Source: Cliona cf. orientalis (lineage: Eukaryota; Porifera; Demospongiae; Clionaida; Clionaidae). From it: a stretch of DNA of 64,000 bases. A program made the translations under genes and the position numbers. This document shows, piece after piece, positions 1 through 64,000 of the stretch. A model generated the notes under the pieces. It had not been told where the DNA came from, did not search any database, and saw only the letters and a program-made list of their open reading frames with translations. How positions within the stretch are numbered: the stretch's first letter is position 1; every line of letters begins with the position of its first letter. Where the stretch lies: positions 9,198,292 through 9,262,291 of the forward strand of contig OZ005697.1 of NCBI GenBank assembly GCA_963930775.1, read 5' to 3'.

Positions 1-352
1 ACAATCATTCATTGTGTTACAATTCAAGACAAGTACGTACAACGCATTGCATATTAATTTTCAGCAATTAGTCACTGTCCAAAATACTAGTGGTTCCTCA
101 AAATTAAAGGTGAGCCTCATATGGCATGCTGCCACGTTTTCCCCACTGCCTAGTATGGAACTAGACTCCATTATCATAACAATAGAGGTTAGTAGAGGTA
201 CTTGGGTGTGGGTTCCTATCACAACTAAATAGAACCGCGGCTTGTCAATTCTACCTCGAGGGTGAGAAACGGTAAAAGTCACCTTTTAATAGACTCAACA
301 CTGTACCGTACCACTAGAGTGTTGGCATGCACATGTACTGTAAATTTAATAC
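1..352. other. Non-coding, probable intron of the TSC1-like gene
   Basis: This stretch lies downstream of the first exon of the minus-strand hamartin-like gene and is most simply its first intron. Both strands carry open frames of about 70 codons between 14 and 282, and a 45-base plus-strand segment (64-108) is bounded by a good acceptor and a good donor. None of these translations resembles a protein I know, so I do not call a gene. Confidence 0.4.
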
Positions 353-541
353 CTGCGAATGGGTCTCCCTCAACGTGGTGAGAATCTTTCTCGCTCGCTT
401 CGAGCCGGTCTTAAAGTAGAGCTCCACCAGTTCGCCGAGTAGCGTCGGTTCACGGGAGGCCTTTAGCCGTGTTTGGAGGCGCGCCATGACGCGCCTCGAC
501 TCGGCCGTATCCACACTCTCTAGTTTCCAGAGTTCGTCCAT
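353..541 (-). CDS. TSC1: Hamartin (TSC1)-like, first coding exon only
   Basis: A 63-codon exon starts at an ATG (541) and ends at a clean donor (CGCAG|GTATTA), so the gene continues beyond the left edge. It starts MDELWKLES and carries the pattern LLGELVELYFKTGSKRARKI followed by LTTLRETH. This resembles the N terminus of human hamartin, where a stretch of the form LVDYYLETSS...LHILTTLQEPH occupies the same place. Hamartin is the scaffold of the TSC complex, which stabilises tuberin and restrains Rheb and mTORC1 on lysosomes. Only this one exon is visible, so the call rests on a short match. The gene is head-to-head with AIMP1, 321 bases away. Confidence 0.6.
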
Positions 542-862
542 CTGTTACGAACAGGCCGCTAACTCTGTCTCGGTAACACCATTTTCTGGTCACCTGTGAC
601 TCGAGATTGTTCCTGCGCTTTATAAGCCGCGCTACTGAAATTGCTGAATCGGCAGATTTGTCATGTGACCGGTTACAGGTTCCGTAAACTGTCCGTAAAA
701 CTGAAAGTGTTTGGCGGGACCAAAAATTTGGCGGGGGGAATGTGGCGGGAAATCTACCATGTACGCGCGCGCGGGGGGAAATTTGGCTGTATCGTGAAAT
801 CCTTCCGTGCACTTCCGTATACTAATACATCATCCACGTGGCGGGCGAAAAGGGCACAAGGC
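542..862. promoter_or_regulatory. Divergent TSC1/AIMP1 promoter with E2F-like sites
   Basis: These 321 bases separate the start codons of two divergent genes. The region is G+C rich compared with its surroundings. It holds three related boxes: TTTGGCGGGA at 710-719, TTTGGCGGGG at 727-736, and GGCGGGAAA at 744-752, the last being an exact reverse-complement match to the E2F consensus TTTCCCGCC. There is also a GCGCGCGCG run near 765-773. No TATA box is obvious. The site calls are by pattern only. Confidence 0.5.
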
Positions 863-3289
863 ATGTCAGGGGAGAAAGAGCGAGTTACTCGACTGGAAAC
901 TCGTGCCAGAGAGGCAGAGAACGCCCTACAGCAACTCAGAGCCTACATAGAACTTCTAAGAAAGAAAGCAAGTACGGAAAAATGATTTATGCATACCCCT
1001 TCAACCTAAAATTATAATGTTTCTCTTTGAATAACCTATTAAATTTCAGCTGAGCCTAACACTGGAGCCTTTGCGGTGAGTACATTCTATCCAAAAATTT
1101 AATGTATGATGTCACTGTGATGTAATGGTGACTTAATTAGGAGGAGGCCCAGCAGCTGGAGCGTGAGAATAACCAACTCAAGTTAGAGGTTGAAAGCTTG
1201 AAGAAACAGTTGGTCACTCTGGAAATTCGAAATGGAGGTAAAGATTCTTCTCCGGACGATGCGATGTGTGCTGGGAAGGCATGGCCTCGTATGCCAGAAC
1301 TACGTCAGGGCTAGACGTATGTATATTTATGCATGTGTACATACATGTGTCTATGGGGAAGGATGATGTCGCGGTGATGTAATGGCCACCTGAGCTGCCT
1401 AAGCTAGGAAGCTTTAGAAGTGGGGGGACATCTACCCTCCTCAAGCCATAGAAAGCCTGCAATGTGATAAGCCACATCACCTGCCTACTTGTGCATAAGG
1501 CCTTATGATCTCCAGGCTAGACTAGAGTCGAAGGTGAAATCTAGATCACACTGTTGATGGTGAGGTTTGCTTTGATGAGGAGATCAGGTGTCATGTGGCT
1601 GTTGCAGCCTGGGACAAAAAGAGGATTTCTGGTAGCATGCGATATAGTGGGCAGCTTATGCTAGTTACATATTGATCTTTTTAAAATAAATGTAAATGCA
1701 CAATTTTTTTTTCGTAGTACCTCAAATTCCTCTACCCTCATCAACTCCGCCCACTGTTCCGCTATCGTCCACGGCAACACCCCAAATAGAGACACCCACC
1801 AGCACATCAGCGACGACAGCTAGCACTACCGAGGGTGCCACAGGTGGCTCCGAAGCTACCACGACAAACTCAAAGAAGAAAGAAAAAGCGTCCAAGCCCA
1901 AGGCAGAAAAGGCTGCAGGAAAGAGGGAGAAGAAAGGTGCATCGTCTGAGGCAGCTCCCGTCGATGTGTCCAGGCTGGACTTGAAGATTGGTAAAATCAT
2001 CCGAGCTTGGAAACACCCCAATGCTGACTCACTCTATGTAGAGGAAGGTTAGTATAATATACAATCAATGGCGAACATTTCTTACAAAGCCTGACCAGCT
2101 AGGAGAAAGGGGACCATTAATTTTGGTACTTCTTGTATGTAGGTTGTTGTATGTGTGGGGTAATGTACTGTAGTATAATCCACTTTGTGTGCCTATGAAG
2201 TATACTGATAGCAAGCTACGTTCGTAGAAAATTGGACATGATCATGATGAAAATTGATACTACACAAACCATCTTCCCCAATAGTCCCTTTGCAGGATGT
2301 TGGTTACAATCTTAGCATAATATTATTCATTACTGTGTATTGTTTGCAGTTGACGTTGGTGAGGAGAAGTCGCGGAGTGTCTGCAGCGGTCTCGTAGGTC
2401 ATGTCCCCCTCGAAGAGATGCAGGAGAGAACGGCCATGTTCATGTGCAACCTGAAGCCTGCAAAGTCAGTAACTTAAATTTTAGCAGTGAAATCCCCCCT
2501 CCCCCCCCCCCCCTCAAAATTTTTTTCCTGTCATAATCTTCACTTTTAGTATGTGTTTTTACAATTTCATTCCATTAGGATGCGTGGTGTCCCCTCTGAG
2601 GCCATGGTGATGTGTGCCAGCACCCCGGAGAAGGTGGAAATATTGGAACCTCCCCCCGGCTGTGTCCCCGGGGACAGGGTCATCTGCGAGGGATACCCAG
2701 GTTAGCAGCTGCTTCCCTTGTGAGAAAAATCTTACGAGGGTATATAGTATAGAAATCATGAAAGTGGTTGTTTTGCACGATTTGTGTGTCTTGCATCATT
2801 CGCTTATCCTTATCACTCATTATTGGGAGTATCGTAGTAAAGAAATTGCAAGCTATGTGCATGTACACAATAACAGGTTGTTATTATCTTACTCACAAGA
2901 TTTAAAGTCTTGCCACTGAGAGAGGCTAGTATAGACAGAGAGTTGTGATACTGAAATGATTTGCTGTCACTTACTAAACTGCACAGTGTAATCGCTCAAG
3001 CTCTGGAGTACATGTAGCGTTGCAGTAGAAATTACACATAACTACTATTGTGTATTAATGTATTTTAATTTTATTTCCCATGTATGGGTGGTATCACAAT
3101 ATTTTATTGTGTTTGTGTGCAGGTGAACCAGACGCTGTGCTCAATCCAAAAAAGAAGGTCTGGGAAGCCGTCCAGCCCGATCTCCGCACTAACTCAGAGG
3201 GTGTGGCCTGCTACAAGGATACCCCGCTGAGTGTGGAGGGGAAGGGAGTGTTCCGAGCGCCAACCCTGAGGGGAACCCCTATCAAATGA
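863..3289 (+). CDS. AIMP1: AIMP1 (p43/EMAP II precursor), aminoacyl-tRNA synthetase complex cofactor
   Basis: Seven exons (863-971, 1050-1075, 1141-1237, 1718-2047, 2350-2464, 2579-2700, 3123-3289) join in phase into 321 codons, against 312 aa in human. The N terminus is a leucine-rich coiled coil (residues 1-77) that in the family docks onto the multisynthetase complex. A Thr/Ser/Pro- and then Lys-rich linker follows. From about residue 159 runs the OB-fold tRNA-binding domain: VDVSRLDLKIGKI, HPNADSLYVEEVDVGE, CNLKPAKMRGV, AMVMCASTPEK and the closing WEAVQPDL...GVFRAPTLRGTPIK. The protein helps hold the synthetase complex together and binds tRNA; in vertebrates its C-terminal part is released as a cytokine. 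The start was chosen as the first ATG that opens the coiled coil. The small 26-base exon 2 is needed to keep the frame. Confidence 0.95.
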
Positions 3290-3764
3290 GGACGTAAATG
3301 AACCGTTATGTAACAGATCATGTGACTGATATTTTTTGGTTTCTAACAGGTGTCCAGTTTAATGGGAAGCACTCCCTCCACACATTACTGGTATATTGAG
3401 CACATCAAAGGCCTTGTGACTCCACCCACCACTGCTTTGAAGTGGGTTGCTAGGATACACAGTATTGACTAAGCCTTCCCAACCAGCCTTTTTCAAGTGG
3501 TATTCTTACTGCTGAACTAGGAACATGACCAGGCCATGGCATGAATGAATTAAAGCAGGTCTTATCTCAGCTGTATATAGCAGCTGATCACTAACACTGA
3601 GCAGGTGGACCATTTGTGGCGCAGCGAGACATTCCGTGGGTGCAAAAGGTCACCAAGGATGTATAGCTTCTAGAACATTACCACACAGAGCAGAACCAAT
3701 TGAACAAACACACTCATACATAAATGCATACAGGACGTTGTACAAATTCCTAGAAAAATCTGTA
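3290..3764. other. Convergent intergenic spacer AIMP1/SKP1-like
   Basis: These 475 bases hold the 3' ends of two converging genes. I see no coding potential, RNA gene or clear repeat in them. Confidence 0.6.
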
Positions 3765-6164
3765 TCAAACAGGTGTCCCCCCAGCTCCTGACAGCTGCTC
3801 AGCATGCGGTGGCTGTCCACTGCTGCCGTAGCTATGTGCGTCGTTCTCTTGGATAGAGCTAAAACTTTTTGAGTCCTCAGAAGAGAGAGAGGTGGAGCTG
3901 TGATGATGGTGAGGGTGGTGATGGGAGTGGGTGTGTGGCAGTGGAGGGGGACCAGGGGAGGAAGGGGGCGTGTCAGACGCGGCCAGGTGGGCGGGATTTG
4001 AGGCGTGGAATCTTCTCCTGATCTCCTCGGGATCCTTCCCTTTGATCATCTCGGCAACCGTTCGACAGATGATGTCCAAGAGAGATTTGATGTCAAGATA
4101 GTTGGCAGCCTGCAACAATGTGAAAGGATATTTAAAAATTTGAATAGCAGGCCAACATCCATTCAAGTACACAGGCAGTTTTGCTGGGGAGAACACCGAG
4201 CAACTTTTTTTCCGTCTTTACTATTATGTACCTTAGGGCTACGATTATTTGTGGGTACAAATTTTAGCAGATTTCGCAAAATTTAATAGCACATTTAGTG
4301 GGTACTCATTTTAGCAATTTTTTTTCAAAATTAACATTGTATTTGAAATTCTTAATATTCGCGGGTACAATTTTTAGCGAAAATTAGGCAAATCGCTAAT
4401 TTTGCTAAATTTAGTACCTGCAAACAAGTGTCTTTAAGGTATATATACATCAATGGAAATCTCACCAACAGTAGGTCATAGATCTCATCCTTGTTCTTGG
4501 AGATGAACTCATTCTCCCAGTCGGTGAGCATGTGTCTAGGAGGAGGGGGAGGCCGCAGCTGGCGAGAGGATCGCCCGGGGACGTAGGGCTGTGGGCGTGG
4601 CTGGAAGGGGGTAGGTGCGGGGGGCGTGGCAACAAGCTGGACGGGGGGTGGGGCCGCTGGGGGTTGTTGCGTGGAGGCAGCTGAGGGGGCATGTACGTGT
4701 GAGGCTGCATTGGTGGAGGAGGAGGAGGAGGGGGTGGTACTGGTTGCCGGTTGCAGCTGCTGGTGATGACTCAGCTGCTCCTGAATCTCGTGCTCAGCCC
4801 AACCAAGAACCTATAATAATATAGTATGAAAGTCATGGAGTGAAGATTTTAGTAGAGAATCGTACGATGAAGCCAAGCTCTCGACTGTCTCTAGGCCGTC
4901 CCATGGCCAACCTTTCAATGTTTGGGCCTGTAACATTGAAAGGCTGAGGATGTGGCTACATAGTTAACGTAATACTATTGCTTTGCCATTAAACAGATTA
5001 ATGCACCAGTCAATGATTGTAGGTACACGAACAGCCGAGTCATAACAAGCAATGATAGTTATGACTGCCAAATGGCAGAATCACCATTACAGTCACTTTT
5101 ATCCTGTCAACACAAACCTTGCTAGGAGTAAAATTATCACTATACCTTAATACATACATACAGTCACTTGCACGCTTCATAATAACACAGCAAGGAGCAG
5201 TTTGGCAAGAAGTGGCTATGGTGCTATTCATGAAAACAATAGCAAAACTATTTTTTTTGGCCTCGCCACTGTAAGATTCTTCACAATGCCAGCTACAGCT
5301 ATATACATACTATCAAATACAGTTCCATAAAGGTTCCACAATCGGCACTAATGGATGGAGAAGCCAATTACTAGCATGACACTGTACCTGTACATAGCAT
5401 AGCTAATCTCAACCTAGCTCCCATGGCCATGCATTAAGGTACCAAAACAGTAGTGTTTATGCAGTATTGATCTGTCACATTCCTTGTTCTGAACAATTAA
5501 TTTAACCAAAAAACAGGTCATGCCATGCAACAAACGTCTGACAAACAACCTGGCCCACGGATTAATTTAGAGTGTGTGGATTTCCCATCTCTGAGGCTGA
5601 TCTTCCCTCCCTGTACTGTAGCTATATGGGTGTACATAGAGAATGGTACTGAAACATGACACTGTCTGATTTCTCCATCATGAAATATCAGCAGCTGATT
5701 GATATTATTAATACCCATACTTCACCTGCTCTACAAATATTACACACTCACTATCACCCCACTTAAAAACTCAATATCATAATGACATGAACATTGACTA
5801 TCGAGCACTATTAAGTTTAGTATAGTATACCTTTTTGAGAATCCGTGCATCAACTTTTGGAAGAGGAATAAGATCATCGGGTTGGTGGCCAAGATCTGCA
5901 AAAAATTTATGAAATATTCAATGCCTATGATTTCAACACCTTTCAGTGAAAATGTACTAAGAAGCTAGAATCAAGTAGCTAGAACTTCACTACTCATGTT
6001 GGTGATAGAATGCTTGGCTGGTCAGTCTTTCTGGTCTACTGACCTCTCAACATTGTCTCGATTGTTCTCGACAGTTTAGCCACTCTCAGACTGACTTCAA
6101 ACGTCTCTCCATCGCTGCTCTGTAGCCTAACACTTCCCTCTTCTCCAATGGCCCCTCTCGACAT
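3765..6164 (-). CDS. SKP1: SKP1-like protein with a proline-rich insert and His/Ser-rich tail
   Basis: Four exons (6164-6044, 5895-5831, 4810-4466, 4109-3765) give 291 aa, against about 163 in ordinary SKP1. The BTB/POZ-type N terminus is clear: [20 protein letters not shown], then [22 protein letters not shown]. So is the C-terminal core, [20 protein letters not shown] and [20 protein letters not shown] followed by [16 protein letters not shown]1 bridges F-box proteins to CUL1 in SCF ubiquitin ligases. Two things differ. The short acidic loop is replaced by about 80 residues rich in Gln, Ser and Pro. After IRRRF, the usual helices that end in WCEEK and close over the F-box are absent, replaced by about 80 residues with a run of histidines. 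Other demosponge SKP1 copies would be needed to say whether this is the main SKP1 or a divergent paralogue; I favour a paralogue. Confidence 0.85.
4229..4441. repeat. Miniature inverted-repeat element in SKP1-like intron 3
   Basis: The ends are imperfect inverted repeats: the left end reads taccttagggctacgattat and the right end, reverse-complemented, begins taccttaaagacacttgttt; both continue into a shared (g)gtac-aa-tttagc block. The interior is AT-rich with repeated TTTAGC/GCTAAA words. About 213 bases, with no coding capacity. Confidence 0.65.
4911..4943. repeat. Perfect 12-bp hairpin in SKP1-like intron 2
   Basis: cctttcaatgtt at 4911-4922 is followed by a 9-base loop and its exact reverse complement aacattgaaagg at 4932-4943. 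It is too short for a standard pre-miRNA. Confidence 0.6.
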
Positions 6165-6380
6165 GATCGATTGTCCCGGCCGTCAAAGTCGCTGACGTGG
6201 CAAAATCGATTGTCGGTAAAGGGTCGTCAACGGATAACTTATTGGTGAGTGGTCGTCATTATGTTGGTAGTAACCAGGTGTTCATCATGTTCATGTTTCA
6301 AGCTTTCTCCATTTCTCCAAAGCTGTGTATCCTCAGCCCGTATCCACCGTCGGTATGGTGGAGCGCCCCTAGGGGTGAGG
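6165..6380. promoter_or_regulatory. Divergent SKP1-like/TRM10 promoter region
   Basis: At most 216 bases separate the two start codons, so the two promoters must overlap. The frame of the TRM10 gene is open upstream of its chosen ATG (RRYGGAPLGVR), so part of this stretch could be 5' coding exon. No TATA box is obvious. Confidence 0.45.
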
Positions 6381-8237
6381 ATGTCGCGGAGATCCAGACT
6401 CAAGGAAGCCATGAAGCCTGATTCTGGGGCACTGAGATTTGCCATCGACTGCAGCATAGACGATTATAATCTCCAAACGATGTCAGAAAAAGTTAAGCTT
6501 AATACACCTATCAATTACAATCCTCACAATTAAGTCATTTTTTAATCAACTATAAATACAGGAATTGAAGAGATTGGTCAAGCAGATAAATGAAACGTTC
6601 TCCTTGACGATCAACAGACCACACCCACTCTCCACTCTGACCCTCACTGGACTTGAGCCTGGAGGACGAATAGAGCAAGCACTTCGAAAGAATTCTCACG
6701 GCTTTGATGACTGCTTGGTTTGTTTGTTCAAGCTGTAGGTGCTATTCTCGGTAATTAAATTAAAAAATTTTTTACTCCTTTTTAGAACCTGATCGGAAAG
6801 ACTTCTAAACTGCACTACGAGTACTATGATCCTAAGCAGCTGATTTATTTGAGTCCCGACTCAAATGAAGGTGCTATAATTATTTATTTTTTGTAGTGTA
6901 TTCGTGGGTGACAGCTACAATTTTGCAGTCTTGCAAGAAGTGAGGAATGATGTAGTGTATGTATTGGGAGGAATTGTCGACTTCACAGTTAGAAAGGTCC
7001 ATCAATCTTAACTGTCATCTTCTGTTGTAGCAACAAAAAATTTTCATTATCTTCATGCACACATAATATAATTATAGCATCTGACAGAGACTATTGCGAG
7101 AGAGCAGCAGCTTGTCTCTGCCAGGCTACCCGTTCCTGAAACAATGTCTAAGAGCAACAAGGAACGAGGGAATCACGTTAACCTACCACTCAACATAGGT
7201 ACTATCATATTCAGTTATTGTCAGTAATTATTGTCAGTTATTGCATTACCGTAAATGTTCTAATATAGGCGCCACCCTAATTTAGGCGCCCTTTGGGACC
7301 TGCGCAATTTTTTCGATTCTAATTTAAGGCGCCTTTCCGGACATCAATTATTTTTAGGCGGCGCCTATTTAATTGGAACGTATTGCCACGCGCCGCGAAT
7401 ATGCCATGGCAATACCTCGGTACCGTACCGTACCGTCGATTGATCTATCGAGCTAGCAGTTTAGATGTCAAACTAAGCTGTCTCCTACATTTATATAGGC
7501 ACTTACCGACTACTTTGATGTCTTTCTGGAGTTAGAGACAATCGTTCTGATGGCTACGGTACCGACAACTCGAGAATGATTCAGCGATCAGAGTGAAATT
7601 TCCAAAAAGAACTGAAACTAGAACCATATTTTTGTTGTTCTCACCACTATGATATTCACTGCCACTAAATAGGACCGATTAGTGATAGCGCTTGTGCTCT
7701 GGCAAAACTTCCAGAACCGTTCTAATTGCAGCTCTTAGGCGCCTCCCTAATTTAGGCGCCCTTTGACCTGCTCTTGAATTTTTCGGTTCTAATTGGAGGC
7801 GCCTGCACGATCTGTAATTATTTTTTGGGGGCGCCTATATTAGAAAGTATACGGTAATAGTCTATGGATGCTCCATTATCCTGTAGTTGTAGGGATGTTG
7901 GTGACGGTGTATTCGGGGAGCAGTTGGTCAGAGGCTCTTAGTTGCTACTTACCAAAGAGAATTGGCTATGACACTGTACGTCTCACCAACTCATGACTAT
8001 AATAATAATAATTATTATTATGCAATGCATAATAATATTATGTTTGTCCATGTGTAACTATGGTATAATATTTCAGACTATGTAGCTACTGCTGCTAAGT
8101 AAGGGGGGAATAATGCTATTTTTCATAGAATTTAGTGGTCAAGTTTGCTTTCAACATGCATTCTTACAAATTATTATGATTGTAAAGATATCTCATTTTC
8201 TATGATGGCCCAGGCGGGCAAACTATTTGACATCTAG
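6381..8237 (+). CDS. TRMT10B: TRM10-family tRNA (guanine-9-N1) methyltransferase, closest to TRMT10B
   Basis: Seven exons (6381-6491, 6562-6717, 6786-6870, 6929-6996, 7078-7198, 7887-7975, 8214-8237) join in phase into 217 aa. The product carries the SPOUT-fold landmarks of TRM10: LRFAIDCSIDD, MSEKELKRLVKQI, the cofactor-pocket LIYLSPDSNEV, VVYVLGGIVDFTV, and the C-terminal ARLPVPETM...NHVNLPLNIV and SWSEALSCYLPKR. The family methylates N1 of the purine at tRNA position 9 using S-adenosylmethionine. The ARLPVPE-M wording is nearer TRMT10B than A or C; that is a by-eye judgement. The model is shorter than human TRMT10B (316 aa) because the usual basic N-terminal region is missing; an upstream exon is possible. 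Intron 6 is swollen by a repeat pair. Confidence 0.85.
7247..7857. repeat. Paired inverted-repeat element in TRM10 intron 6
   Basis: The outermost ends are inverted copies: left taccgtaaatgttctaatat followed by aggcgcc; right, reverse-complemented, taccgtatactttctaatat followed by aggcgcc. Inside are two diverged direct copies of a roughly 130-base unit (about 7247-7384 and 7715-7857). Both units carry CCCTAATTTAGGCGCCCTTT and repeated GGCGCC. This could be one 611-base element, or two small elements with about 330 bases between them. No coding capacity. Confidence 0.7.
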
Positions 8238-8817
8238 TGGTGATGGTGGTGTGGTTGTTGTCTATGCTACAACACAGGTGTCCCAGTATTCACAAATGGT
8301 GGCCTCAGTGGTGGTGTTTCTCATCGGTCCATGGCCATGGGGGGACAGTTGTAGCGTTATCAAGGGCTTACCAAGCCGCTGTAGGCGGCGGCAGCTCGAT
8401 AAGCCCTTGATGTTATCTATCTCTAGTCCTGAGGTCCAGTACAAAATTATGCCCAGATAGAGTATTGTGGTCCCTGCTATTCTAGAGCGATCCAACAAGC
8501 CTCATGCATGTATATTATGGTACTGTTACGCTTTTCTGGGTATATCCCTAGTAAGACTACTAGAAGCGCTTACCACATGAACATGTATTCTCTTAAAATT
8601 CTAAAAAAAATCCCCCCTACCCAGCCACTAATAATTATTGTACCCTTCAGCATTCATTTTCATTATAGTTCCAGTAATAAAGTAAATATACTATTTCTCA
8701 TAATTATTTGCTAGTATGGCTCGCCACAGTACAGCAGATATATTAAAGCAAATCATAAGTTCTATAATATTATAGCTATAGCTTCAATCATTCAGTCTCT
8801 CTATAGTACTGTCTACT
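8238..8817. other. Intergenic spacer with one hairpin repeat
   Basis: This holds the 3' ends of the TRM10 gene and of the minus-strand orphan frame. Apart from the hairpin at 8360-8410 I see nothing in it; short open frames near 8227-8500 on both strands are products of that repeat. Confidence 0.5.
8360..8410. repeat. Imperfect hairpin repeat with TCAAGGGCTTA ends
   Basis: tcaagggctta (8360-8370) pairs perfectly with taagcccttga (8400-8410), with a GC-rich inner stem built on AAGCCGC and GGCGGC. The outer 11 bases are the same as those of the hairpin at 22886-22927, so the two form a family. Confidence 0.7.
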
Positions 8818-9162
8818 TCAAGGTGTAGCCCCAGCTTCTTCTTTAACCTGCATCTTTGCCGTCTTATGTAGGAGGACAACATCTTTAACTTTTTCGCTTT
8901 GCTTAAGTATGTCATCTTTTATGCCATCAAATAAGGCCTTGATATCTTGGAAATCCTCCCTTGAGACCTTCTGCCAATCAATCTTTGTAAATTCACCATC
9001 TTTTTTGTGGTAGATAATGAACTTGAATTTCTTTCCATCAAGCGTGCCTTCAAAGAAATCGGAATACTGTTCTTCACCCTTTTTAGCATCTGCACCGAAC
9101 TCTTGGAGCAAATGGGAATAAGTGTCCACAGCTAACTTCCTAGAAAAACGGCCACTTGACAT
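8818..9162 (-). CDS. Unrecognised small charged protein, 114 aa
   Basis: A single-exon frame starts MSSGRFSRKLAVDTYSHLL and ends KEEAGATP. It is rich in Lys, Asp and Glu (for example GEEQYSDFFEGTLDGKKFKF), with no signal peptide or membrane segment, and looks soluble and partly helical. I do not recognise a family. The composition and absence of low complexity favour real coding sequence. The frame stays open upstream to a possible acceptor (ATTGCAG) at about 9196, so it could instead be the last exon of a longer gene. Only about 240 bases separate it from the TTLL11 stop codon on the same strand, leaving little space for its own promoter. Confidence 0.4.
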   Translation of the reverse strand: MSSGRFSRKLAVDTYSHLLQEFGADAKKGEEQYSDFFEGTLDGKKFKFIIYHKKDGEFTKIDWQKVSREDFQDIKALFDGIKDDILKQSEKVKDVVLLHKTAKMQVKEEAGATP

Positions 9163-9405
9163 ATTATTTGCAATTTTCTGCGATAAGTTGATCTGCAATT
9201 TTTTTTCAGCTATGGCAATTCCTGGACTGATCTGTACAAGAATGACCAGTTCGGATATCTGTGGGTAGCTTTTATGTCACCCATGCATGCAATCAATCAG
9301 TTACAGCGGAAGTGTAATTTATGACGCTCTGCAAAGAAATGAGATTCATTGCTTGCATTTCACAGTAATTAGCAACCTTAGTTTGCCACTAATGGCTACA
9401 AACTA

Positions 9406-11406
9406 TTATCTCTTAACAGTTTCTCTTTCACATTTGGTTAAGAGGAACTCTAGTTCAGACAGACTTGTGGTTGGTTCTGCTGTCTGAGCTGCTCCGGTCT
9501 TCCTAGCAATGATCAGCAGTGCTTCGCAGAAACCATTCAACGATAGTGCATTCCTCTCGTAAGTGTTGCCGAAGCGACGACACACATCGATATAGAGGAT
9601 GTCCACGTCTGCCGTTGTGAAGTTTCCGGTGCACAATTTGCACTGCCTGTCAACAAATAAAGAAACAATTATTATTAAAACAATCCCCCTCTTAGGTTGT
9701 AATTATAATAGCAGGAGATTTCTGAGGAGGAAAATTAATCGATGAAAACTGAGAAATTTTTTGTTCAGTTTCAGGTATATAGCAATCCTTCTCAGTTTCC
9801 CTCTACTTGGTTACCTGGTGAAGGATCGAAAAGCTGAGGAGCCCATCTTTGTCCCTCCCCTCACTCCAAGTGAGTGGCTGTAGAGAAGAGCACAGCGCTC
9901 AAACACTCGAAGGTGGGAGTACTGGTCCAATTTGGAGGGAAAGAGCTCAGAGAAACAGCTGCCTTCCACATCACACTCATGACTGCACCAAAATTAATGT
10001 TCATAAAGAGAGTTCAATCCAGCCCACAATTTTTAGCTAAATTAATGACGTACCCTTTTAATTTTGCTGCAATTATTTTGAGTGAGTTCCTGACAGCAGG
10101 GAGCTTGATCGCCATGTCAACGGGGCTGGGTACATACTCCACGACTCCTGGCTTCACCGGTTGTTCAAAGTCAACTCGAAGGCTTGGGTGGGCGTTCACC
10201 TCCAGGAGATGTGGGCGGAGTTTTCTATCAATCAACACGTCAATACCTAGCAGCTGCACATACGGAATCTTATGAAGATATTATACTTATCCTACAGACT
10301 ACAGGAGTCTTTAGAAATCACCTGGAAGCCATTGATCGGTGTTTTCAAGGAGTGCTCAGACATGTACGATCTTCCCTCCACCATCAGCTGAGGGAGAAGC
10401 GCAAGGATGGTCTTACACACTAACTCTCCAACCCTCTCCCACATCTCCTTCACGTCACAGCCCTGGCTCTCCAACTCTTTCAAAACGGACTCCAAAGTCC
10501 GCTTACTTCCATCGTCCACACGCTCGCTAAAGACGAACTCTTTGCTTCTTTTGTTGAGGGAGTAGTTTGTGAGATGCATGAAGGTCTCATGCATGTTGGA
10601 TACACTGGGGGATTCATATGGTACAGTGCAGAACCGTGCCATTCCCGAGTCACTGAGGTAGACTTGCAGGGGGTCGAGGCTTGCTATTAGGACATAGAGA
10701 CGCAGGTCGAACTTTAGACCTCGTAGCAGCAGCGGTTTTGAAACGTATTCTTGAACGATGGAAGGTTGCTTGAGGTGGGCAAGGTCGCGAGGATGTTGAA
10801 TCAAGAAAATGCCTTCTCCCTGCGCTCCCTCATCTGGTTTGACGATGTACGTCTTCTTCTTCTTCTTGCCTTTGGCGCTGTGTGCGTAGGCCTCGAAGCT
10901 CTCTTGGTCCTCGGGCAGGAGCCATGTTCGAGGATAGAAGGAAAAATCGTCTGGAAAGAACTGCCTGAGGCGATTGATGTGTCTCGATAGTTCGTCTTTG
11001 TGAGAACAGGTGGACATTCCTGTGCCAACATGGTAAATTTGATGTGTAAAACATAGAGAGAAAATCACCTCAGGGAACAATAGAAATTATGATGAGTACC
11101 TGGTATTCTAGCAATGTAACTGGAGTCTGGGATTGGAGGTTCGTCTCTCTCCAGACCACGCCAGTAGATATCACACTTGCTCTTGCACGCACTACTGCTT
11201 GCAGCTGTGACCTGGAGAGTGCGAGGACAATCATGTGGCAAAATTTTTATCACAATCCTGCCAGTTGTAGCAAAAGGACATAAACTTACATTTTTCCATC
11301 CTAGCTGTTCAAGAGCTGCTTTGAGTACATCTTCAGCTGCGTGTGATCTGAACGTCTCTACGCTTAGCAGCTGCCTTGATCGAGGTTGCTTCTTGCTGGT
11401 ACTCAT
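9406..11406 (-). CDS. TTLL11: Tubulin polyglutamylase TTLL11
   Basis: Six exons (11406-11290, 11211-11100, 11019-10322, 10253-10054, 9982-9815, 9646-9406) close in phase to 511 aa. The order matches human TTLL11: VLKAALEQLGWKN, CDIYWRGL, RIPGMSTCSHKDELSRHINR, FYPRTWLLP, the ATP-grasp strands TYIVKPDEGAQGEGIFLIQ, IVQEYVSKPLLLRGLKFDLR, FMHLTNYSLN and LLEVNAHPSLRVD, then the family tail LRVFERCALLYSHSLGV, SSAFRSFTR and TTADVDILYIDVCRRFGN. These enzymes add glutamate chains to tubulin C-terminal tails, especially in cilia and flagella. The first intron would be only 78 bases and a multiple of three, so its retention would insert 26 residues without breaking the frame. The gene is head-to-head with FAAH, 138 bases away. 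Confidence 0.92.
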
Positions 11407-11544
11407 GTCTTGTCATGATGTATGTGCTCGTTTTTGCACCTAGCCTAGCCCCACCCTCTTATCCTCATGCGGCGCGCGCTGTGTGGCCGGCCAAATTGAT
11501 AACTTCGTCTTCTCAGAAACTAGAACGTAGCACATGTAGCAGCT
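11407..11544. promoter_or_regulatory. Divergent TTLL11/FAAH-A promoter region
   Basis: Only 138 bases separate the two start codons, so the promoters must be shared or overlapping. A GC-rich block, GCGGCGCGCGCTG, lies near 11469-11481. No TATA box is obvious. Confidence 0.45.
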
Positions 11545-13404
11545 ATGATTTGGGCGCTTGCTCTCCCACTTGCGTTCGGCTACATTATCTACAGCATCTT
11601 CTTCAAACGAGAGCCTGTCTGTCAGCGCGGTGGCCAACCAGCGCGCATGGTGGCGCCCATTCGACAGGTCTTGGAGAACCCTGAAAAAATCGTCTACAGC
11701 GTGCGCAATTTCTCAGCACCCAAAGTGACCGGCTGGATATTCAAACTCCTCATCCGTATCTTTTATACGCTATTCGGACGCAATGTTATAGTTAAGCCGG
11801 TGATAAAAAAGAGCAACATGGATATCATGCAGGGCGTCTTCCTCCCAGAGAAGCCATCTTTTACTGGCCCCGCCCCGACTCCGCCCCTAATTGAGGACCA
11901 CTCGCAACCGAACAAGGATCTCCTCCAGAAGCTTCTGGAGAAGGAGGTGGACGGTGAGAAAGGAGGCTTTCATCTTCCCACCGTGGCAGACTTTGTAGGA
12001 GCATTTAGATCTGGCCGCTGTAGCCCCACTGAGGTAGCTGAGGCAGTCCTGAATGCCATTGAGGACTCCAACAAAGCCAGCCCTCCTCTGAGAGCCATCA
12101 TTGATACCAGCCGTGATGTCGTTCTGGCTCAGGCCAACGCATCCACCCAGCGATGGAAGGAGGGGAAAACCCTCTCATTACTCGATGGTGTACCTGTAGC
12201 AATCAAAGGAGAAATTCATGTAGAGCCGTACGAATTTTACGCTGGTGCCTCGTACATTCCGGAAATTAGCAAAGGAGTGCCTGAATCTACGCTAGCACAG
12301 AAATTGAAATCATCAGGTGCTGTTATCATAGGAATATCCAACCTTCAGGAGTTTGGTGCCGGCACATTAGGTTCCAATCCAAACAAGAATCACCTCACTG
12401 CCCGAAACCCTTATAATCCACAGTGTTACGCTGGAGGAAGCTCCTCTGGGTCGGCCGTCTGTGTGGCAGCTGGTCTCTGCCCCATTGCCGTGGGAGCAGA
12501 TGGCGGTGGCTCCATTCGTATTCCAGCGGGACTCTGCGGCATAGTCGGACTCAAACCGACCAATGGCTTTCTCGATCACACGGGAATGTTTCCCCAGAAT
12601 CACACACTGGGCACTGCAGGTCCATTGTGTTCTTCGATTCTTGACGCCGCCATTGCAATGGACATCTTCTCCAAAGAAATGGATGGAGCTAAGAAGCTTA
12701 TCTCTCTACAAGACCTGAGTGAGATCTCTCTTGAAGGACTGAAGGTGGGAATTTATTGGAAGTATTTTGAAGATGCTGACAGTGAGGTTGTCCAGAAATG
12801 CAAAGCAGCTGTCTCCCATTTGAAGTCACTCGGTGCTGAAATTATCGACATAAAAATCCCTGAACTTGAACAATCTCGCATCGCACACGGCGTCACTATT
12901 GTATCTGAATTTGCCAACGCTCTCGGTCTAGATATCGATAAGCATTTTGACGAACTCACGCTTGAATCTCTCCTACTCATCGGGGTAGGGTTTCACTTCA
13001 CGGCTGTTGAGTACCTCAACGCTCAAAAGCAGCGCACGAGAGCCATCGAGGCCATGAAGTACGTCTTCAACGAGCTCGACTGTGACGTCATAATCACTCC
13101 AGCTACTGCCCTACCGGCGCCTAAGATCCCCCCAGAAGCTGTGTCCATGGGAATATCCGATGCCGAGACTTCCACCGCACTTATGAGGTTCAGTTTCCTA
13201 GGCAACCTAACAGGCTTGCCAGGTTTGAGTGTCCCCGTGGGGTACACGAGTGGCGGTCTGCCTGTTGGCCTACAGGTGATGGGTCAGTGGTACAAGGAGG
13301 GGATGCTGCTCAAGATTGGCTACGCCCTCGAGAAGACTGGGGCATTTCCCACTAAGAAGCCACCGGTCTTTTATGACCTTATCAAGATGGCTTCTTCGGA
13401 GTAG
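11545..13404 (+). CDS. FAAH: Fatty-acid amide hydrolase, copy A (amidase signature family)
   Basis: An uninterrupted 619-codon frame. Residues 1-20 are a hydrophobic N-terminal anchor (MIWALALPLAFGYIIYSIFF), as expected for a membrane enzyme with its active site in the cytosol. The amidase Ser-Ser-Lys triad is visible: Lys221 in VPVAIKGE, the cis-Ser in GGSSSGSA (about Ser299) and nucleophile Ser323 in GADGGGSIRIP. The spacing of 78 and 24 residues is close to that of characterised FAAH enzymes. The long N-terminal region with SAPKVTG before the core recalls plant-type FAAH rather than vertebrate FAAH1 (by eye). The enzyme would hydrolyse N-acylethanolamines such as anandamide, or related fatty-acid amides, to free fatty acid and amine. 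Its paralogue faces it 270 bases away, and blocks of the two are nearly identical. Confidence 0.93.
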   Translation: MIWALALPLAFGYIIYSIFFKREPVCQRGGQPARMVAPIRQVLENPEKIVYSVRNFSAPKVTGWIFKLLIRIFYTLFGRNVIVKPVIKKSNMDIMQGVFLPEKPSFTGPAPTPPLIEDHSQPNKDLLQKLLEKEVDGEKGGFHLPTVADFVGAFRSGRCSPTEVAEAVLNAIEDSNKASPPLRAIIDTSRDVVLAQANASTQRWKEGKTLSLLDGVPVAIKGEIHVEPYEFYAGASYIPEISKGVPESTLAQKLKSSGAVIIGISNLQEFGAGTLGSNPNKNHLTARNPYNPQCYAGGSSSGSAVCVAAGLCPIAVGADGGGSIRIPAGLCGIVGLKPTNGFLDHTGMFPQNHTLGTAGPLCSSILDAAIAMDIFSKEMDGAKKLISLQDLSEISLEGLKVGIYWKYFEDADSEVVQKCKAAVSHLKSLGAEIIDIKIPELEQSRIAHGVTIVSEFANALGLDIDKHFDELTLESLLLIGVGFHFTAVEYLNAQKQRTRAIEAMKYVFNELDCDVIITPATALPAPKIPPEAVSMGISDAETSTALMRFSFLGNLTGLPGLSVPVGYTSGGLPVGLQVMGQWYKEGMLLKIGYALEKTGAFPTKKPPVFYDLIKMASSE

Positions 13405-13674
13405 CTACGCTCGTGCTGATAACAAAGTTTAGGCCAAAAAATTTAATTAGGAGATGATTCCCCTTTATACTTTTTTGTTTGGTCATTAAAGAAGATTTAT
13501 ATTTTTCCAACTATAAATAAGCATACACAATACATGTATTATATAGCTGCTAATATCATTAATTTGCTTCACGATTATACACTATTATTCAATAGACTAT
13601 TATTCTCTCTTTGGCAAATTAAAATTAATTTTGTAAAAATATCATGTACGACAAATCTCAGTTCTTTCCATGTT
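13405..13674. other. Convergent spacer between the two FAAH genes
   Basis: These 270 bases of AT-rich sequence hold both 3' ends. There are candidate poly(A) signals near the plus-strand gene (ATTAAA around 13485) and no coding sequence. Confidence 0.5.
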
Positions 13675-15606
13675 TCAAGGAGTAAGTTCAGCTGCTGTCT
13701 TGATCAGATCATAGAAGACTTGTGGCTTCCTAGCCGGAAACATCCCAGTCTTCTCGAGGGCATAGCCGATCTTGAGCAGCATCCCCTCCTTGTACCACTG
13801 ACCCATCACCTGTAGGCCAACAGGCAGACCGCCACTTGTGTACCCCACAGGAAGAACGAGACCGGGCAAGCCTGTTAGGTTGCCTAGGAAACTGAACCTC
13901 ATCAATTCGGTCGACTTGACAGAGTCTATGACACCATGAGAAATGTTGGCCGGGGAAATAGAGGGAGCAGGAATAGCAGTCGCTGGAGTAAGGATGGCAT
14001 CAATGTTCAATTCATTGAAGAAATATTTCATCACCTCGATTGCCCGTGTGCGCTGCTTTTGAGCATTGATGTACTCTATAGCTGAAACTGTATAGCCAAA
14101 AGAAAGAACAATGTGTGATTCGGGAATAATCTCGCTGAAATGTGTGTCGATGTCCTTTGCCAGTGCATTCACAAACTCCGACATGATCGAGATAGCATGA
14201 GCCACTCGGCAATCGTCCAGTTCAGGTATCGTAATGTCTACCACGGTGACACCAAGAGATTTGAGCTGGACAACAGCTAGCTTGCATTTCTCGACAATCT
14301 CAGGATCGGCATGCTCAAAGAACTTCCAATAGATGCCCACCCTCACCCCTTCGAGTTTTGTCTCCCCCACACCTTCAAGGGGTAGCAATTTCTTCTCTCC
14401 GTCAGTCTCTTTGGAGAGAATATCCATCGCAACGGCAGCATCTAGGATGGAGGCACAAAGAGGACCTGCACCAGATACAGTGTATGCTAGCGGCAATATT
14501 CCACGTGAATCCATGAACCGATTTGTCGGTTTGAGGCCCACTACTCCGCAAGTGGCAGCTGGAATGCGAATGGAACCACCACCGTCCGTACCAAGGGCAA
14601 TGGGGCAGAAACCAGCTGCCACACACACGGCCGACCCAGAGGAGCTTCCTCCCGGGTAACACTGTGGATTATAAGGGTTCCGAGCAGTGAGGTGATTCTT
14701 GTTTGGATTGGAACCTAATGTGCCGGCACCGAATTCTTGAAGATTGGCCACCCCAATGATCACAGCACCCGATGACGCAAGCTTCTCAACGAGTGCAGCC
14801 TCTGGAACACCATGGCCAAGCTGGGGAACAAACGATGCACCACCGTAAAAATCATAAGGCTCGACACGAAACTCCCCTTTGATTGCCACAGGTACACCAT
14901 CGAGTAAAGAGAGGGTTTTCCCTTCCTTCCATCGCTGGGTGGATGCGTTGGCCTGAGCCAGAACGACATCACGGCTGGTATCAATGATGGCTCTCAGAGG
15001 AGGGCTGGCTTTGTTGGAGTCCTCAATGGCATTCAGGACTGCCTCAGCTACCTCAGTTGGGCTACAGCGGCCAGACCTAAATGCTCCTACAAAGTCTGCC
15101 ACAGTGGGAAGATGAAAACCCCCTTTCTCACCGTCCACCTCCTTCTCCAGAAGCTTCTGGAGCAGCTCCTTGTTGGGTTGAGTCTGGTCCTCGGTTAGGG
15201 GTGGAGTTGCGGGTGTGGCATAGTAGGTTGGTTTTTCAGGGAGATATATACCTCCCATTCCATCCAAATTGCTGTTTCGTTTCATTCGAGGTCCCAAGAC
15301 TAGTTGCCCAAAGCGTGTATAGCAAAGCCAAGCGAAAAACCGAAGCTTTCTACCTGCCACTTTTGGCGCGTGCATGACTCCCAAGTCATATTTGATGTCA
15401 TCAAGGTTCTTGATGACCTCTTGTATCGGGGGACGAACTTCCCCAGGCCTCTTTCCCCCGCCACAGGCTGGCCTTCTAGTGAACCAGAAGCGCCATTTCA
15501 TCCAACCGGCCACTATCACAACAGCGCCAATGGTGGCAGCAGCCACGCCTACCATCACCATTGAAGGAGAAACGTTGGATAGCATGGCTCTCGATGTCTG
15601 AATCAT
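13675..15606 (-). CDS. FAAH: Fatty-acid amide hydrolase, copy B
   Basis: An uninterrupted 643-codon frame inverted relative to copy A, so the pair is tail to tail. It has a hydrophobic N-terminal segment (VGVAAATIGAVVIVAGW), then the same architecture: AIKGEFRVEPYDFYGG (catalytic Lys), GGSSSGSAVC (cis-Ser), GTDGGGSIRIP (nucleophile Ser) and a C terminus ending PQVFYDLIKTAAELTP. All three catalytic positions are intact, so both copies should be active. The N-terminal 130 residues differ from copy A, while the catalytic region holds long identical stretches. The start may be the first Met (15606) or the second (MLSNVS, 15585). It is head-to-head with ZZZ3, about 200 bases away. Like copy A it lacks introns, unlike almost every neighbour. 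Confidence 0.93.
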   Translation of the reverse strand: MIQTSRAMLSNVSPSMVMVGVAAATIGAVVIVAGWMKWRFWFTRRPACGGGKRPGEVRPPIQEVIKNLDDIKYDLGVMHAPKVAGRKLRFFAWLCYTRFGQLVLGPRMKRNSNLDGMGGIYLPEKPTYYATPATPPLTEDQTQPNKELLQKLLEKEVDGEKGGFHLPTVADFVGAFRSGRCSPTEVAEAVLNAIEDSNKASPPLRAIIDTSRDVVLAQANASTQRWKEGKTLSLLDGVPVAIKGEFRVEPYDFYGGASFVPQLGHGVPEAALVEKLASSGAVIIGVANLQEFGAGTLGSNPNKNHLTARNPYNPQCYPGGSSSGSAVCVAAGFCPIALGTDGGGSIRIPAATCGVVGLKPTNRFMDSRGILPLAYTVSGAGPLCASILDAAVAMDILSKETDGEKKLLPLEGVGETKLEGVRVGIYWKFFEHADPEIVEKCKLAVVQLKSLGVTVVDITIPELDDCRVAHAISIMSEFVNALAKDIDTHFSEIIPESHIVLSFGYTVSAIEYINAQKQRTRAIEVMKYFFNELNIDAILTPATAIPAPSISPANISHGVIDSVKSTELMRFSFLGNLTGLPGLVLPVGYTSGGLPVGLQVMGQWYKEGMLLKIGYALEKTGMFPARKPQVFYDLIKTAAELTP

Positions 15607-15807
15607 TGATATAATATTATTATTATTATTAAATCATAATCAGCAAGATTCATTTCAACTAACCTGCAATACACAGGCGTTCTCTTCGAAGTGTTATTAT
15701 AAATGAACAGCTCAGCAAAATGTCGGAACAACGGAAGGTACTAAAAGAGCGCGCCGCACCAGCGCTTAATATGCCCCGCCCATTATCATCGCATCCGTCC
15801 GCGCCGC
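15607..15807. promoter_or_regulatory. Divergent FAAH-B/ZZZ3 promoter region
   Basis: There are 201 bases between the two start codons. A GC-rich block near 15748-15812 (several GCGC and CGCC words) lies on the ZZZ3 side and an ATTATT run on the FAAH side. No TATA box is obvious. Confidence 0.45.
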
Positions 15808-18800
15808 ATGGCAGGTCAAACATCAAACATGGATCCGAACCCACCACTTTGTAGTTCAACGCTGGCAAGCAGAGACGCAAACCCTTCCCAGTCCGCAAAG
15901 AGTCCCGGGGAGTTGGGAGGCACGACTAGTACGGCCATAGCTGGAGAAAAATCGGCTTTTGAATCGACTGGGGTCGAACCTCTAGCTCAGAGTGTCAAGA
16001 GAGAGGAGGGGGAAAGTGATGTAATTAGTCAAGATGATGAAGGGAGCCAGGGTGAAGCTGACATGGACATTTGTGAGGAATCAGAAGATGCGGAGGAGTG
16101 GAGTGAGACAAAGGATGGGATAGTGAAAGAGGAGACAGGTGGAATGGAACCAGGACCGATAGCTAGTGAAATTCCAATTCCATCCAAGCTGCAACGGTTC
16201 TATTTTGAATCGGACACACTTGCTCTCAAGAATAACCCAGAGTAAGAATGTGTATACCACCTTAGTTTGCTATTTGCCACTTAAGATTAAAAGATAACAA
16301 ATTGCAAGAATACCATATTTAAATTTACAACACATGATCTAATTAGTGTAAGAAAATTCGCGTTCTATTTTCATAGTGTATCTGGAGTGCGTGACGACCT
16401 TTACCAGAAAATTACAAAATCGTAATTATTTTTTTAACTTGCGTTCTATTAGCATAAACACAGTACATGACATACAAAATACATTTATTATCCAGCTACC
16501 AAAAGCTACTGAAGACACTGGCAATCTTGGAAGCACAGAAGATGCAAGCTATTCGAGTAAATGCAACCACCAACCACTACTTTGAATTGACTTTTAAATT
16601 ATTTTTTTTTTGTCTTCTTGTCCAGGATTTGGAGATGTTAGTTCAAGCTCAGGCCAAAGCTGAGAAAGACCCTCTTACCTTTGTAGAGGCTCTGAAAAAT
16701 GGAGTAAGCACGTAAAAAATATGCACTATTTGTCACTGAAAAACTGATACCGAGACACGTGCACACGCATTAGACTTTAGAGCCGTTACCAAGGAGACAG
16801 CGCGTGATGGATCTCCCAGATATCGAGTGGAAAGGGTACATTGAGAGTTTACAGCAGGTTGCCAAGCAACACACGTCTCTCTACAAGACTAGGCGCCATA
16901 ATACTGGTAGTAAACCATTGATATTTGAACTGGACGAAAAGCCTGTGAGTTTGGAAAAACTCAACGCCCAGACAGCTCTGAGGTGTGAATTACATTCCTC
17001 CCTGTCTCTTTCTCTCTCAGTCTACCAGTATCAAGCCGAAGGATCCCAACAAGCCAGCCTCTTACCGCCAACCTTGGACACCAGAAGAACAGGTTATCAA
17101 ATTCTCTTTATTGTAACTAAAGGATTAAAATTAATTTTCAAAAGGGTGGGTGGGATGATGGGGCTGAAATCTGATACTGTAGTACCGTAGACTCTGGTTA
17201 ATAAGCGCATGCGCTTATAGCGGTAAACGGAATGACAGTATGTGCTTAATAAAGGATATGCGCTTATATGGCACATAACCACGCCCACCACTAGCGCTCG
17301 ATCGATCGATCGAGCACTTGAACGTTTACAGATGCCGCTCAAGATGACGAGTGCTGGAGATTTGTCGATCTTCTTGCATGATAACTTTATTCGTGGCCAT
17401 CATTTCTCCAAAGATAGCTGGACTCCAAATACTTTCCAGCCGGTCAAGGTCAGGTTCACGCCTATTAAGTGCATGCGCTTAATAAACAATAGCTTATGAC
17501 AAGAAGAGGGCGTTAATAGCGAGGTGCGCTTAATAACCAGAGTTTACGGTATTTAATTTTGTGTAATATTGTAGGCCAAATTTGAAGAGCTGCTTAAAAT
17601 TTACCCGCCTGAGGCCGTTGAGAGAAAGAGGTACCAGAAGATAGCCAAGGCCATGGGCACGAGGACAACCCAGCAGGTTGCCACCCACGTCCAGAAGTAC
17701 TTCATCAAGCTGGCCAACGCTGGCCTGCCAGTGCCCGGGAGGATGCCTAACATGGCTAGGTACTCAAGGAGCAAGAAGGTATGCGCTTTTCCATGCAGGA
17801 GTGAGTACCCATCCTGAAGATTACTCACATTACTGCAAATTGCACACTCACATGAAAAGAGTGATATACCGAGGCAGAGGGTGGCTGTTTAACATTTTAT
17901 ATATCACTTTCGTAGTTAAATTTGAATAGGATGATAGGTACTAGGTGGTGGTGCATATTATGTAATCGTCATTCAATTAGAGTGGGTATGAGAGGTGCAT
18001 GCGTGTACTGGGGGATCTATGTGGTGTGGTGTGTGTAACTATCCAAGAGTTTTATTGTGATTACTCTCTGAATTTGTTCCTTCCTTTATCCTGTAGCAGA
18101 AAGGAGAGATGCTGTGCATGTACGTGTATGATAGTATGTGTAGTACATGACTGGGGTTGTAGGATTACTACAAAATGCAAAACAACATTATGGAGTGATT
18201 TTTGCTTGTCATCCTACACCACGCTGCATACATACTATATAGTATACAGTCTTATGGTTGCCTGTACTCCACGCATTGTATATCGTAACTAGGGCAAAGG
18301 AAAGCGTGGCGGTCTACGACGACCTTCGACCTTCTTCACGTCCCTAATGCCCAATGTGTTCATGACGGAAGAGAGCAGTAGTTCCACTCCGGGTACGTCC
18401 AAGAGTGGCTCCCCCAGCGTCGAAGGATCGTACTATGAAGGCTCCTCGGTAAGTATAGGGGTTTTCAAGGTGGCGGGGGCGGGGGGGGGGGGGGGGCATT
18501 ATGGAGTTCCCCCTTAAATCTCAATTCAAAGTTTCATTGTGATACTGCACCAAAACAAATTAAATTTTACCTCTCATTTCTGTTTAGGATGAAGATAGTG
18601 AGACATCTGAGATTCTTGGTGATATGATGGAGGGTGATTCTGGGTCATCTTCACCTCACCTTGTTGTAAAGGTGAGCCCACAGCGATCATTGACTAGGTT
18701 GCTAGGCCAACCACATGAGCCTACATACATGTACATGTATAGCCTCCTCCCCATGTCCTGTATCAGTGGCGGATCCAGGATTTGTGATAGGAGGGGGCAC

Positions 18801-19870
18801 ACGCGCGAAAATTTTTCGACCACGCCCCCTAACGCTTGACCACACCCCTTAAATTGCCGCTCAACGCTAGTCGACATGTGGTAAATGGAAGTGGCTCAGC
18901 CATTTGAGCTAAAAAGCACTAAGTAAGTTGGTTTATAGATAGTTTTACTCCATAGTTGATAGCCCTAGAATGTGTGCCTCTCTTGTAGCTATATAGTTTG
19001 CATGTGTGGCTCTCCAAAAAAGGGGGGGGGCACGTGCCCCTTGTGCCCCTATGCTGGATCCGCCTATGTGTATACACCATTTCCAGCATGCAATGAAAAG
19101 CTAAGAACCCTTGTGGGGTGAGGTTTGTTTTTGAGTGTGTGTGACCATCACCACCCATTAGTCCTGATTATTCTTTTGCTGTAGGTGACATACTACTGTT
19201 ATTCTACATGCCCTTTGTGGGTGGGTGCTGTTTTGACTTGCCTCTAGTGCAAACTTGTAATAATTATTTATACTTATAGTAATAAGCTGTGTATAGTTAT
19301 TATGTTGTATTGTATTGTATTGTCTGGTAGGAAGTCTCCGTTGGTAAGCACTACCAGAATACAAACCTGAAGGAAGGGATTGGAAGGCTCCAGTGTATAA
19401 TAATATTTAATACACTGAAAATTAATATTATTGTAACAAAGTTTATTTTTAGTACACACACACTCGCTCTCTCTCCCTCTCTCCTGCAGTGTTGTAGCTG
19501 TGGTATTGAGGTGAAGCAGGGAGTCTACTGGCAGTGCACCGAGTGTCCTCTTGACTCCACCATTAACTTCTGTATTGCTTGTGTCAACAGGTGAGCATGC
19601 TTCGAATTACTGTTCTCATGTTAGGATTTTCTTCATTGAATTGTTCGTTAATGCAGTGATTACAGGAGCCAAGCCCACTCCCCATCACATGACCTGCAGC
19701 CTCTCACTGTGACGGCCATTACGCCTTCTGCTGAGTTAGCAGGTACGGTTGGAGGTGTGGCCTGCAGTGCTGGAGGCACGCTGGTGGATAAGGACTATGC
19801 CTCGTTTGAAACCCAAGTCTCTCAGACTAGCTACAACTATCTTGATCCTAACTTCTTTCCAGCATCATAG
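15808..19870 (+). CDS. ZZZ3: ZZZ3, ZZ-type zinc finger subunit of the ATAC acetyltransferase complex
   Basis: Ten exons (15808-16241, 16496-16556, 16626-16703, 16783-16944, 17021-17092, 17575-17778, 18293-18448, 18588-18671, 19490-19590, 19657-19870) close in phase to 521 aa. An acidic, Ser/Glu-rich N terminus is followed by a coiled segment (YQKLLKTLAILEAQKMQAIR), LPRRQRVMDLPDIEW, and a SANT/Myb domain at about 262-320 (PWTPEEQ, LLKIYPPEAVERKRYQKIAK, TTQQVATHVQKYFIKLANAG, LPVPGRMPN). The ZZ finger begins near 418 (CCSCGIEVKQGVYWQCTECP, FCIACVN). The last residues, TSYNYLDPNFFPAS, match the ZZZ3 terminus. In human, ZZZ3 reads the histone H3 tail for ATAC. Human ZZZ3 is about 900 aa; the difference lies in the disordered N-terminal half. 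A possible micro-exon near 19331 was left out because it breaks the frame. Confidence 0.93.
16311..16465. repeat. Dispersed 155-base inverted-repeat element, copy 1
   Basis: Lies in ZZZ3 intron 1. It shares with 55420-55569 the blocks ATGATCTAATTAG, AAGAAAATTCGCGTTCTA and GACGACCTTTACCAGAAAAT, in the same order and orientation. Its right end, reverse-complemented, reads tactgtgtttatgctaat, like the left end of copy 2 (tactgtatttatgctaat), so the ends are inverted repeats. Confidence 0.75.
17183..17551. repeat. Miniature inverted-repeat element in ZZZ3 intron 5
   Basis: The left end taccgtagactctggttaat and the right end, reverse-complemented taccgtaaactctggttatt, are inverted repeats of about 26 bases running into AAGCGC. 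The interior carries repeated GCGCTTA(A/T)(T/A)A words and GATCGATCGATCGA. 369 bases, with no coding capacity. The exons on both sides join normally across it. Confidence 0.75.
18764..19069. repeat. Non-autonomous element with CAGTGGCGGATCCAG end in ZZZ3 intron 8
   Basis: The left end cagtggcggatccaggattt and the right end ctggatccgcctatg are inverted over TGGATCCGCC/GGCGGATCCA. Inside are mirrored G- and C-rich tracts (GGAGGGGGCAC; GGGGGGCACGTGCCCC). Ends of this type are widespread in invertebrate genomes, probably from hAT-like or related transposons; that family assignment is inference. Confidence 0.55.
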
Positions 19871-20288
19871 CTATGATACATGTAATGCACAAAATTAATC
19901 ATCATTATCATGCTAGAGTTAAATTTTTCTACAAAAATAATATTATGCAACCACATGCAACACCGAAACCCGATGCATGCCGCATAATTAGATCTTGTGG
20001 TAGAAAGTCGTTGCGATTATTACTAAACTGATTCTGTTTTGATGGATGACCTCGAACCACACGTACGACGGAAACCAATGGCATCTATTAGTAGTACCGG
20101 TAGTATAATATATATGCAGCGCATACTGTACTATTGACACACGTGTAGCCCCCAAAACGCAGGTATGTTAGCTGGAATGTTTGTGTGAGTAGTCGGGGCA
20201 GCTGCCATGCCAAGGATCCTTTTGAGGTACATCACTCAGCGCTCCAGGTACCGTAAGAGGTCGAGTACTTATAAACTGCTCCGATAAA
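19871..20288. other. Spacer between ZZZ3 and the fucosyltransferase-like gene
   Basis: These 418 bases should hold the ZZZ3 3' end and the promoter of the next gene, in the same orientation. I see no coding exon or RNA gene. Confidence 0.45.
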
Positions 20289-22028
20289 ATGCCGTCCCGA
20301 GCTCGAAACGTCACCTGCAAACTTTTCGTGATGGTGGTGGCGTGCTCCTTCGGGTACCTAGCCACGCTGCTCTACTGGGGAGTCCAGTATGAAAGTGTCA
20401 GCACCTTGGGCAGTTTGGCACAGCTACCACGAACGATTAGGGCCGCTTTGAACTCTGACGGCAAGCTAAGCGCAGAGATTTATAGGCCTGTTGTTGAGTG
20501 GAAGCTATATGGGAAGGAGTTTATGACGGACCGGGAGCTCAGGAACATTACTCAAATTCAGAGAGAAGGTGCTATGTTGGGAGGTGGCCTGCTAAGCTAT
20601 ATCATGCGCAGTCCAAAAGCAGCCGGTGGTACCGATCAGAGAACACTTCAGCAAGCCAGAGGTCGATTAAAGTCTGTTTCAGGAGAATTTCAGCATAAAT
20701 TGGAGAGCAGCTGGCCTCTGAACTGTCACCCTGGAGAGGAGGGCCTCTTCCCAGAGAAGTATGAACGTTTTGCTAGAGCTCTGGAGGACTACGCTGACTT
20801 TCATCGAAATACGAGTCCAATTTTTGCCATAAATAAGACGGATCAAACTAGAGTGTTGGTATGGCAGTGTTCTGTATTGGACTTTTGTGGGGGTCTTGCG
20901 GATAGGATGAAAGGTGTTTCGTATGCACTCTTGCTCTCCATGTTCAGTCGTCGACGGCTCATCATCAACTGGGATGACACATACCTTGAGCCAAATCTGG
21001 TTGACTGGACAGACGATATTGTGTACAGATTTTTGAAAAGTGTTGATAAATACGAGGTTGGCAACGGGACTGCAGCACAGAAATCTGTTTCCAACTCCGA
21101 TCTGCGACAGAGTGAATCGAACCTCGTCAACAAAGATGATCAAAATAGAATCGATGAGCAGAATTATATAGATGATAATCAAGCCGATTATGCAAGGGGA
21201 GAGATTTATGATAAACTAGGGAGACTATCAGAGTACCCATACCAATTTCGGATGTTCAGTATTATAGGTGGAACGGGAATCGATAATTCTGAATCGGACA
21301 TCATCTACAGCCTGAGCACAATAGGAGGGCCGAGCAAGTATGTACTCCTGAGTACCAATCTTGAACCATGCACCATCAAGGACTCATATAAGAATGGGAA
21401 TCAGGAGTGGATTAAGGACGGATTAAAGTGGGTGGGATTAGACCACCTTTCCATGACGGAGATAGACAACATTGTTGGCATGACCATGAGGTATTTGTTT
21501 AGACTAAAGGGCCGCCTATTGAAGGAGGTCGCTGCAGCTGGGCGTACTCTTGCACTCAGCAGACAGCTCTACACCTCCTTGCACATCAGAACAGGTTTTG
21601 CCGGTTCATCACGTTTGCATGAAACCATAAAACTTCCAAAATTTGTACGCAGGAAGGAGTCTTGGGAAGTCATGTTGAAGTGTGCGGTGGAGCAGGCAAA
21701 CTCCTTCCTTGGCCCAACTAGCCCAATCTTGTTGGCAACAGACTCGACAATCGTCAAACACATGGCTGTTTCGAAGTATGGTGGGAGATTTCGTACTCTT
21801 GACAACTCTCTCTTGCACGTGGACAAGATGGATAAGATTCCTCATGTTTTGGAGGGAAATGAACTAGAAGGCATTATTTTTACGTGGGTAGACATGTTCC
21901 TCTTGGCTGAATCTTTTGTTCAAGTTGGGGGGACAAGTGGGTACATCTGGGCAGCAAGTCTCTTTTGTTATTCACCAAGTGAGAGGCGGATAAATGCCGA
22001 AACGTGTGAAGCTGGCCATCTGTTTTAA
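20289..22028 (+). CDS. Type II membrane protein, fucosyltransferase-like (GT-B, O-fucosyltransferase/NodZ-like)
   Basis: A single-exon frame of 579 codons. A short basic N terminus (MPSRARNVTCK) precedes a signal anchor (LFVMVVACSFGYLATLLYWG), the layout of a Golgi or ER glycosyltransferase. Around residues 190-225 is WQCSVLDFCGGLADRMKGVS followed by YALLLSMFSRRRLIINWDD; the GG(L/F)xDRxKG motif and the hydrophobic strand after it are typical of nucleotide-sugar-binding fucosyltransferases of the NodZ/FUT8/POFUT superfamily. Further on come LYTSLHIRTGFAGSSR (the HxRxG-type motif) and VQVGGTSGYIWAASLF near the C terminus, also usual in these enzymes. The acceptor cannot be told from sequence. 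The stretch at about residues 255-310 is polar, low in hydrophobics and probably a loop. No introns. Confidence 0.68.
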   Translation: MPSRARNVTCKLFVMVVACSFGYLATLLYWGVQYESVSTLGSLAQLPRTIRAALNSDGKLSAEIYRPVVEWKLYGKEFMTDRELRNITQIQREGAMLGGGLLSYIMRSPKAAGGTDQRTLQQARGRLKSVSGEFQHKLESSWPLNCHPGEEGLFPEKYERFARALEDYADFHRNTSPIFAINKTDQTRVLVWQCSVLDFCGGLADRMKGVSYALLLSMFSRRRLIINWDDTYLEPNLVDWTDDIVYRFLKSVDKYEVGNGTAAQKSVSNSDLRQSESNLVNKDDQNRIDEQNYIDDNQADYARGEIYDKLGRLSEYPYQFRMFSIIGGTGIDNSESDIIYSLSTIGGPSKYVLLSTNLEPCTIKDSYKNGNQEWIKDGLKWVGLDHLSMTEIDNIVGMTMRYLFRLKGRLLKEVAAAGRTLALSRQLYTSLHIRTGFAGSSRLHETIKLPKFVRRKESWEVMLKCAVEQANSFLGPTSPILLATDSTIVKHMAVSKYGGRFRTLDNSLLHVDKMDKIPHVLEGNELEGIIFTWVDMFLLAESFVQVGGTSGYIWAASLFCYSPSERRINAETCEAGHLF

Positions 22029-25000
22029 ATTGCTGCGTACCTCTTTCAATGTCTAGTTTTTTTCTCAGTGGTTGGCTAAAATGTGTACACAGAATCAGCT
22101 CTTATCATGAATCATTTATTTTGAGTGTATAGCTAGGTGCTATGCCATTTTTATTATGTTTTGTACTTGCGACACTTCAATAGTTTATTCAGTTGTCACT
22201 TGTGCTGGTTTGGGGTTTGTACTATTCACACTTGCATGGCCCTCTATAGTTGAGTGCCCCCAAAGGTTAATTGCTAACGAATTGGAATCCGTGACAAGTT
22301 GGTACAATGATTACTGCTGTGATAGTGGGATCGGTGTTGCAGATCAGTAGGTCCTACATGCATGCGTGCATGGGGCCAGAGCTAATGCATGTCATGAGCA
22401 TGCCATGCATGGCCATAATAATGGCTACTGTAAAAAATTTCATTGTGCCTAGCTGCATAGTGTTGTTGAGTGCATAATTATTATAACATACAGCTGTTAC
22501 AGTACTGCAATGAAAGTTCACATTGATCCTCATTGTGCAGGTAGACTGCAGTACAGCTGCATGCATGCATGCATGCACGGTTGACCAAGTCATAACGTGC
22601 ATGTTGATCCATAACAGTCCAGCTCATGTCGTTGCCCCATAAGATTAATGATTATGCACTGCATGCCATGGTGTTATATTATCCCTTTAATAATACCATT
22701 GCACTGCTGGGATCAAGCTTTAGTCTATATCATGACCACTAATCCATGATTATAAGGGCCGTGATCATGTGCATCAATATTGACTAACTGGATTCCATTG
22801 CAAGTTCTTCATTGTCGGATCCCCAGTATATGGCTTGGGCTATAATATAATAATATTATTATTAATTATGCAGTAGTACATAGAGTCAAGGGCTTATAGA
22901 CCCCCTTTGGGGTCTATAAGCCCTTGATAGAGTATGATAATCATATAATATATGGGCAAGCTTATACAAACATCTATGCAACCTTTTGTGTAGACAGAGA
23001 TTGATGACTCAACATGAAACGTATACGATGTGTTGGCCATCAAAGGATCTCATTGTTGACAACAATAATTATACTTTCATGAACTTGAACTTGATTCCCA
23101 AAGTTGGGATCCAAGGCCCATGCATGCATGGGAATTTTATTGATGCAATTATTATTGCACATACAATGTGCATGATATGATTATGTACTGTACCGTGTTC
23201 CTTCCTCTTTCCTCTGTGTGATGCACTAGCTCCATGCAGCTGTGCATTCTTTCTAGGCCTTAAGTGTTGTCCTTAGCAACAACACTGTACCTTCCCCTAT
23301 ATTCCCTAAAAACATCCTCATTATCTCAGTACAGCTTTTGCATCACTGACATTATGTGGCATGCACATGTATAGTGCAAGTGGGCTGAGTATGCATGCTA
23401 CGTATAATATATTACACTGTACATCCTGTATGTTAGATGCATTGCTATTCAGTACTGTGTTGTTGAGTTCCACATGCATGGTGTATGCGGCGTCACCATC
23501 ATGGCATGTCAACTCGAGTCATTACACATGCAAGTCACCCTTGTCACAGGAACTATCCAAAGAATGAAGTTTAAACACCACTATGTAGATACACGGATGC
23601 AGCAACAATACTAATAATCTATTTTGTAGTATATATGTAGATAGAGCTATACTGCATATTGTCAGCCAGACAATATTATAGTAGATTGCCGTATTTGAGC
23701 CCATTGTTGCATAACTGCTCAAGGGTGACAGAACCACAGCGTAATGAAATGTTTGCAATCAATACAAGGCCTGCTGCCGGTGCCATGCATTGATGAGGAA
23801 AACCGGCTTGTAGTTATTTGTAACTGTGATTGTAAACTATTCATGATTACATCATCTATAAGTTAATTACCATAGGGGCATGATGTAATACAGACGGTAC
23901 TATAATGAGGACGAGAATGTTTGGACAGATTCAGGACGTGGATTGCCATCAATCGTGGGGGTCTTAATTAAATATTATGTCAATAAACATCAATTATGTT
24001 GTAACAGTTCTGGGAGCTGGAATTGTAATTTATTTACATATAATGATTGTTACCAATACTATTCAACTCTTGTAAATATTTACTGTAATGTCAATTATTA
24101 CATCATGATAGCTACACAGGAACTTAACAGCAAGAATATAATAGATGGCCCATGGGGGAGGAAATATTGGTAAATAATTTATTATTGGGAGATTTATTAT
24201 TATGATCAAGGTTTTTGCCACATCATATGGTATGTCAGCTGAAAATCATGTCATCTATCAATAATAATGACCTCACACTCATGCCAAGGATCAGGATGAA
24301 CAGTCATGCATATTTACAATCAGATACTGTATTGTTGGATGGCGGAACAAAAGTAAAGGCACACACTGATCACCCAATGTGTGCGTTACCATGGAGGATG
24401 GTGCAATCAAGGCTGGTTACTCAGTGCTAGTATTGCATTGTAAAGGGCTAATAGTAGCCCTGTCATCCTTTGTGAAAGGCTGGACTGTGAGATACTGAAA
24501 ATAGTGTGATGGAAGACGGGTTGTACAATCCAGGAAGCCATCCAGGCCAGGGCAGCCATAATAATATTAGAATAATTCCTCATTTATAGGATGCCAATTT
24601 TTCATCCCTGGAAGCAAGATTCCATTAAAGACATCTATTGTACATACATTGCCATGGATTTTTTCCTCGTTCCTGGAAGCTACTCACTCATTAGATAGAG
24701 TGCACATAATTATAACGTATGTTCCCTTTCATAATGAGGTTTTGCTTGGGCCATGTTGAAGGACACGATGGTTAGTACGAGTATATAGATATGTGCCTTG
24801 CTTTTACATACCACAAGACAAGGGATTCCACCACTCATTTCATTGGACAAGAGAGGGGGGGAGGTGGGGAGAGAGATTGATAATTTTTTGGTTTCCTAAT
24901 TGAATTCTGTACAGAATCATACACTCAGGAAAAGTATTATATCAGTCAGTCAACCTGCCATGGGTGTTCCTACTGTTTACTTCACTATGTGCTTGCATAC

Positions 25001-25762
25001 ATGTTAATTAAGTAGACTAGCACCAGCCATCGATGGCTCTCCTTACACTGGACCTTAAAATTGATTTAGTGTCAGTCCAGCAGAGTGCCATGGAGTCAAA
25101 TAGCTGAACATAAGGTTATAAAGTTAGCGATCAATAAAAACATGCTTGCACAAGTGAATTACCATGCCATGACATGCAGGCTTCTCATCTCATTCCTCTC
25201 TTCCATATTGATGCGGGGAATGTCCATTGTCCACTATTAGGTTATTTATTCGCCAGCTCTAGTTAAGGGAAGGCCCATAGAAATGTCGTTGACCGTGTTA
25301 CATGCGTATACATTGAGCACGGCTGCATAAGTTAAAACCGCTACGTTTTAATACGTGGAGAGTCAGCTTGGTGCAATTCTTAGGAATGGTTCACACGTTT
25401 GCCAAACTTGGGTGTCCAAGAGTGGCATGGCATGCAACCAACAGAGAGATGCCATATAGGAGACATATCACAAATCAACAAATAATTGGAGCTGGTATGG
25501 GCCTACTTAAACCCCCGGCTAGCGGGCATTCCTCAGTCTGTGCTAGATGCCAGTTTCAGAACAAGCCAAGTTGGAGGACTGACTGACTACCAGAGCTGTG
25601 TGTGCATCTTCAGACGTGACTGGTTCAAGTTGTCTTTACAAAAACAGTGCACCGCATTTGTTATCATTCTACCCTATCTTCAGCTAGCTGCGCTTCGAGC
25701 TTCCTTTCCTACGAAGTTTCTGACGTCACTTTGTCTTTTGCGGTCAACAGCTGTGCAAAGCA
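22029..25762. other. Gene-poor 3.7 kb upstream of GPSM2
   Basis: AT-rich sequence with many CATGCATG, TGCATG and TAATAATATTATTA words and one perfect hairpin at 22886-22927. Short open frames occur on both strands, but none has a protein-like composition or usable splice sites that join to another. It may hold the GPSM2 promoter and 5' UTR near the right end (a GC-richer stretch at about 25680-25760). Confidence 0.5.
22886..22927. repeat. Perfect 19-bp hairpin, TCAAGGGCTTA family
   Basis: tcaagggcttatagacccc is followed by a four-base loop (cttt) and its exact reverse complement ggggtctataagcccttga. The outer 11 bases equal those of the hairpin at 8360-8410. Confidence 0.85.
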
Positions 25763-28700
25763 ATGAATAACGGTAGCGGTGTAAATAGTGTAGGCGTTGC
25801 AGCAAGCGCTGCACTAGCACTGACTACAAGTACCACCTCCAAACTCCAAAGGCGCCCCAGTTTGAAGTTTCGTATGTCATTCAGAACCAAGAAAACAAGA
25901 CAAGCAATGGTTGAGAGAACGTGCAACGAACTTGCGCTCGAGGGAGAGCGACTATGCAAAGAGGGAAGATGGTCAGAGGGAGTGGAGAGACTGGAATCGG
26001 CCGCCAGAGCTGGAACGCAAGATCTGAAGACGCTCAGCGCTCTGTACAGCCAGCTTGGCAACGCTTACTTTTACCTGGAGAACTACAGCAAGTCACTGGA
26101 GTACCACAAGCAAGATCTGACGCTTGCAAGAACGCTCAGCGACAAGCTGGGAGAGGCCAAAGCGTGTGGAAACATTGGCAGCGCTCTGAAGGCGCTCGGG
26201 CAGTTTGACGAGTCCGTGGCTTGCTGTAGGATGCAACTCGATATTGCTCGGGAGATTAGTGACAAGGTGAGTGTCATGTTGTAGTAAGCAGTGGCATACG
26301 TTTCCCATAGTGCAGTCTACACACTGTGCATGTTGTTGGCAGAGTGCGCAGGTGTACGCTGAGATAATGTCATTTGAGCGGGCTGAATCCAGGCTGGTTG
26401 CTATGGAGTATATAGAGTGGTGTGCCTTTGTGGGTTTCTTGCTGAGCGTACCAACGTAAACTCCTCAAAGCTGGATAGTGAGGGAGATACACACACTAAT
26501 GAAAGACGATCCACCAGAGTGTGGCTTGTTTATGATCGGGATGGCTGGATGCATGGAAGGTGGAGAGAGGGAGGGGAGAGGGAGAAAGCTGATCTGACTG
26601 ATCTAGCTGCTTTGCTGGCAATGTTGAACAATACGTTACTCCAATGACCGTGCACGTGGTGTGGTATGTGAGTGTGTGAATCATATTTTGCCGACGGAGC
26701 CCTGAGCAGCTAAGGGCATGTACTCGATACCTTGACATGTACTGCTCTTTGATCTTTGTTCGATTCGGTAGTCATGTGACTAAAACACATTGCGCAACAC
26801 GCATGATCATCGGTGCAGAGCAGAGGGCACCTGAATTTCCGCCTGGTGCATGCAATATCACTGTATAATACACATTACGTCGGCTCGCCTTAGTCCCTTG
26901 CAAATCATGCGCTAATGCGTGGAAGGAACATGCACTGTACGTACAGCATGTATTCATCACTAGCAACATGCTAGTTGATAGGTACACAGGTAGCTAGTCA
27001 GTGAAGAGGCTCTGTCACGTACATGCACCTGCCCATCATAATAATACTGATAATAGTGCACATTGAAAGTTTGCTGTACCGTATAACGTCAGTAGTTTTA
27101 AGTCTAAAGTACGCTTGTAGTGCGTCACTTTGTGAAACCACGCATTGGAGGATACTCTCCTGTGATCCTTGAAGTGAAGGTAGCCCTTCAGTGAGGTGCT
27201 TTCAGCACTTTGCTCCAAACTTATGCAATATCAATGTGTTTGTATACACTCGGTGACTAGTGGTTACAGTTAGGGACTGTATACATTGAGGCGTCCTCTG
27301 CTTGCGCCTCAGGATCTCATCATCTTATGACGTAATTATGATGTAATTAGTATTGTTACTGTAAATAAATAGTGCATTCAGCTATACAGCTATCCCATCC
27401 CTAGCTACTGCATACAACAGCACAGCTGCAACCACAAGCAAAGGATAAGTAATGCTAGCATGAGCATACTCTCTATACACGAGTGGGCTAGGTAGAGAGA
27501 AAAAACAACAAAGAATTTGGCCGATCAATAGGCGACGGCTACGCAGGCACAATTTATACAGTTTGCACCGCAATTGATATGGTCTGTTGTTGTCACATGC
27601 TCAGTAGTTGGCCCATGCTACTGGCCCTGTTAGTTCTAGGGAGTACCAATTAGTACTCTGTGGGTGCATACACAATGACAATTGTACCAGGCCCCAAGTA
27701 GCTGTGTAGTTGGAGAGGGAAACACAAAAACAGTGGTAGATCAACACAAGGTGATAATGTTTGTGGGGCACCACCATGTATCAGTACCCACTTACTATAC
27801 TGCATACAGTGTGCATGTCTGTGTGGATGAAGAAGGGTGGCTGGCCAGCTCAGTTGGCATTCGCAGCAGCAGCGTGAGGTTTTGTTGACTGGATTCACAA
27901 AAATGAGGAGCAGTTGTTGTTTATTTTACTACATATACATGTACATGTACTTGTAGTGTTGTGTACAAGCATGTAGGTGCCCATGTTCAAGCTATAGCGC
28001 TCTAGCGCTAGTACTCTACTGGTCTCTATGAATGTACATATTATGTACATGAGGTCTTGTAGACATGCAGCTGTGGCTTGTACTTGTATATACAGTGCTA
28101 GTGTACAGGTTGGTGCAGAATCCTTTGTACCTATACAATCGAACCAGAATCGTGCAAATGTCTGCAGCAAGCTTGGCTTGGCTAGGCTAGCTCTATGGCG
28201 CCTTGCATGGCATGGCATTCAAGCAATGTGTGCAGCTGATAAATAAGGCTAAATGCAGCGCTAGCTAGCTAGGTAGCGACACATACCCTAGTCAGAACAA
28301 TGCCCCCTCGCCAGACAAAGTTCTCTGTCTCTCTTTCTCTTTGCACCCCAGCTGCAGGGCTGGTTGACCAGCAGCTAGAGCTAGCTGGGTGCTAAATCGC
28401 ATAATTTGCACTAATCCACAGATGAACATTGAGTCGGAGATGATCTAATGGAATTAAAAGTGGCTGCATTAAGTGCTAACTGTGGAATAGAAGGGCCTTG
28501 TTCCCTTTTATCCATATCCTCTGAAGATCACCTGCAGACAGTACATTATTATCAATTGTTATAAATCATCTTCTGTCCAGCACAAACATGTGCTTTGAAT
28601 TGGCTCAGGTTTTATAATGGCAAATGCACCATGGGATACCTACAGTTTGCTCAATGGCTGTTTTCTTGCAATAGGTACTTGGTTGCTTGCTTTGCTCTCA

Positions 28701-31700
28701 TTCGATCTATAGTGTCTGGATAAACGTTTATATTTTGTGTCACGCACCGTGCAGCATTAACTGTAAATTCTACAACATTTTCAACATTCACCGGGCATGG
28801 GTTAATTCCTCTACCTTTCCCACATCAGTTATCATTGACTGTAATAATAATAATAACACTCTATCAGTGTTTGCAGCGTGTAACTATAACAGTGAAGCGG
28901 CACAGTAGTGGGATAGTCTAAATACTGAGAAATTGTAGTATGCTAACAGAAGGTCACTGACAAACAAACTCACTGTCTTCCCAAACAGATAAACAAAATG
29001 TGTTTTGCTTTCCGTGACTCAAAAGAGCTTAAACTATCAATATATAGCTTTTGCTTTCCTTCAAAAAAGTACGTGACTTCAATCTACATGAACAATAAAC
29101 GGTTGCCATGGCAGCGCTCACATGAGCAGCTAAGCACACAGAATGCACTCTTTTGTGCAATTGGGTACTTTCTCCACTAGCTTTAGCCTTTAAAGTTTGT
29201 TTTTTTTATGGAAATTTGTCTAATCAGTGTTGATGCGAGAGGCGCCTTGATAGGCCGTGACATGATCTCAAATTGCCAGCAGAGTTAGATCATGGTGGAA
29301 ATTTAATTGCAAAGCATGCAGCGATAAGCACGGTAATGTCCTTTGTGAACTTAACTGTGAGAAGTGATACTGATTGGACCGCCAGTGTTGGATGTTGTCA
29401 AGAATGCAAGCACTTGTATTACCCTAATTGGTAGATCAGGTAGACGTGCACGCGTGCAAATATTTAAATTATGGATATTCACACTCACTCACATTCTCTC
29501 ACTCTCTCTCTGTCTCTCTCTTTCTCTCTCTCCCTCTCTCTCTTAGGTGCTTGAAAGTCGAGCACTGTATAATCTTGGCAACGTCTACCACGCCAGAGGG
29601 AAGAGCACCAGCACCGTGGGACTGGCCAGCAATATCGAGCAACAAGACGCCGAGGAGAGCGTGAAGACATCTCTGATTCAGGCAGCCAGACACTACGAGT
29701 AAGTGCAAGCATATCATAAAATTTAATGAAACGTGAGTACAGAGACCGATTCAGGGCGTCTTACCACAATTAATGCATTGGTGAGGTGCTTGCTACCCAT
29801 GAAAACTCGTGTTGAAATGTAACATAATATTAATTAATATCACTCGCCACACACACTCTACATTGGAGAGCAAAGTGATATAGATACCTTTTTTGCTATT
29901 AGCTGGATCAAATAATGATATGCAATTAGGACGTCAGAGTGAACTGTGGAGTGGTTGCTGTTAATGCATATGCTGTTAGGTACCAGGCTCTCTGTCTCCT
30001 CACCAAAGTGGTAACCTTATAGCATCTGATCAAACGTGTGGTGGCAGGGAGAGAGAGAGTGAGTGAGTAAATAAATTTTTTATCGACCACACCAATATGT
30101 AGCTACATGCATGGCTCTTGTGTTTCCTTCAATCACACCTATCACCCAAAGCAGCTCGTGTCATGGAAACAAGAAAAAAATTTTTTTTCGGCAGAGCGTC
30201 TGTCTGTCCTCCACCCTTGTCTGGCTCTCTCTCTCCCTCACACACCATAGAATCGCCACTACAGCTAGCTAGCTAGCTAGCTGGTGTTACCCATATCCCC
30301 TTTAGACACCTAGTCTCTCCTGTAATAATTAGCGTGAGTACACTACCAGCAAGTGAATTGAACACTTCCTCTCCATCAGCAGACTTGTTGACCACTTAGG
30401 CCATTGTCAGTGAGGAAGCCTGGGCTGTAAAAACAACCCCCATTTTCCCAAAATTACCAGCTATATAGTTAAGTACATGTGTGTAGAGGGAGATGTAGAC
30501 CAGCTGGACTCCAAAAGGAGGAAATATTAGTGGCTGGCAAAGTACACTGTTACAGTGCAGCTACCCTAGTCTACTAGGTTCTGGTTCAGCTGCTTGTCAA
30601 AGGAGAAACAAAGCCATGGCAGGAAGAGGGTCAGGGTCTTGGGGCTCTACTGGTAGGAAGAGGGTTCAAACCCTTCCCTCTCCCAGTCTTTATCTTCAGG
30701 CAGAATGATAGCTACAAAGCAGCTGGGCTATTAATGGGGAATTCAGTACCTACCTGGGGTTTAGGCAGTTTGAGGGAGAGAAACAATAAAATAGCAGGAA
30801 GAGGGTCATCTACATGATGTTCTAGCCTGCAAGTCCGACTGGGAGGAAGGGGGCTGCCATTAATTGAATATTACTTGGAAAAGCAGCACTATAGCCAGCT
30901 AGACTGGAAGTCTATAATGTACCTTATTATACAATGTTTTAATAAGGTGGCATTAAATCGATAGAGTTGCAGGTGGGGGTGGGGGGGAGTAGCTTATACG
31001 CAGGGTAGAGGGGGTGAAATCACGTTTAGATGAAGACTATAAAGAGAAAATAGTAGTGATGTTAGCTAAATCATAGAGCTTCTGATGCAGCACAGATGTG
31101 CCGGCTTGATCCAGCTAGCTAGCTAGGCAGGTATGACATTGTATACCCTATAACATTCCTATAATAATTACGTAGCCTTGCAGCCTGCAGGTGTGCTCAC
31201 TTTGCTGAAATTTGATTACATAGATCAGCAGTATAATTGTGCTGTGTTGTTATGTACTTACATAAGCCACCCATACATGTGCCTGTGTGAGGTGATGGTC
31301 TCTGCTCTGCATTAGCTGTTCATGATGCAGAGGTTTTGAGGTAGCATTCTTGATCAGTCAAGGAGCAAGGGTGTGGGATTAGGTACAGGCTCTAATTAAC
31401 CACTGAAAATTCAATATTGCACACCCAAAAATGCATTAACAAATTTCCAGCTCACACATAATTTTTAGTCTTAAATTCCATACCTGAGATGGTAATTTTG
31501 AAGATTGTGAAAGATAAGCCTCCACATTTCCTGTATTTGCAAACAATTAGGATATACAATTGTACACATTTTTAAATGTGGTCGTAGGATGATTAACTAA
31601 AGCTATTAATTTTATGATACTGTTGTGTGGATACTTGTAGATTAGCATCATGCAGAGTATCATATACTCTCATACCATGTCTCACTCCACTCCACCCCCA

Positions 31701-34700
31701 GTGAAGCACCTGGTGCATTAGGTTGACAGGATATACTCCCTTAGATCAAAGGAAACCTTCCTTTGATCTCCATTGTGATGCGTATACATTCAATAGCTAA
31801 AGCTAGCACAGTACATAGTGGCCTGGCCTGGCCGGCCTATACAAATCATGTACATGCACCTAACACAAACACTGATGAACCCTGTATATAGCTAGCTAGC
31901 TAGGATGGCAGCTGCACTCTAGGTTTACATGAACCCCATACCGGCCTGTAAACCTTGTTTACCCTTGACATGTAGGCTCTTTGATGCTAGTCACTGTACA
32001 TGTACTCCAGCAGGTAGTTAGAAGAATACTATCTATAGCCTTAGATGACTTTAATGGCAGATCATTTCCTTTGAGCCCTCAGATTCCACCACGAGCATCA
32101 CATCCAGGGCAGGCATAGGGGATGTGGATGTATATATATACACGTACCAGGAAGTAAACTTTTATGATAAATGACGTTACACCGATAAGACTTCGCTCCC
32201 CTGGCCCTAGCAACCCTAGCAACCGTGGTGAGGTCTGTCTGTCAGATGTGGTCCCTGTGGCCTGATGTAAACATTCACATTAGGGGGTCATGTGCTTGGC
32301 ATTGAGGCTGGCAGGTAGTGTGATAAGGTGGCTTTTTCCCACAATTGTGGTCTCTCCGAGTGAGAGAGTGAGTGAGTGGGAGAGATAGAGAAAGGGAGAG
32401 ATAGGGGAGAGGGACAGAGTATATATATAGTCTGTATGTGACCAGAGAAGCACTTGAATGAAACCCAAGCATGGGAAGAACTCATGAAAATGAGCGTGAC
32501 CTTCTTTGGGAGATTGTCTGCAGCCAGACAGATCCGGTTAGGCTCAGCCCCCTATACCATAGCTACATTGTGTGTATGTATGCACACGTGTGTGTGTGTG
32601 TATGTGTGTGAGAATGTATGTGTGTCTGTGGACTCGCCCACCACAACTTGCTTGGTTGTGTAGATTCACAAGCCGCCCGCCTGCTGCCTGCCTACGTAGG
32701 TATCTCCTTCTGACTGACTGGATTAGGATGGAATCAGCAATGTCATGTGCTGTAGGCAGCTGCTTCCATTCCTGTGAGTAGTACATGCATGTATTAACAT
32801 TGTGTACACCGACTCACATAACTTACACTCAAAATCTAATAATGGACGTTACATACCTAGCGATGAATGAAGGCTGAAACACTGCATACACACATCAATG
32901 TTAATTTCCATTACTACTACTCTACTGCACTGTCCATCAATTGCTGTTGAAGAAACTCATACGTAGTATATACCACTCACATGTAACTTGCAACCCATAC
33001 ACTTGCACTGTAGAGCCTGAGGGGGCACGAGCTAAAATTACATTAATTTTACTATAGTTTATAAATATTATTATATAATTCTACTGAGGCTGTCTAATTG
33101 ACAGCTCATCCATACACATAATTATCCACACATCGGAAGTCTTTTGAGTCCGCATGTAGTGATACAAGTGTCTCCGTAGCAACAACAGTACTTCCTTCTC
33201 GGCCGAACGACGACAGCCCGTGCCGTGAGTGAATGAGTGTGTGTACGTGTGTGCTCAATGAGACATGAAGGGATTCGTGTTCACTGTTACTAGTACTCAT
33301 GTGTGTTCTAGGCATAGTACGGTCTCCATGGCTACAGCTAGGTCTTCTATTATACAAAGAGTTGTGTTGTATAGTGCATAGGTATAATAATATTAATTTT
33401 CTATAATAATAATATTATACTCGAGACTGTGTGGGCGAGTATAAAAGTAGTGTGAGTGTAGGTGTGATCTAGTGATGCATTTATGTGTGTGTGGGGGTGG
33501 ATGTGTGAGTGTGTGTGGGTGGATGGTGCAGGTGTATGTGTGAGTGTATCACTATTGTTTGTCTCCTCGACTGAACCTACATCGGAGGTCGTGGGAAAAT
33601 GAAGCTCTTTAGCCTTCCTCTCGCTATTAATAATTCATTATTAACTGCTACTAAACCTGTAGCCTTCCACTCACTGACTTACTATTAACTGCTACTCAAC
33701 TATGTAACTTATGGTCAGCCAGCTAGCAGCGGTCACGAATACACACATGCATGAAAATTCAGTAGGTTTATCTTCTACTACCAATCCAAACCTAAGGGGA
33801 AAACCATCTCACTGCCTGCTCAGGCAAACCTAATTTAAGCAAAAGGCAGAGCCACATAGGTGCCTAGCCTTGAGAACTAGGGGTGGTAGGTTGAAAAGCT
33901 CTTTTGTTCCATGGAAACTCTCCCTACCCACCTAAGTGGCTCATGGACACGGGCAGCATGCATATATGACCATAATTACGCATTCAGGGAAATTAACAGA
34001 ATCTCCAGTCAGTATTGTTACTAGCTACTACATAATTTTGTAGGGGTGCATGACCAAAATGTCGGAAAACAAGTCACAAAAGAAACAAACATCAACATGA
34101 CTATATAAATTATACGTAGTATACTATACCTACCTACCAAGGTAGTATTCTATTGTAGTATACTAGTTTTGGTCATGCCGGTTAGTTATTAGATAGCAAT
34201 AAAATTCTCTAACAAGGTCCTTATGTCCATGACTACGACAATCTCACACGCTATTTTAGGAAAGTGTGCAACCGTGCACTGTGAGATGATAGCAACAACT
34301 ATTTCTCAATTAAGTAGTGAAGACGATCATTAAGCTCACAACATGCATGCATGCTGTAGCTGGGGTCAGCAACTATTTCTCGATCAGATAATCATTACAC
34401 TTAGCTGTTGTAGCTGGGGTAAGCACAACTATTCATCAAAACTGGTGAAGAAATGTGAAGATGTACATGCTATGGTTTGGCTATGTTTACGGTGCTAAAA
34501 GGGTGTGTATGGAACTGAATTAGCCAACCAATCAGTCAAATTAGCTTTTACTTTATTCAAATTTACAGCGAGTTTCTTTATTCTGGGATACCCATAATAA
34601 TATTATTATGTGTGTGCACTATTGAAATAAATGTCAAGCCTTTTATGGAAGAAAATATTCAATTATATCATATGCATGACACAATCAAATATTTGACATG

Positions 34701-37700
34701 AGAAAATCCTAGTGTATGGTAGATAGTTGCTCATACACTAGTATATCTTTCTTTTTGCAGGGCAAATTTGAAGATCGTAAAGGAGCTAGGAGACTACCAA
34801 GCACAGGGCAGGACGCTCGGTAACCTTGGCAACACCTACTACTTGCTGGGAAACTACAAGAAGGCCATTAAGTTTCACGAAGAGGTGAGCTGTACAGAAC
34901 CATGTAGCATACAGTCAGCCAGCTAGCAAATACATGTATGCATGACCAAAATGTCGGGAAACAAGTCCCAAAAAACATGACTGTATAGGTATTAGTGTGT
35001 ACACGACCGATGGTGAGTGGGAAATAGCAATTTGCTTCGTTTTAAGAAATTAATGTTTGCACTTTGATCCACCTTTTTTGATAGTCATTAACTCTCTCTC
35101 TCTCTTCCTCTTTCATGTACTACAGAGATTATCAGTAGCTGAGCTGCTAGGGGACAAGGTGGCATGTCGAAGAGCCTACAGTAACCTTGGCAACGCTCAG
35201 ATGTTCCTTGGAAAGTACACAGCAGCTGCACAATACTACCTGTAAGTTTTCGTACGTGAAAGGCTACAAGTGTCACCGTAACCCCCATCAATAGCGACTC
35301 CTCAGGGAAACCATCCCATCAGTATACATCTAGACAGATGCCTATATTAGCCTTGAAAACTAAGACATACTATTATCACGGACGTAGGAATGGAATAGTT
35401 GTAGCTAGCTATGATAATATTATGAAATTTCTATTCAACTGTTTACGTGAGCTGTTTCACAGCTGGCTTGGATCTTGTGTCAGTTTTGAAAGGGAGCCTT
35501 GTGCAAACTTTGGCCGGGAGTGGGGTATCTTTGCAGAGGAGTGGAGGTTTTGACAAGCAAGCTTTTCACTAACAATCACATTTGAACAGTCACGTTCCAT
35601 ACACACACACAAATATGTATACCGTATCATTGGCAAATATCATGCTGGTAGCTATTCAGCGTATTTGTCCCTCAAGAGCTAGCTCCTTGGATAAGGAAGT
35701 AGCCAACTTGTATCAATAAAATTGACTCCTCTTGTTTCTCCTTCTCCCCCACACACGCAGACACGCATTGGAGGTGGCGAGAGAGGTCGGTGACATCGCC
35801 GTGGAAGCCCAGTCGTGCTACAGCCTCGGGAACACCTACACCCTCATACAGAACTATCACAAGGCCATCGAGTTTCACATGAGACATCTGCAGTTTGCCG
35901 TACGATTGGACGATAGGTGAGCAATCAGTCGAGGCATGAGACACACACACACACACACACGCGGACACACACACGGACAGACCGTCTCCACTGATAGACA
36001 GATGGAGATGGGTGGGTGGGGGAGGCCGGGAGGAACGAGAATAACCCAATTAATGAATTAATTAATTGAATTCATTAGGCCTAATCTTAATTGAGTACAG
36101 GTGGTCGACCCGGCCTGTCGGGTAGTTTTCTGATCTGATAGCGGCGAGAGAACTTTTGATTCTATCAAATTGCAAAGAGTTTGTGGCAACACGCGCATTA
36201 ATTTTAGCATATCTTCACTAACAACATTATTAGACTAATTTGCATGGCATAGACATGCATAGCTTGGTAGATTTAGCTGATAGCACACTCCTCTGTAGAA
36301 TTAGCTGCTTACTTTGATAGCCAACAGGTGTAATTGCATCACAAGAGAGTACGTGATAAATGCTTATACGATATTTTGTCATCAGCATATTTATCTTCCC
36401 TCCATGCATAATACTGTACATCCGCAGTCACATGATAATCACATGACTAACCCCTCCCTCCCTCCCCATTGTATGTTATATACACAGGATTGGAGAGGCC
36501 CGTGCCTACTGGAGTCTCGGTAACAGTTACTCGGCTCTCGGAGACCACAGACAGGCGCGCCACTTCGCCAACAAACACCTCCAGCTGTCCATCCAGCTCG
36601 GGGACGAGGAGGGAATAGAGACGGCCAAGAGAAATCTGGCTGACCTCGACAGCGTTTTGGAGCTGAGCAACAAGTAAGTGCTCTGTTCTTATCTCTATAC
36701 CAGTGTCCACCCCCTCCCATCCCCAGGAAATTTCTTTAAAATACCAATTTTGCAGTGCTCTAAAAACCAACTGTGCCTAAGTAGGGCATTCAGGGCATTG
36801 GGGTACTTTGTCTATCTAGGGGTAGTTGTAAAAGGAGAGCTTTCAAGTCAAAGGATAGAAGAATAAGCTCTTACAAAACTAGCCACTGCATACTTTAGGG
36901 GACACACTGTGTATCTTAGAAATAGATGCAAACAATCATGGAGGTTTGGTTTGGGCTAACACAAATACAAAATGTACACTACCTCAAGTAGCACTATAGT
37001 TACAAATGTATTGTACATCTCTGGTTGCCGAGGGAGTGAGAATGAGCAAATACCATAAGGAACATTTTCCCCTTGTCCTTTTGAGCAAAGTCTGGTAGTC
37101 TTTTGTGTCCATTTGTCAGAGTGTAATGGACAATAGAGGTCTTGAGATGCCTAAAGCAAAAGTTATTAGTTCGTTCAATCGGAAGTTGTAGGTTAGTCTA
37201 AGTGGGAGAATAATTAGCTTGGGATTGCTACCCTTTGACACACATTGGAATTGAACTGCCAGCTGATTGTCTCAGGTGGGGAGTTGTACTAGCAAGGGTG
37301 GGACAGGTAATTGGCTCCGAAATTGAGTGTGTACATGTACACATACATGCAGAGGAATGCTAGTTGATGGTGCATCTACTGCATGCAATATTAAAACATT
37401 TTGTGGATTATGTATGATGTCATGACCATTTGCAGACCCTTCCCAGCTAATATTATGGTATGGGATGCTAAAAATAGGAAAGCTGTGACTATTATTATTT
37501 CCCCACAGGTATGAGTGCCCCTCCCCCTCACCACGCCTCTCTTCCATCTCCAATGGGTCGTTCCACCTGCAAAATGGTGAGCCCGCATACTATAGTAGCC
37601 TACGTTAGCGACGACCCCTTACCGATCAATAAGATACAATAGTTGGTATAGGACGTTAGAAAAACAAGTAACTTTATATTTGTTCACATACATATACACA

Positions 37701-40532
37701 CAGCTCCAATGGGGAAGAAGCGATTCCATGTTCCTCTCCGTAAGAAGCTTAGCAGTTACAGCCTCAAGTCAGAGAGCAGTACTGTTAGTCTCAAGGTACA
37801 TAAGTCAAAGTCAATATCAGTTTTTGTTGTTTTTTTTCAAAGTAAATAGTCTAAGGGCATAAAAAAATATTTTCTGGACCCAGCCATACCAATACAGGTA
37901 TTTTGAAAACATGCATGGCCTCCAACCATGTCTGCACTATTAGTGCATTTGATTTTCTTCAACCAAGTCTGCATTTTTAGCAATTCCATCCAAATTTTCC
38001 CCTCTAGAACCGCTCACCTCGTGACTCTCGTGCTGGCTCCTCTGGTACTGTCTCTCCCACCAGTTCTCTCGCCTCGTCCCACGACGACTCTCCCTTCATC
38101 GCCAGCTCCAACACAGCAGCCACCAACACCAGACGAGTGAGTTAACAGAATACGAAATAATTGGTAAAGATCGTCATGTTAACATGCTGTAAAGCGCGCG
38201 CAATTTTTGCGCATGCGTAGTGATGGTGCACGGTCATTGCGTGGGTGTGGCTTTCGAACTTTCTCGGTATTTTCGGATAAATCGGGTCGATATTTACGGT
38301 ATGTCCCGGCAGCCTTCGACTTCTTATTGAGATCGCGCAGTGGCTCTCGAACAAAAACAGAAGCTGTTTTGTCGTTGAAACTGTCCAGAAGCGAAGAGGG
38401 AGAGAGCCTAGAAAACTACCATGGACTGCTTAATATTCACACGAAACTCCTCTTACTCCAGTCTTCGCTCTGGACTCGTAAGTTGACTATTTCGCTCACG
38501 CTTTGCGCGAATAGAGTCACAAACACGGACTAGTGGCTATCTAGCGAGGTAGCCTAGTGGGGTTAATACTTTGCTGGCTTGTTTCCCCAGCCTGTCTTAC
38601 AGTAAAGGAGGCTATTTATCGCGTTTTCAGCGCAGCACTTCATTCTGAAATTTGTTGTGGTGGACAACAGTTCACTTTGTGATGACTTTGGCTTTCAATG
38701 TTCGCCCATAAACAAACACTCCATGCATGGCTTTATCAGCTAAGCAATATTGAGCCTCTCTCTCTTTTCTCTTCTTCAATCACAGGAAGAGCACTTACCA
38801 GTGGACGATGGATTTCTCGACATGATCTCAAAGAGCCAGAGCCGTCGTTTGGACGACCAGAGAAGTGCATTTCCAGATTCTGCCGCCAACACCCCAGAAG
38901 AGGCCCGCCACCTCACACAGGGTGGCCGCTGCGAAGAAGAAGACCTGTTCGACACACTCTGGCGTCTCCAGGGTTCGAGAATTGATGACCAACGTTGCGA
39001 TATGCCCTCTCCGGCAAATGGCCTGTCACACCACCACGGAGTGGACGACCAGGAGAGGTGGGAAGAGGGAGAGGCAGAGTGCTTATCCAGCGACGAACTG
39101 TTCGATATGATCTTCGAGTGCCAGGTATGCTCAGTTCGGGATATTATTGTGTATAATATGTATTGCACCTTTTTGTGTGGAATGGTATTTTAAAAACTTT
39201 CTTTCTTGACATTTTTTCACCATTTATCATCAATTATGAAATTGAATCCTTTCCCTCCTAGACTGTTTCTTAACATAGTATTAACTTTTCCCCACTACAT
39301 TTTACGTCACGTTTGGTGGACACCTAGCCTTTCAGACTCTCTGAGAACAAAGTACTTGCCTAGCCTTCCCCTCGGGGCAATTACTCCACCTTTGAAATGG
39401 CCAAGTACGTGTACTATTTTTTTTTTGTACTATGAGCTAGCTTTGGTCACACGCATATAAAGGAGGGCCTGGCATCTTTCGTTGGTTGTGTGTGGCACAA
39501 TTAGCATCTGTACGTGTTAAGTTGTGGACGACTTGTTTCGTTTGCACTTCAAAGCGTAAACACTTGTGTATGCAATCACAGCGTTGCGGTGACGATTCCT
39601 GCTAATTGTGTTTTCTCTCATGTTTCGTGTCTTTGGCAAATGGCTGTTACAAAACCTGACCACCCCTCTGTTCCGTAATATGTAGACTACACCACTGTAG
39701 GCACATAAGCTCTCCCTCCCTTCCTTTGTTAGCTGTAGCTGACAAAGTTTATACCAGTTCTGTGACCTCTTGGCCAAAGGCCTCTTCTGTGACAGAGTTT
39801 GTAGCAATGTGTGAGGGGAAGGAGGAAGGAGGGAGGAGGGAGGGAGGGGGAAGAGGAGTGAGTGAGAGAGAGATGCAGGTACACATGTGTGCAATAACCC
39901 GATATCCCCACCATGTCAATTTTGTGGTGCTGATTATGTAATCGATTGGATGAAAGGGCGTGTGCCACGTGTAAGATGTGAAACTGTACACCCAATATAA
40001 TGTGTCCATGATAGACTGGAGCTGTGGTAGAAGCTGCTCCCAAGTGTATATCCAGACGGAAAGAGGGAGGGAGGGGAGGGGGTATAAGGTGACTTTAGAC
40101 ATGTTCTCCATTTCAAAGCCTACTGGACCATGTGATGTCTGACTTGCCATTCCAACCCTATAGCCTAGGGGCATTGTCTACAATACTACTACAGTGGTGG
40201 TAGTGTATATAGCTATAGCTTGGCTGGCTCTGTACCCTGCCTCCCCACAGCTGTTTGTGTGGTGTAGACGAAACATGGTATCATATCAAGCAAAGAGAGT
40301 CAGAGCTTGTAGGATGTACCTCTCTTGTTTATGAGGCCATGCTATAGCTGTAGTACAATGTCGTTGATTTGGCGATGTTGATTTAGCAGCGGTGTGAATG
40401 GTATTAGTGGGACCTTGTGTGTTTGTTTATTTTTGTGTGCATGTTTTGTGTGGTCAGCACTGGTATTGTTGTCAAGGGGCGCTCAAAGACTAAACAGTAG
40501 CAGTTTAGGGCATGTAAATGGTGACAATTGAG

Positions 40533-40575
<43 letters not shown>

Positions 40576-40831
40576 TAGTTGGAATTCCATGTATTGTTCT
40601 CTACTACCTACCTTGTCATTTCATGCCACTTACTTTGTACCAACCCACACACACTCTCTCTCCTTCCTACTACAGAGTTCACGGATTAACGACCAGAGGT
40701 CACCAGACCCCAGGACGCTAGTCTCGAGAAAGAGCACAATGCCCAGCGAAGACTTTTTCAACCTAATTCAGCACCTTCAGTCGACGAGAATAGAAGACCA
40801 GAGAAGCCCCCTCCCAGTCTTGGCCAACTGA
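25763..40831 (+). CDS. GPSM2: LGN/Pins (GPSM2/AGS3 family), TPR and GoLoco spindle-orientation protein
   Basis: Eleven exons (25763-26266, 29547-29698, 34761-34884, 35126-35241, 35761-35916, 36488-36673, 37509-37576, 37704-37795, 38008-38136, 38786-39124, 40676-40831) close in phase to 673 aa (human LGN 684). The N-terminal half is a TPR array; most repeats carry the LGN signature LGN.Y or LGNA: LYSQLGNAYFYLENY, ALYNLGNVYHARGK, LGNLGNTYYLLGNYKKAI, AYSNLGNAQMFLGKY, CYSLGNTYTLIQNYHKAIEF, YWSLGNSYSALGDH. A Ser-rich linker follows, then four GoLoco motifs: FLDMISKSQSRRLDDQRS, LFDTLWRLQGSRIDDQRC, LFDMIFECQ|SSRINDQRS (split by the last intron) and FFNLIQHLQSTRIEDQRS. In the family the TPRs bind NuMA/Mud or Inscuteable and each GoLoco binds a GDP-bound Galpha-i at the cortex, orienting the spindle. 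Introns 1 and 2 (3.3 and 5.1 kb) are far longer than any others here. Confidence 0.96.
26267..29546. other. GPSM2 intron 1
   Basis: 3.3 kb with no supportable gene on either strand. It ends in a long CT-rich tract (about 29487-29544) that forms the polypyrimidine tract of the exon 2 acceptor. GCTAGC and TGCATG words are frequent. Confidence 0.6.
31743..31769. repeat. Perfect 12-bp hairpin with 3-base loop
   Basis: agatcaaaggaa, loop acc, then ttcctttgatct, in GPSM2 intron 2. Confidence 0.6.
33791..33834. repeat. Dispersed repeat fragment, inverted copy of 61574-61617
   Basis: CCTAAGGGGAAAACCATCTC followed by ACTGCCTGCTCAGGCAAACC matches the reverse complement of the SCFD2 intron segment with few mismatches; the core TGCCTGCTCAGGCAAACCTA is identical. 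Confidence 0.6.
38165..38477 (+). promoter_or_regulatory. Candidate internal promoter and alternative first exon of GPSM2
   Basis: Inside intron 9 a CpG-rich patch (GCGCGCGC, GCGCATGCG near 38195-38216) stands out from AT-rich surroundings. Downstream, at 38421, an ATG in strong context (ACCATGG) opens 19 codons (MDCLIFTRNSSYSSLRSGL) ending at a perfect donor, CTC|GTAAGT (38477/38478). The exon ends in phase 0, and the next constitutive exon (38786) starts in phase 0 with the first GoLoco. Splicing would yield a protein of about 183 aa with all four GoLoco motifs and no TPRs. Computational suggestion only. Confidence 0.4.
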
Positions 40832-43800
40832 GAGAGACGGGTGCCTCTTTAATCAGTGCTAATCATCATTCATAATAAGGTGTGTGTTATGTAAATGTAC
40901 CTAAAAAATACAATTTCCTGGATTTTAAGGAGTAGGGTTTGTGTGTAGATATATGAGATAGTGAGCTAGCTCAATGTCAGAGAATTTAGAATCATTTTAT
41001 AGATAGTAGCCTTAGACCCTGGGCAGTGCAACTTGGCTACAATTGGGTTATTGATTTTGCTCTTTGGTGTTTGCAAATTGTGGTTGGTTCAATTTGGCTT
41101 GGGTGCCCAGTGCTACATGGAGTATAGACACTATTGGCCAGGTCGAGCCTGGCTGGGGCAGGCATACTGCAGTGTCACGCCTTGTGCTATTAAAATTTTT
41201 CTATACTACTATAATAATATTATAGGCAGGCTGAGTATATATAGCATGGTAGTGATATCACGAAACCATCTATGTGGAAATGGGATAGGAACTCGCTTCA
41301 ATTTCGTAGTATCAACAAGAATGCCTGGCGTGCCAGTTTAGAGCTGGGCCATTAGACAAACTATACCACAGAGCCCTTGACATCATCACCTCACAGCTAG
41401 CTGTCTGGCTCTGTTATGACACAATGTGTACTTTTAATACTAATTGTGTCTACTTAGTAGGTAATTACTTATGCCTTGATGTACGAAGTACGAAATTGGA
41501 TATTTACGATGTTTATTTTTCTCTCTCTCTCTTCCCATCACTCACTATCTACAGATTCAGAAATTGCACATTTCAAGTATCCCATAAACTATTGATAGTT
41601 ATTGAACACAAATTGCACTTGAATGGAAACTGTGAAGCGAGATTTCACAAAACTGTCCATTTTTTCACACTTGTATGTACTCATGTGTATGCGTCATCAA
41701 GGGCATGTGATACCCACAGACCTGTGCCATTGTTGCATACAATCAGCTGTTGTATTTTTGTCATAATATTATTGTCACCAGAGTCTTGTGTCTGTTATTT
41801 CACATTCAGTCATTGTCAAGAATTATTTTTTTATTTAGTCGTGTACGTATGTACATTGTAAACCTGTTGTACTCCGTGTATTGGTCATTTCTGCCTCAAT
41901 CATTGTTCATTCAATAATATTATCCTACTAATTACTGCCAATTGAGCTATAAACGGGATTGCTATAAAAAGTGGTGCAGCTAGGGCATGTCGGCTAGCTA
42001 TAGCCACCCCTCTCAAGAGGGAGCTAATATACATGCACGACTGTAGATGCTTGGTTGACGTCCACATGCTCTCAAAATTCATGAGTACTGTGGTTGAGCC
42101 AGAGGCTCTATAGCTAATTACAGAGCAGCTGTGGCCTATTGGCAAAAAAACGTAGTGCATGCCTGTTCAATCTTGGTGAGCATGTTTGGGAAAGGATACC
42201 TGCCATACATGCATACAGAGGGTACACATAAACACATACATACAGACCAAGGCAGCTTTAGCACTATAGAAATACCCATACAAGGTAAAGTTGAAGCTGT
42301 ATACACACTGTGCAGTGCTATCGATAACCCATTGTGTACAAGCTATATAAGCAACTGGCATGTGCATTATGCATGTGTGTACCCCTAGCTGGTTCCCCCT
42401 TCTCAGGTTTTCCCTGTGGATTCCTGTGGCCATCATCCTCCATAGATAGCCCTCCTGACCTCAACCCCACTTCCTGCCACAGCTCCCCCTATGGTACACA
42501 GCTGCCTATTAATCTCATCTCTCAACAAGCTAAAGGTATGTACATAATATAGTAGCCAGCTCCTTCCTTATTTAGTGAGACTCCTTAACTTAGGTGGCCT
42601 CCTAATGCATTTCCTTTCTGGAAGAGAGAGAGAGAAGTACAAGTATACACAATATAAGTTAATGGGAGTATTGTGTCAAGGTAGGAGGAGGATAGGATTA
42701 AATGGGTCGAGTGCCATTATTGTTGACTCTCAAATTTCACCTGTGGAATGTGGAACTATTCACGATGTACCCCATCCCCCATTTAATGTTTACTTCCCCC
42801 ACTGTACATCTCTCTCTCTCTCTATCTCTCCCTCCTCTCTTCCTTCCCCTTCCCATATTATTGTTTGTGGTAGAGCCTTTTGGCTGACTAGGCCAGTGAG
42901 GTCAACGACCACCACAATACTGATATATCAACACCAGGCTATGTAGCTGTCCCTTTCAATACCATTTTTGGCCTATTATGGCGAAACTCTGTCCATCTAC
43001 CACCAATCGATGAAAACAAGACCACAGCTGCACATGTAGACAGTTACATCAAGAGCACATGACATGTTGATGGGTGTACAAAGGTATTATTAGCTAGGTC
43101 CAGGCGCTACATACACACCAGGTGCTCCTGGTTATGCCAACCCTTCTCCACTTTCCTGCATCACTCCTCCCTCTCTTTGTGGAATAGGAGTGAGATAAAT
43201 TACATCACCAGACAATGCAATAGACGCTGGATTGTTTACATGGAGTCACCTGATGGAACGTTTCTGAGGTTGAAAAACGTTGGTCTCATGGCGAGACCCT
43301 TCCCCCGGCTTTTTAGTGCTGCACCCTGTGAAAAAAAATTTCCCCTTGGGGTACGAAAGCTAGAATCCACAAAAAGATACCTCCCTATACACATGCTTGG
43401 CTAAGTAGAACCATTCAAAATTCAATCAGGAAGAATTAAGGACCTTCCACCAAAATAGACATTTCTGTCTAAAAATAGCAACAATTGTTCCTTGGGAGAG
43501 AGAGAGCCTTCTGGCCATGGTGTGGTAGACTCTTTAGCTAGAGAGCCTCCAGCCATTGTGTGGTAGAAGATATATAGTATTGGGGAGGCCCCTGGTCATT
43601 GTGTGGTAGACAATAGTATTGGTGTGGATGGGTGTTTGGGGACTTGGAGGTTTTGAGACTGAAAGAGTGACAGGTATCATTGAATTTGTGGCCACATTGT
43701 TTTGCACTGAGGAGGGAAACTGGCAGTAGCTGACAGGATGTGTGAAGGGAGGGAGGGAGAGATAGGGAAGAAATAAAAATAATATTCATCTGTGATAGCC

Positions 43801-44351
43801 TAGATAAATAATAGTTAAGACATGGAGGACAAGGGATCTACAGTATTTAGCATCCCAATGGCCCCAAGCTGTGACACTGAGGGTGTTACTAAGGGGACAG
43901 AGGGATGCTAAATACTGTGGATTCCATTGGCCGAGGTGAACTAAGTTATTTAGTTTTACAATTACTGTTGCTATAGTAGTACAGCTATTTGCCTTGGAGC
44001 TCTCATAATAACATGGATCCTATTAGCCAAAATTTACAAGTAACTAAGTAAACCTACAAGGAACTAAGCTACTTAATTACCTATTATTGACCAATCAGAT
44101 TACATGAAAGTGGCCTATCCTGCACTATGGGGATATATGAGGTCAAATTTACAATAGAACGGACCTGAGTATGAGGTTAAAATAGAATGATCTCAGAATA
44201 AAAGGTTAATATAATATCATTCCAGAAAGTTCACAAAAACACATACCTTGAATTAAAATGCGTGCGCCGTATTTATGAAAAGCGTTGCAATTGTGGGATC
44301 AACTTAACCATAAATTCATTAAGTGCCTGGGAAATACTCAAGATACTAATT
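40832..44351. other. Spacer between GPSM2 and the SQ/TQ-rich gene, with doubtful exons
   Basis: 3.5 kb. A plus-strand segment at 42406-42535 has a good acceptor (CCTTCTCAG) and donor (AAAG|GTATGT) and reads SSIDSPPDLNPTSCHSSPYG then TQLPINLISQQAK. Open, protein-like stretches also occur near 42893-43060 and 43085-43195, but I could not join them into a consistent frame. They may belong to a small undetected gene or be chance. The rest holds a hairpin at 43840-43918 and CT-rich tracts. Confidence 0.3.
43840..43918. repeat. Hairpin with perfect 17-bp arms
   Basis: acagtatttagcatccc (43840-43856) pairs with gggatgctaaatactgt (43902-43918). The loop of about 45 bases contains a further short palindromic stretch. 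Probably a very small inverted-repeat element. Confidence 0.7.
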
Positions 44352-45820
44352 TTATTGGTTATGGTCGTCTAGGAGGCCAAATTGCTTTAAGCTTCGCTTC
44401 TCAGCCATGGTCAGGGGCTGTCGCGATTTGACCATTTTCACCTCAAACCAGTGAGCTTGCATGAGCTGCCTCCACCTCTCCAGCTGGGGGTCATCATGGT
44501 ACACGGGATCAACTACTCGTACATAAGGTTCGAAATCTGGAGAGATCTGTCTGACTGAAGAGGAAGGGGTTGTGCTTCGAGAGTGATTTCTGTCTGGTGG
44601 GGGAGAGGGAGAGACGGAGGGAGAGGAGAGAGAAGGTGTGGTGGTACTGTGTACAGGAATACTTTGATGAGAGGGTTGGGTTGTGAAAGTAGCACCTTTC
44701 TCGGAGTGCAGTTTAGTGGTCTTTCCTGGACCACCGCTCGAGTGTGGTGCATTGGTTCTGGTACGACTACTTTGTGTGAAGACAACTTCTCCATTGTTCG
44801 AGTTTGAAGGTGCAGCACCGTTTGATGAAGGATTACTCGATGCAAAGAGGTCCCTACTGCTCTTATATGAAGATTTATTACTTCTTGTAGCGGGGTCCAA
44901 GGGCTCCTGGCTCTTGATATCATAGCTTGAAAGAATTGCAGGACTTTTTGTTGCAGATGTACTGGAATTAGGAACTGCACCTTGTGCTGTGAACGCTTTG
45001 CTGGTAGATGGGCCAGCACTAGATGTGGTACTCCCTGTGCTCTTGCTCAAAGGAACACTGGTCGTAGTGCCAACATTGCTCCTAGAGGAAGAAGCACTGC
45101 CCCCCAAAGGAGCATTGCTTGTAGAAGAACGAAGGTATTCTTGTGAGTACAGCTGTGTGTTAAGAGAGAGAGAGAGAGAGAGAGAGAGCGTAAGTGTGTA
45201 TTATTTTTGACTGTCATAATAGTATGGTTTTGTATACAAATCCACTACCAGTAAGATTCCAGGAATAAAGCCTCCTGGTGTGGTTTGCTTAGGGTATAGT
45301 ATCCATTGTGAAACTGTTTGGAGTAGAGAAATGTGGAGGGGGGAAGTTTAGAATCTACAAACAATCAACTGACAGTGGATTCCCCCTTCCCACTAAAATA
45401 TAAACTTACACCTAAAGTACTGTAGGGTACCAGTATGGGATAGCTTGTAAGTCCTAAACGTCAATGCATGTGTGTGTGCACGGTTGCATGATACTATACA
45501 ATATTATAATATTATGTGTGCATGTTTGGTGCCCCGGTGCGTGTGTTCAGAGGGATGGAGAGGAAGTATCTCATGTACTTTACACTATAAGGTTTCCCTC
45601 GGTACAAAGGAGGGTTAATAATAGCCCAACAGTCTCCATGCACTCATGGTATTATCTCAGCTAGACGTGTCGCTGGATCATGCATCAACTCAGGTGCTCT
45701 CCAGATAGAGTTGATAAACATACCGCCATGTATGGTAGCTGGGAGTGGAAAACTTTACATAGTCATTGGGAATGTCCCCCCCTCCACCCCACTAGTGCAA
45801 CACACAAACACATAGTGAAT

Positions 45821-45857
<37 letters not shown>

Positions 45858-48697
45858 CAAGTTGATTCAGATGTGGCAAACAGCAAAAAAGGATCACTTA
45901 AAAGTGTTGCCAGCATGTTATGTATGTAATTTGCCAGGATCCATGACCTATCAAGTCATCCAGACTATAAACACTGGAAAAAAACACTAAAAATTCATAC
46001 GTTCTAATAATAATTTTACCTCTGGTGATTTTTGTTTGTGTTGAAAGGGAGGCTGTGAGTGGCGTGGCGTCTCCATGGTGATGTTACCAGTGGCGTCCTT
46101 CTTCTGAACAGCTTTCTTCGACTTGTCGATGGTCAGCGACATTTTCTTGGTCTTGACCTTCACCCTGGGTCTCTCCTCCACCCTATCCTTGGGACTCTCA
46201 ACCACCTTATGTGCAGTATCCTCAACAGACGCTGCATAGTGCATAAAAAATTATGAAGCGAGATGAAAAATTAATAGTCATTAGGGATATATTTAGAGGG
46301 TGTGATTCTGCACCCCTTCCCTAGAATTTCTGTAATAATATTATACACAGAATGATAATAGTACTTAAGTATTGGAACATGTCCATTTCCTCCAACTGAA
46401 GAACTAGCAATTACTGATACTCCTGTATTAATCCCTGGTGTGATCGTAAAAACGTGATTGCTAAATCCAATTTCCTAAGCATCTCAGTGATACTTTCAAG
46501 CCATCAGGGAGTGATTTGCTCGTACAGATGTCGTAACAGACATCAAGGATATTAACAAATGAGGGATCTATTTGCAACTATGCCAGTAATGACATATCCA
46601 CATGCCTTCATAATCAATATCCCATGGAAGGTTTATTGAAATGGTAAGAGGTCGTCATATCTACATGTAGACTATAGCTATAGAGTATAATAATAATATA
46701 CACGAAATGGTGCATGACCCTTTACCTGATTGTTGCACTTGTGTCCGTTGTACCACATCGCTGGAGGGGCCCGGGGGTGCCCCTGTCGTTTCCATCTCGT
46801 CAGCCACGGAGCCGGTACCCTCCACGTCCACCTCCAAGGTGGCTGGAGGCTGTGACCCCATACCTACTACATCCACCTCTAGCGTACCATGTTCACCATC
46901 ACCAAGATCTTCCCCACCCAAGTGTTGGTCTCTGAGTGCGTGGTCATCACTACTTCTCTGTCCTAAAGATGTCGATCGTTGTTCAGTAGCATGGCTGACT
47001 GATTTTGAACTTTGACCTTTCATCGGCAACCTTTGACTCCTCGACCTCTCACCTCTCCCACCACTTGCTTCTTTGATCCACCGCCCATCCTGCACTTTCT
47101 GCTTGAAGTCTCCAAATATGTTGTGTGAGGCAAGGCCATCATGTGATACTCTACCATCACCACCACCATCGCCAGCACCATTGACTCCGCCCTGAGACTC
47201 CTCCCCCTCACGGCCAACAACAGGTGGCTCCATCACCCTTTCCCCTCCTCCTCCTCCTCTTCCATCTTCATTCTCTCTAATCCTTTCTCTTTCTCCTTCC
47301 ATCTCCCTTTCCTCTTCTCCTCCACCATTGTCCAGCGGCGGATCACAAAGGAAATCCTCACTTCTTGAGCACTCCATATGATGATTGTCTTTTGTGACAT
47401 TTTGAGACTCGGGACCTCCCTGTTGTTCTGGTGGTTGTGCGTCCATCTGTGCTATGAGCTGGGAGAGGGGGGATTGCTCTATCGAGTGATGATCCTCGAA
47501 ACCTCGCTGCTGCTCTTGAGATTGCGTGTCCATTTGCACAACAACGGAGGATGAGGAGGTCTCTTTTGTGATGCTTTGATCATCGGGATCTTGCCGAGAT
47601 GTAGATTGTACACCCATCTGTGCCACTAGCGGGGAAAGGGTGGATTCTCCCGTGGCATGAGATGGCTCAGGGTCTTGTCGTCGTGGCAATTGTGTGTCCA
47701 TTTGTGCTACAAGGGGGGAAAGAGGGGACTCTTGGGTGGTGTGGTGACAAACAGAATCTTGCGATTGCGTGTCCGTTTGCGCTACAAGCTGAGAGAGGGG
47801 GGACTCTGGTGTGGGGGAGGGGGACTCCAGCCTAATTATCTTTAACGAGGGGGGCTGGCTGTCGCTGCTGTAGAAGGCATCACTGTCTAAGCTCCTTTGC
47901 TGAGAGTCGGTCCAGTTTGGTGGCCCAGGTGGCTGGGAAAGATTCTGACTGCTGTCTGGAGTATCATTATCATCATCTCCCTCAATATCAACCTGATAGG
48001 ACACAGATACAGAGTGAAAGGCAATGTCAGCTGGTTGGTCACCAGCGAATGATGTCATTGCATTCACTTGTTCGTTTCTTCTCTCTTTCTCTCCTTCCTC
48101 CCTTTCTCTCATGCCCTCTTTCTCTGTCTCCCGATCCGTTGTACACACAACAATGTTGCCGGACAAGTTGAGTGCTGATTGGTCCACGTCATGTGACAGG
48201 AAAGCCTCAACGGTAGTAGGTTGTTGCATCACGGCTTCATTTGGTGCTCCACGAGTCGTGTCTTTCTCCACAGTACCACTAGGAGGTAAATTTGACATGT
48301 CATTACCGTGCTGTGATGTATAGACCTCTACTGTTGCCGGCTGTACCATACCAGCTGATTCAGCAATTATATGCAGCTGTGCTGCCCCTCCCTCAGTCGT
48401 TTGCAGTGCGGTCCTCTCTTCAGTTTGTGCCCTAGAACCAGAATTCGCCATATTCTTGCCTTTCTGCTTTCGCTTTGTAGGCTGAACGGAGGTTAGAGGA
48501 GAGGGAGAAGGAGAGCGAGAGGAGAGAGAGTGAGCTAGTTTTTGGACGATGTAGGGATAAAGGTGCTCCTGCTGGACTCCTTCTTCAACGTTGTCGAGCT
48601 CGCTCAGTTGACTGCTCGGTTCAAGTTTGATCAAGTGTTCACTGATTGGAAGGCGCGCAGCGGTATTAAAAATATCCAGTGGTAAATCCATATTCAT
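44352..48697 (-). CDS. Unrecognised 994-aa protein with SQ/TQ-rich tandem repeats
   Basis: Three exons (48697-46726, 46231-46020, 45152-44352) close in phase. The N terminus, MDLPLDIFNTAARLPISEHL and what follows to about residue 60, looks folded or helical. A basic KRKQKGK comes next, then a long disordered stretch rich in Ser, Gln, Pro and Glu. Between about 47430 and 47815 are five imperfect tandem repeats of roughly 25-30 residues built on ESPLSxLVAQMDTQ, giving many TQ and SQ dipeptides. Exon 2 is basic (RVEERPRVKVKTKK). The C-terminal 60 residues (FEPYVRVVDPVYHDDPQLER, LMQAHWFEVKMVKSRQPLTM) look like a conserved helical module. Clustered SQ/TQ is typical of ATM/ATR substrates in DNA-damage signalling, but I recognise no domain, so that role is only a guess. 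It is head-to-head with C9orf78. Confidence 0.75.
47430..47815 (-). repeat. Five coding tandem repeats (ESPLSxLVAQMDTQ)
   Basis: Repeat cores fall near 47433-47478, 47516-47555, 47606-47650, 47687-47735 and 47761-47812, spaced about 74-90 bases apart. The spacing varies, so these are old, diverged repeats rather than a recent satellite. Confidence 0.7.
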
Positions 48698-48934
48698 AGC
48701 AGAGTATTGCTACTATGCTATGCGCATATTAAATAAATATGCCTCAACTGTAGCTGTACACACTCTATTATCTTTCCAATTTTTCAGTTTTCCCGCTCTT
48801 TCGGATATTAAGAACATAAACATTCAGGTGCGCTTTAAAAAGAAAAGTTCGATACCCAATATCATCCGTACATGTACATGCTGGCCTCAAATTATTAATT
48901 TTTCTACCAATCTCCTGTTTCTGTGTGACCGATT
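48698..48934. promoter_or_regulatory. Divergent promoter region of the SQ/TQ gene and C9orf78
   Basis: 237 bases between the start codons, AT-rich, without an obvious TATA box at the expected place. TTTTCCCGCTC near 48788 weakly resembles an E2F-type site. Confidence 0.4.
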
Positions 48935-50741
48935 ATGCCTCAAAAGCCTCGACCGCGTAATTATCGTAAACGCCAGCAAGAAGAGAGTGATGATGAGGAG
49001 CCGGTGGGCGTGGCAGAGGAAGGCGGAGTCAAAGAGGTTGAAGAATCTGACGAAGATTCTGTCAGGTGTGTGGGTTTGTCAAAAATGCATCATCTGTAGG
49101 TGATCATTCAATATTGGATTGTAGAAGAAAGCTTGAAGAAGCTAAAGAGCTACAGAAATTTAGAAAGAAACCAGCTGGAGTGAGGTGAAGAATTACTAGT
49201 GTTCGGCTATAAACATGTTGAAAATGTTTCATAGTTAACTTTGTACTTTGATCTCTTGTTTGCAATACAGTGCAGTGGGACTTGCATTTGGAAAGAAATT
49301 CTCAGAGGATGAAAAACTGGCTGTAAGCATGTGTACTAGTTCACAGTGAAGGGGTTATCAGACTCACTATTAATACTTATATCATGCACGTTGTTTTTAT
49401 CTTTCTCCACAGCCAGATCCATTCAAACTGAAGACGGGTGGGCTGGTGGACATGAAGGAGATCACCCCTTCTCACATGGAAGCGTAATTGACCATGCCTC
49501 GTCCCTGCATGGGGACAAAAGCTGCTAATTTTTAAATTTTTTGACCAATCACAGGACAGAGGATGAGGTACTACAGCGGCTAGCAAATGCCTTCTCTGCT
49601 GAGACAAACCAAGGAGATGACGAGACACACATGTAAGCAATGGAGATGATGACATCATTATAATGTAATATATTATACCAACCATCAATGTTTTTTTTTC
49701 AAGGTTGCAGTACATCGAGCAAGAGATGTCCAAACGAAAAGGAGTTGAGAAGGACAAGGATGATATTTCACTGTGAGAAATATTTCTTTCTCTCTTCCTA
49801 GTATCTGCATGACGTTTTAATTTTATCTTTTTTAAGCTATGAAGCGAAGATCAAGTCCCTATACAAGGTACCTGAGAAGTTTCAAGTTAAAGAGCAGAAG
49901 AAAACTGAAGAGATGTTGTCCAATCAGATGCTCTCTGGCATCCCTGAGGTGGATCTCGGATTAGAGTAAGAGAAGAAAATTTGTAAGATGACATTTCATT
50001 CCTTTTTGCTTTTTTTGGTATATAGAGCAAAGTTTAAGAACATCGAGGAGACTGAGCTAGCCAAGCAACAGCTTATGGAAGAGAGAGAGAAAAAGTAAGG
50101 AATGTACACGTGTAGGCTTATAATAATATTATCAGCTTCATTTAATTTTTATCCCCAATTGGCAGGAAAGAGAAGTCATCCAAATATACACTACACAGCC
50201 TGAGATGTAAGCTATTCCACTTTTAACAAAATCTGCTAAACATACAATGTCATGCCTTTTATCGACCATTTTATGGATCTAATAATAATTACCGTATAGC
50301 TGGAAATATTGGCGGGAATTAAATTTGGCGGTTGAGCCCAAAATCGCTATTGGAAGAATATTGGCGGATTTAAAATTTGGCGGTTGTAATAATATTATTA
50401 TGGACCGCCACACCGCCAAATTTTCCAGCTATACAGTATTGTTAACTATAATGCTGGTAATAATATTATTATACCTTCACTTGTTTTTCATTTCTTAAGT
50501 TTACAAGCACAAAGATCCTGACCCACGAGGAGAGAGCTCAAGCACAGCTACTGCTGCTGCTCAGGAGTCTGATAAGAAGGCACAAACAGAGCCGGCCTTT
50601 ATTCCAGTGGTGGGAGAGAATGAACCTGAACTAAAGCCCGCGGGCCCAACCAAGAGTGCCAGGAAGCGGCTGGATCCTGGACAGTTGGCCACGGATGACT
50701 TTCATTACGATAAGTACAAGAAACGATCCAGACGTTATTGA
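48935..50741 (+). CDS. C9orf78: C9orf78/TLS1 (HCA59) spliceosome-associated protein
   Basis: Ten small exons (48935-49065, 49125-49184, 49271-49322, 49413-49483, 49555-49632, 49704-49772, 49837-49965, 50026-50094, 50166-50206, 50500-50741) close in phase to 313 aa (human 289). The diagnostic blocks are PDPFKLKTGGLVDMKE, AFSAETNQGDDETHMLQYIE, KKTEEMLSNQMLSGIPEVDL, RFYKHKDP and the terminus TDDFHYDKYKKRSRRY. The family is a highly charged, mostly disordered protein that associates with the spliceosome; fission yeast Tls1 and human C9orf78 both bind the helicase Brr2 and influence splice-site choice. Exon 8 carries a run of Glu, Arg and Lys. The introns are mostly 60-90 bases; the last, nearly 300, is enlarged by a MITE. 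Confidence 0.95.
50290..50440. repeat. Miniature inverted-repeat element in C9orf78 intron 9
   Basis: The left end taccgtatagctggaaatat and the right end, reverse-complemented aatactgtatagctggaaaa, are inverted repeats that both continue into a TTGGCGG word. Copies of AATTTGGCGGT lie inside. About 150 bases. Confidence 0.75.
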
Positions 50742-51012
50742 AGATAATTTAATCTTATGCATGTCCATTGTTATAATGTTGTATGACACTGTACAATCAT
50801 GTAATAATTGCAATCAGAATGCATACAAAAGCTGTTACATAGGTGAGTGTGGTGCAGTATTCTCAGTAACTACTTTTTTATACAAAATTTGCAACCAATT
50901 ATTCAAATGGATAGCAAACTCAATGTTTGCTAAATCAAGAACCTCGACAAATTTGGGGTAAATATGTGCTAGCTAAATTAATCGTGCATAAGTATAATAT
51001 TATATGTATTTC
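50742..51012. other. Convergent spacer C9orf78/SLC27A copy A
   Basis: 271 bases holding both 3' ends; AT-rich, nothing else seen. Confidence 0.5.
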
Positions 51013-53929
51013 TCATAAGTGAAAGTTTCCCGACAGTATCTTGTCATGGACATCAGTGGTGAGCGGCACGTAGCATTTCTGACCCTGGTCCATGACATAG
51101 AGAGGGTCATGGACCTTGTTGATGTCAAAGCCTTCGTTCCTGAGCTGGACTTTCTTGAGTTTGAAGGTGCCAGTGAGCTCCACCTCGGGAAGGAGACGAA
51201 CAAACAGAGGAACAGCATAGGCCGGCAGAGACAGGAATAGCTTCTTGGCTAAGTTGGCCAGGTCGACTGAGGCCTCTGTACCAACTATAGCAGCCATTCC
51301 AGCACGGCCTTCACTTCCTGTGAAAGAGGAAGTAATAATCCTCTAATTGAGTTATTGAAGTTAAATTTACAGCTTCACACACCTGGCACCTCTACTCCAT
51401 AGACTACCACATCTGTCAATTCAAGAATATTGGTAATGTTTGCCTCAACTTCAGTTGTAGAGACATTTTCTCCTTTCCATCGGAATGTGTCCCCAGTGCG
51501 ATCACAGAAGTAGAAGAAGGCTTCTTCATCCATACGAAGGATGTCTCCCGAGCGGAAGTAGCGATCTCCCTTGCGGAACACGTCAGTCATCAACTGTAGT
51601 AAACATTATCATAATCAAGCAGCATCACATTAATTTTACCGAGTGCCAAAATTCAGCAGTGTGCAAACTTCAAGGACAGGGAAAGCTAATTGCTAAGCAC
51701 CCATTGGCCCTCTGAAATAACTTGCTAAATTGTGATATTGCCATGCTAGTTTCAATTTTAATAATAATAGTATTGTTGGCGAAGTATAATACCTTCTTGC
51801 TGGTAGCATTTGCGTCAGTGTACTTGGAGAGCATAGTCTCATCAGGAATCTTTCCAATCAGCTCCCCAGGCTCGTTGACTCCAGCTGGTATGCAAAATCC
51901 ATTGCTATCACGCACATAATCCCCAGTCACTGGATCAACCTACAACATCATAAGATAATTTCTTTGGCTGTTGAAGGAGGGAGGGATGATTTTTGGGAGG
52001 TTGATATACCTTGACCAATAGCTGTTGGTTCAGGTTTGAGAGTACCTTCAGTGCAAATCCACAAGCCCCAGGTTTGTTGAAGGGATTGACCATTCCTGCA
52101 TTACTCTCGGTTGAGCCATAAAATTCACAAATGTGTGGAATTGCAAATCTCTTGGTGAATGTAGTCCAGATTTGTGGGCGGAGCCCATTGCCGACACACC
52201 AACGGACATTATGCTGTGTGTCTGTTTGTCGATTAGGCTGAGCTAAGAGATAGCGACACAGCTCTCCAATGTAAAAGGTCACCTTTAGAGAGTAGAGAGA
52301 AGGGAAAAGGGACTCGAGCGAAATTTAATAGCTACGTACGTAACTCACTGTGCACTTGTACTTGATGCAGTCCAGCCAGAAATTACTGGCAGAGAATTTC
52401 TTCCTAATCACCAGGGTCGTTCCTGTGAACAGCATCTGTCCTGAGCTCAGTACTCCACCATTGGTATGATAGAGGGGGAGGGTGCAATAGACGACATCGT
52501 CTGAACTGATATTGGTAGAAAGCGTGATCCCTGCCTGCATAGCGAAGTATCGGACATGCCTAAGTTGACAGGCCTTGGGTAGCCCAGTGGTCCCAGATGT
52601 GTAGATAAAGCATACTTTGTCTGTACACAATGAAAGAAAGTTTTCATATTATTATGAAATTATACTGCTTTCAGCACAGATTTGTAGATAAAATGTTATT
52701 TTCTACCCAATTTCCAAAAATTGAAGACTGCTGACAGTATACTCACCAGTTGCTTGTTTCTGTTCCACAGGGGGTGGGTCATTAGGAGAAGCTGTCTTCA
52801 CCTCTTCCTCCATGTTCCTGGCCTGAGGAAGAGCAGACTGCTGGCCATAGGAGAAGCAGCTGTCATGGAGGGAGGGGTCTAGCTCAGGGAGAACCTCAGC
52901 AAGAGCTCCAGAGAGAGAAGGACTGAACACAACTGCTGAACAGTTGCCAATCCTTATGCAGTGAGCAAGGGCCTCCTTACGAAGATTGTAGTTGATAAAG
53001 GCAGCTGTATGTTTGAACAATGACCCATCGAGCATTGCATTGTGCATCTCCACAATCGTACTATGTAAGCTTAGTAGAGCCACTCCCACATTACTTTTGC
53101 TAAAAGTATCATTCTAGTACCAGAAAAACCTCTCCCAGAATGATATAATAATTATGTGCATTACTAACTTCAATACTCAAGTTATGGTCAAATCCACAAG
53201 TACAACAGTTCCCAGACCCTTTCATGGGCATGGGGACAGAACCAATTTCAATTTCATTGGAATATGTAATTAATATACCTGTGACTCCAAGCTTGCACAT
53301 AGCAAGAAATACAGGGAGATACTCCAAGCTATTCTCCATAAAGACAGCGGCAGTGTTGCCATGGCGAAGCCCAGCACCCCTCAGAATGTTAGCAATCTGA
53401 TTGGATAATTCATCAAGTTCACGAAAGGTCAACTGGCGATCCTCAAACACAATGGCAGTCTTGTTGGGGTACTTGAGAGCAGTTTTTCGAAAGTAATCAG
53501 AAATGTACAGCCGCTGCTTCTTGCTCTGTTTAATTGAGTTAAGCAACTTTCCAAATCGTCTTATGAACCTACATATATTAAAAAAGAAGATAATTTATAC
53601 ACGTTAGCTAAGAGTCAAGAGTATCAAGGGAAGAGGAATTCTCCAAGTATACTGCTGCCTTTGCCACTCCATGCAGGAACCCATATTAATTTTATTTATT
53701 TATTTTTTTGTGGTTGAAGTATGCTATGTTAGACTAGAGCTAGCTAGCTATCTGACCAGATGTCTCTTGGTAGATATTTGATGACCATCCTTGTGTAGTT
53801 CAGGCCGCCCGTGGCCATGAAGATGAGAACGCCAGCTACCAGCGAGTTCACGAGAGGTCGCCCCAGAGCAACGATCATCACCAGAGCAGCACCAAGGCCA
53901 GAAAGGAGCGCCATCTTGGGGAACGCCAT
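51013..53929 (-). CDS. SLC27A: Fatty-acid transport protein/very-long-chain acyl-CoA synthetase (SLC27A), copy A
   Basis: Eight exons (53929-53757, 53568-53279, 53004-52747, 52620-52349, 52282-52010, 51939-51793, 51593-51383, 51317-51013) close in phase to 642 aa, the usual FATP length. The N terminus is hydrophobic ([34 protein letters not shown]) as in FATPs. Then come [20 protein letters not shown], the AMP-binding loop [12 protein letters not shown] (exon 4), [26 protein letters not shown] and the FATP/VLACS signature [20 protein letters not shown] (exon 7). The family takes up long-chain fatty acids by trapping them as acyl-CoA, at the plasma membrane or ER. A tandem copy with the same intron positions lies just upstream. 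Exons 3, 4 and 8 are nearly identical to those of copy B while other exons are clearly diverged. Confidence 0.93.
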
Positions 53930-54421
53930 GATATCAGCTATCTTCTCGCGAGGTGGCAATGATCAAGAGGTCACCAGAACGCTATCAAGGAGGGTGGGGT
54001 GGGGGTAAGGCCAGCAGCACCCATCGGCATTCAATTACCTTAGTGTCACTAAAGTTAATTACACCTTAATTTAGCGAATTTAGCGACCTTTACCCAATTC
54101 GCTAAATTAAGATGAGGCCAAATATTTTTCGAAATGTATTATTCATGACACTGTATTGTGGTACATGCAAAATCGCTAAATTAAAGTGCAGCTAAATCCT
54201 CTCTCCTGAAAATCGCTAAATTAAAGTGCAGTTAACTTTAGTGACACTAAGACCTGGTTCTGCCTTGCGCAATTGCGCATGCGTGAATCACGATGTTGTC
54301 ATGAACCACTTTCAACCAAAATTCATCATAATTGGGGCAAAATTATAGTTAAATCATTCAAATTAAACATGTAAAAAATGAATCACTCCTAAAAAGCAAA
54401 ACCTGTAATTATTACGAGTTC
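53930..54421. other. Spacer between the two SLC27A genes
   Basis: 492 bases that must hold the 3' end of copy B and the promoter of copy A. Nearly half is the inverted-repeat element at 54039-54251. Otherwise I see nothing. Confidence 0.5.
54039..54251. repeat. Miniature inverted-repeat element between SLC27A copies
   Basis: cttagtgtcactaaagttaa at the left is matched by its reverse complement ttaactttagtgacactaag at the right; the match resumes into CTTTAATTTAGCG after a short mismatch, about 38 bases in all. CGCTAAATTAAAGTGCAG occurs twice inside the right half. It resembles the element at 4229-4441 in its CCTTAG-type end and GCTAAATT content. Confidence 0.8.
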
Positions 54422-56819
54422 TCATAAACGAGCATTCCCCGATGATATCTGCTGGTAAAGGTCTCGACCCAGTGGCACATAGCTTCGCTGCGCCGAATCC
54501 ATTACGTAGAGGGGATCATGAACCTTGTTGACGTCAAAGCCTTCGTTCCTGAGCTGGACCTTCTTGAGTTTGAAGGTGCCAGTGAGCTCCACCTCGGGAA
54601 GGAGACGAACAAACAGAGGAACAGCATAGGCCGGCAGAGACAGGAATAGCTTCTTGGCTAAGTTGGCCAGGTCAACCGAGGCCTCTGTACCAACTATAGC
54701 AGCCATTCCAGCACGACCTTCACTTCCTGTGAAAGAGGAAGTCACGTGATTCCAAATAGCATACAATAGTTAATTAATTAACACACCTGGTACCTCTACT
54801 CCATACACCACCACATCCCTTAGTTCGAGAAAGTTGGTAATGTTTGCCTCAACTTCAGTTGTAGAGACATTCTCTCCTTTCCAGCGGAAGGTGTCCCCAG
54901 TGCGGTCGCAGAAGTAGAGATATCCCTCCTCGTCCATACGAAGGACATCCCCGGATAAAAAGTAGCGATCTCCCTTACGGAACACATCAGTCATCAACTG
55001 AAAGAAAAATCAATAATACAACAGTAAACATAGAGTAGTATCAGAGTTTGATTCACAAATAACTTGGCAAAAAAATTTAATGGTCCTTTCAGTATTGTGA
55101 TACTGTGCCTCATACAACTTGTATTATAGCCCACTTAAAGAAATTTGCTGCAGCTTCAAAAAAGGGACTTATCAATCAGTTGGACTAATTACTTACCTTT
55201 TTGTTGGTAGCCTTTGAGTCGGTGTATCCATCGAACTCGCTGGTCCTCACCCTCTGTCTAATGGCCCCCACCAGCTCCCCCGGCTCATTCACTCCAGCCT
55301 TCACACAGAACCCCTGGCTGTTCCGCACATGCTCTCCGGTCTCAGTATCAATCTGATCAAGGATTGGTCAATAAGCATCATTAAAACAGATCGAGTGTAC
55401 TGTGAGGTCAAAGATAGCGTACTGTATTTATGCTAATAAAACGTATGATCTAATTAGCGCAAGAAAATTCGCGTTCTAGGATTTTTCATTTTTCATAGGA
55501 GCACATGACGACCTTTACCAGAAAATCACGCGCAATATAAAATCGTCTTTAGCTTGCATCTATATGGTATTCCCTGAGCTTCTCAATCTACACTGCCTAG
55601 AGAAGGGTCACGGGTATTAATAAAATAGGCAGCCAAAAAATCAGCTATATAATATTCTGATTCTATCCAATAATAGTGTCAAGTGATATTTCTCACCTTG
55701 ATGAGGACCACAGGGTTGAACATTGGCAACACCACGGAAATGGTCCCACAAGACCCCACCCTGTTGAACGGATTCAACAAACCAACGTTGCCCTCCGTAG
55801 AGCCATAGAATTCGGCAATCTTGGCTATCCCGAACCGCTTGGTGAACGACGACCAGATCTGTGGGCGGAGTCCGTTGCCGACACACATGCGGACACAGTG
55901 CTGTGTGTCCGTCGGCCTGTTCGGCTGAGCCAAGAGGTAGCGACAGATCTCACCAATGTAGAAGGCAACCTAAGAACAGAAATGAAAAATTTATTCATCT
56001 TGTCATTGTTAGATTCACAGAACTGACTTGTCACAGTATTCTATAGGTACATGTAACTCACAGTGCACTTGTACTTGATGCAGTCCGGCCAGAAATTACT
56101 GGCAGAGAATTTCTTCCTAATTACCAGGGTCGCCCCCGTGAACAGCATCTGTCCTGAACTGAGCATCCCCCCGTTGGTATGATAGAGGGGGAGGGTGCAG
56201 TAGACGACATCGTCTGGACGGATCTCGGCCATCAGGTTCACCCCCTGTTGGAGGCTGAAGTACCTCACGTGCTTGATGTTGCAAGCCTTGGGCAGCCCGG
56301 TAGTGCCCGACGTGTAGATATAGCAGGCCTTGTCTGTGATAGCATGCCAAAAAATTGTAAAAGGATGTTGGAAATAATTATGTGGTTTGGACAGATAGTC
56401 TCAAAATTGCTCTGTGCACAAATATTTTTCTGTAAAAACAACCACTGCTGCTGATTTCCAGCCTTGTGCCACGAGTATTTAAGGAAGAAAAGTCTCTCTC
56501 TCTCCTCTACATATGAAGACTAACTAGGTTAGGAAGGAAATGAGCACTCACCTGTGGCTTGCTTAGCTTCAACTTGAGGTGGGTCATTAGGAGAAGCTAT
56601 CTTCACCTCTTCCTCCATGTTCCTGGCCTGAGGAAGAGCAGACTGCTGGCCATAGGAGAAGCAGCTGTCATGGAGGGAGGGGTCTAGCTCAGGGAGAACC
56701 TCAGCAAGAGCTCCAGAGAGAGAAGGACTGAACACAACTGCTGAACAGTTGCCAATCCTTATGCAGTGAGCAAGGGCCTCCTTACGAAGATTGTAGTTGA
56801 TAAAGGCAGCTGTAATCAT

Positions 56820-56871
<52 letters not shown>

Positions 56872-57565
56872 CTGTTATGGTGATATCACTACATATGTAG
56901 CAAGATTGAGTTATGATAAACCACAGTGGACACTATACACTACCACACCCTTCACAGTTACATGGACATTCATATTTAAGGCAAAGGTACTATTCACAAG
57001 TATGCATGACATTGTACAAATTATAGTTACCAGTCACTCCCAGCTTGCACAGTCCAAGAAAAACTGGCAGATATTCAAGACTATTCTCCATAAAGATTGC
57101 TGCAGAATCGCCATGGCGAAGACCACTAGCTCTCAAGACATTAGCAATACGATTCGAGAGTTCATCGACCTCACGAAAGGTCAACTGGCGATCCTCAAAA
57201 ATGATGGCAACCTTATTCGGGTACTTCCGTACCGTCTCTTTGAAGCGGTCCGACAAGTAATATCGATTATCTCTGTTGGCTTTCAGTGTACGATTGATCT
57301 TAATCAAATTTGTAGCCATCCTATGAAAAAAAATTTTTTTTTTAATTGCTATAGCCTCTTTAATTAACAGCTATAAAGTAGTATAAAGTACTCACCACAA
57401 ATCTCTCGGGAGTGTCTTGAATACCAGTTTGGTGTAGAGTAGTCCGCCCATGCTCAGGAAAGTAAGGGTACCAAAAAATATCGAGAGCCATGTTGGTAAG
57501 CCAAATATCCGCATGACAACACCAGTAGCGAAGCCCGTCAATAGGCCTTTCGTTGGAAACGCCAT
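54422..57565 (-). CDS. SLC27A: Fatty-acid transport protein/very-long-chain acyl-CoA synthetase (SLC27A), copy B
   Basis: Eight exons (57565-57396, 57320-57031, 56809-56552, 56333-56062, 55969-55697, 55352-55197, 54997-54787, 54726-54422) close in phase to 644 aa. Every intron position and phase matches copy A, so this is a tandem duplication. Landmarks: N-terminal hydrophobic segments ([20 protein letters not shown]), [14 protein letters not shown] (residues about 245-258), [34 protein letters not shown] and [20 protein letters not shown]. All catalytic and binding motifs are intact. The last 25 residues ([16 protein letters not shown]) differ from copy A, although the part of exon 8 before them is nearly identical. 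Intron 5 carries the 150-base element. Upstream, on the opposite strand, lies the probable RNase MRP RNA gene. Confidence 0.93.
55420..55569. repeat. Dispersed 150-base inverted-repeat element, copy 2
   Basis: In SLC27A copy B intron 5; matches 16311-16465. Its right end, reverse-complemented, reads taccatatagatgcaagct, like the left end of copy 1 (taccatattt). Confidence 0.75.
56822..56870. repeat. (GA)n microsatellite
   Basis: A nearly pure GA run in intron 2 of SLC27A copy B. Comparable simple tracts occur at 40534-40573 (CT), 35941-35960 (AC), 45824-45854 (CA), 45162-45188 (AG), 18480-18497 (G) and 61242-61260 (C). Confidence 0.85.
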
Positions 57566-57727
57566 AGCTACCGGTGACAGAAAGAAAGGACTCAGACTTC
57601 AGGGCAAGGGCTCAGAGGTTTCCCTGTGGTGCGCTCTTTTTAGACACTCATTACTCGTGTCTATACCGGAAGAGGAAACGGTGTCTGCGCATGCGTAAAT
57701 CTGGAGAGGGCCACGTGGCACACAGGG

Positions 57728-57735
57728 TATAAAAA
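57728..57735 (+). promoter_or_regulatory. TATA box of the RNase MRP RNA gene
   Basis: TATAAAAA in a GC-rich context, 44 bases upstream of the start of the recognised RNA fold, so the real transcription start may be nearer 57757. A TATA box at such a place is usual for type 3 RNA polymerase III promoters, which drive MRP RNA in animals. No proximal sequence element could be confirmed. Confidence 0.55.
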
Positions 57736-57771
57736 GAGCGGGCTCCCGCCCTTTCACCTTCGAGGCACAGG

Positions 57772-58024
57772 GAAGATTCACCTCTGAGCAACGTACGGGA
57801 GCTGCGTGTACCTTTTGGTGTTGCGCAGTCTCCCTTTTTCAAGCTCTGGGGAAAGTCTCCGAACCCTGCGGCAGAAAGTGTCGGCTGTGAGCGCTCAAAC
57901 CCGCCAGTCAGTTCAGTTTCCTTGACTGTTCTCGGTCAGGGAGCGTGCGAAGAGGCCTGTTTTAGGCTGAGCATCTTGGACTGGTTGGCGGGCTCACTGT
58001 TGAAGCACAGTTATGTGAATGGCA
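57772..58024 (+). ncRNA. RMRP: Probable RNase MRP RNA (possible alternative: RNase P RNA)
   Basis: The segment at 57847-57878 contains TGGGGAAAGTCTCCGAACC then CTGCGGCAGAAAGTG, close to the CR-I region of human MRP RNA (GGGGAAAGTCCCCGGACC, then GGGCAGAGAGTG). Structure supports it. ATTCAC (57776-57781) pairs with GTGAAT (58015-58020) and CAAC (57789-57792) with GTTG (57999-58002), forming a P1/P2-like closing helix. GGGAGCTGCG (57797-57806) pairs with CGCAGTCTCCC (57824-57834) as a P3-like arm with an internal loop. GGCGGGCTCACT near 57988 resembles CR-V (human GGGGCTCATT). The length of about 250 bases fits MRP RNA (268 in human). MRP cleaves pre-rRNA in the nucleolus. I prefer MRP to RNase P because the CR-I flank matches MRP better. 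Ends are approximate. Confidence 0.75.
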
Positions 58025-58078
58025 GTAGCAAGCTGCTAACACAATGGAGCTTACTCTCTCTGTGCCTCCAACAACCAA

Positions 58079-58084
58079 TTTTTT
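58079..58084 (+). terminator. Candidate polymerase III terminator
   Basis: A run of six T, followed by a longer T9 run at 58092-58100. It lies about 55 bases past the folded RNA, so the primary transcript would need 3' trimming. Confidence 0.45.
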
Positions 58085-58247
58085 GTTGATCTTTTTTTTT
58101 CTCAAACCAAACAAAATTAATTTTCACACTTGACACATGACCGGGTAGTCTTCATCCGGCCAGAGCATCTGGGCCTTGTGTCATTGCATTGAATACAGGG
58201 TCGATTTCCTCTATTTTTACGAACTTGGCGAAATATTGAAACCGTAA

Positions 58248-61200
58248 ATGGCCGTTCCAGTAGTGAGCCTTGTTGGAGAGCACTGCCTTGGTCCGTGGAG
58301 AGAGGTAGCTGCTGTATGCCACGATGCTGCAGTGTTCGTGGATGATGGGGCGGGGGAGCTTCTACACTGGGCTGGAGGACTGGCCCTCCTCGAGGGGTAT
58401 ATCGGAGTCTATGATTTGTTTGGGGAACTGAGCCCTGTAGCAAGGGACTTTATCGCTAAGGTTGGCATGCTAATAATTGACTATTAGTGCAGTAAGCAAT
58501 GTAATTTAGACTCATCATATCCATTGTAGTTTAATGTTATGATTCTGCTTGATATCATACGCAAACATAGGCGTAGGAGCCATGGGGGCTCCGGGGGCTG
58601 CTACCCCCCTGTGTTTTCTGATATATAATTTATGCATTATGTACACATTACACTAGCTCTTGCCTATAGATCTATGGAGCCCCCCTTTATCGAACCATCT
58701 TCCTACGCTTCTGGCAAAGATAGATAATTTAGCCTAGCTCGTATCATGGCCTTCACCATATTTTTTTCTGTGTTAGGCGCCCTACTGTCATGTTGTGATT
58801 GTTGTTACGAGTTTTCTTCATGGACGTACGTCGGAGAGAATCTCAGGGCTCCTCTCTGACCTTCAACCCCTGGAGTGCCACGTGTTCTGTTCCCAATCCG
58901 AAGAAATGCACTCTGAACTCATTCCAATGCCAAGTGGGGAGGAGGAATGGGCTGGGCTTGGGGGTATGGCTGGTTACTCGCATTATGGCGAGTTTCAGGC
59001 ACTTCTCAAGAAATGGACTAATAGAGAAGTAAGTCTGATGATATTTGATACCGATTTCAATTTACGTACTTTTGTAGTTGGGTGTTCGTGTGTGTGTGAG
59101 TCATCTACCACTGTTCCACTGTGAGGTGTGTCCCGGTCTGTTCACCACGCCCCCTTACTCCGCCCTCTTTCCACTGCTACCGTCTGACGTTGAAACAATA
59201 CAAGCTCGGCTTATTAACGAGGTCACCATACCAGATACTTCACTATGAACGTGTATTAGATGCAGCTATCTATTTATTATCATTATAGGGTGATCCCAGT
59301 ATGTCAGTAGACCATCTTTACCAAGTGGATTTCGATATGCTGACTCATGACTTTCAAACTAGCCTGAAAGTATGTGTATGCTCACTGGTAATAATTTCAC
59401 TTACTTATTTGTAGTCTCTCTCTCCCTCTCCCTCTCTCCCACGCTTACCCAGAGTTTCACAAGTGGCCTAAACCACCTCCTTGAATCCCTGGACATGCAG
59501 GAGGAGATCTTCTCCCTTGGCTCCACCTCCAGATTCATCGCCAATCAACTCTCCAATCTGCCTGCTGCCAGGACAAGAAGAAAGGTAGAGAGCATCAAAA
59601 TTTAATTATCATACAAATCATTTTTTTATTTCTTAACTTAACAGACAGCTGCAAACAAGTGTTCCTTGGTGCTGGTGGACCGTAGCCTTGACCTTACCGG
59701 ACCCTCCCTCCATCCGACCGACTCCCTTGCCGATCGGATCCTCTCCCTCCTCCCTCACTGTCCCTCCGACAGCAACGACGTGTGCGTGGACATGGGACCT
59801 ATCACAGCTGATGGTAGTAGTGATAAAGGTGCTAGCGATGGAGATAGAAGGAGCAGCAGTGGTAGGATCATTCACGGCAGCCTGGCTCAGCCTGGCAGTG
59901 CTAAAGCAGCACAGCTGCTCAAGACACTCATACACTCCAAGCAGAAGGTTAATTATTGAACTTTTAAGCTTATGTAATAATAATAATAGCCAAATTGGCC
60001 CTTTTCTACTGTATTCTCCTCGTTTGGCTACTAGCCTCTGGATAGAATAACTACTTTTGAGATTAGTAATAATATTATACTTGGAGATTTTGTGAGCATC
60101 AAGAACCCCTGTATCTGTAATTTATATTTTGAGGTGCATCTTCATGTTGATGTATTTCAGGAGTCGATGATGGAGCTGTCTCGGTGTCTCCTTGACTCTC
60201 TCTCCCAGGAGGGTCTCTCTGTCAAACTCACTGGAAAGCTGGCCAGACCTTCAGCTCAGCAGCTAACAGCCTTCCTGCACCAGTTCAGGTAAATCCTATA
60301 TACCAGAATATCAAGGGTTCCCTACCAACTAAATGTCGTGATATGATTATTTCCAGGGGCCATCAAGATGCTATTATATCTCAGAAGTCAGTGATACAGC
60401 TGGCGTGCGCAGTGCTTGAGACACTGGAGTTGCCTAGCAACAAGCACTGGGACCAGCTGGCCAGCATTGAGAAGGTAGCGTTGAGTGTTGCTATTATTTT
60501 TGTATTTTGGGAAAGCATGCCTGCAGCCTCGAAATCACCCTTATCAGAATTATTTGTAGAGTCTGTTTATTGATAACTGCATGAGCATTTCTTCTGTATC
60601 TGTAAATACCGGGTACTTTCATTACAGGGCCTTATCCATGGAATTGTTGACAGTGAAAATCCAAGCATTGTGTCTCAGTTGACAGAACTCACTCAAAAAC
60701 AGCTCCAGCTCTCTTCCCCCACAGCACTACCATTATCACCATCTTCCCAGTCTTCATTACCATCATCATCACCAGGGGCTAAGGGGGGAGGAGGGGGAGG
60801 AGGGAGGGGAGAAGAGATCACCGTAGGAGAGATACTGGGTCTAGCAGTGGCCATGTTCTCACTGGCGGATGAAGAGCAGTGCGTGCGGAGTGATGCGGAA
60901 ATGACAGCATGGAGGGTGAGTTGGTTACCTCTATAGCTAGCGATTATCAGAATCATGTATTATTATATATAATATTATCTATGATTTTTATGTCTTCTGC
61001 AGGAGGTATTGGCAGAGCTAGTGTTGAAATGGAGAGAATGTGACTCTGACTCAGTCAAACTACTGGGAATTGGTAAAAAAAAAGTCTCTCTTTGTGTGTA
61101 GTATTTATAGATCTACTATGTTTATTCGGCAGAAAGATCTGAGTCGAAAATTCGAGTTCTTGGAAGATTGTCCACCGTATTTCAATATCTGCACCAACTT

Positions 61201-61939
61201 GGAGAAGCAAGGGAGCAGTTGACAATGTTTAGGTACTTTGTCCCCCCCCCCCCCCCCCCCAAACCCCCAAGCTGTATTAAAATTTAATAATTATGCTATA
61301 CGATGTCATTTACCTCTGCAGGCACACCCTCCACACTGATGACCACTCCCCTCTGCCCTATCGTCCCCTGCTCTCACAACTCGTGGACGCCATTTTCTCA
61401 CCTTCGCACCCTGACCTTTCTGACCTTGACTACCACCCTCAGGGCACCACTGCCACTAACATCATCAAGTCTGGATTCAGGTTCGTGGGCTAGAAACTAA
61501 ATTATTGGGGCGAGCCTGAGCAAAAGCTCACCCTGCCTGATGATATCTAGTTACCAGTATATTTTTGCTGGGATTAGGTTTGCCTGAGCAGGCAATGGGA
61601 TGGTTACACCTTAGATTCTGAAATAAGACTACTAAATTTCATGTATTGTACTTTGGCAGTTTGTTCATGAGTTCAGCGAGACCACGCCCACACCAGTACT
61701 CTACTATGCTGCTGTTCATAGTGGGCGGAGTTACATGTAACGAGGTGCGCCAAATCAGAGAAGTACTGTCATCAAGAAAAACTGATGTTCAAGTAAGAAT
61801 ACTTTAGATTTAACTATCATTCAATAATAATAATATTATTAATGTTTTGCATGTTTTATCCATTATTCAGGTGGTGATTGGTACTACAAGAATTTTAACT
61901 TTAGTTGATTTATTGAGACTAACTTTCCATCTTCATTAA
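58248..61939 (+). CDS. SCFD2: SCFD2, Sec1/Munc18-family domain protein 2
   Basis: Fourteen exons (58248-58460, 58777-59028, 59078-59221, 59289-59369, 59453-59584, 59645-59947, 60161-60288, 60357-60474, 60628-60915, 61003-61072, 61133-61232, 61322-61480, 61660-61792, 61871-61939) close in phase to 729 aa (human 684). Matching blocks include DDGAGELLHWAGG, VVTSFLHGRTSERI, TTPPYSALFPLLP, EIFSLGSTSRFIANQLSN, the Sec1-type CSLVLVDRSLDLTGPSLHPT, PLLSQLVDAIFSP, MSSARPRPHQYSTMLLFIVG then GVTCNEV, and the end RILTLVDLLR. Sec1/Munc18 proteins regulate SNARE-mediated membrane fusion; SCFD2 is a poorly characterised member. Exon 9 encodes a Ser/Pro run followed by poly-Gly, a low-complexity insert. The donor of exon 1 (AAG|GTTGGC) is weak but the phase fits. 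Confidence 0.95.
58566..58735. repeat. Small inverted-repeat element in SCFD2 intron 1
   Basis: aggcgtaggagccatggggg at the left is mirrored by ggagccccccttt and tcctacgct at the right; G- and C-tracts inside are complementary. Likely a non-autonomous transposon relic. Confidence 0.45.
61574..61617. repeat. Dispersed repeat fragment, inverted copy of 33791-33834
   Basis: ATTAGGTTTGCCTGAGCAGG and the following bases in SCFD2 intron 12 match GPSM2 intron 2 in reverse orientation. Confidence 0.6.
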
Positions 61940-62337
61940 CCAAAATTTAATAATTAATTACAGCAGAAAGTGACTATGGGATGGGTGCATGCTCATCTTT
62001 GTTTTGAAGGTATATGCTTATTATCATAATAATTATATAAAATGGACTACCATGCTTATGATTGTACAATTATAGTCATGGAGGTTTATCAAACGTTCCC
62101 AGAGCTAAGAGTCTAGTAAACTGGATTAAACTTATATATAGCCAGTAATGACAATAATAATAATATTATTATAGTGATTGGTGCAAATTGTGATACTCAC
62201 AGAATCCCCAAAAGCATGACATCGTGACTGATACGTATACATCTTTGATATTTCAATATAAACAAGACTAGTGTATGTGTTAGCTATTCTATTGGTCACT
62301 GATTGTGATAATAATAATATTATTATAAACGTTCATA
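61940..62337. other. Spacer SCFD2/beta-helix gene
   Basis: About 400 AT-rich bases with two copies of the palindromic AATAATATTATTA word. It must hold the SCFD2 3' end and the promoter of the next gene. Confidence 0.5.
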
Positions 62338-64000
62338 ATGAAAAATATTAGCATCTACTTACTTTTGCTACTTAAGCTTCTTTCTAGTATCGATAGCCAA
62401 TATGATAGCTTTATCAGGCACACATACATCATTCCAACAGAGCCAATTTCAGTATCATCGTCATCAGTTCAGTGTCCAAACGATAACAGTAATGTAAACA
62501 CCACTCGATGTTTGACACTGAATGAGCTGATTGACAGTCCTCCGGGAAGGCATGGTATGTTTCAAAGTCAGGAAGAAGTCATCTTTCTCTCTGGTACACA
62601 TGTTGTGGACGGAACTGAGAGAGACTATGTCTACAGTGAAAGATCTAGTAACTTGGTGTTGAGAGGTGAATCGAACGAAGTTACTATCATTTGTTTGAAG
62701 CCGTTTACTTTCATGTTTTCTCGAGGCAGATATGTCAAAGTGTCCAATTTGACTCTGATCAACTGTGCAATGAATAAAGAAATAAGGTACGAAACAGAGC
62801 GGTATTGTTGCAATTTTACACTTCTCTTTATTAATTCAAAAGGCAGCATGATAATAGAGAATGTTCAAATAACAAGCAAAGGCAGAGTTGCTATTGCTGT
62901 GTATGTGGCCGTGGAATTAGGTGCAACTGGTACAGAACCAACTTTGCAACTAGCATTCACAAAGTTGAAATTATCCAGTGGAATTATAATAGCTCCTTAC
63001 TGGCATTTTTATCATATCTATCCAACTGTAGCTAGTATTAGTATCGAAAATTCAAGTTTCATTGATTTGTATATTGAGGTTACAGATATTCACAGAGCGG
63101 ATGATCCACTGTCGCGCAATAAATTTGTTGTCACAATCAAAAATGTATCGTTCGAAAATTATAACACCTGGTCTTCACTGATATTCAGGGGAAGAAATAA
63201 TTCTTTTCTTGTGGTCAAACTAGAGGATGTAGTCATCAGTAAAAGCATGTCTCCCTATGTAATACATGCAAACCAAACAACGGTGATACTTGTGGGTAAG
63301 AATAAGTTTCATTGTAATCATGGAGCTGTGTATCTGGTGCACAGTAAACTGTCTTTCTCCAAAACTACCGTTGAATTTATAAATACCACAGTCACTAAGG
63401 GGAAAGCTGCTCCATTAGTTTCTGATGATTCAACTGTTGTCTTTAGGGATAGTTACGTTGTTTTCAAAACTAACCATGGATTAATTTGTGGTGGGATTAT
63501 TGGGACTGGAGGTTCAGTCCTTCGCTTTGAAGACAATTCAACTGTTCACTTTGAGAGAAATGAAGGAGACCAGGGTGGAGCACTGTCACTCAATAGGCAG
63601 ACAATATTGCAATTTTACACCTCAGCACCAGATTTAGCAATAAGAATAAGCTTTATTTCCAACGAAGGACAAAAGGGTGGAGCTATTTTTGTGAAGGATG
63701 AAGACTACATTAGCACCATTAATCGTACATTGAGGCCATCTGTATTTAATGAGCAAGTCACCAAATCTAATGTTGCACTGACATTCTCCAACAATTTGGC
63801 TCAGATAGGAGGCAACCAGATTTATGGAGGATGGATTGATTGGTTTGCTGGGGAAGATGAAATTGCTAGGTACAATCCAAACATGTCCAAGATTCTAGAA
63901 TTTAAAGATGATACTGATGTGTCTTCAGATCCCACTAGAGTTTGCATGTGTGTTAATAAAGTCCCAAACTGCAGTATAACTGAGCACCAAAAGGATATCT
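62338..64000 (+). CDS. Secreted beta-helix-like protein, 5' part (runs off the window)
   Basis: An open frame starts at ATG 62338 and stays open to the right edge, at least 554 codons. Residues 1-20 (MKNISIYLLLLLKLLSSIDS) are a textbook signal peptide with likely cleavage near Ser-Gln. The mature part opens TYIIPTEPIS, CPNDNS, RCLTLNELI, then runs through repeating short beta-strand blocks with Asn ladders and N-glycosylation sequons: VIFLSGTHVVDG, VKVSNLTLINC, ISIENSSFIDL, VTIKNVSFENY, FEDNSTVHFERNEGDQGGAL, ISFISNEGQKGGAIFV, LTFSNNLAQIGGNQIYGG. The G(G)AL/GGAIF motif repeated with F..N is typical of parallel beta-helix adhesins and pectin-lyase-like folds. It then reaches CMCVNKVPNCSITEHQ. 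I recall similar multigene families in demosponges, often with C-terminal membrane parts; the function is unknown. Confidence 0.82.
   Translation, partial: MKNISIYLLLLLKLLSSIDSQYDSFIRHTYIIPTEPISVSSSSVQCPNDNSNVNTTRCLTLNELIDSPPGRHGMFQSQEEVIFLSGTHVVDGTERDYVYSERSSNLVLRGESNEVTIICLKPFTFMFSRGRYVKVSNLTLINCAMNKEIRYETERYCCNFTLLFINSKGSMIIENVQITSKGRVAIAVYVAVELGATGTEPTLQLAFTKLKLSSGIIIAPYWHFYHIYPTVASISIENSSFIDLYIEVTDIHRADDPLSRNKFVVTIKNVSFENYNTWSSLIFRGRNNSFLVVKLEDVVISKSMSPYVIHANQTTVILVGKNKFHCNHGAVYLVHSKLSFSKTTVEFINTTVTKGKAAPLVSDDSTVVFRDSYVVFKTNHGLICGGIIGTGGSVLRFEDNSTVHFERNEGDQGGALSLNRQTILQFYTSAPDLAIRISFISNEGQKGGAIFVKDEDYISTINRTLRPSVFNEQVTKSNVALTFSNNLAQIGGNQIYGGWIDWFAGEDEIARYNPNMSKILEFKDDTDVSSDPTRVCMCVNKVPNCSITEHQKDI

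Follow-up and report, generated by a model that had tools for sequence, protein, structure and literature searches.

A TPR-less short form of a GPSM protein is a known kind, to which the sponge case considered here would add if true. The closest known counterpart is AGS3-SHORT, reportedly described by Pizzinat in 2001 as a TPR-less form of mammalian GPSM1 (AGS3) in heart; it is said to comprise 166 aa with three GoLocos and to begin at a Met inside the long form. The term 'AGS3-SHORT' was not found in the literature that we searched. GPSM3/AGS4 and PCP2 are small GoLoco-only proteins acting on Galpha-i/o, and these are encoded by separate genes, in contrast to the isoform of a TPR-GoLoco gene that is predicted here.

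According to passages of PMC10115442, the TPR part of GPSM proteins folds onto the GoLoco part, Galpha-i-GDP opens this fold, and GoLoco binding inhibits GDP release; according to the same passages, LGN TPRs are captured in pull-downs with the GoLoco region of AGS3. For the sponge Amphimedon queenslandica, a portion of PMC8576264 describes an LGN annotation (XP_019856151.1) with TPRs, lacking linker and GoLocos, and a GoLoco-only model (XP_003389018.1; NW_003546593.1) that lies 3769 bases beyond the TPR model. The GoLoco part of a sponge LGN stands there as its own gene model, although the authors treated the two models as one gene and merged them. The Amphimedon split could stem from faulty annotation or reflect an equivalent GoLoco-only second unit of LGN, and it is our best lead that a division between TPRs and GoLocos recurs. 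At the level of search listings, the literature on internal or alternative promoters of GPSM1/GPSM2 and on alternative promoters of Amphimedon yielded no GoLoco-only LGN in a sponge.

The LGN gene and its GoLoco array

The window, a 64-kb stretch of Cliona cf. orientalis DNA (contig C9, 9198292-9262291), was analysed together with the genome of 216.8 Mb in 149 contigs. Its plus strand carries an LGN/GPSM2 orthologue (25763..40832), for which 11 coding exons were joined computationally into an open frame of 673 aa. Exons 1-6 lie at 25763-26266, 29547-29698, 34761-34884, 35126-35241, 35761-35916, and 36488-36673, and exons 7-11 at 37509-37576, 37704-37795, 38008-38136, 38786-39124, and 40676-40831 (stop included). 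Exon boundaries were placed by hand, and AG and GT are present at every internal boundary. Exon 1 matches human GPSM2 chain 6hc2_A with an E of 1.3e-80 and Drosophila Pins 4a1s_A with an E of 5.9e-67, while the GoLoco region matches the GPSM2 GoLoco chain 4jhr_A with an E of 1.7e-06. With GPSM2-like N-terminal TPRs and a C-terminal GoLoco array, the gene belongs to the LGN/AGS3 (GPSM1/2) family.

The GoLoco array is confined to the last two coding exons. Exon 10 (38786..39124, plus strand) contains GoLoco 1 (38807-38872), GoLoco 2 (38939-39001), and the start of GoLoco 3 (from 39089), and exon 11 (40676..40831, plus strand) contains the remainder of GoLoco 3, GoLoco 4 (40748-40813), and the stop. 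When all six frames of the genome were scanned with the GoLoco profile (E up to 0.1), three places were returned, all in LGN (38807-40813); the intron-split GoLoco 3 escaped this search, so other split GoLoco motifs could escape it too. Relatives of exon 10 were also sought in two sequence collections that are poor in animal DNA. In genome_contigs, 99 pattern matches were obtained and none was confirmed, and in viral_contigs there was no pattern match.

The CpG-dense patch of intron 9

Intron 9 (38137..38785, plus strand) is a phase 0 intron of 649 bp that is single copy genome-wide. As a sequence-only reading of this DNA had claimed, it contains a CpG-rich patch, which we delimit at 38165..38480 and regard as a candidate internal promoter. 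The densest part, 38165-38300, has 14 CpG and an observed/expected (o/e) ratio of 2.03, compared with 0.53 for the whole window, where TpG and CpA are raised, as in a methylated genome. A count of 14 CpG was reached by 0.08% of 20,000 mononucleotide shuffles. In 136-bp windows the patch and a peak at 7305, which sits in a repeat, have the highest CpG o/e of the 64 kb. The patch itself matched the genome at one place, even with E raised to 10, which rules out a recent mobile element.

The same copy-number test revealed 7190-7600 and 17110-17500 to be repeats. It was applied to 7 of the 15 CpG peaks of the window. Six strong clusters, defined by at least 15 CpG in 200 bp together with an o/e of at least 1.3, are present: one in amidase coding sequence, two in repeats, two at ORF starts, and the intron 9 patch. 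The two other strongest non-coding peaks away from ORF starts are the repeats at 7190-7600 (at least 40 long matches including itself, among 455 candidates) and 17110-17500 (at least 40 long matches including itself, among 936 candidates). Both peaks at ORF starts are single copy; one (15620-15985) lies between a minus-strand amidase frame (ATG 15606) and a plus-strand frame (ATG 15808), and the other (261-900) surrounds a plus-strand frame with its first ATG at 740 and no Pfam match. A lower, single-copy peak at 19900-20220 closely precedes a 600-codon frame (first ATG 20289). A rule that a single-copy CpG peak equals a start was nevertheless not upheld, as LGN intron 1 also harbours a single-copy peak (26700-26980), weaker at an o/e of up to 1.12, with no known start.

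The surroundings of these peaks can be described further. A Skp1-like first exon follows the 7190-7600 repeat at a distance of ~1 kb; the repeat was probably active recently, given that several of its copies are 97-100% identical. The 17110-17500 repeat is intronic, placed between exons of a Myb-domain gene that we take to be ZZZ3-like; its many copies are 78-95% alike, and it carries the palindrome GCGCATGCGC. At 11524-15633, two amidase-family genes, presumably FAAH-like, lie on opposite strands with their 3' ends facing, and nearly all of the coding sequence of each is in one exon.

CpG enrichment was then compared with gene starts elsewhere in the genome. The N-termini of 30 Ras-family genes were examined, of which three lacked a P-loop in place and three lacked an ATG, leaving 24, several of them with doubtful starts (e.g. 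L029, L040, L059, L061, L062). A 200-bp stretch with a CpG o/e of 1.2 or more was present within -1000..+100 at 11 of the 24 starts, against a background of 17% of 1.1-kb stretches of the window (binomial 0.001). At 5 of the 24, no 200-bp window reached 10 CpG, so CpG is not required for a start in this genome. CpG patches therefore mark many starts, not all. The first exon of LGN itself has no comparable peak (at 25200 and 25600, only 10 CpG in 200 bp with an o/e close to 1).

The patch also holds sites of transcription-factor type. We take TGCGCATGCGTA at 38208..38219 to be an NRF-1-type site, and the motifs at 38239 (GCGTGGGTG; 38239..38250) and, overlapping on the opposite strand, at 38243 to be of EGR type and CACC/KLF type, respectively. 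The three are grouped within 45 bp of the patch. The NRF-1 label was matched to text of PMC4773876, passages of which describe NRF-1, EGR, and KLF motif classes as enriched in Amphimedon promoters and CpG as raised at the TSS; the motif classes for this comparison were chosen after the patch had been seen.

Among the 24 Ras-family starts, five have an NRF-1-like site within -1000..+50 when one mismatch is allowed, and three of these sites match without mismatch. The distance from site to ATG is 213 bp in intron 9 and 87 to 407 bp at those Ras-family starts with a site within 450 bp. Genome-wide, the pattern TGCGCATGCGYR has 6092 forward and 5993 reverse matches, compared with 66 and 62 when the pattern is read backwards, which makes it ~90 times commoner than its reverse (12,085 vs 128 strand hits, with palindromic copies counting on both strands). 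The window has copies at 38208, 54274, and 57686, two of the three upstream of AMP-binding-type frames. Of 20 inspected loci, three overlap one another and share a repeat across the motif with a fourth, and the repeat at 17110-17500 carries a palindrome related to the motif. The NRF-1-like motif alone is therefore weak evidence, being very common and partly repeat-borne, and it was dropped as a stand-alone argument for a promoter.

A candidate first coding exon and its predicted product

Downstream of the CpG peak, intron 9 contains a candidate alternative first coding exon at 38421..38477 on the plus strand (MDCLIFTRNSSYSSLRSGL). Its ATG, in the context ACCATGG within ACTACCATGG, opens 57 nt (19 codons) that run to a GTAAGT donor in phase 0 (38478..38483). 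These features had been read from the sequence beforehand, and their coordinates proved exact on recheck. Intron 9 is bounded by phase 0 on both sides (exon 9 end 38136, exon 10 start 38786), and the claim that exon 10 begins in phase 0 with the first GoLoco agrees with the placement of GoLoco 1 given above. Joined to exon 10, the candidate exon gives an open frame through the phase 0 junction, 183 aa in length and without TPRs, with four PF02188 GoLoco stretches (E 1.1e-35); the four GoLocos and the lack of TPRs had been predicted. An in-frame TAG at 38409, 9 nt upstream of the ATG, closes the frame read from exon 9, and the stretch therefore cannot be an in-frame cassette exon. A 116-codon open frame at 38183-38533 was considered as a coding exon and set aside, having no Pfam family and no second genome copy.

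Other ATGs limit where transcription could begin. A 106-codon frame begins at ATG 38213 and runs across 38421 out of frame; further ATGs are at 38223 and 38301, and none lies between 38302 and 38420. A start would have to fall downstream of 38301, as translation would otherwise suffer. Neither AATAAA nor ATTAAA is present on either side within 520 bp of the patch, and with four donor types tested a donor was found downstream on the plus side only; together these lean weakly to the sense direction. No Rfam family was found in 37800-39200 at E up to 1 and no tRNA in the 64-kb window, and a known structured RNA or tRNA was dropped as an explanation.

In an effort to estimate how often such an arrangement arises by chance, we counted layouts consisting of a strong-context ATG, at least 5 codons in phase 0, and then a donor. 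In 4000 dinucleotide shuffles of intron 9, this layout appeared in 0.4% with GTAAGT, 0.6% with GTRAGT, and 2.4% with ten donors. The expectation per 649 bp, taken from both strands of the window, is 0.010, 0.025, and 0.086, respectively, and rises to 0.051, 0.183, and 0.695 if the ATG context is ignored. The strict GTRAGT layout has five cases on the two strands of the window, including the one in intron 9. One is in LGN exon 1 and ends at its true donor, those at 16807 and 58966 are both within long, unassigned plus-strand open frames, and that at 57491 is on the minus strand, upstream of an AMP-binding frame. With 64 kb read and five such layouts present, an occasional chance occurrence is expected and the layout alone is not decisive. 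The intron 9 case gains its weight from coinciding with a single-copy CpG patch.

The likeness to AGS3-SHORT is that of a TPR-less, GoLoco-bearing short form of a GPSM gene, in the sponge as a predicted transcript. The sequence-only reading had called the layout the same, which is inexact: the absence of TPRs and the presence of GoLocos stand, whereas the sponge prediction has four GoLocos and its own 19-residue N-terminus, compared with reportedly three GoLocos and an internal Met. The sponge gene is, moreover, a single-copy LGN/AGS3 orthologue, not GPSM1, of which AGS3-SHORT is a product.

Readings of the patch and their meaning

The sequence favours reading the patch as an internal promoter that comes with an alternative first coding exon, a plausible and partly supported interpretation. 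Four controls, namely copy number, the in-frame stop, the shuffles, and the comparison with gene starts, left it standing. We suggest that a CpG-type promoter in intron 9 would fire on the plus strand, with a start between about 38302 and 38415, which places it 80 to 200 bases past the NRF-1-like site. In the transcript, a short first exon holding its own start codon (38421) would be joined to exon 10 by splicing of 38477 to 38786, and translation would give a 183-aa protein with four GoLocos and no TPRs. Such a product could not adopt the TPR-bound closed state and would be permanently open, nor would it recruit NuMA-type partners through TPRs. Having no closed state, it would bind Galpha-i/o-GDP constantly and act as a GDI, competing with full-length LGN for Galpha at the cortex, and it might in addition engage LGN TPRs in trans through its GoLocos. 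We put the whole chain, from intron 9 promoter to a spliced GoLoco-only LGN product acting as a free Galpha-i/o GDI, at a little short of an even chance.

The patch could instead be an unmethylated intronic regulatory element, such as an enhancer or loop anchor that serves LGN or a gene nearby, with the downstream ATG and donor occurring by chance. CpG density and sites of NRF-1, EGR, and KLF type are as compatible with an enhancer as with a promoter, LGN intron 1 has a second and fainter single-copy CpG peak, and the layout odds of 0.4 to 2.4% per intron apply to a window that was widely searched. Against such an element, the layout starts within about 120 bp of the CpG peak and on the sense strand, and it combines strong context, the best donor, and the right phase. 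We consider this explanation somewhat unlikely. A patch without function, either a chance CpG-rich stretch of intron or an old, unrecognised mobile element, seems distinctly unlikely. It would accord with the mobile-element-like repeats that make up other intronic CpG peaks of the window and with the 116-codon frame that lacks a Pfam match; yet neither the patch, even at E up to 10, nor that frame has a second copy, and the CpGs of an old element would no longer be there in a genome depleted to 0.53.

The patch could also promote a non-coding or antisense transcript rather than a GoLoco-only mRNA. CpG promoters are often bidirectional, and the NRF-1 site is near-palindromic. Bidirectional promoters are apparently used by about a third of Amphimedon genes, as given in a passage of PMC4773876. 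The missing polyA hexamers and the donor on the plus side only lean instead to sense elongation, and the absence of Rfam families and tRNAs over the intervals searched also speaks against such a transcript, which we regard as improbable.

Returning to the internal promoter, a far broader version can be formulated, in which demosponges share a conserved second LGN promoter in the linker-to-GoLoco intron and the gene yields two products, an adaptor for the spindle and a free inhibitor of Galpha made of GoLocos. In Amphimedon, the split annotation would then be the same unit, LGN, as the only GoLoco gene detected, would be the free GoLoco source of the animal, and the animal TPR-GoLoco gene would have been dual-output early on. 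We hold this extension to be improbable. If the GoLoco-only product of intron 9 is real, a non-bilaterian animal would obtain a GoLoco protein free of TPRs from the one LGN gene it has, just as mammals obtain one from GPSM1. The roles of LGN in spindle orientation and in G-protein inhibition would be separated, and this in an animal in which the profile search (E up to 0.1) detected no other GoLoco gene. How old the short form is would then become testable through sponge 5'-end data.
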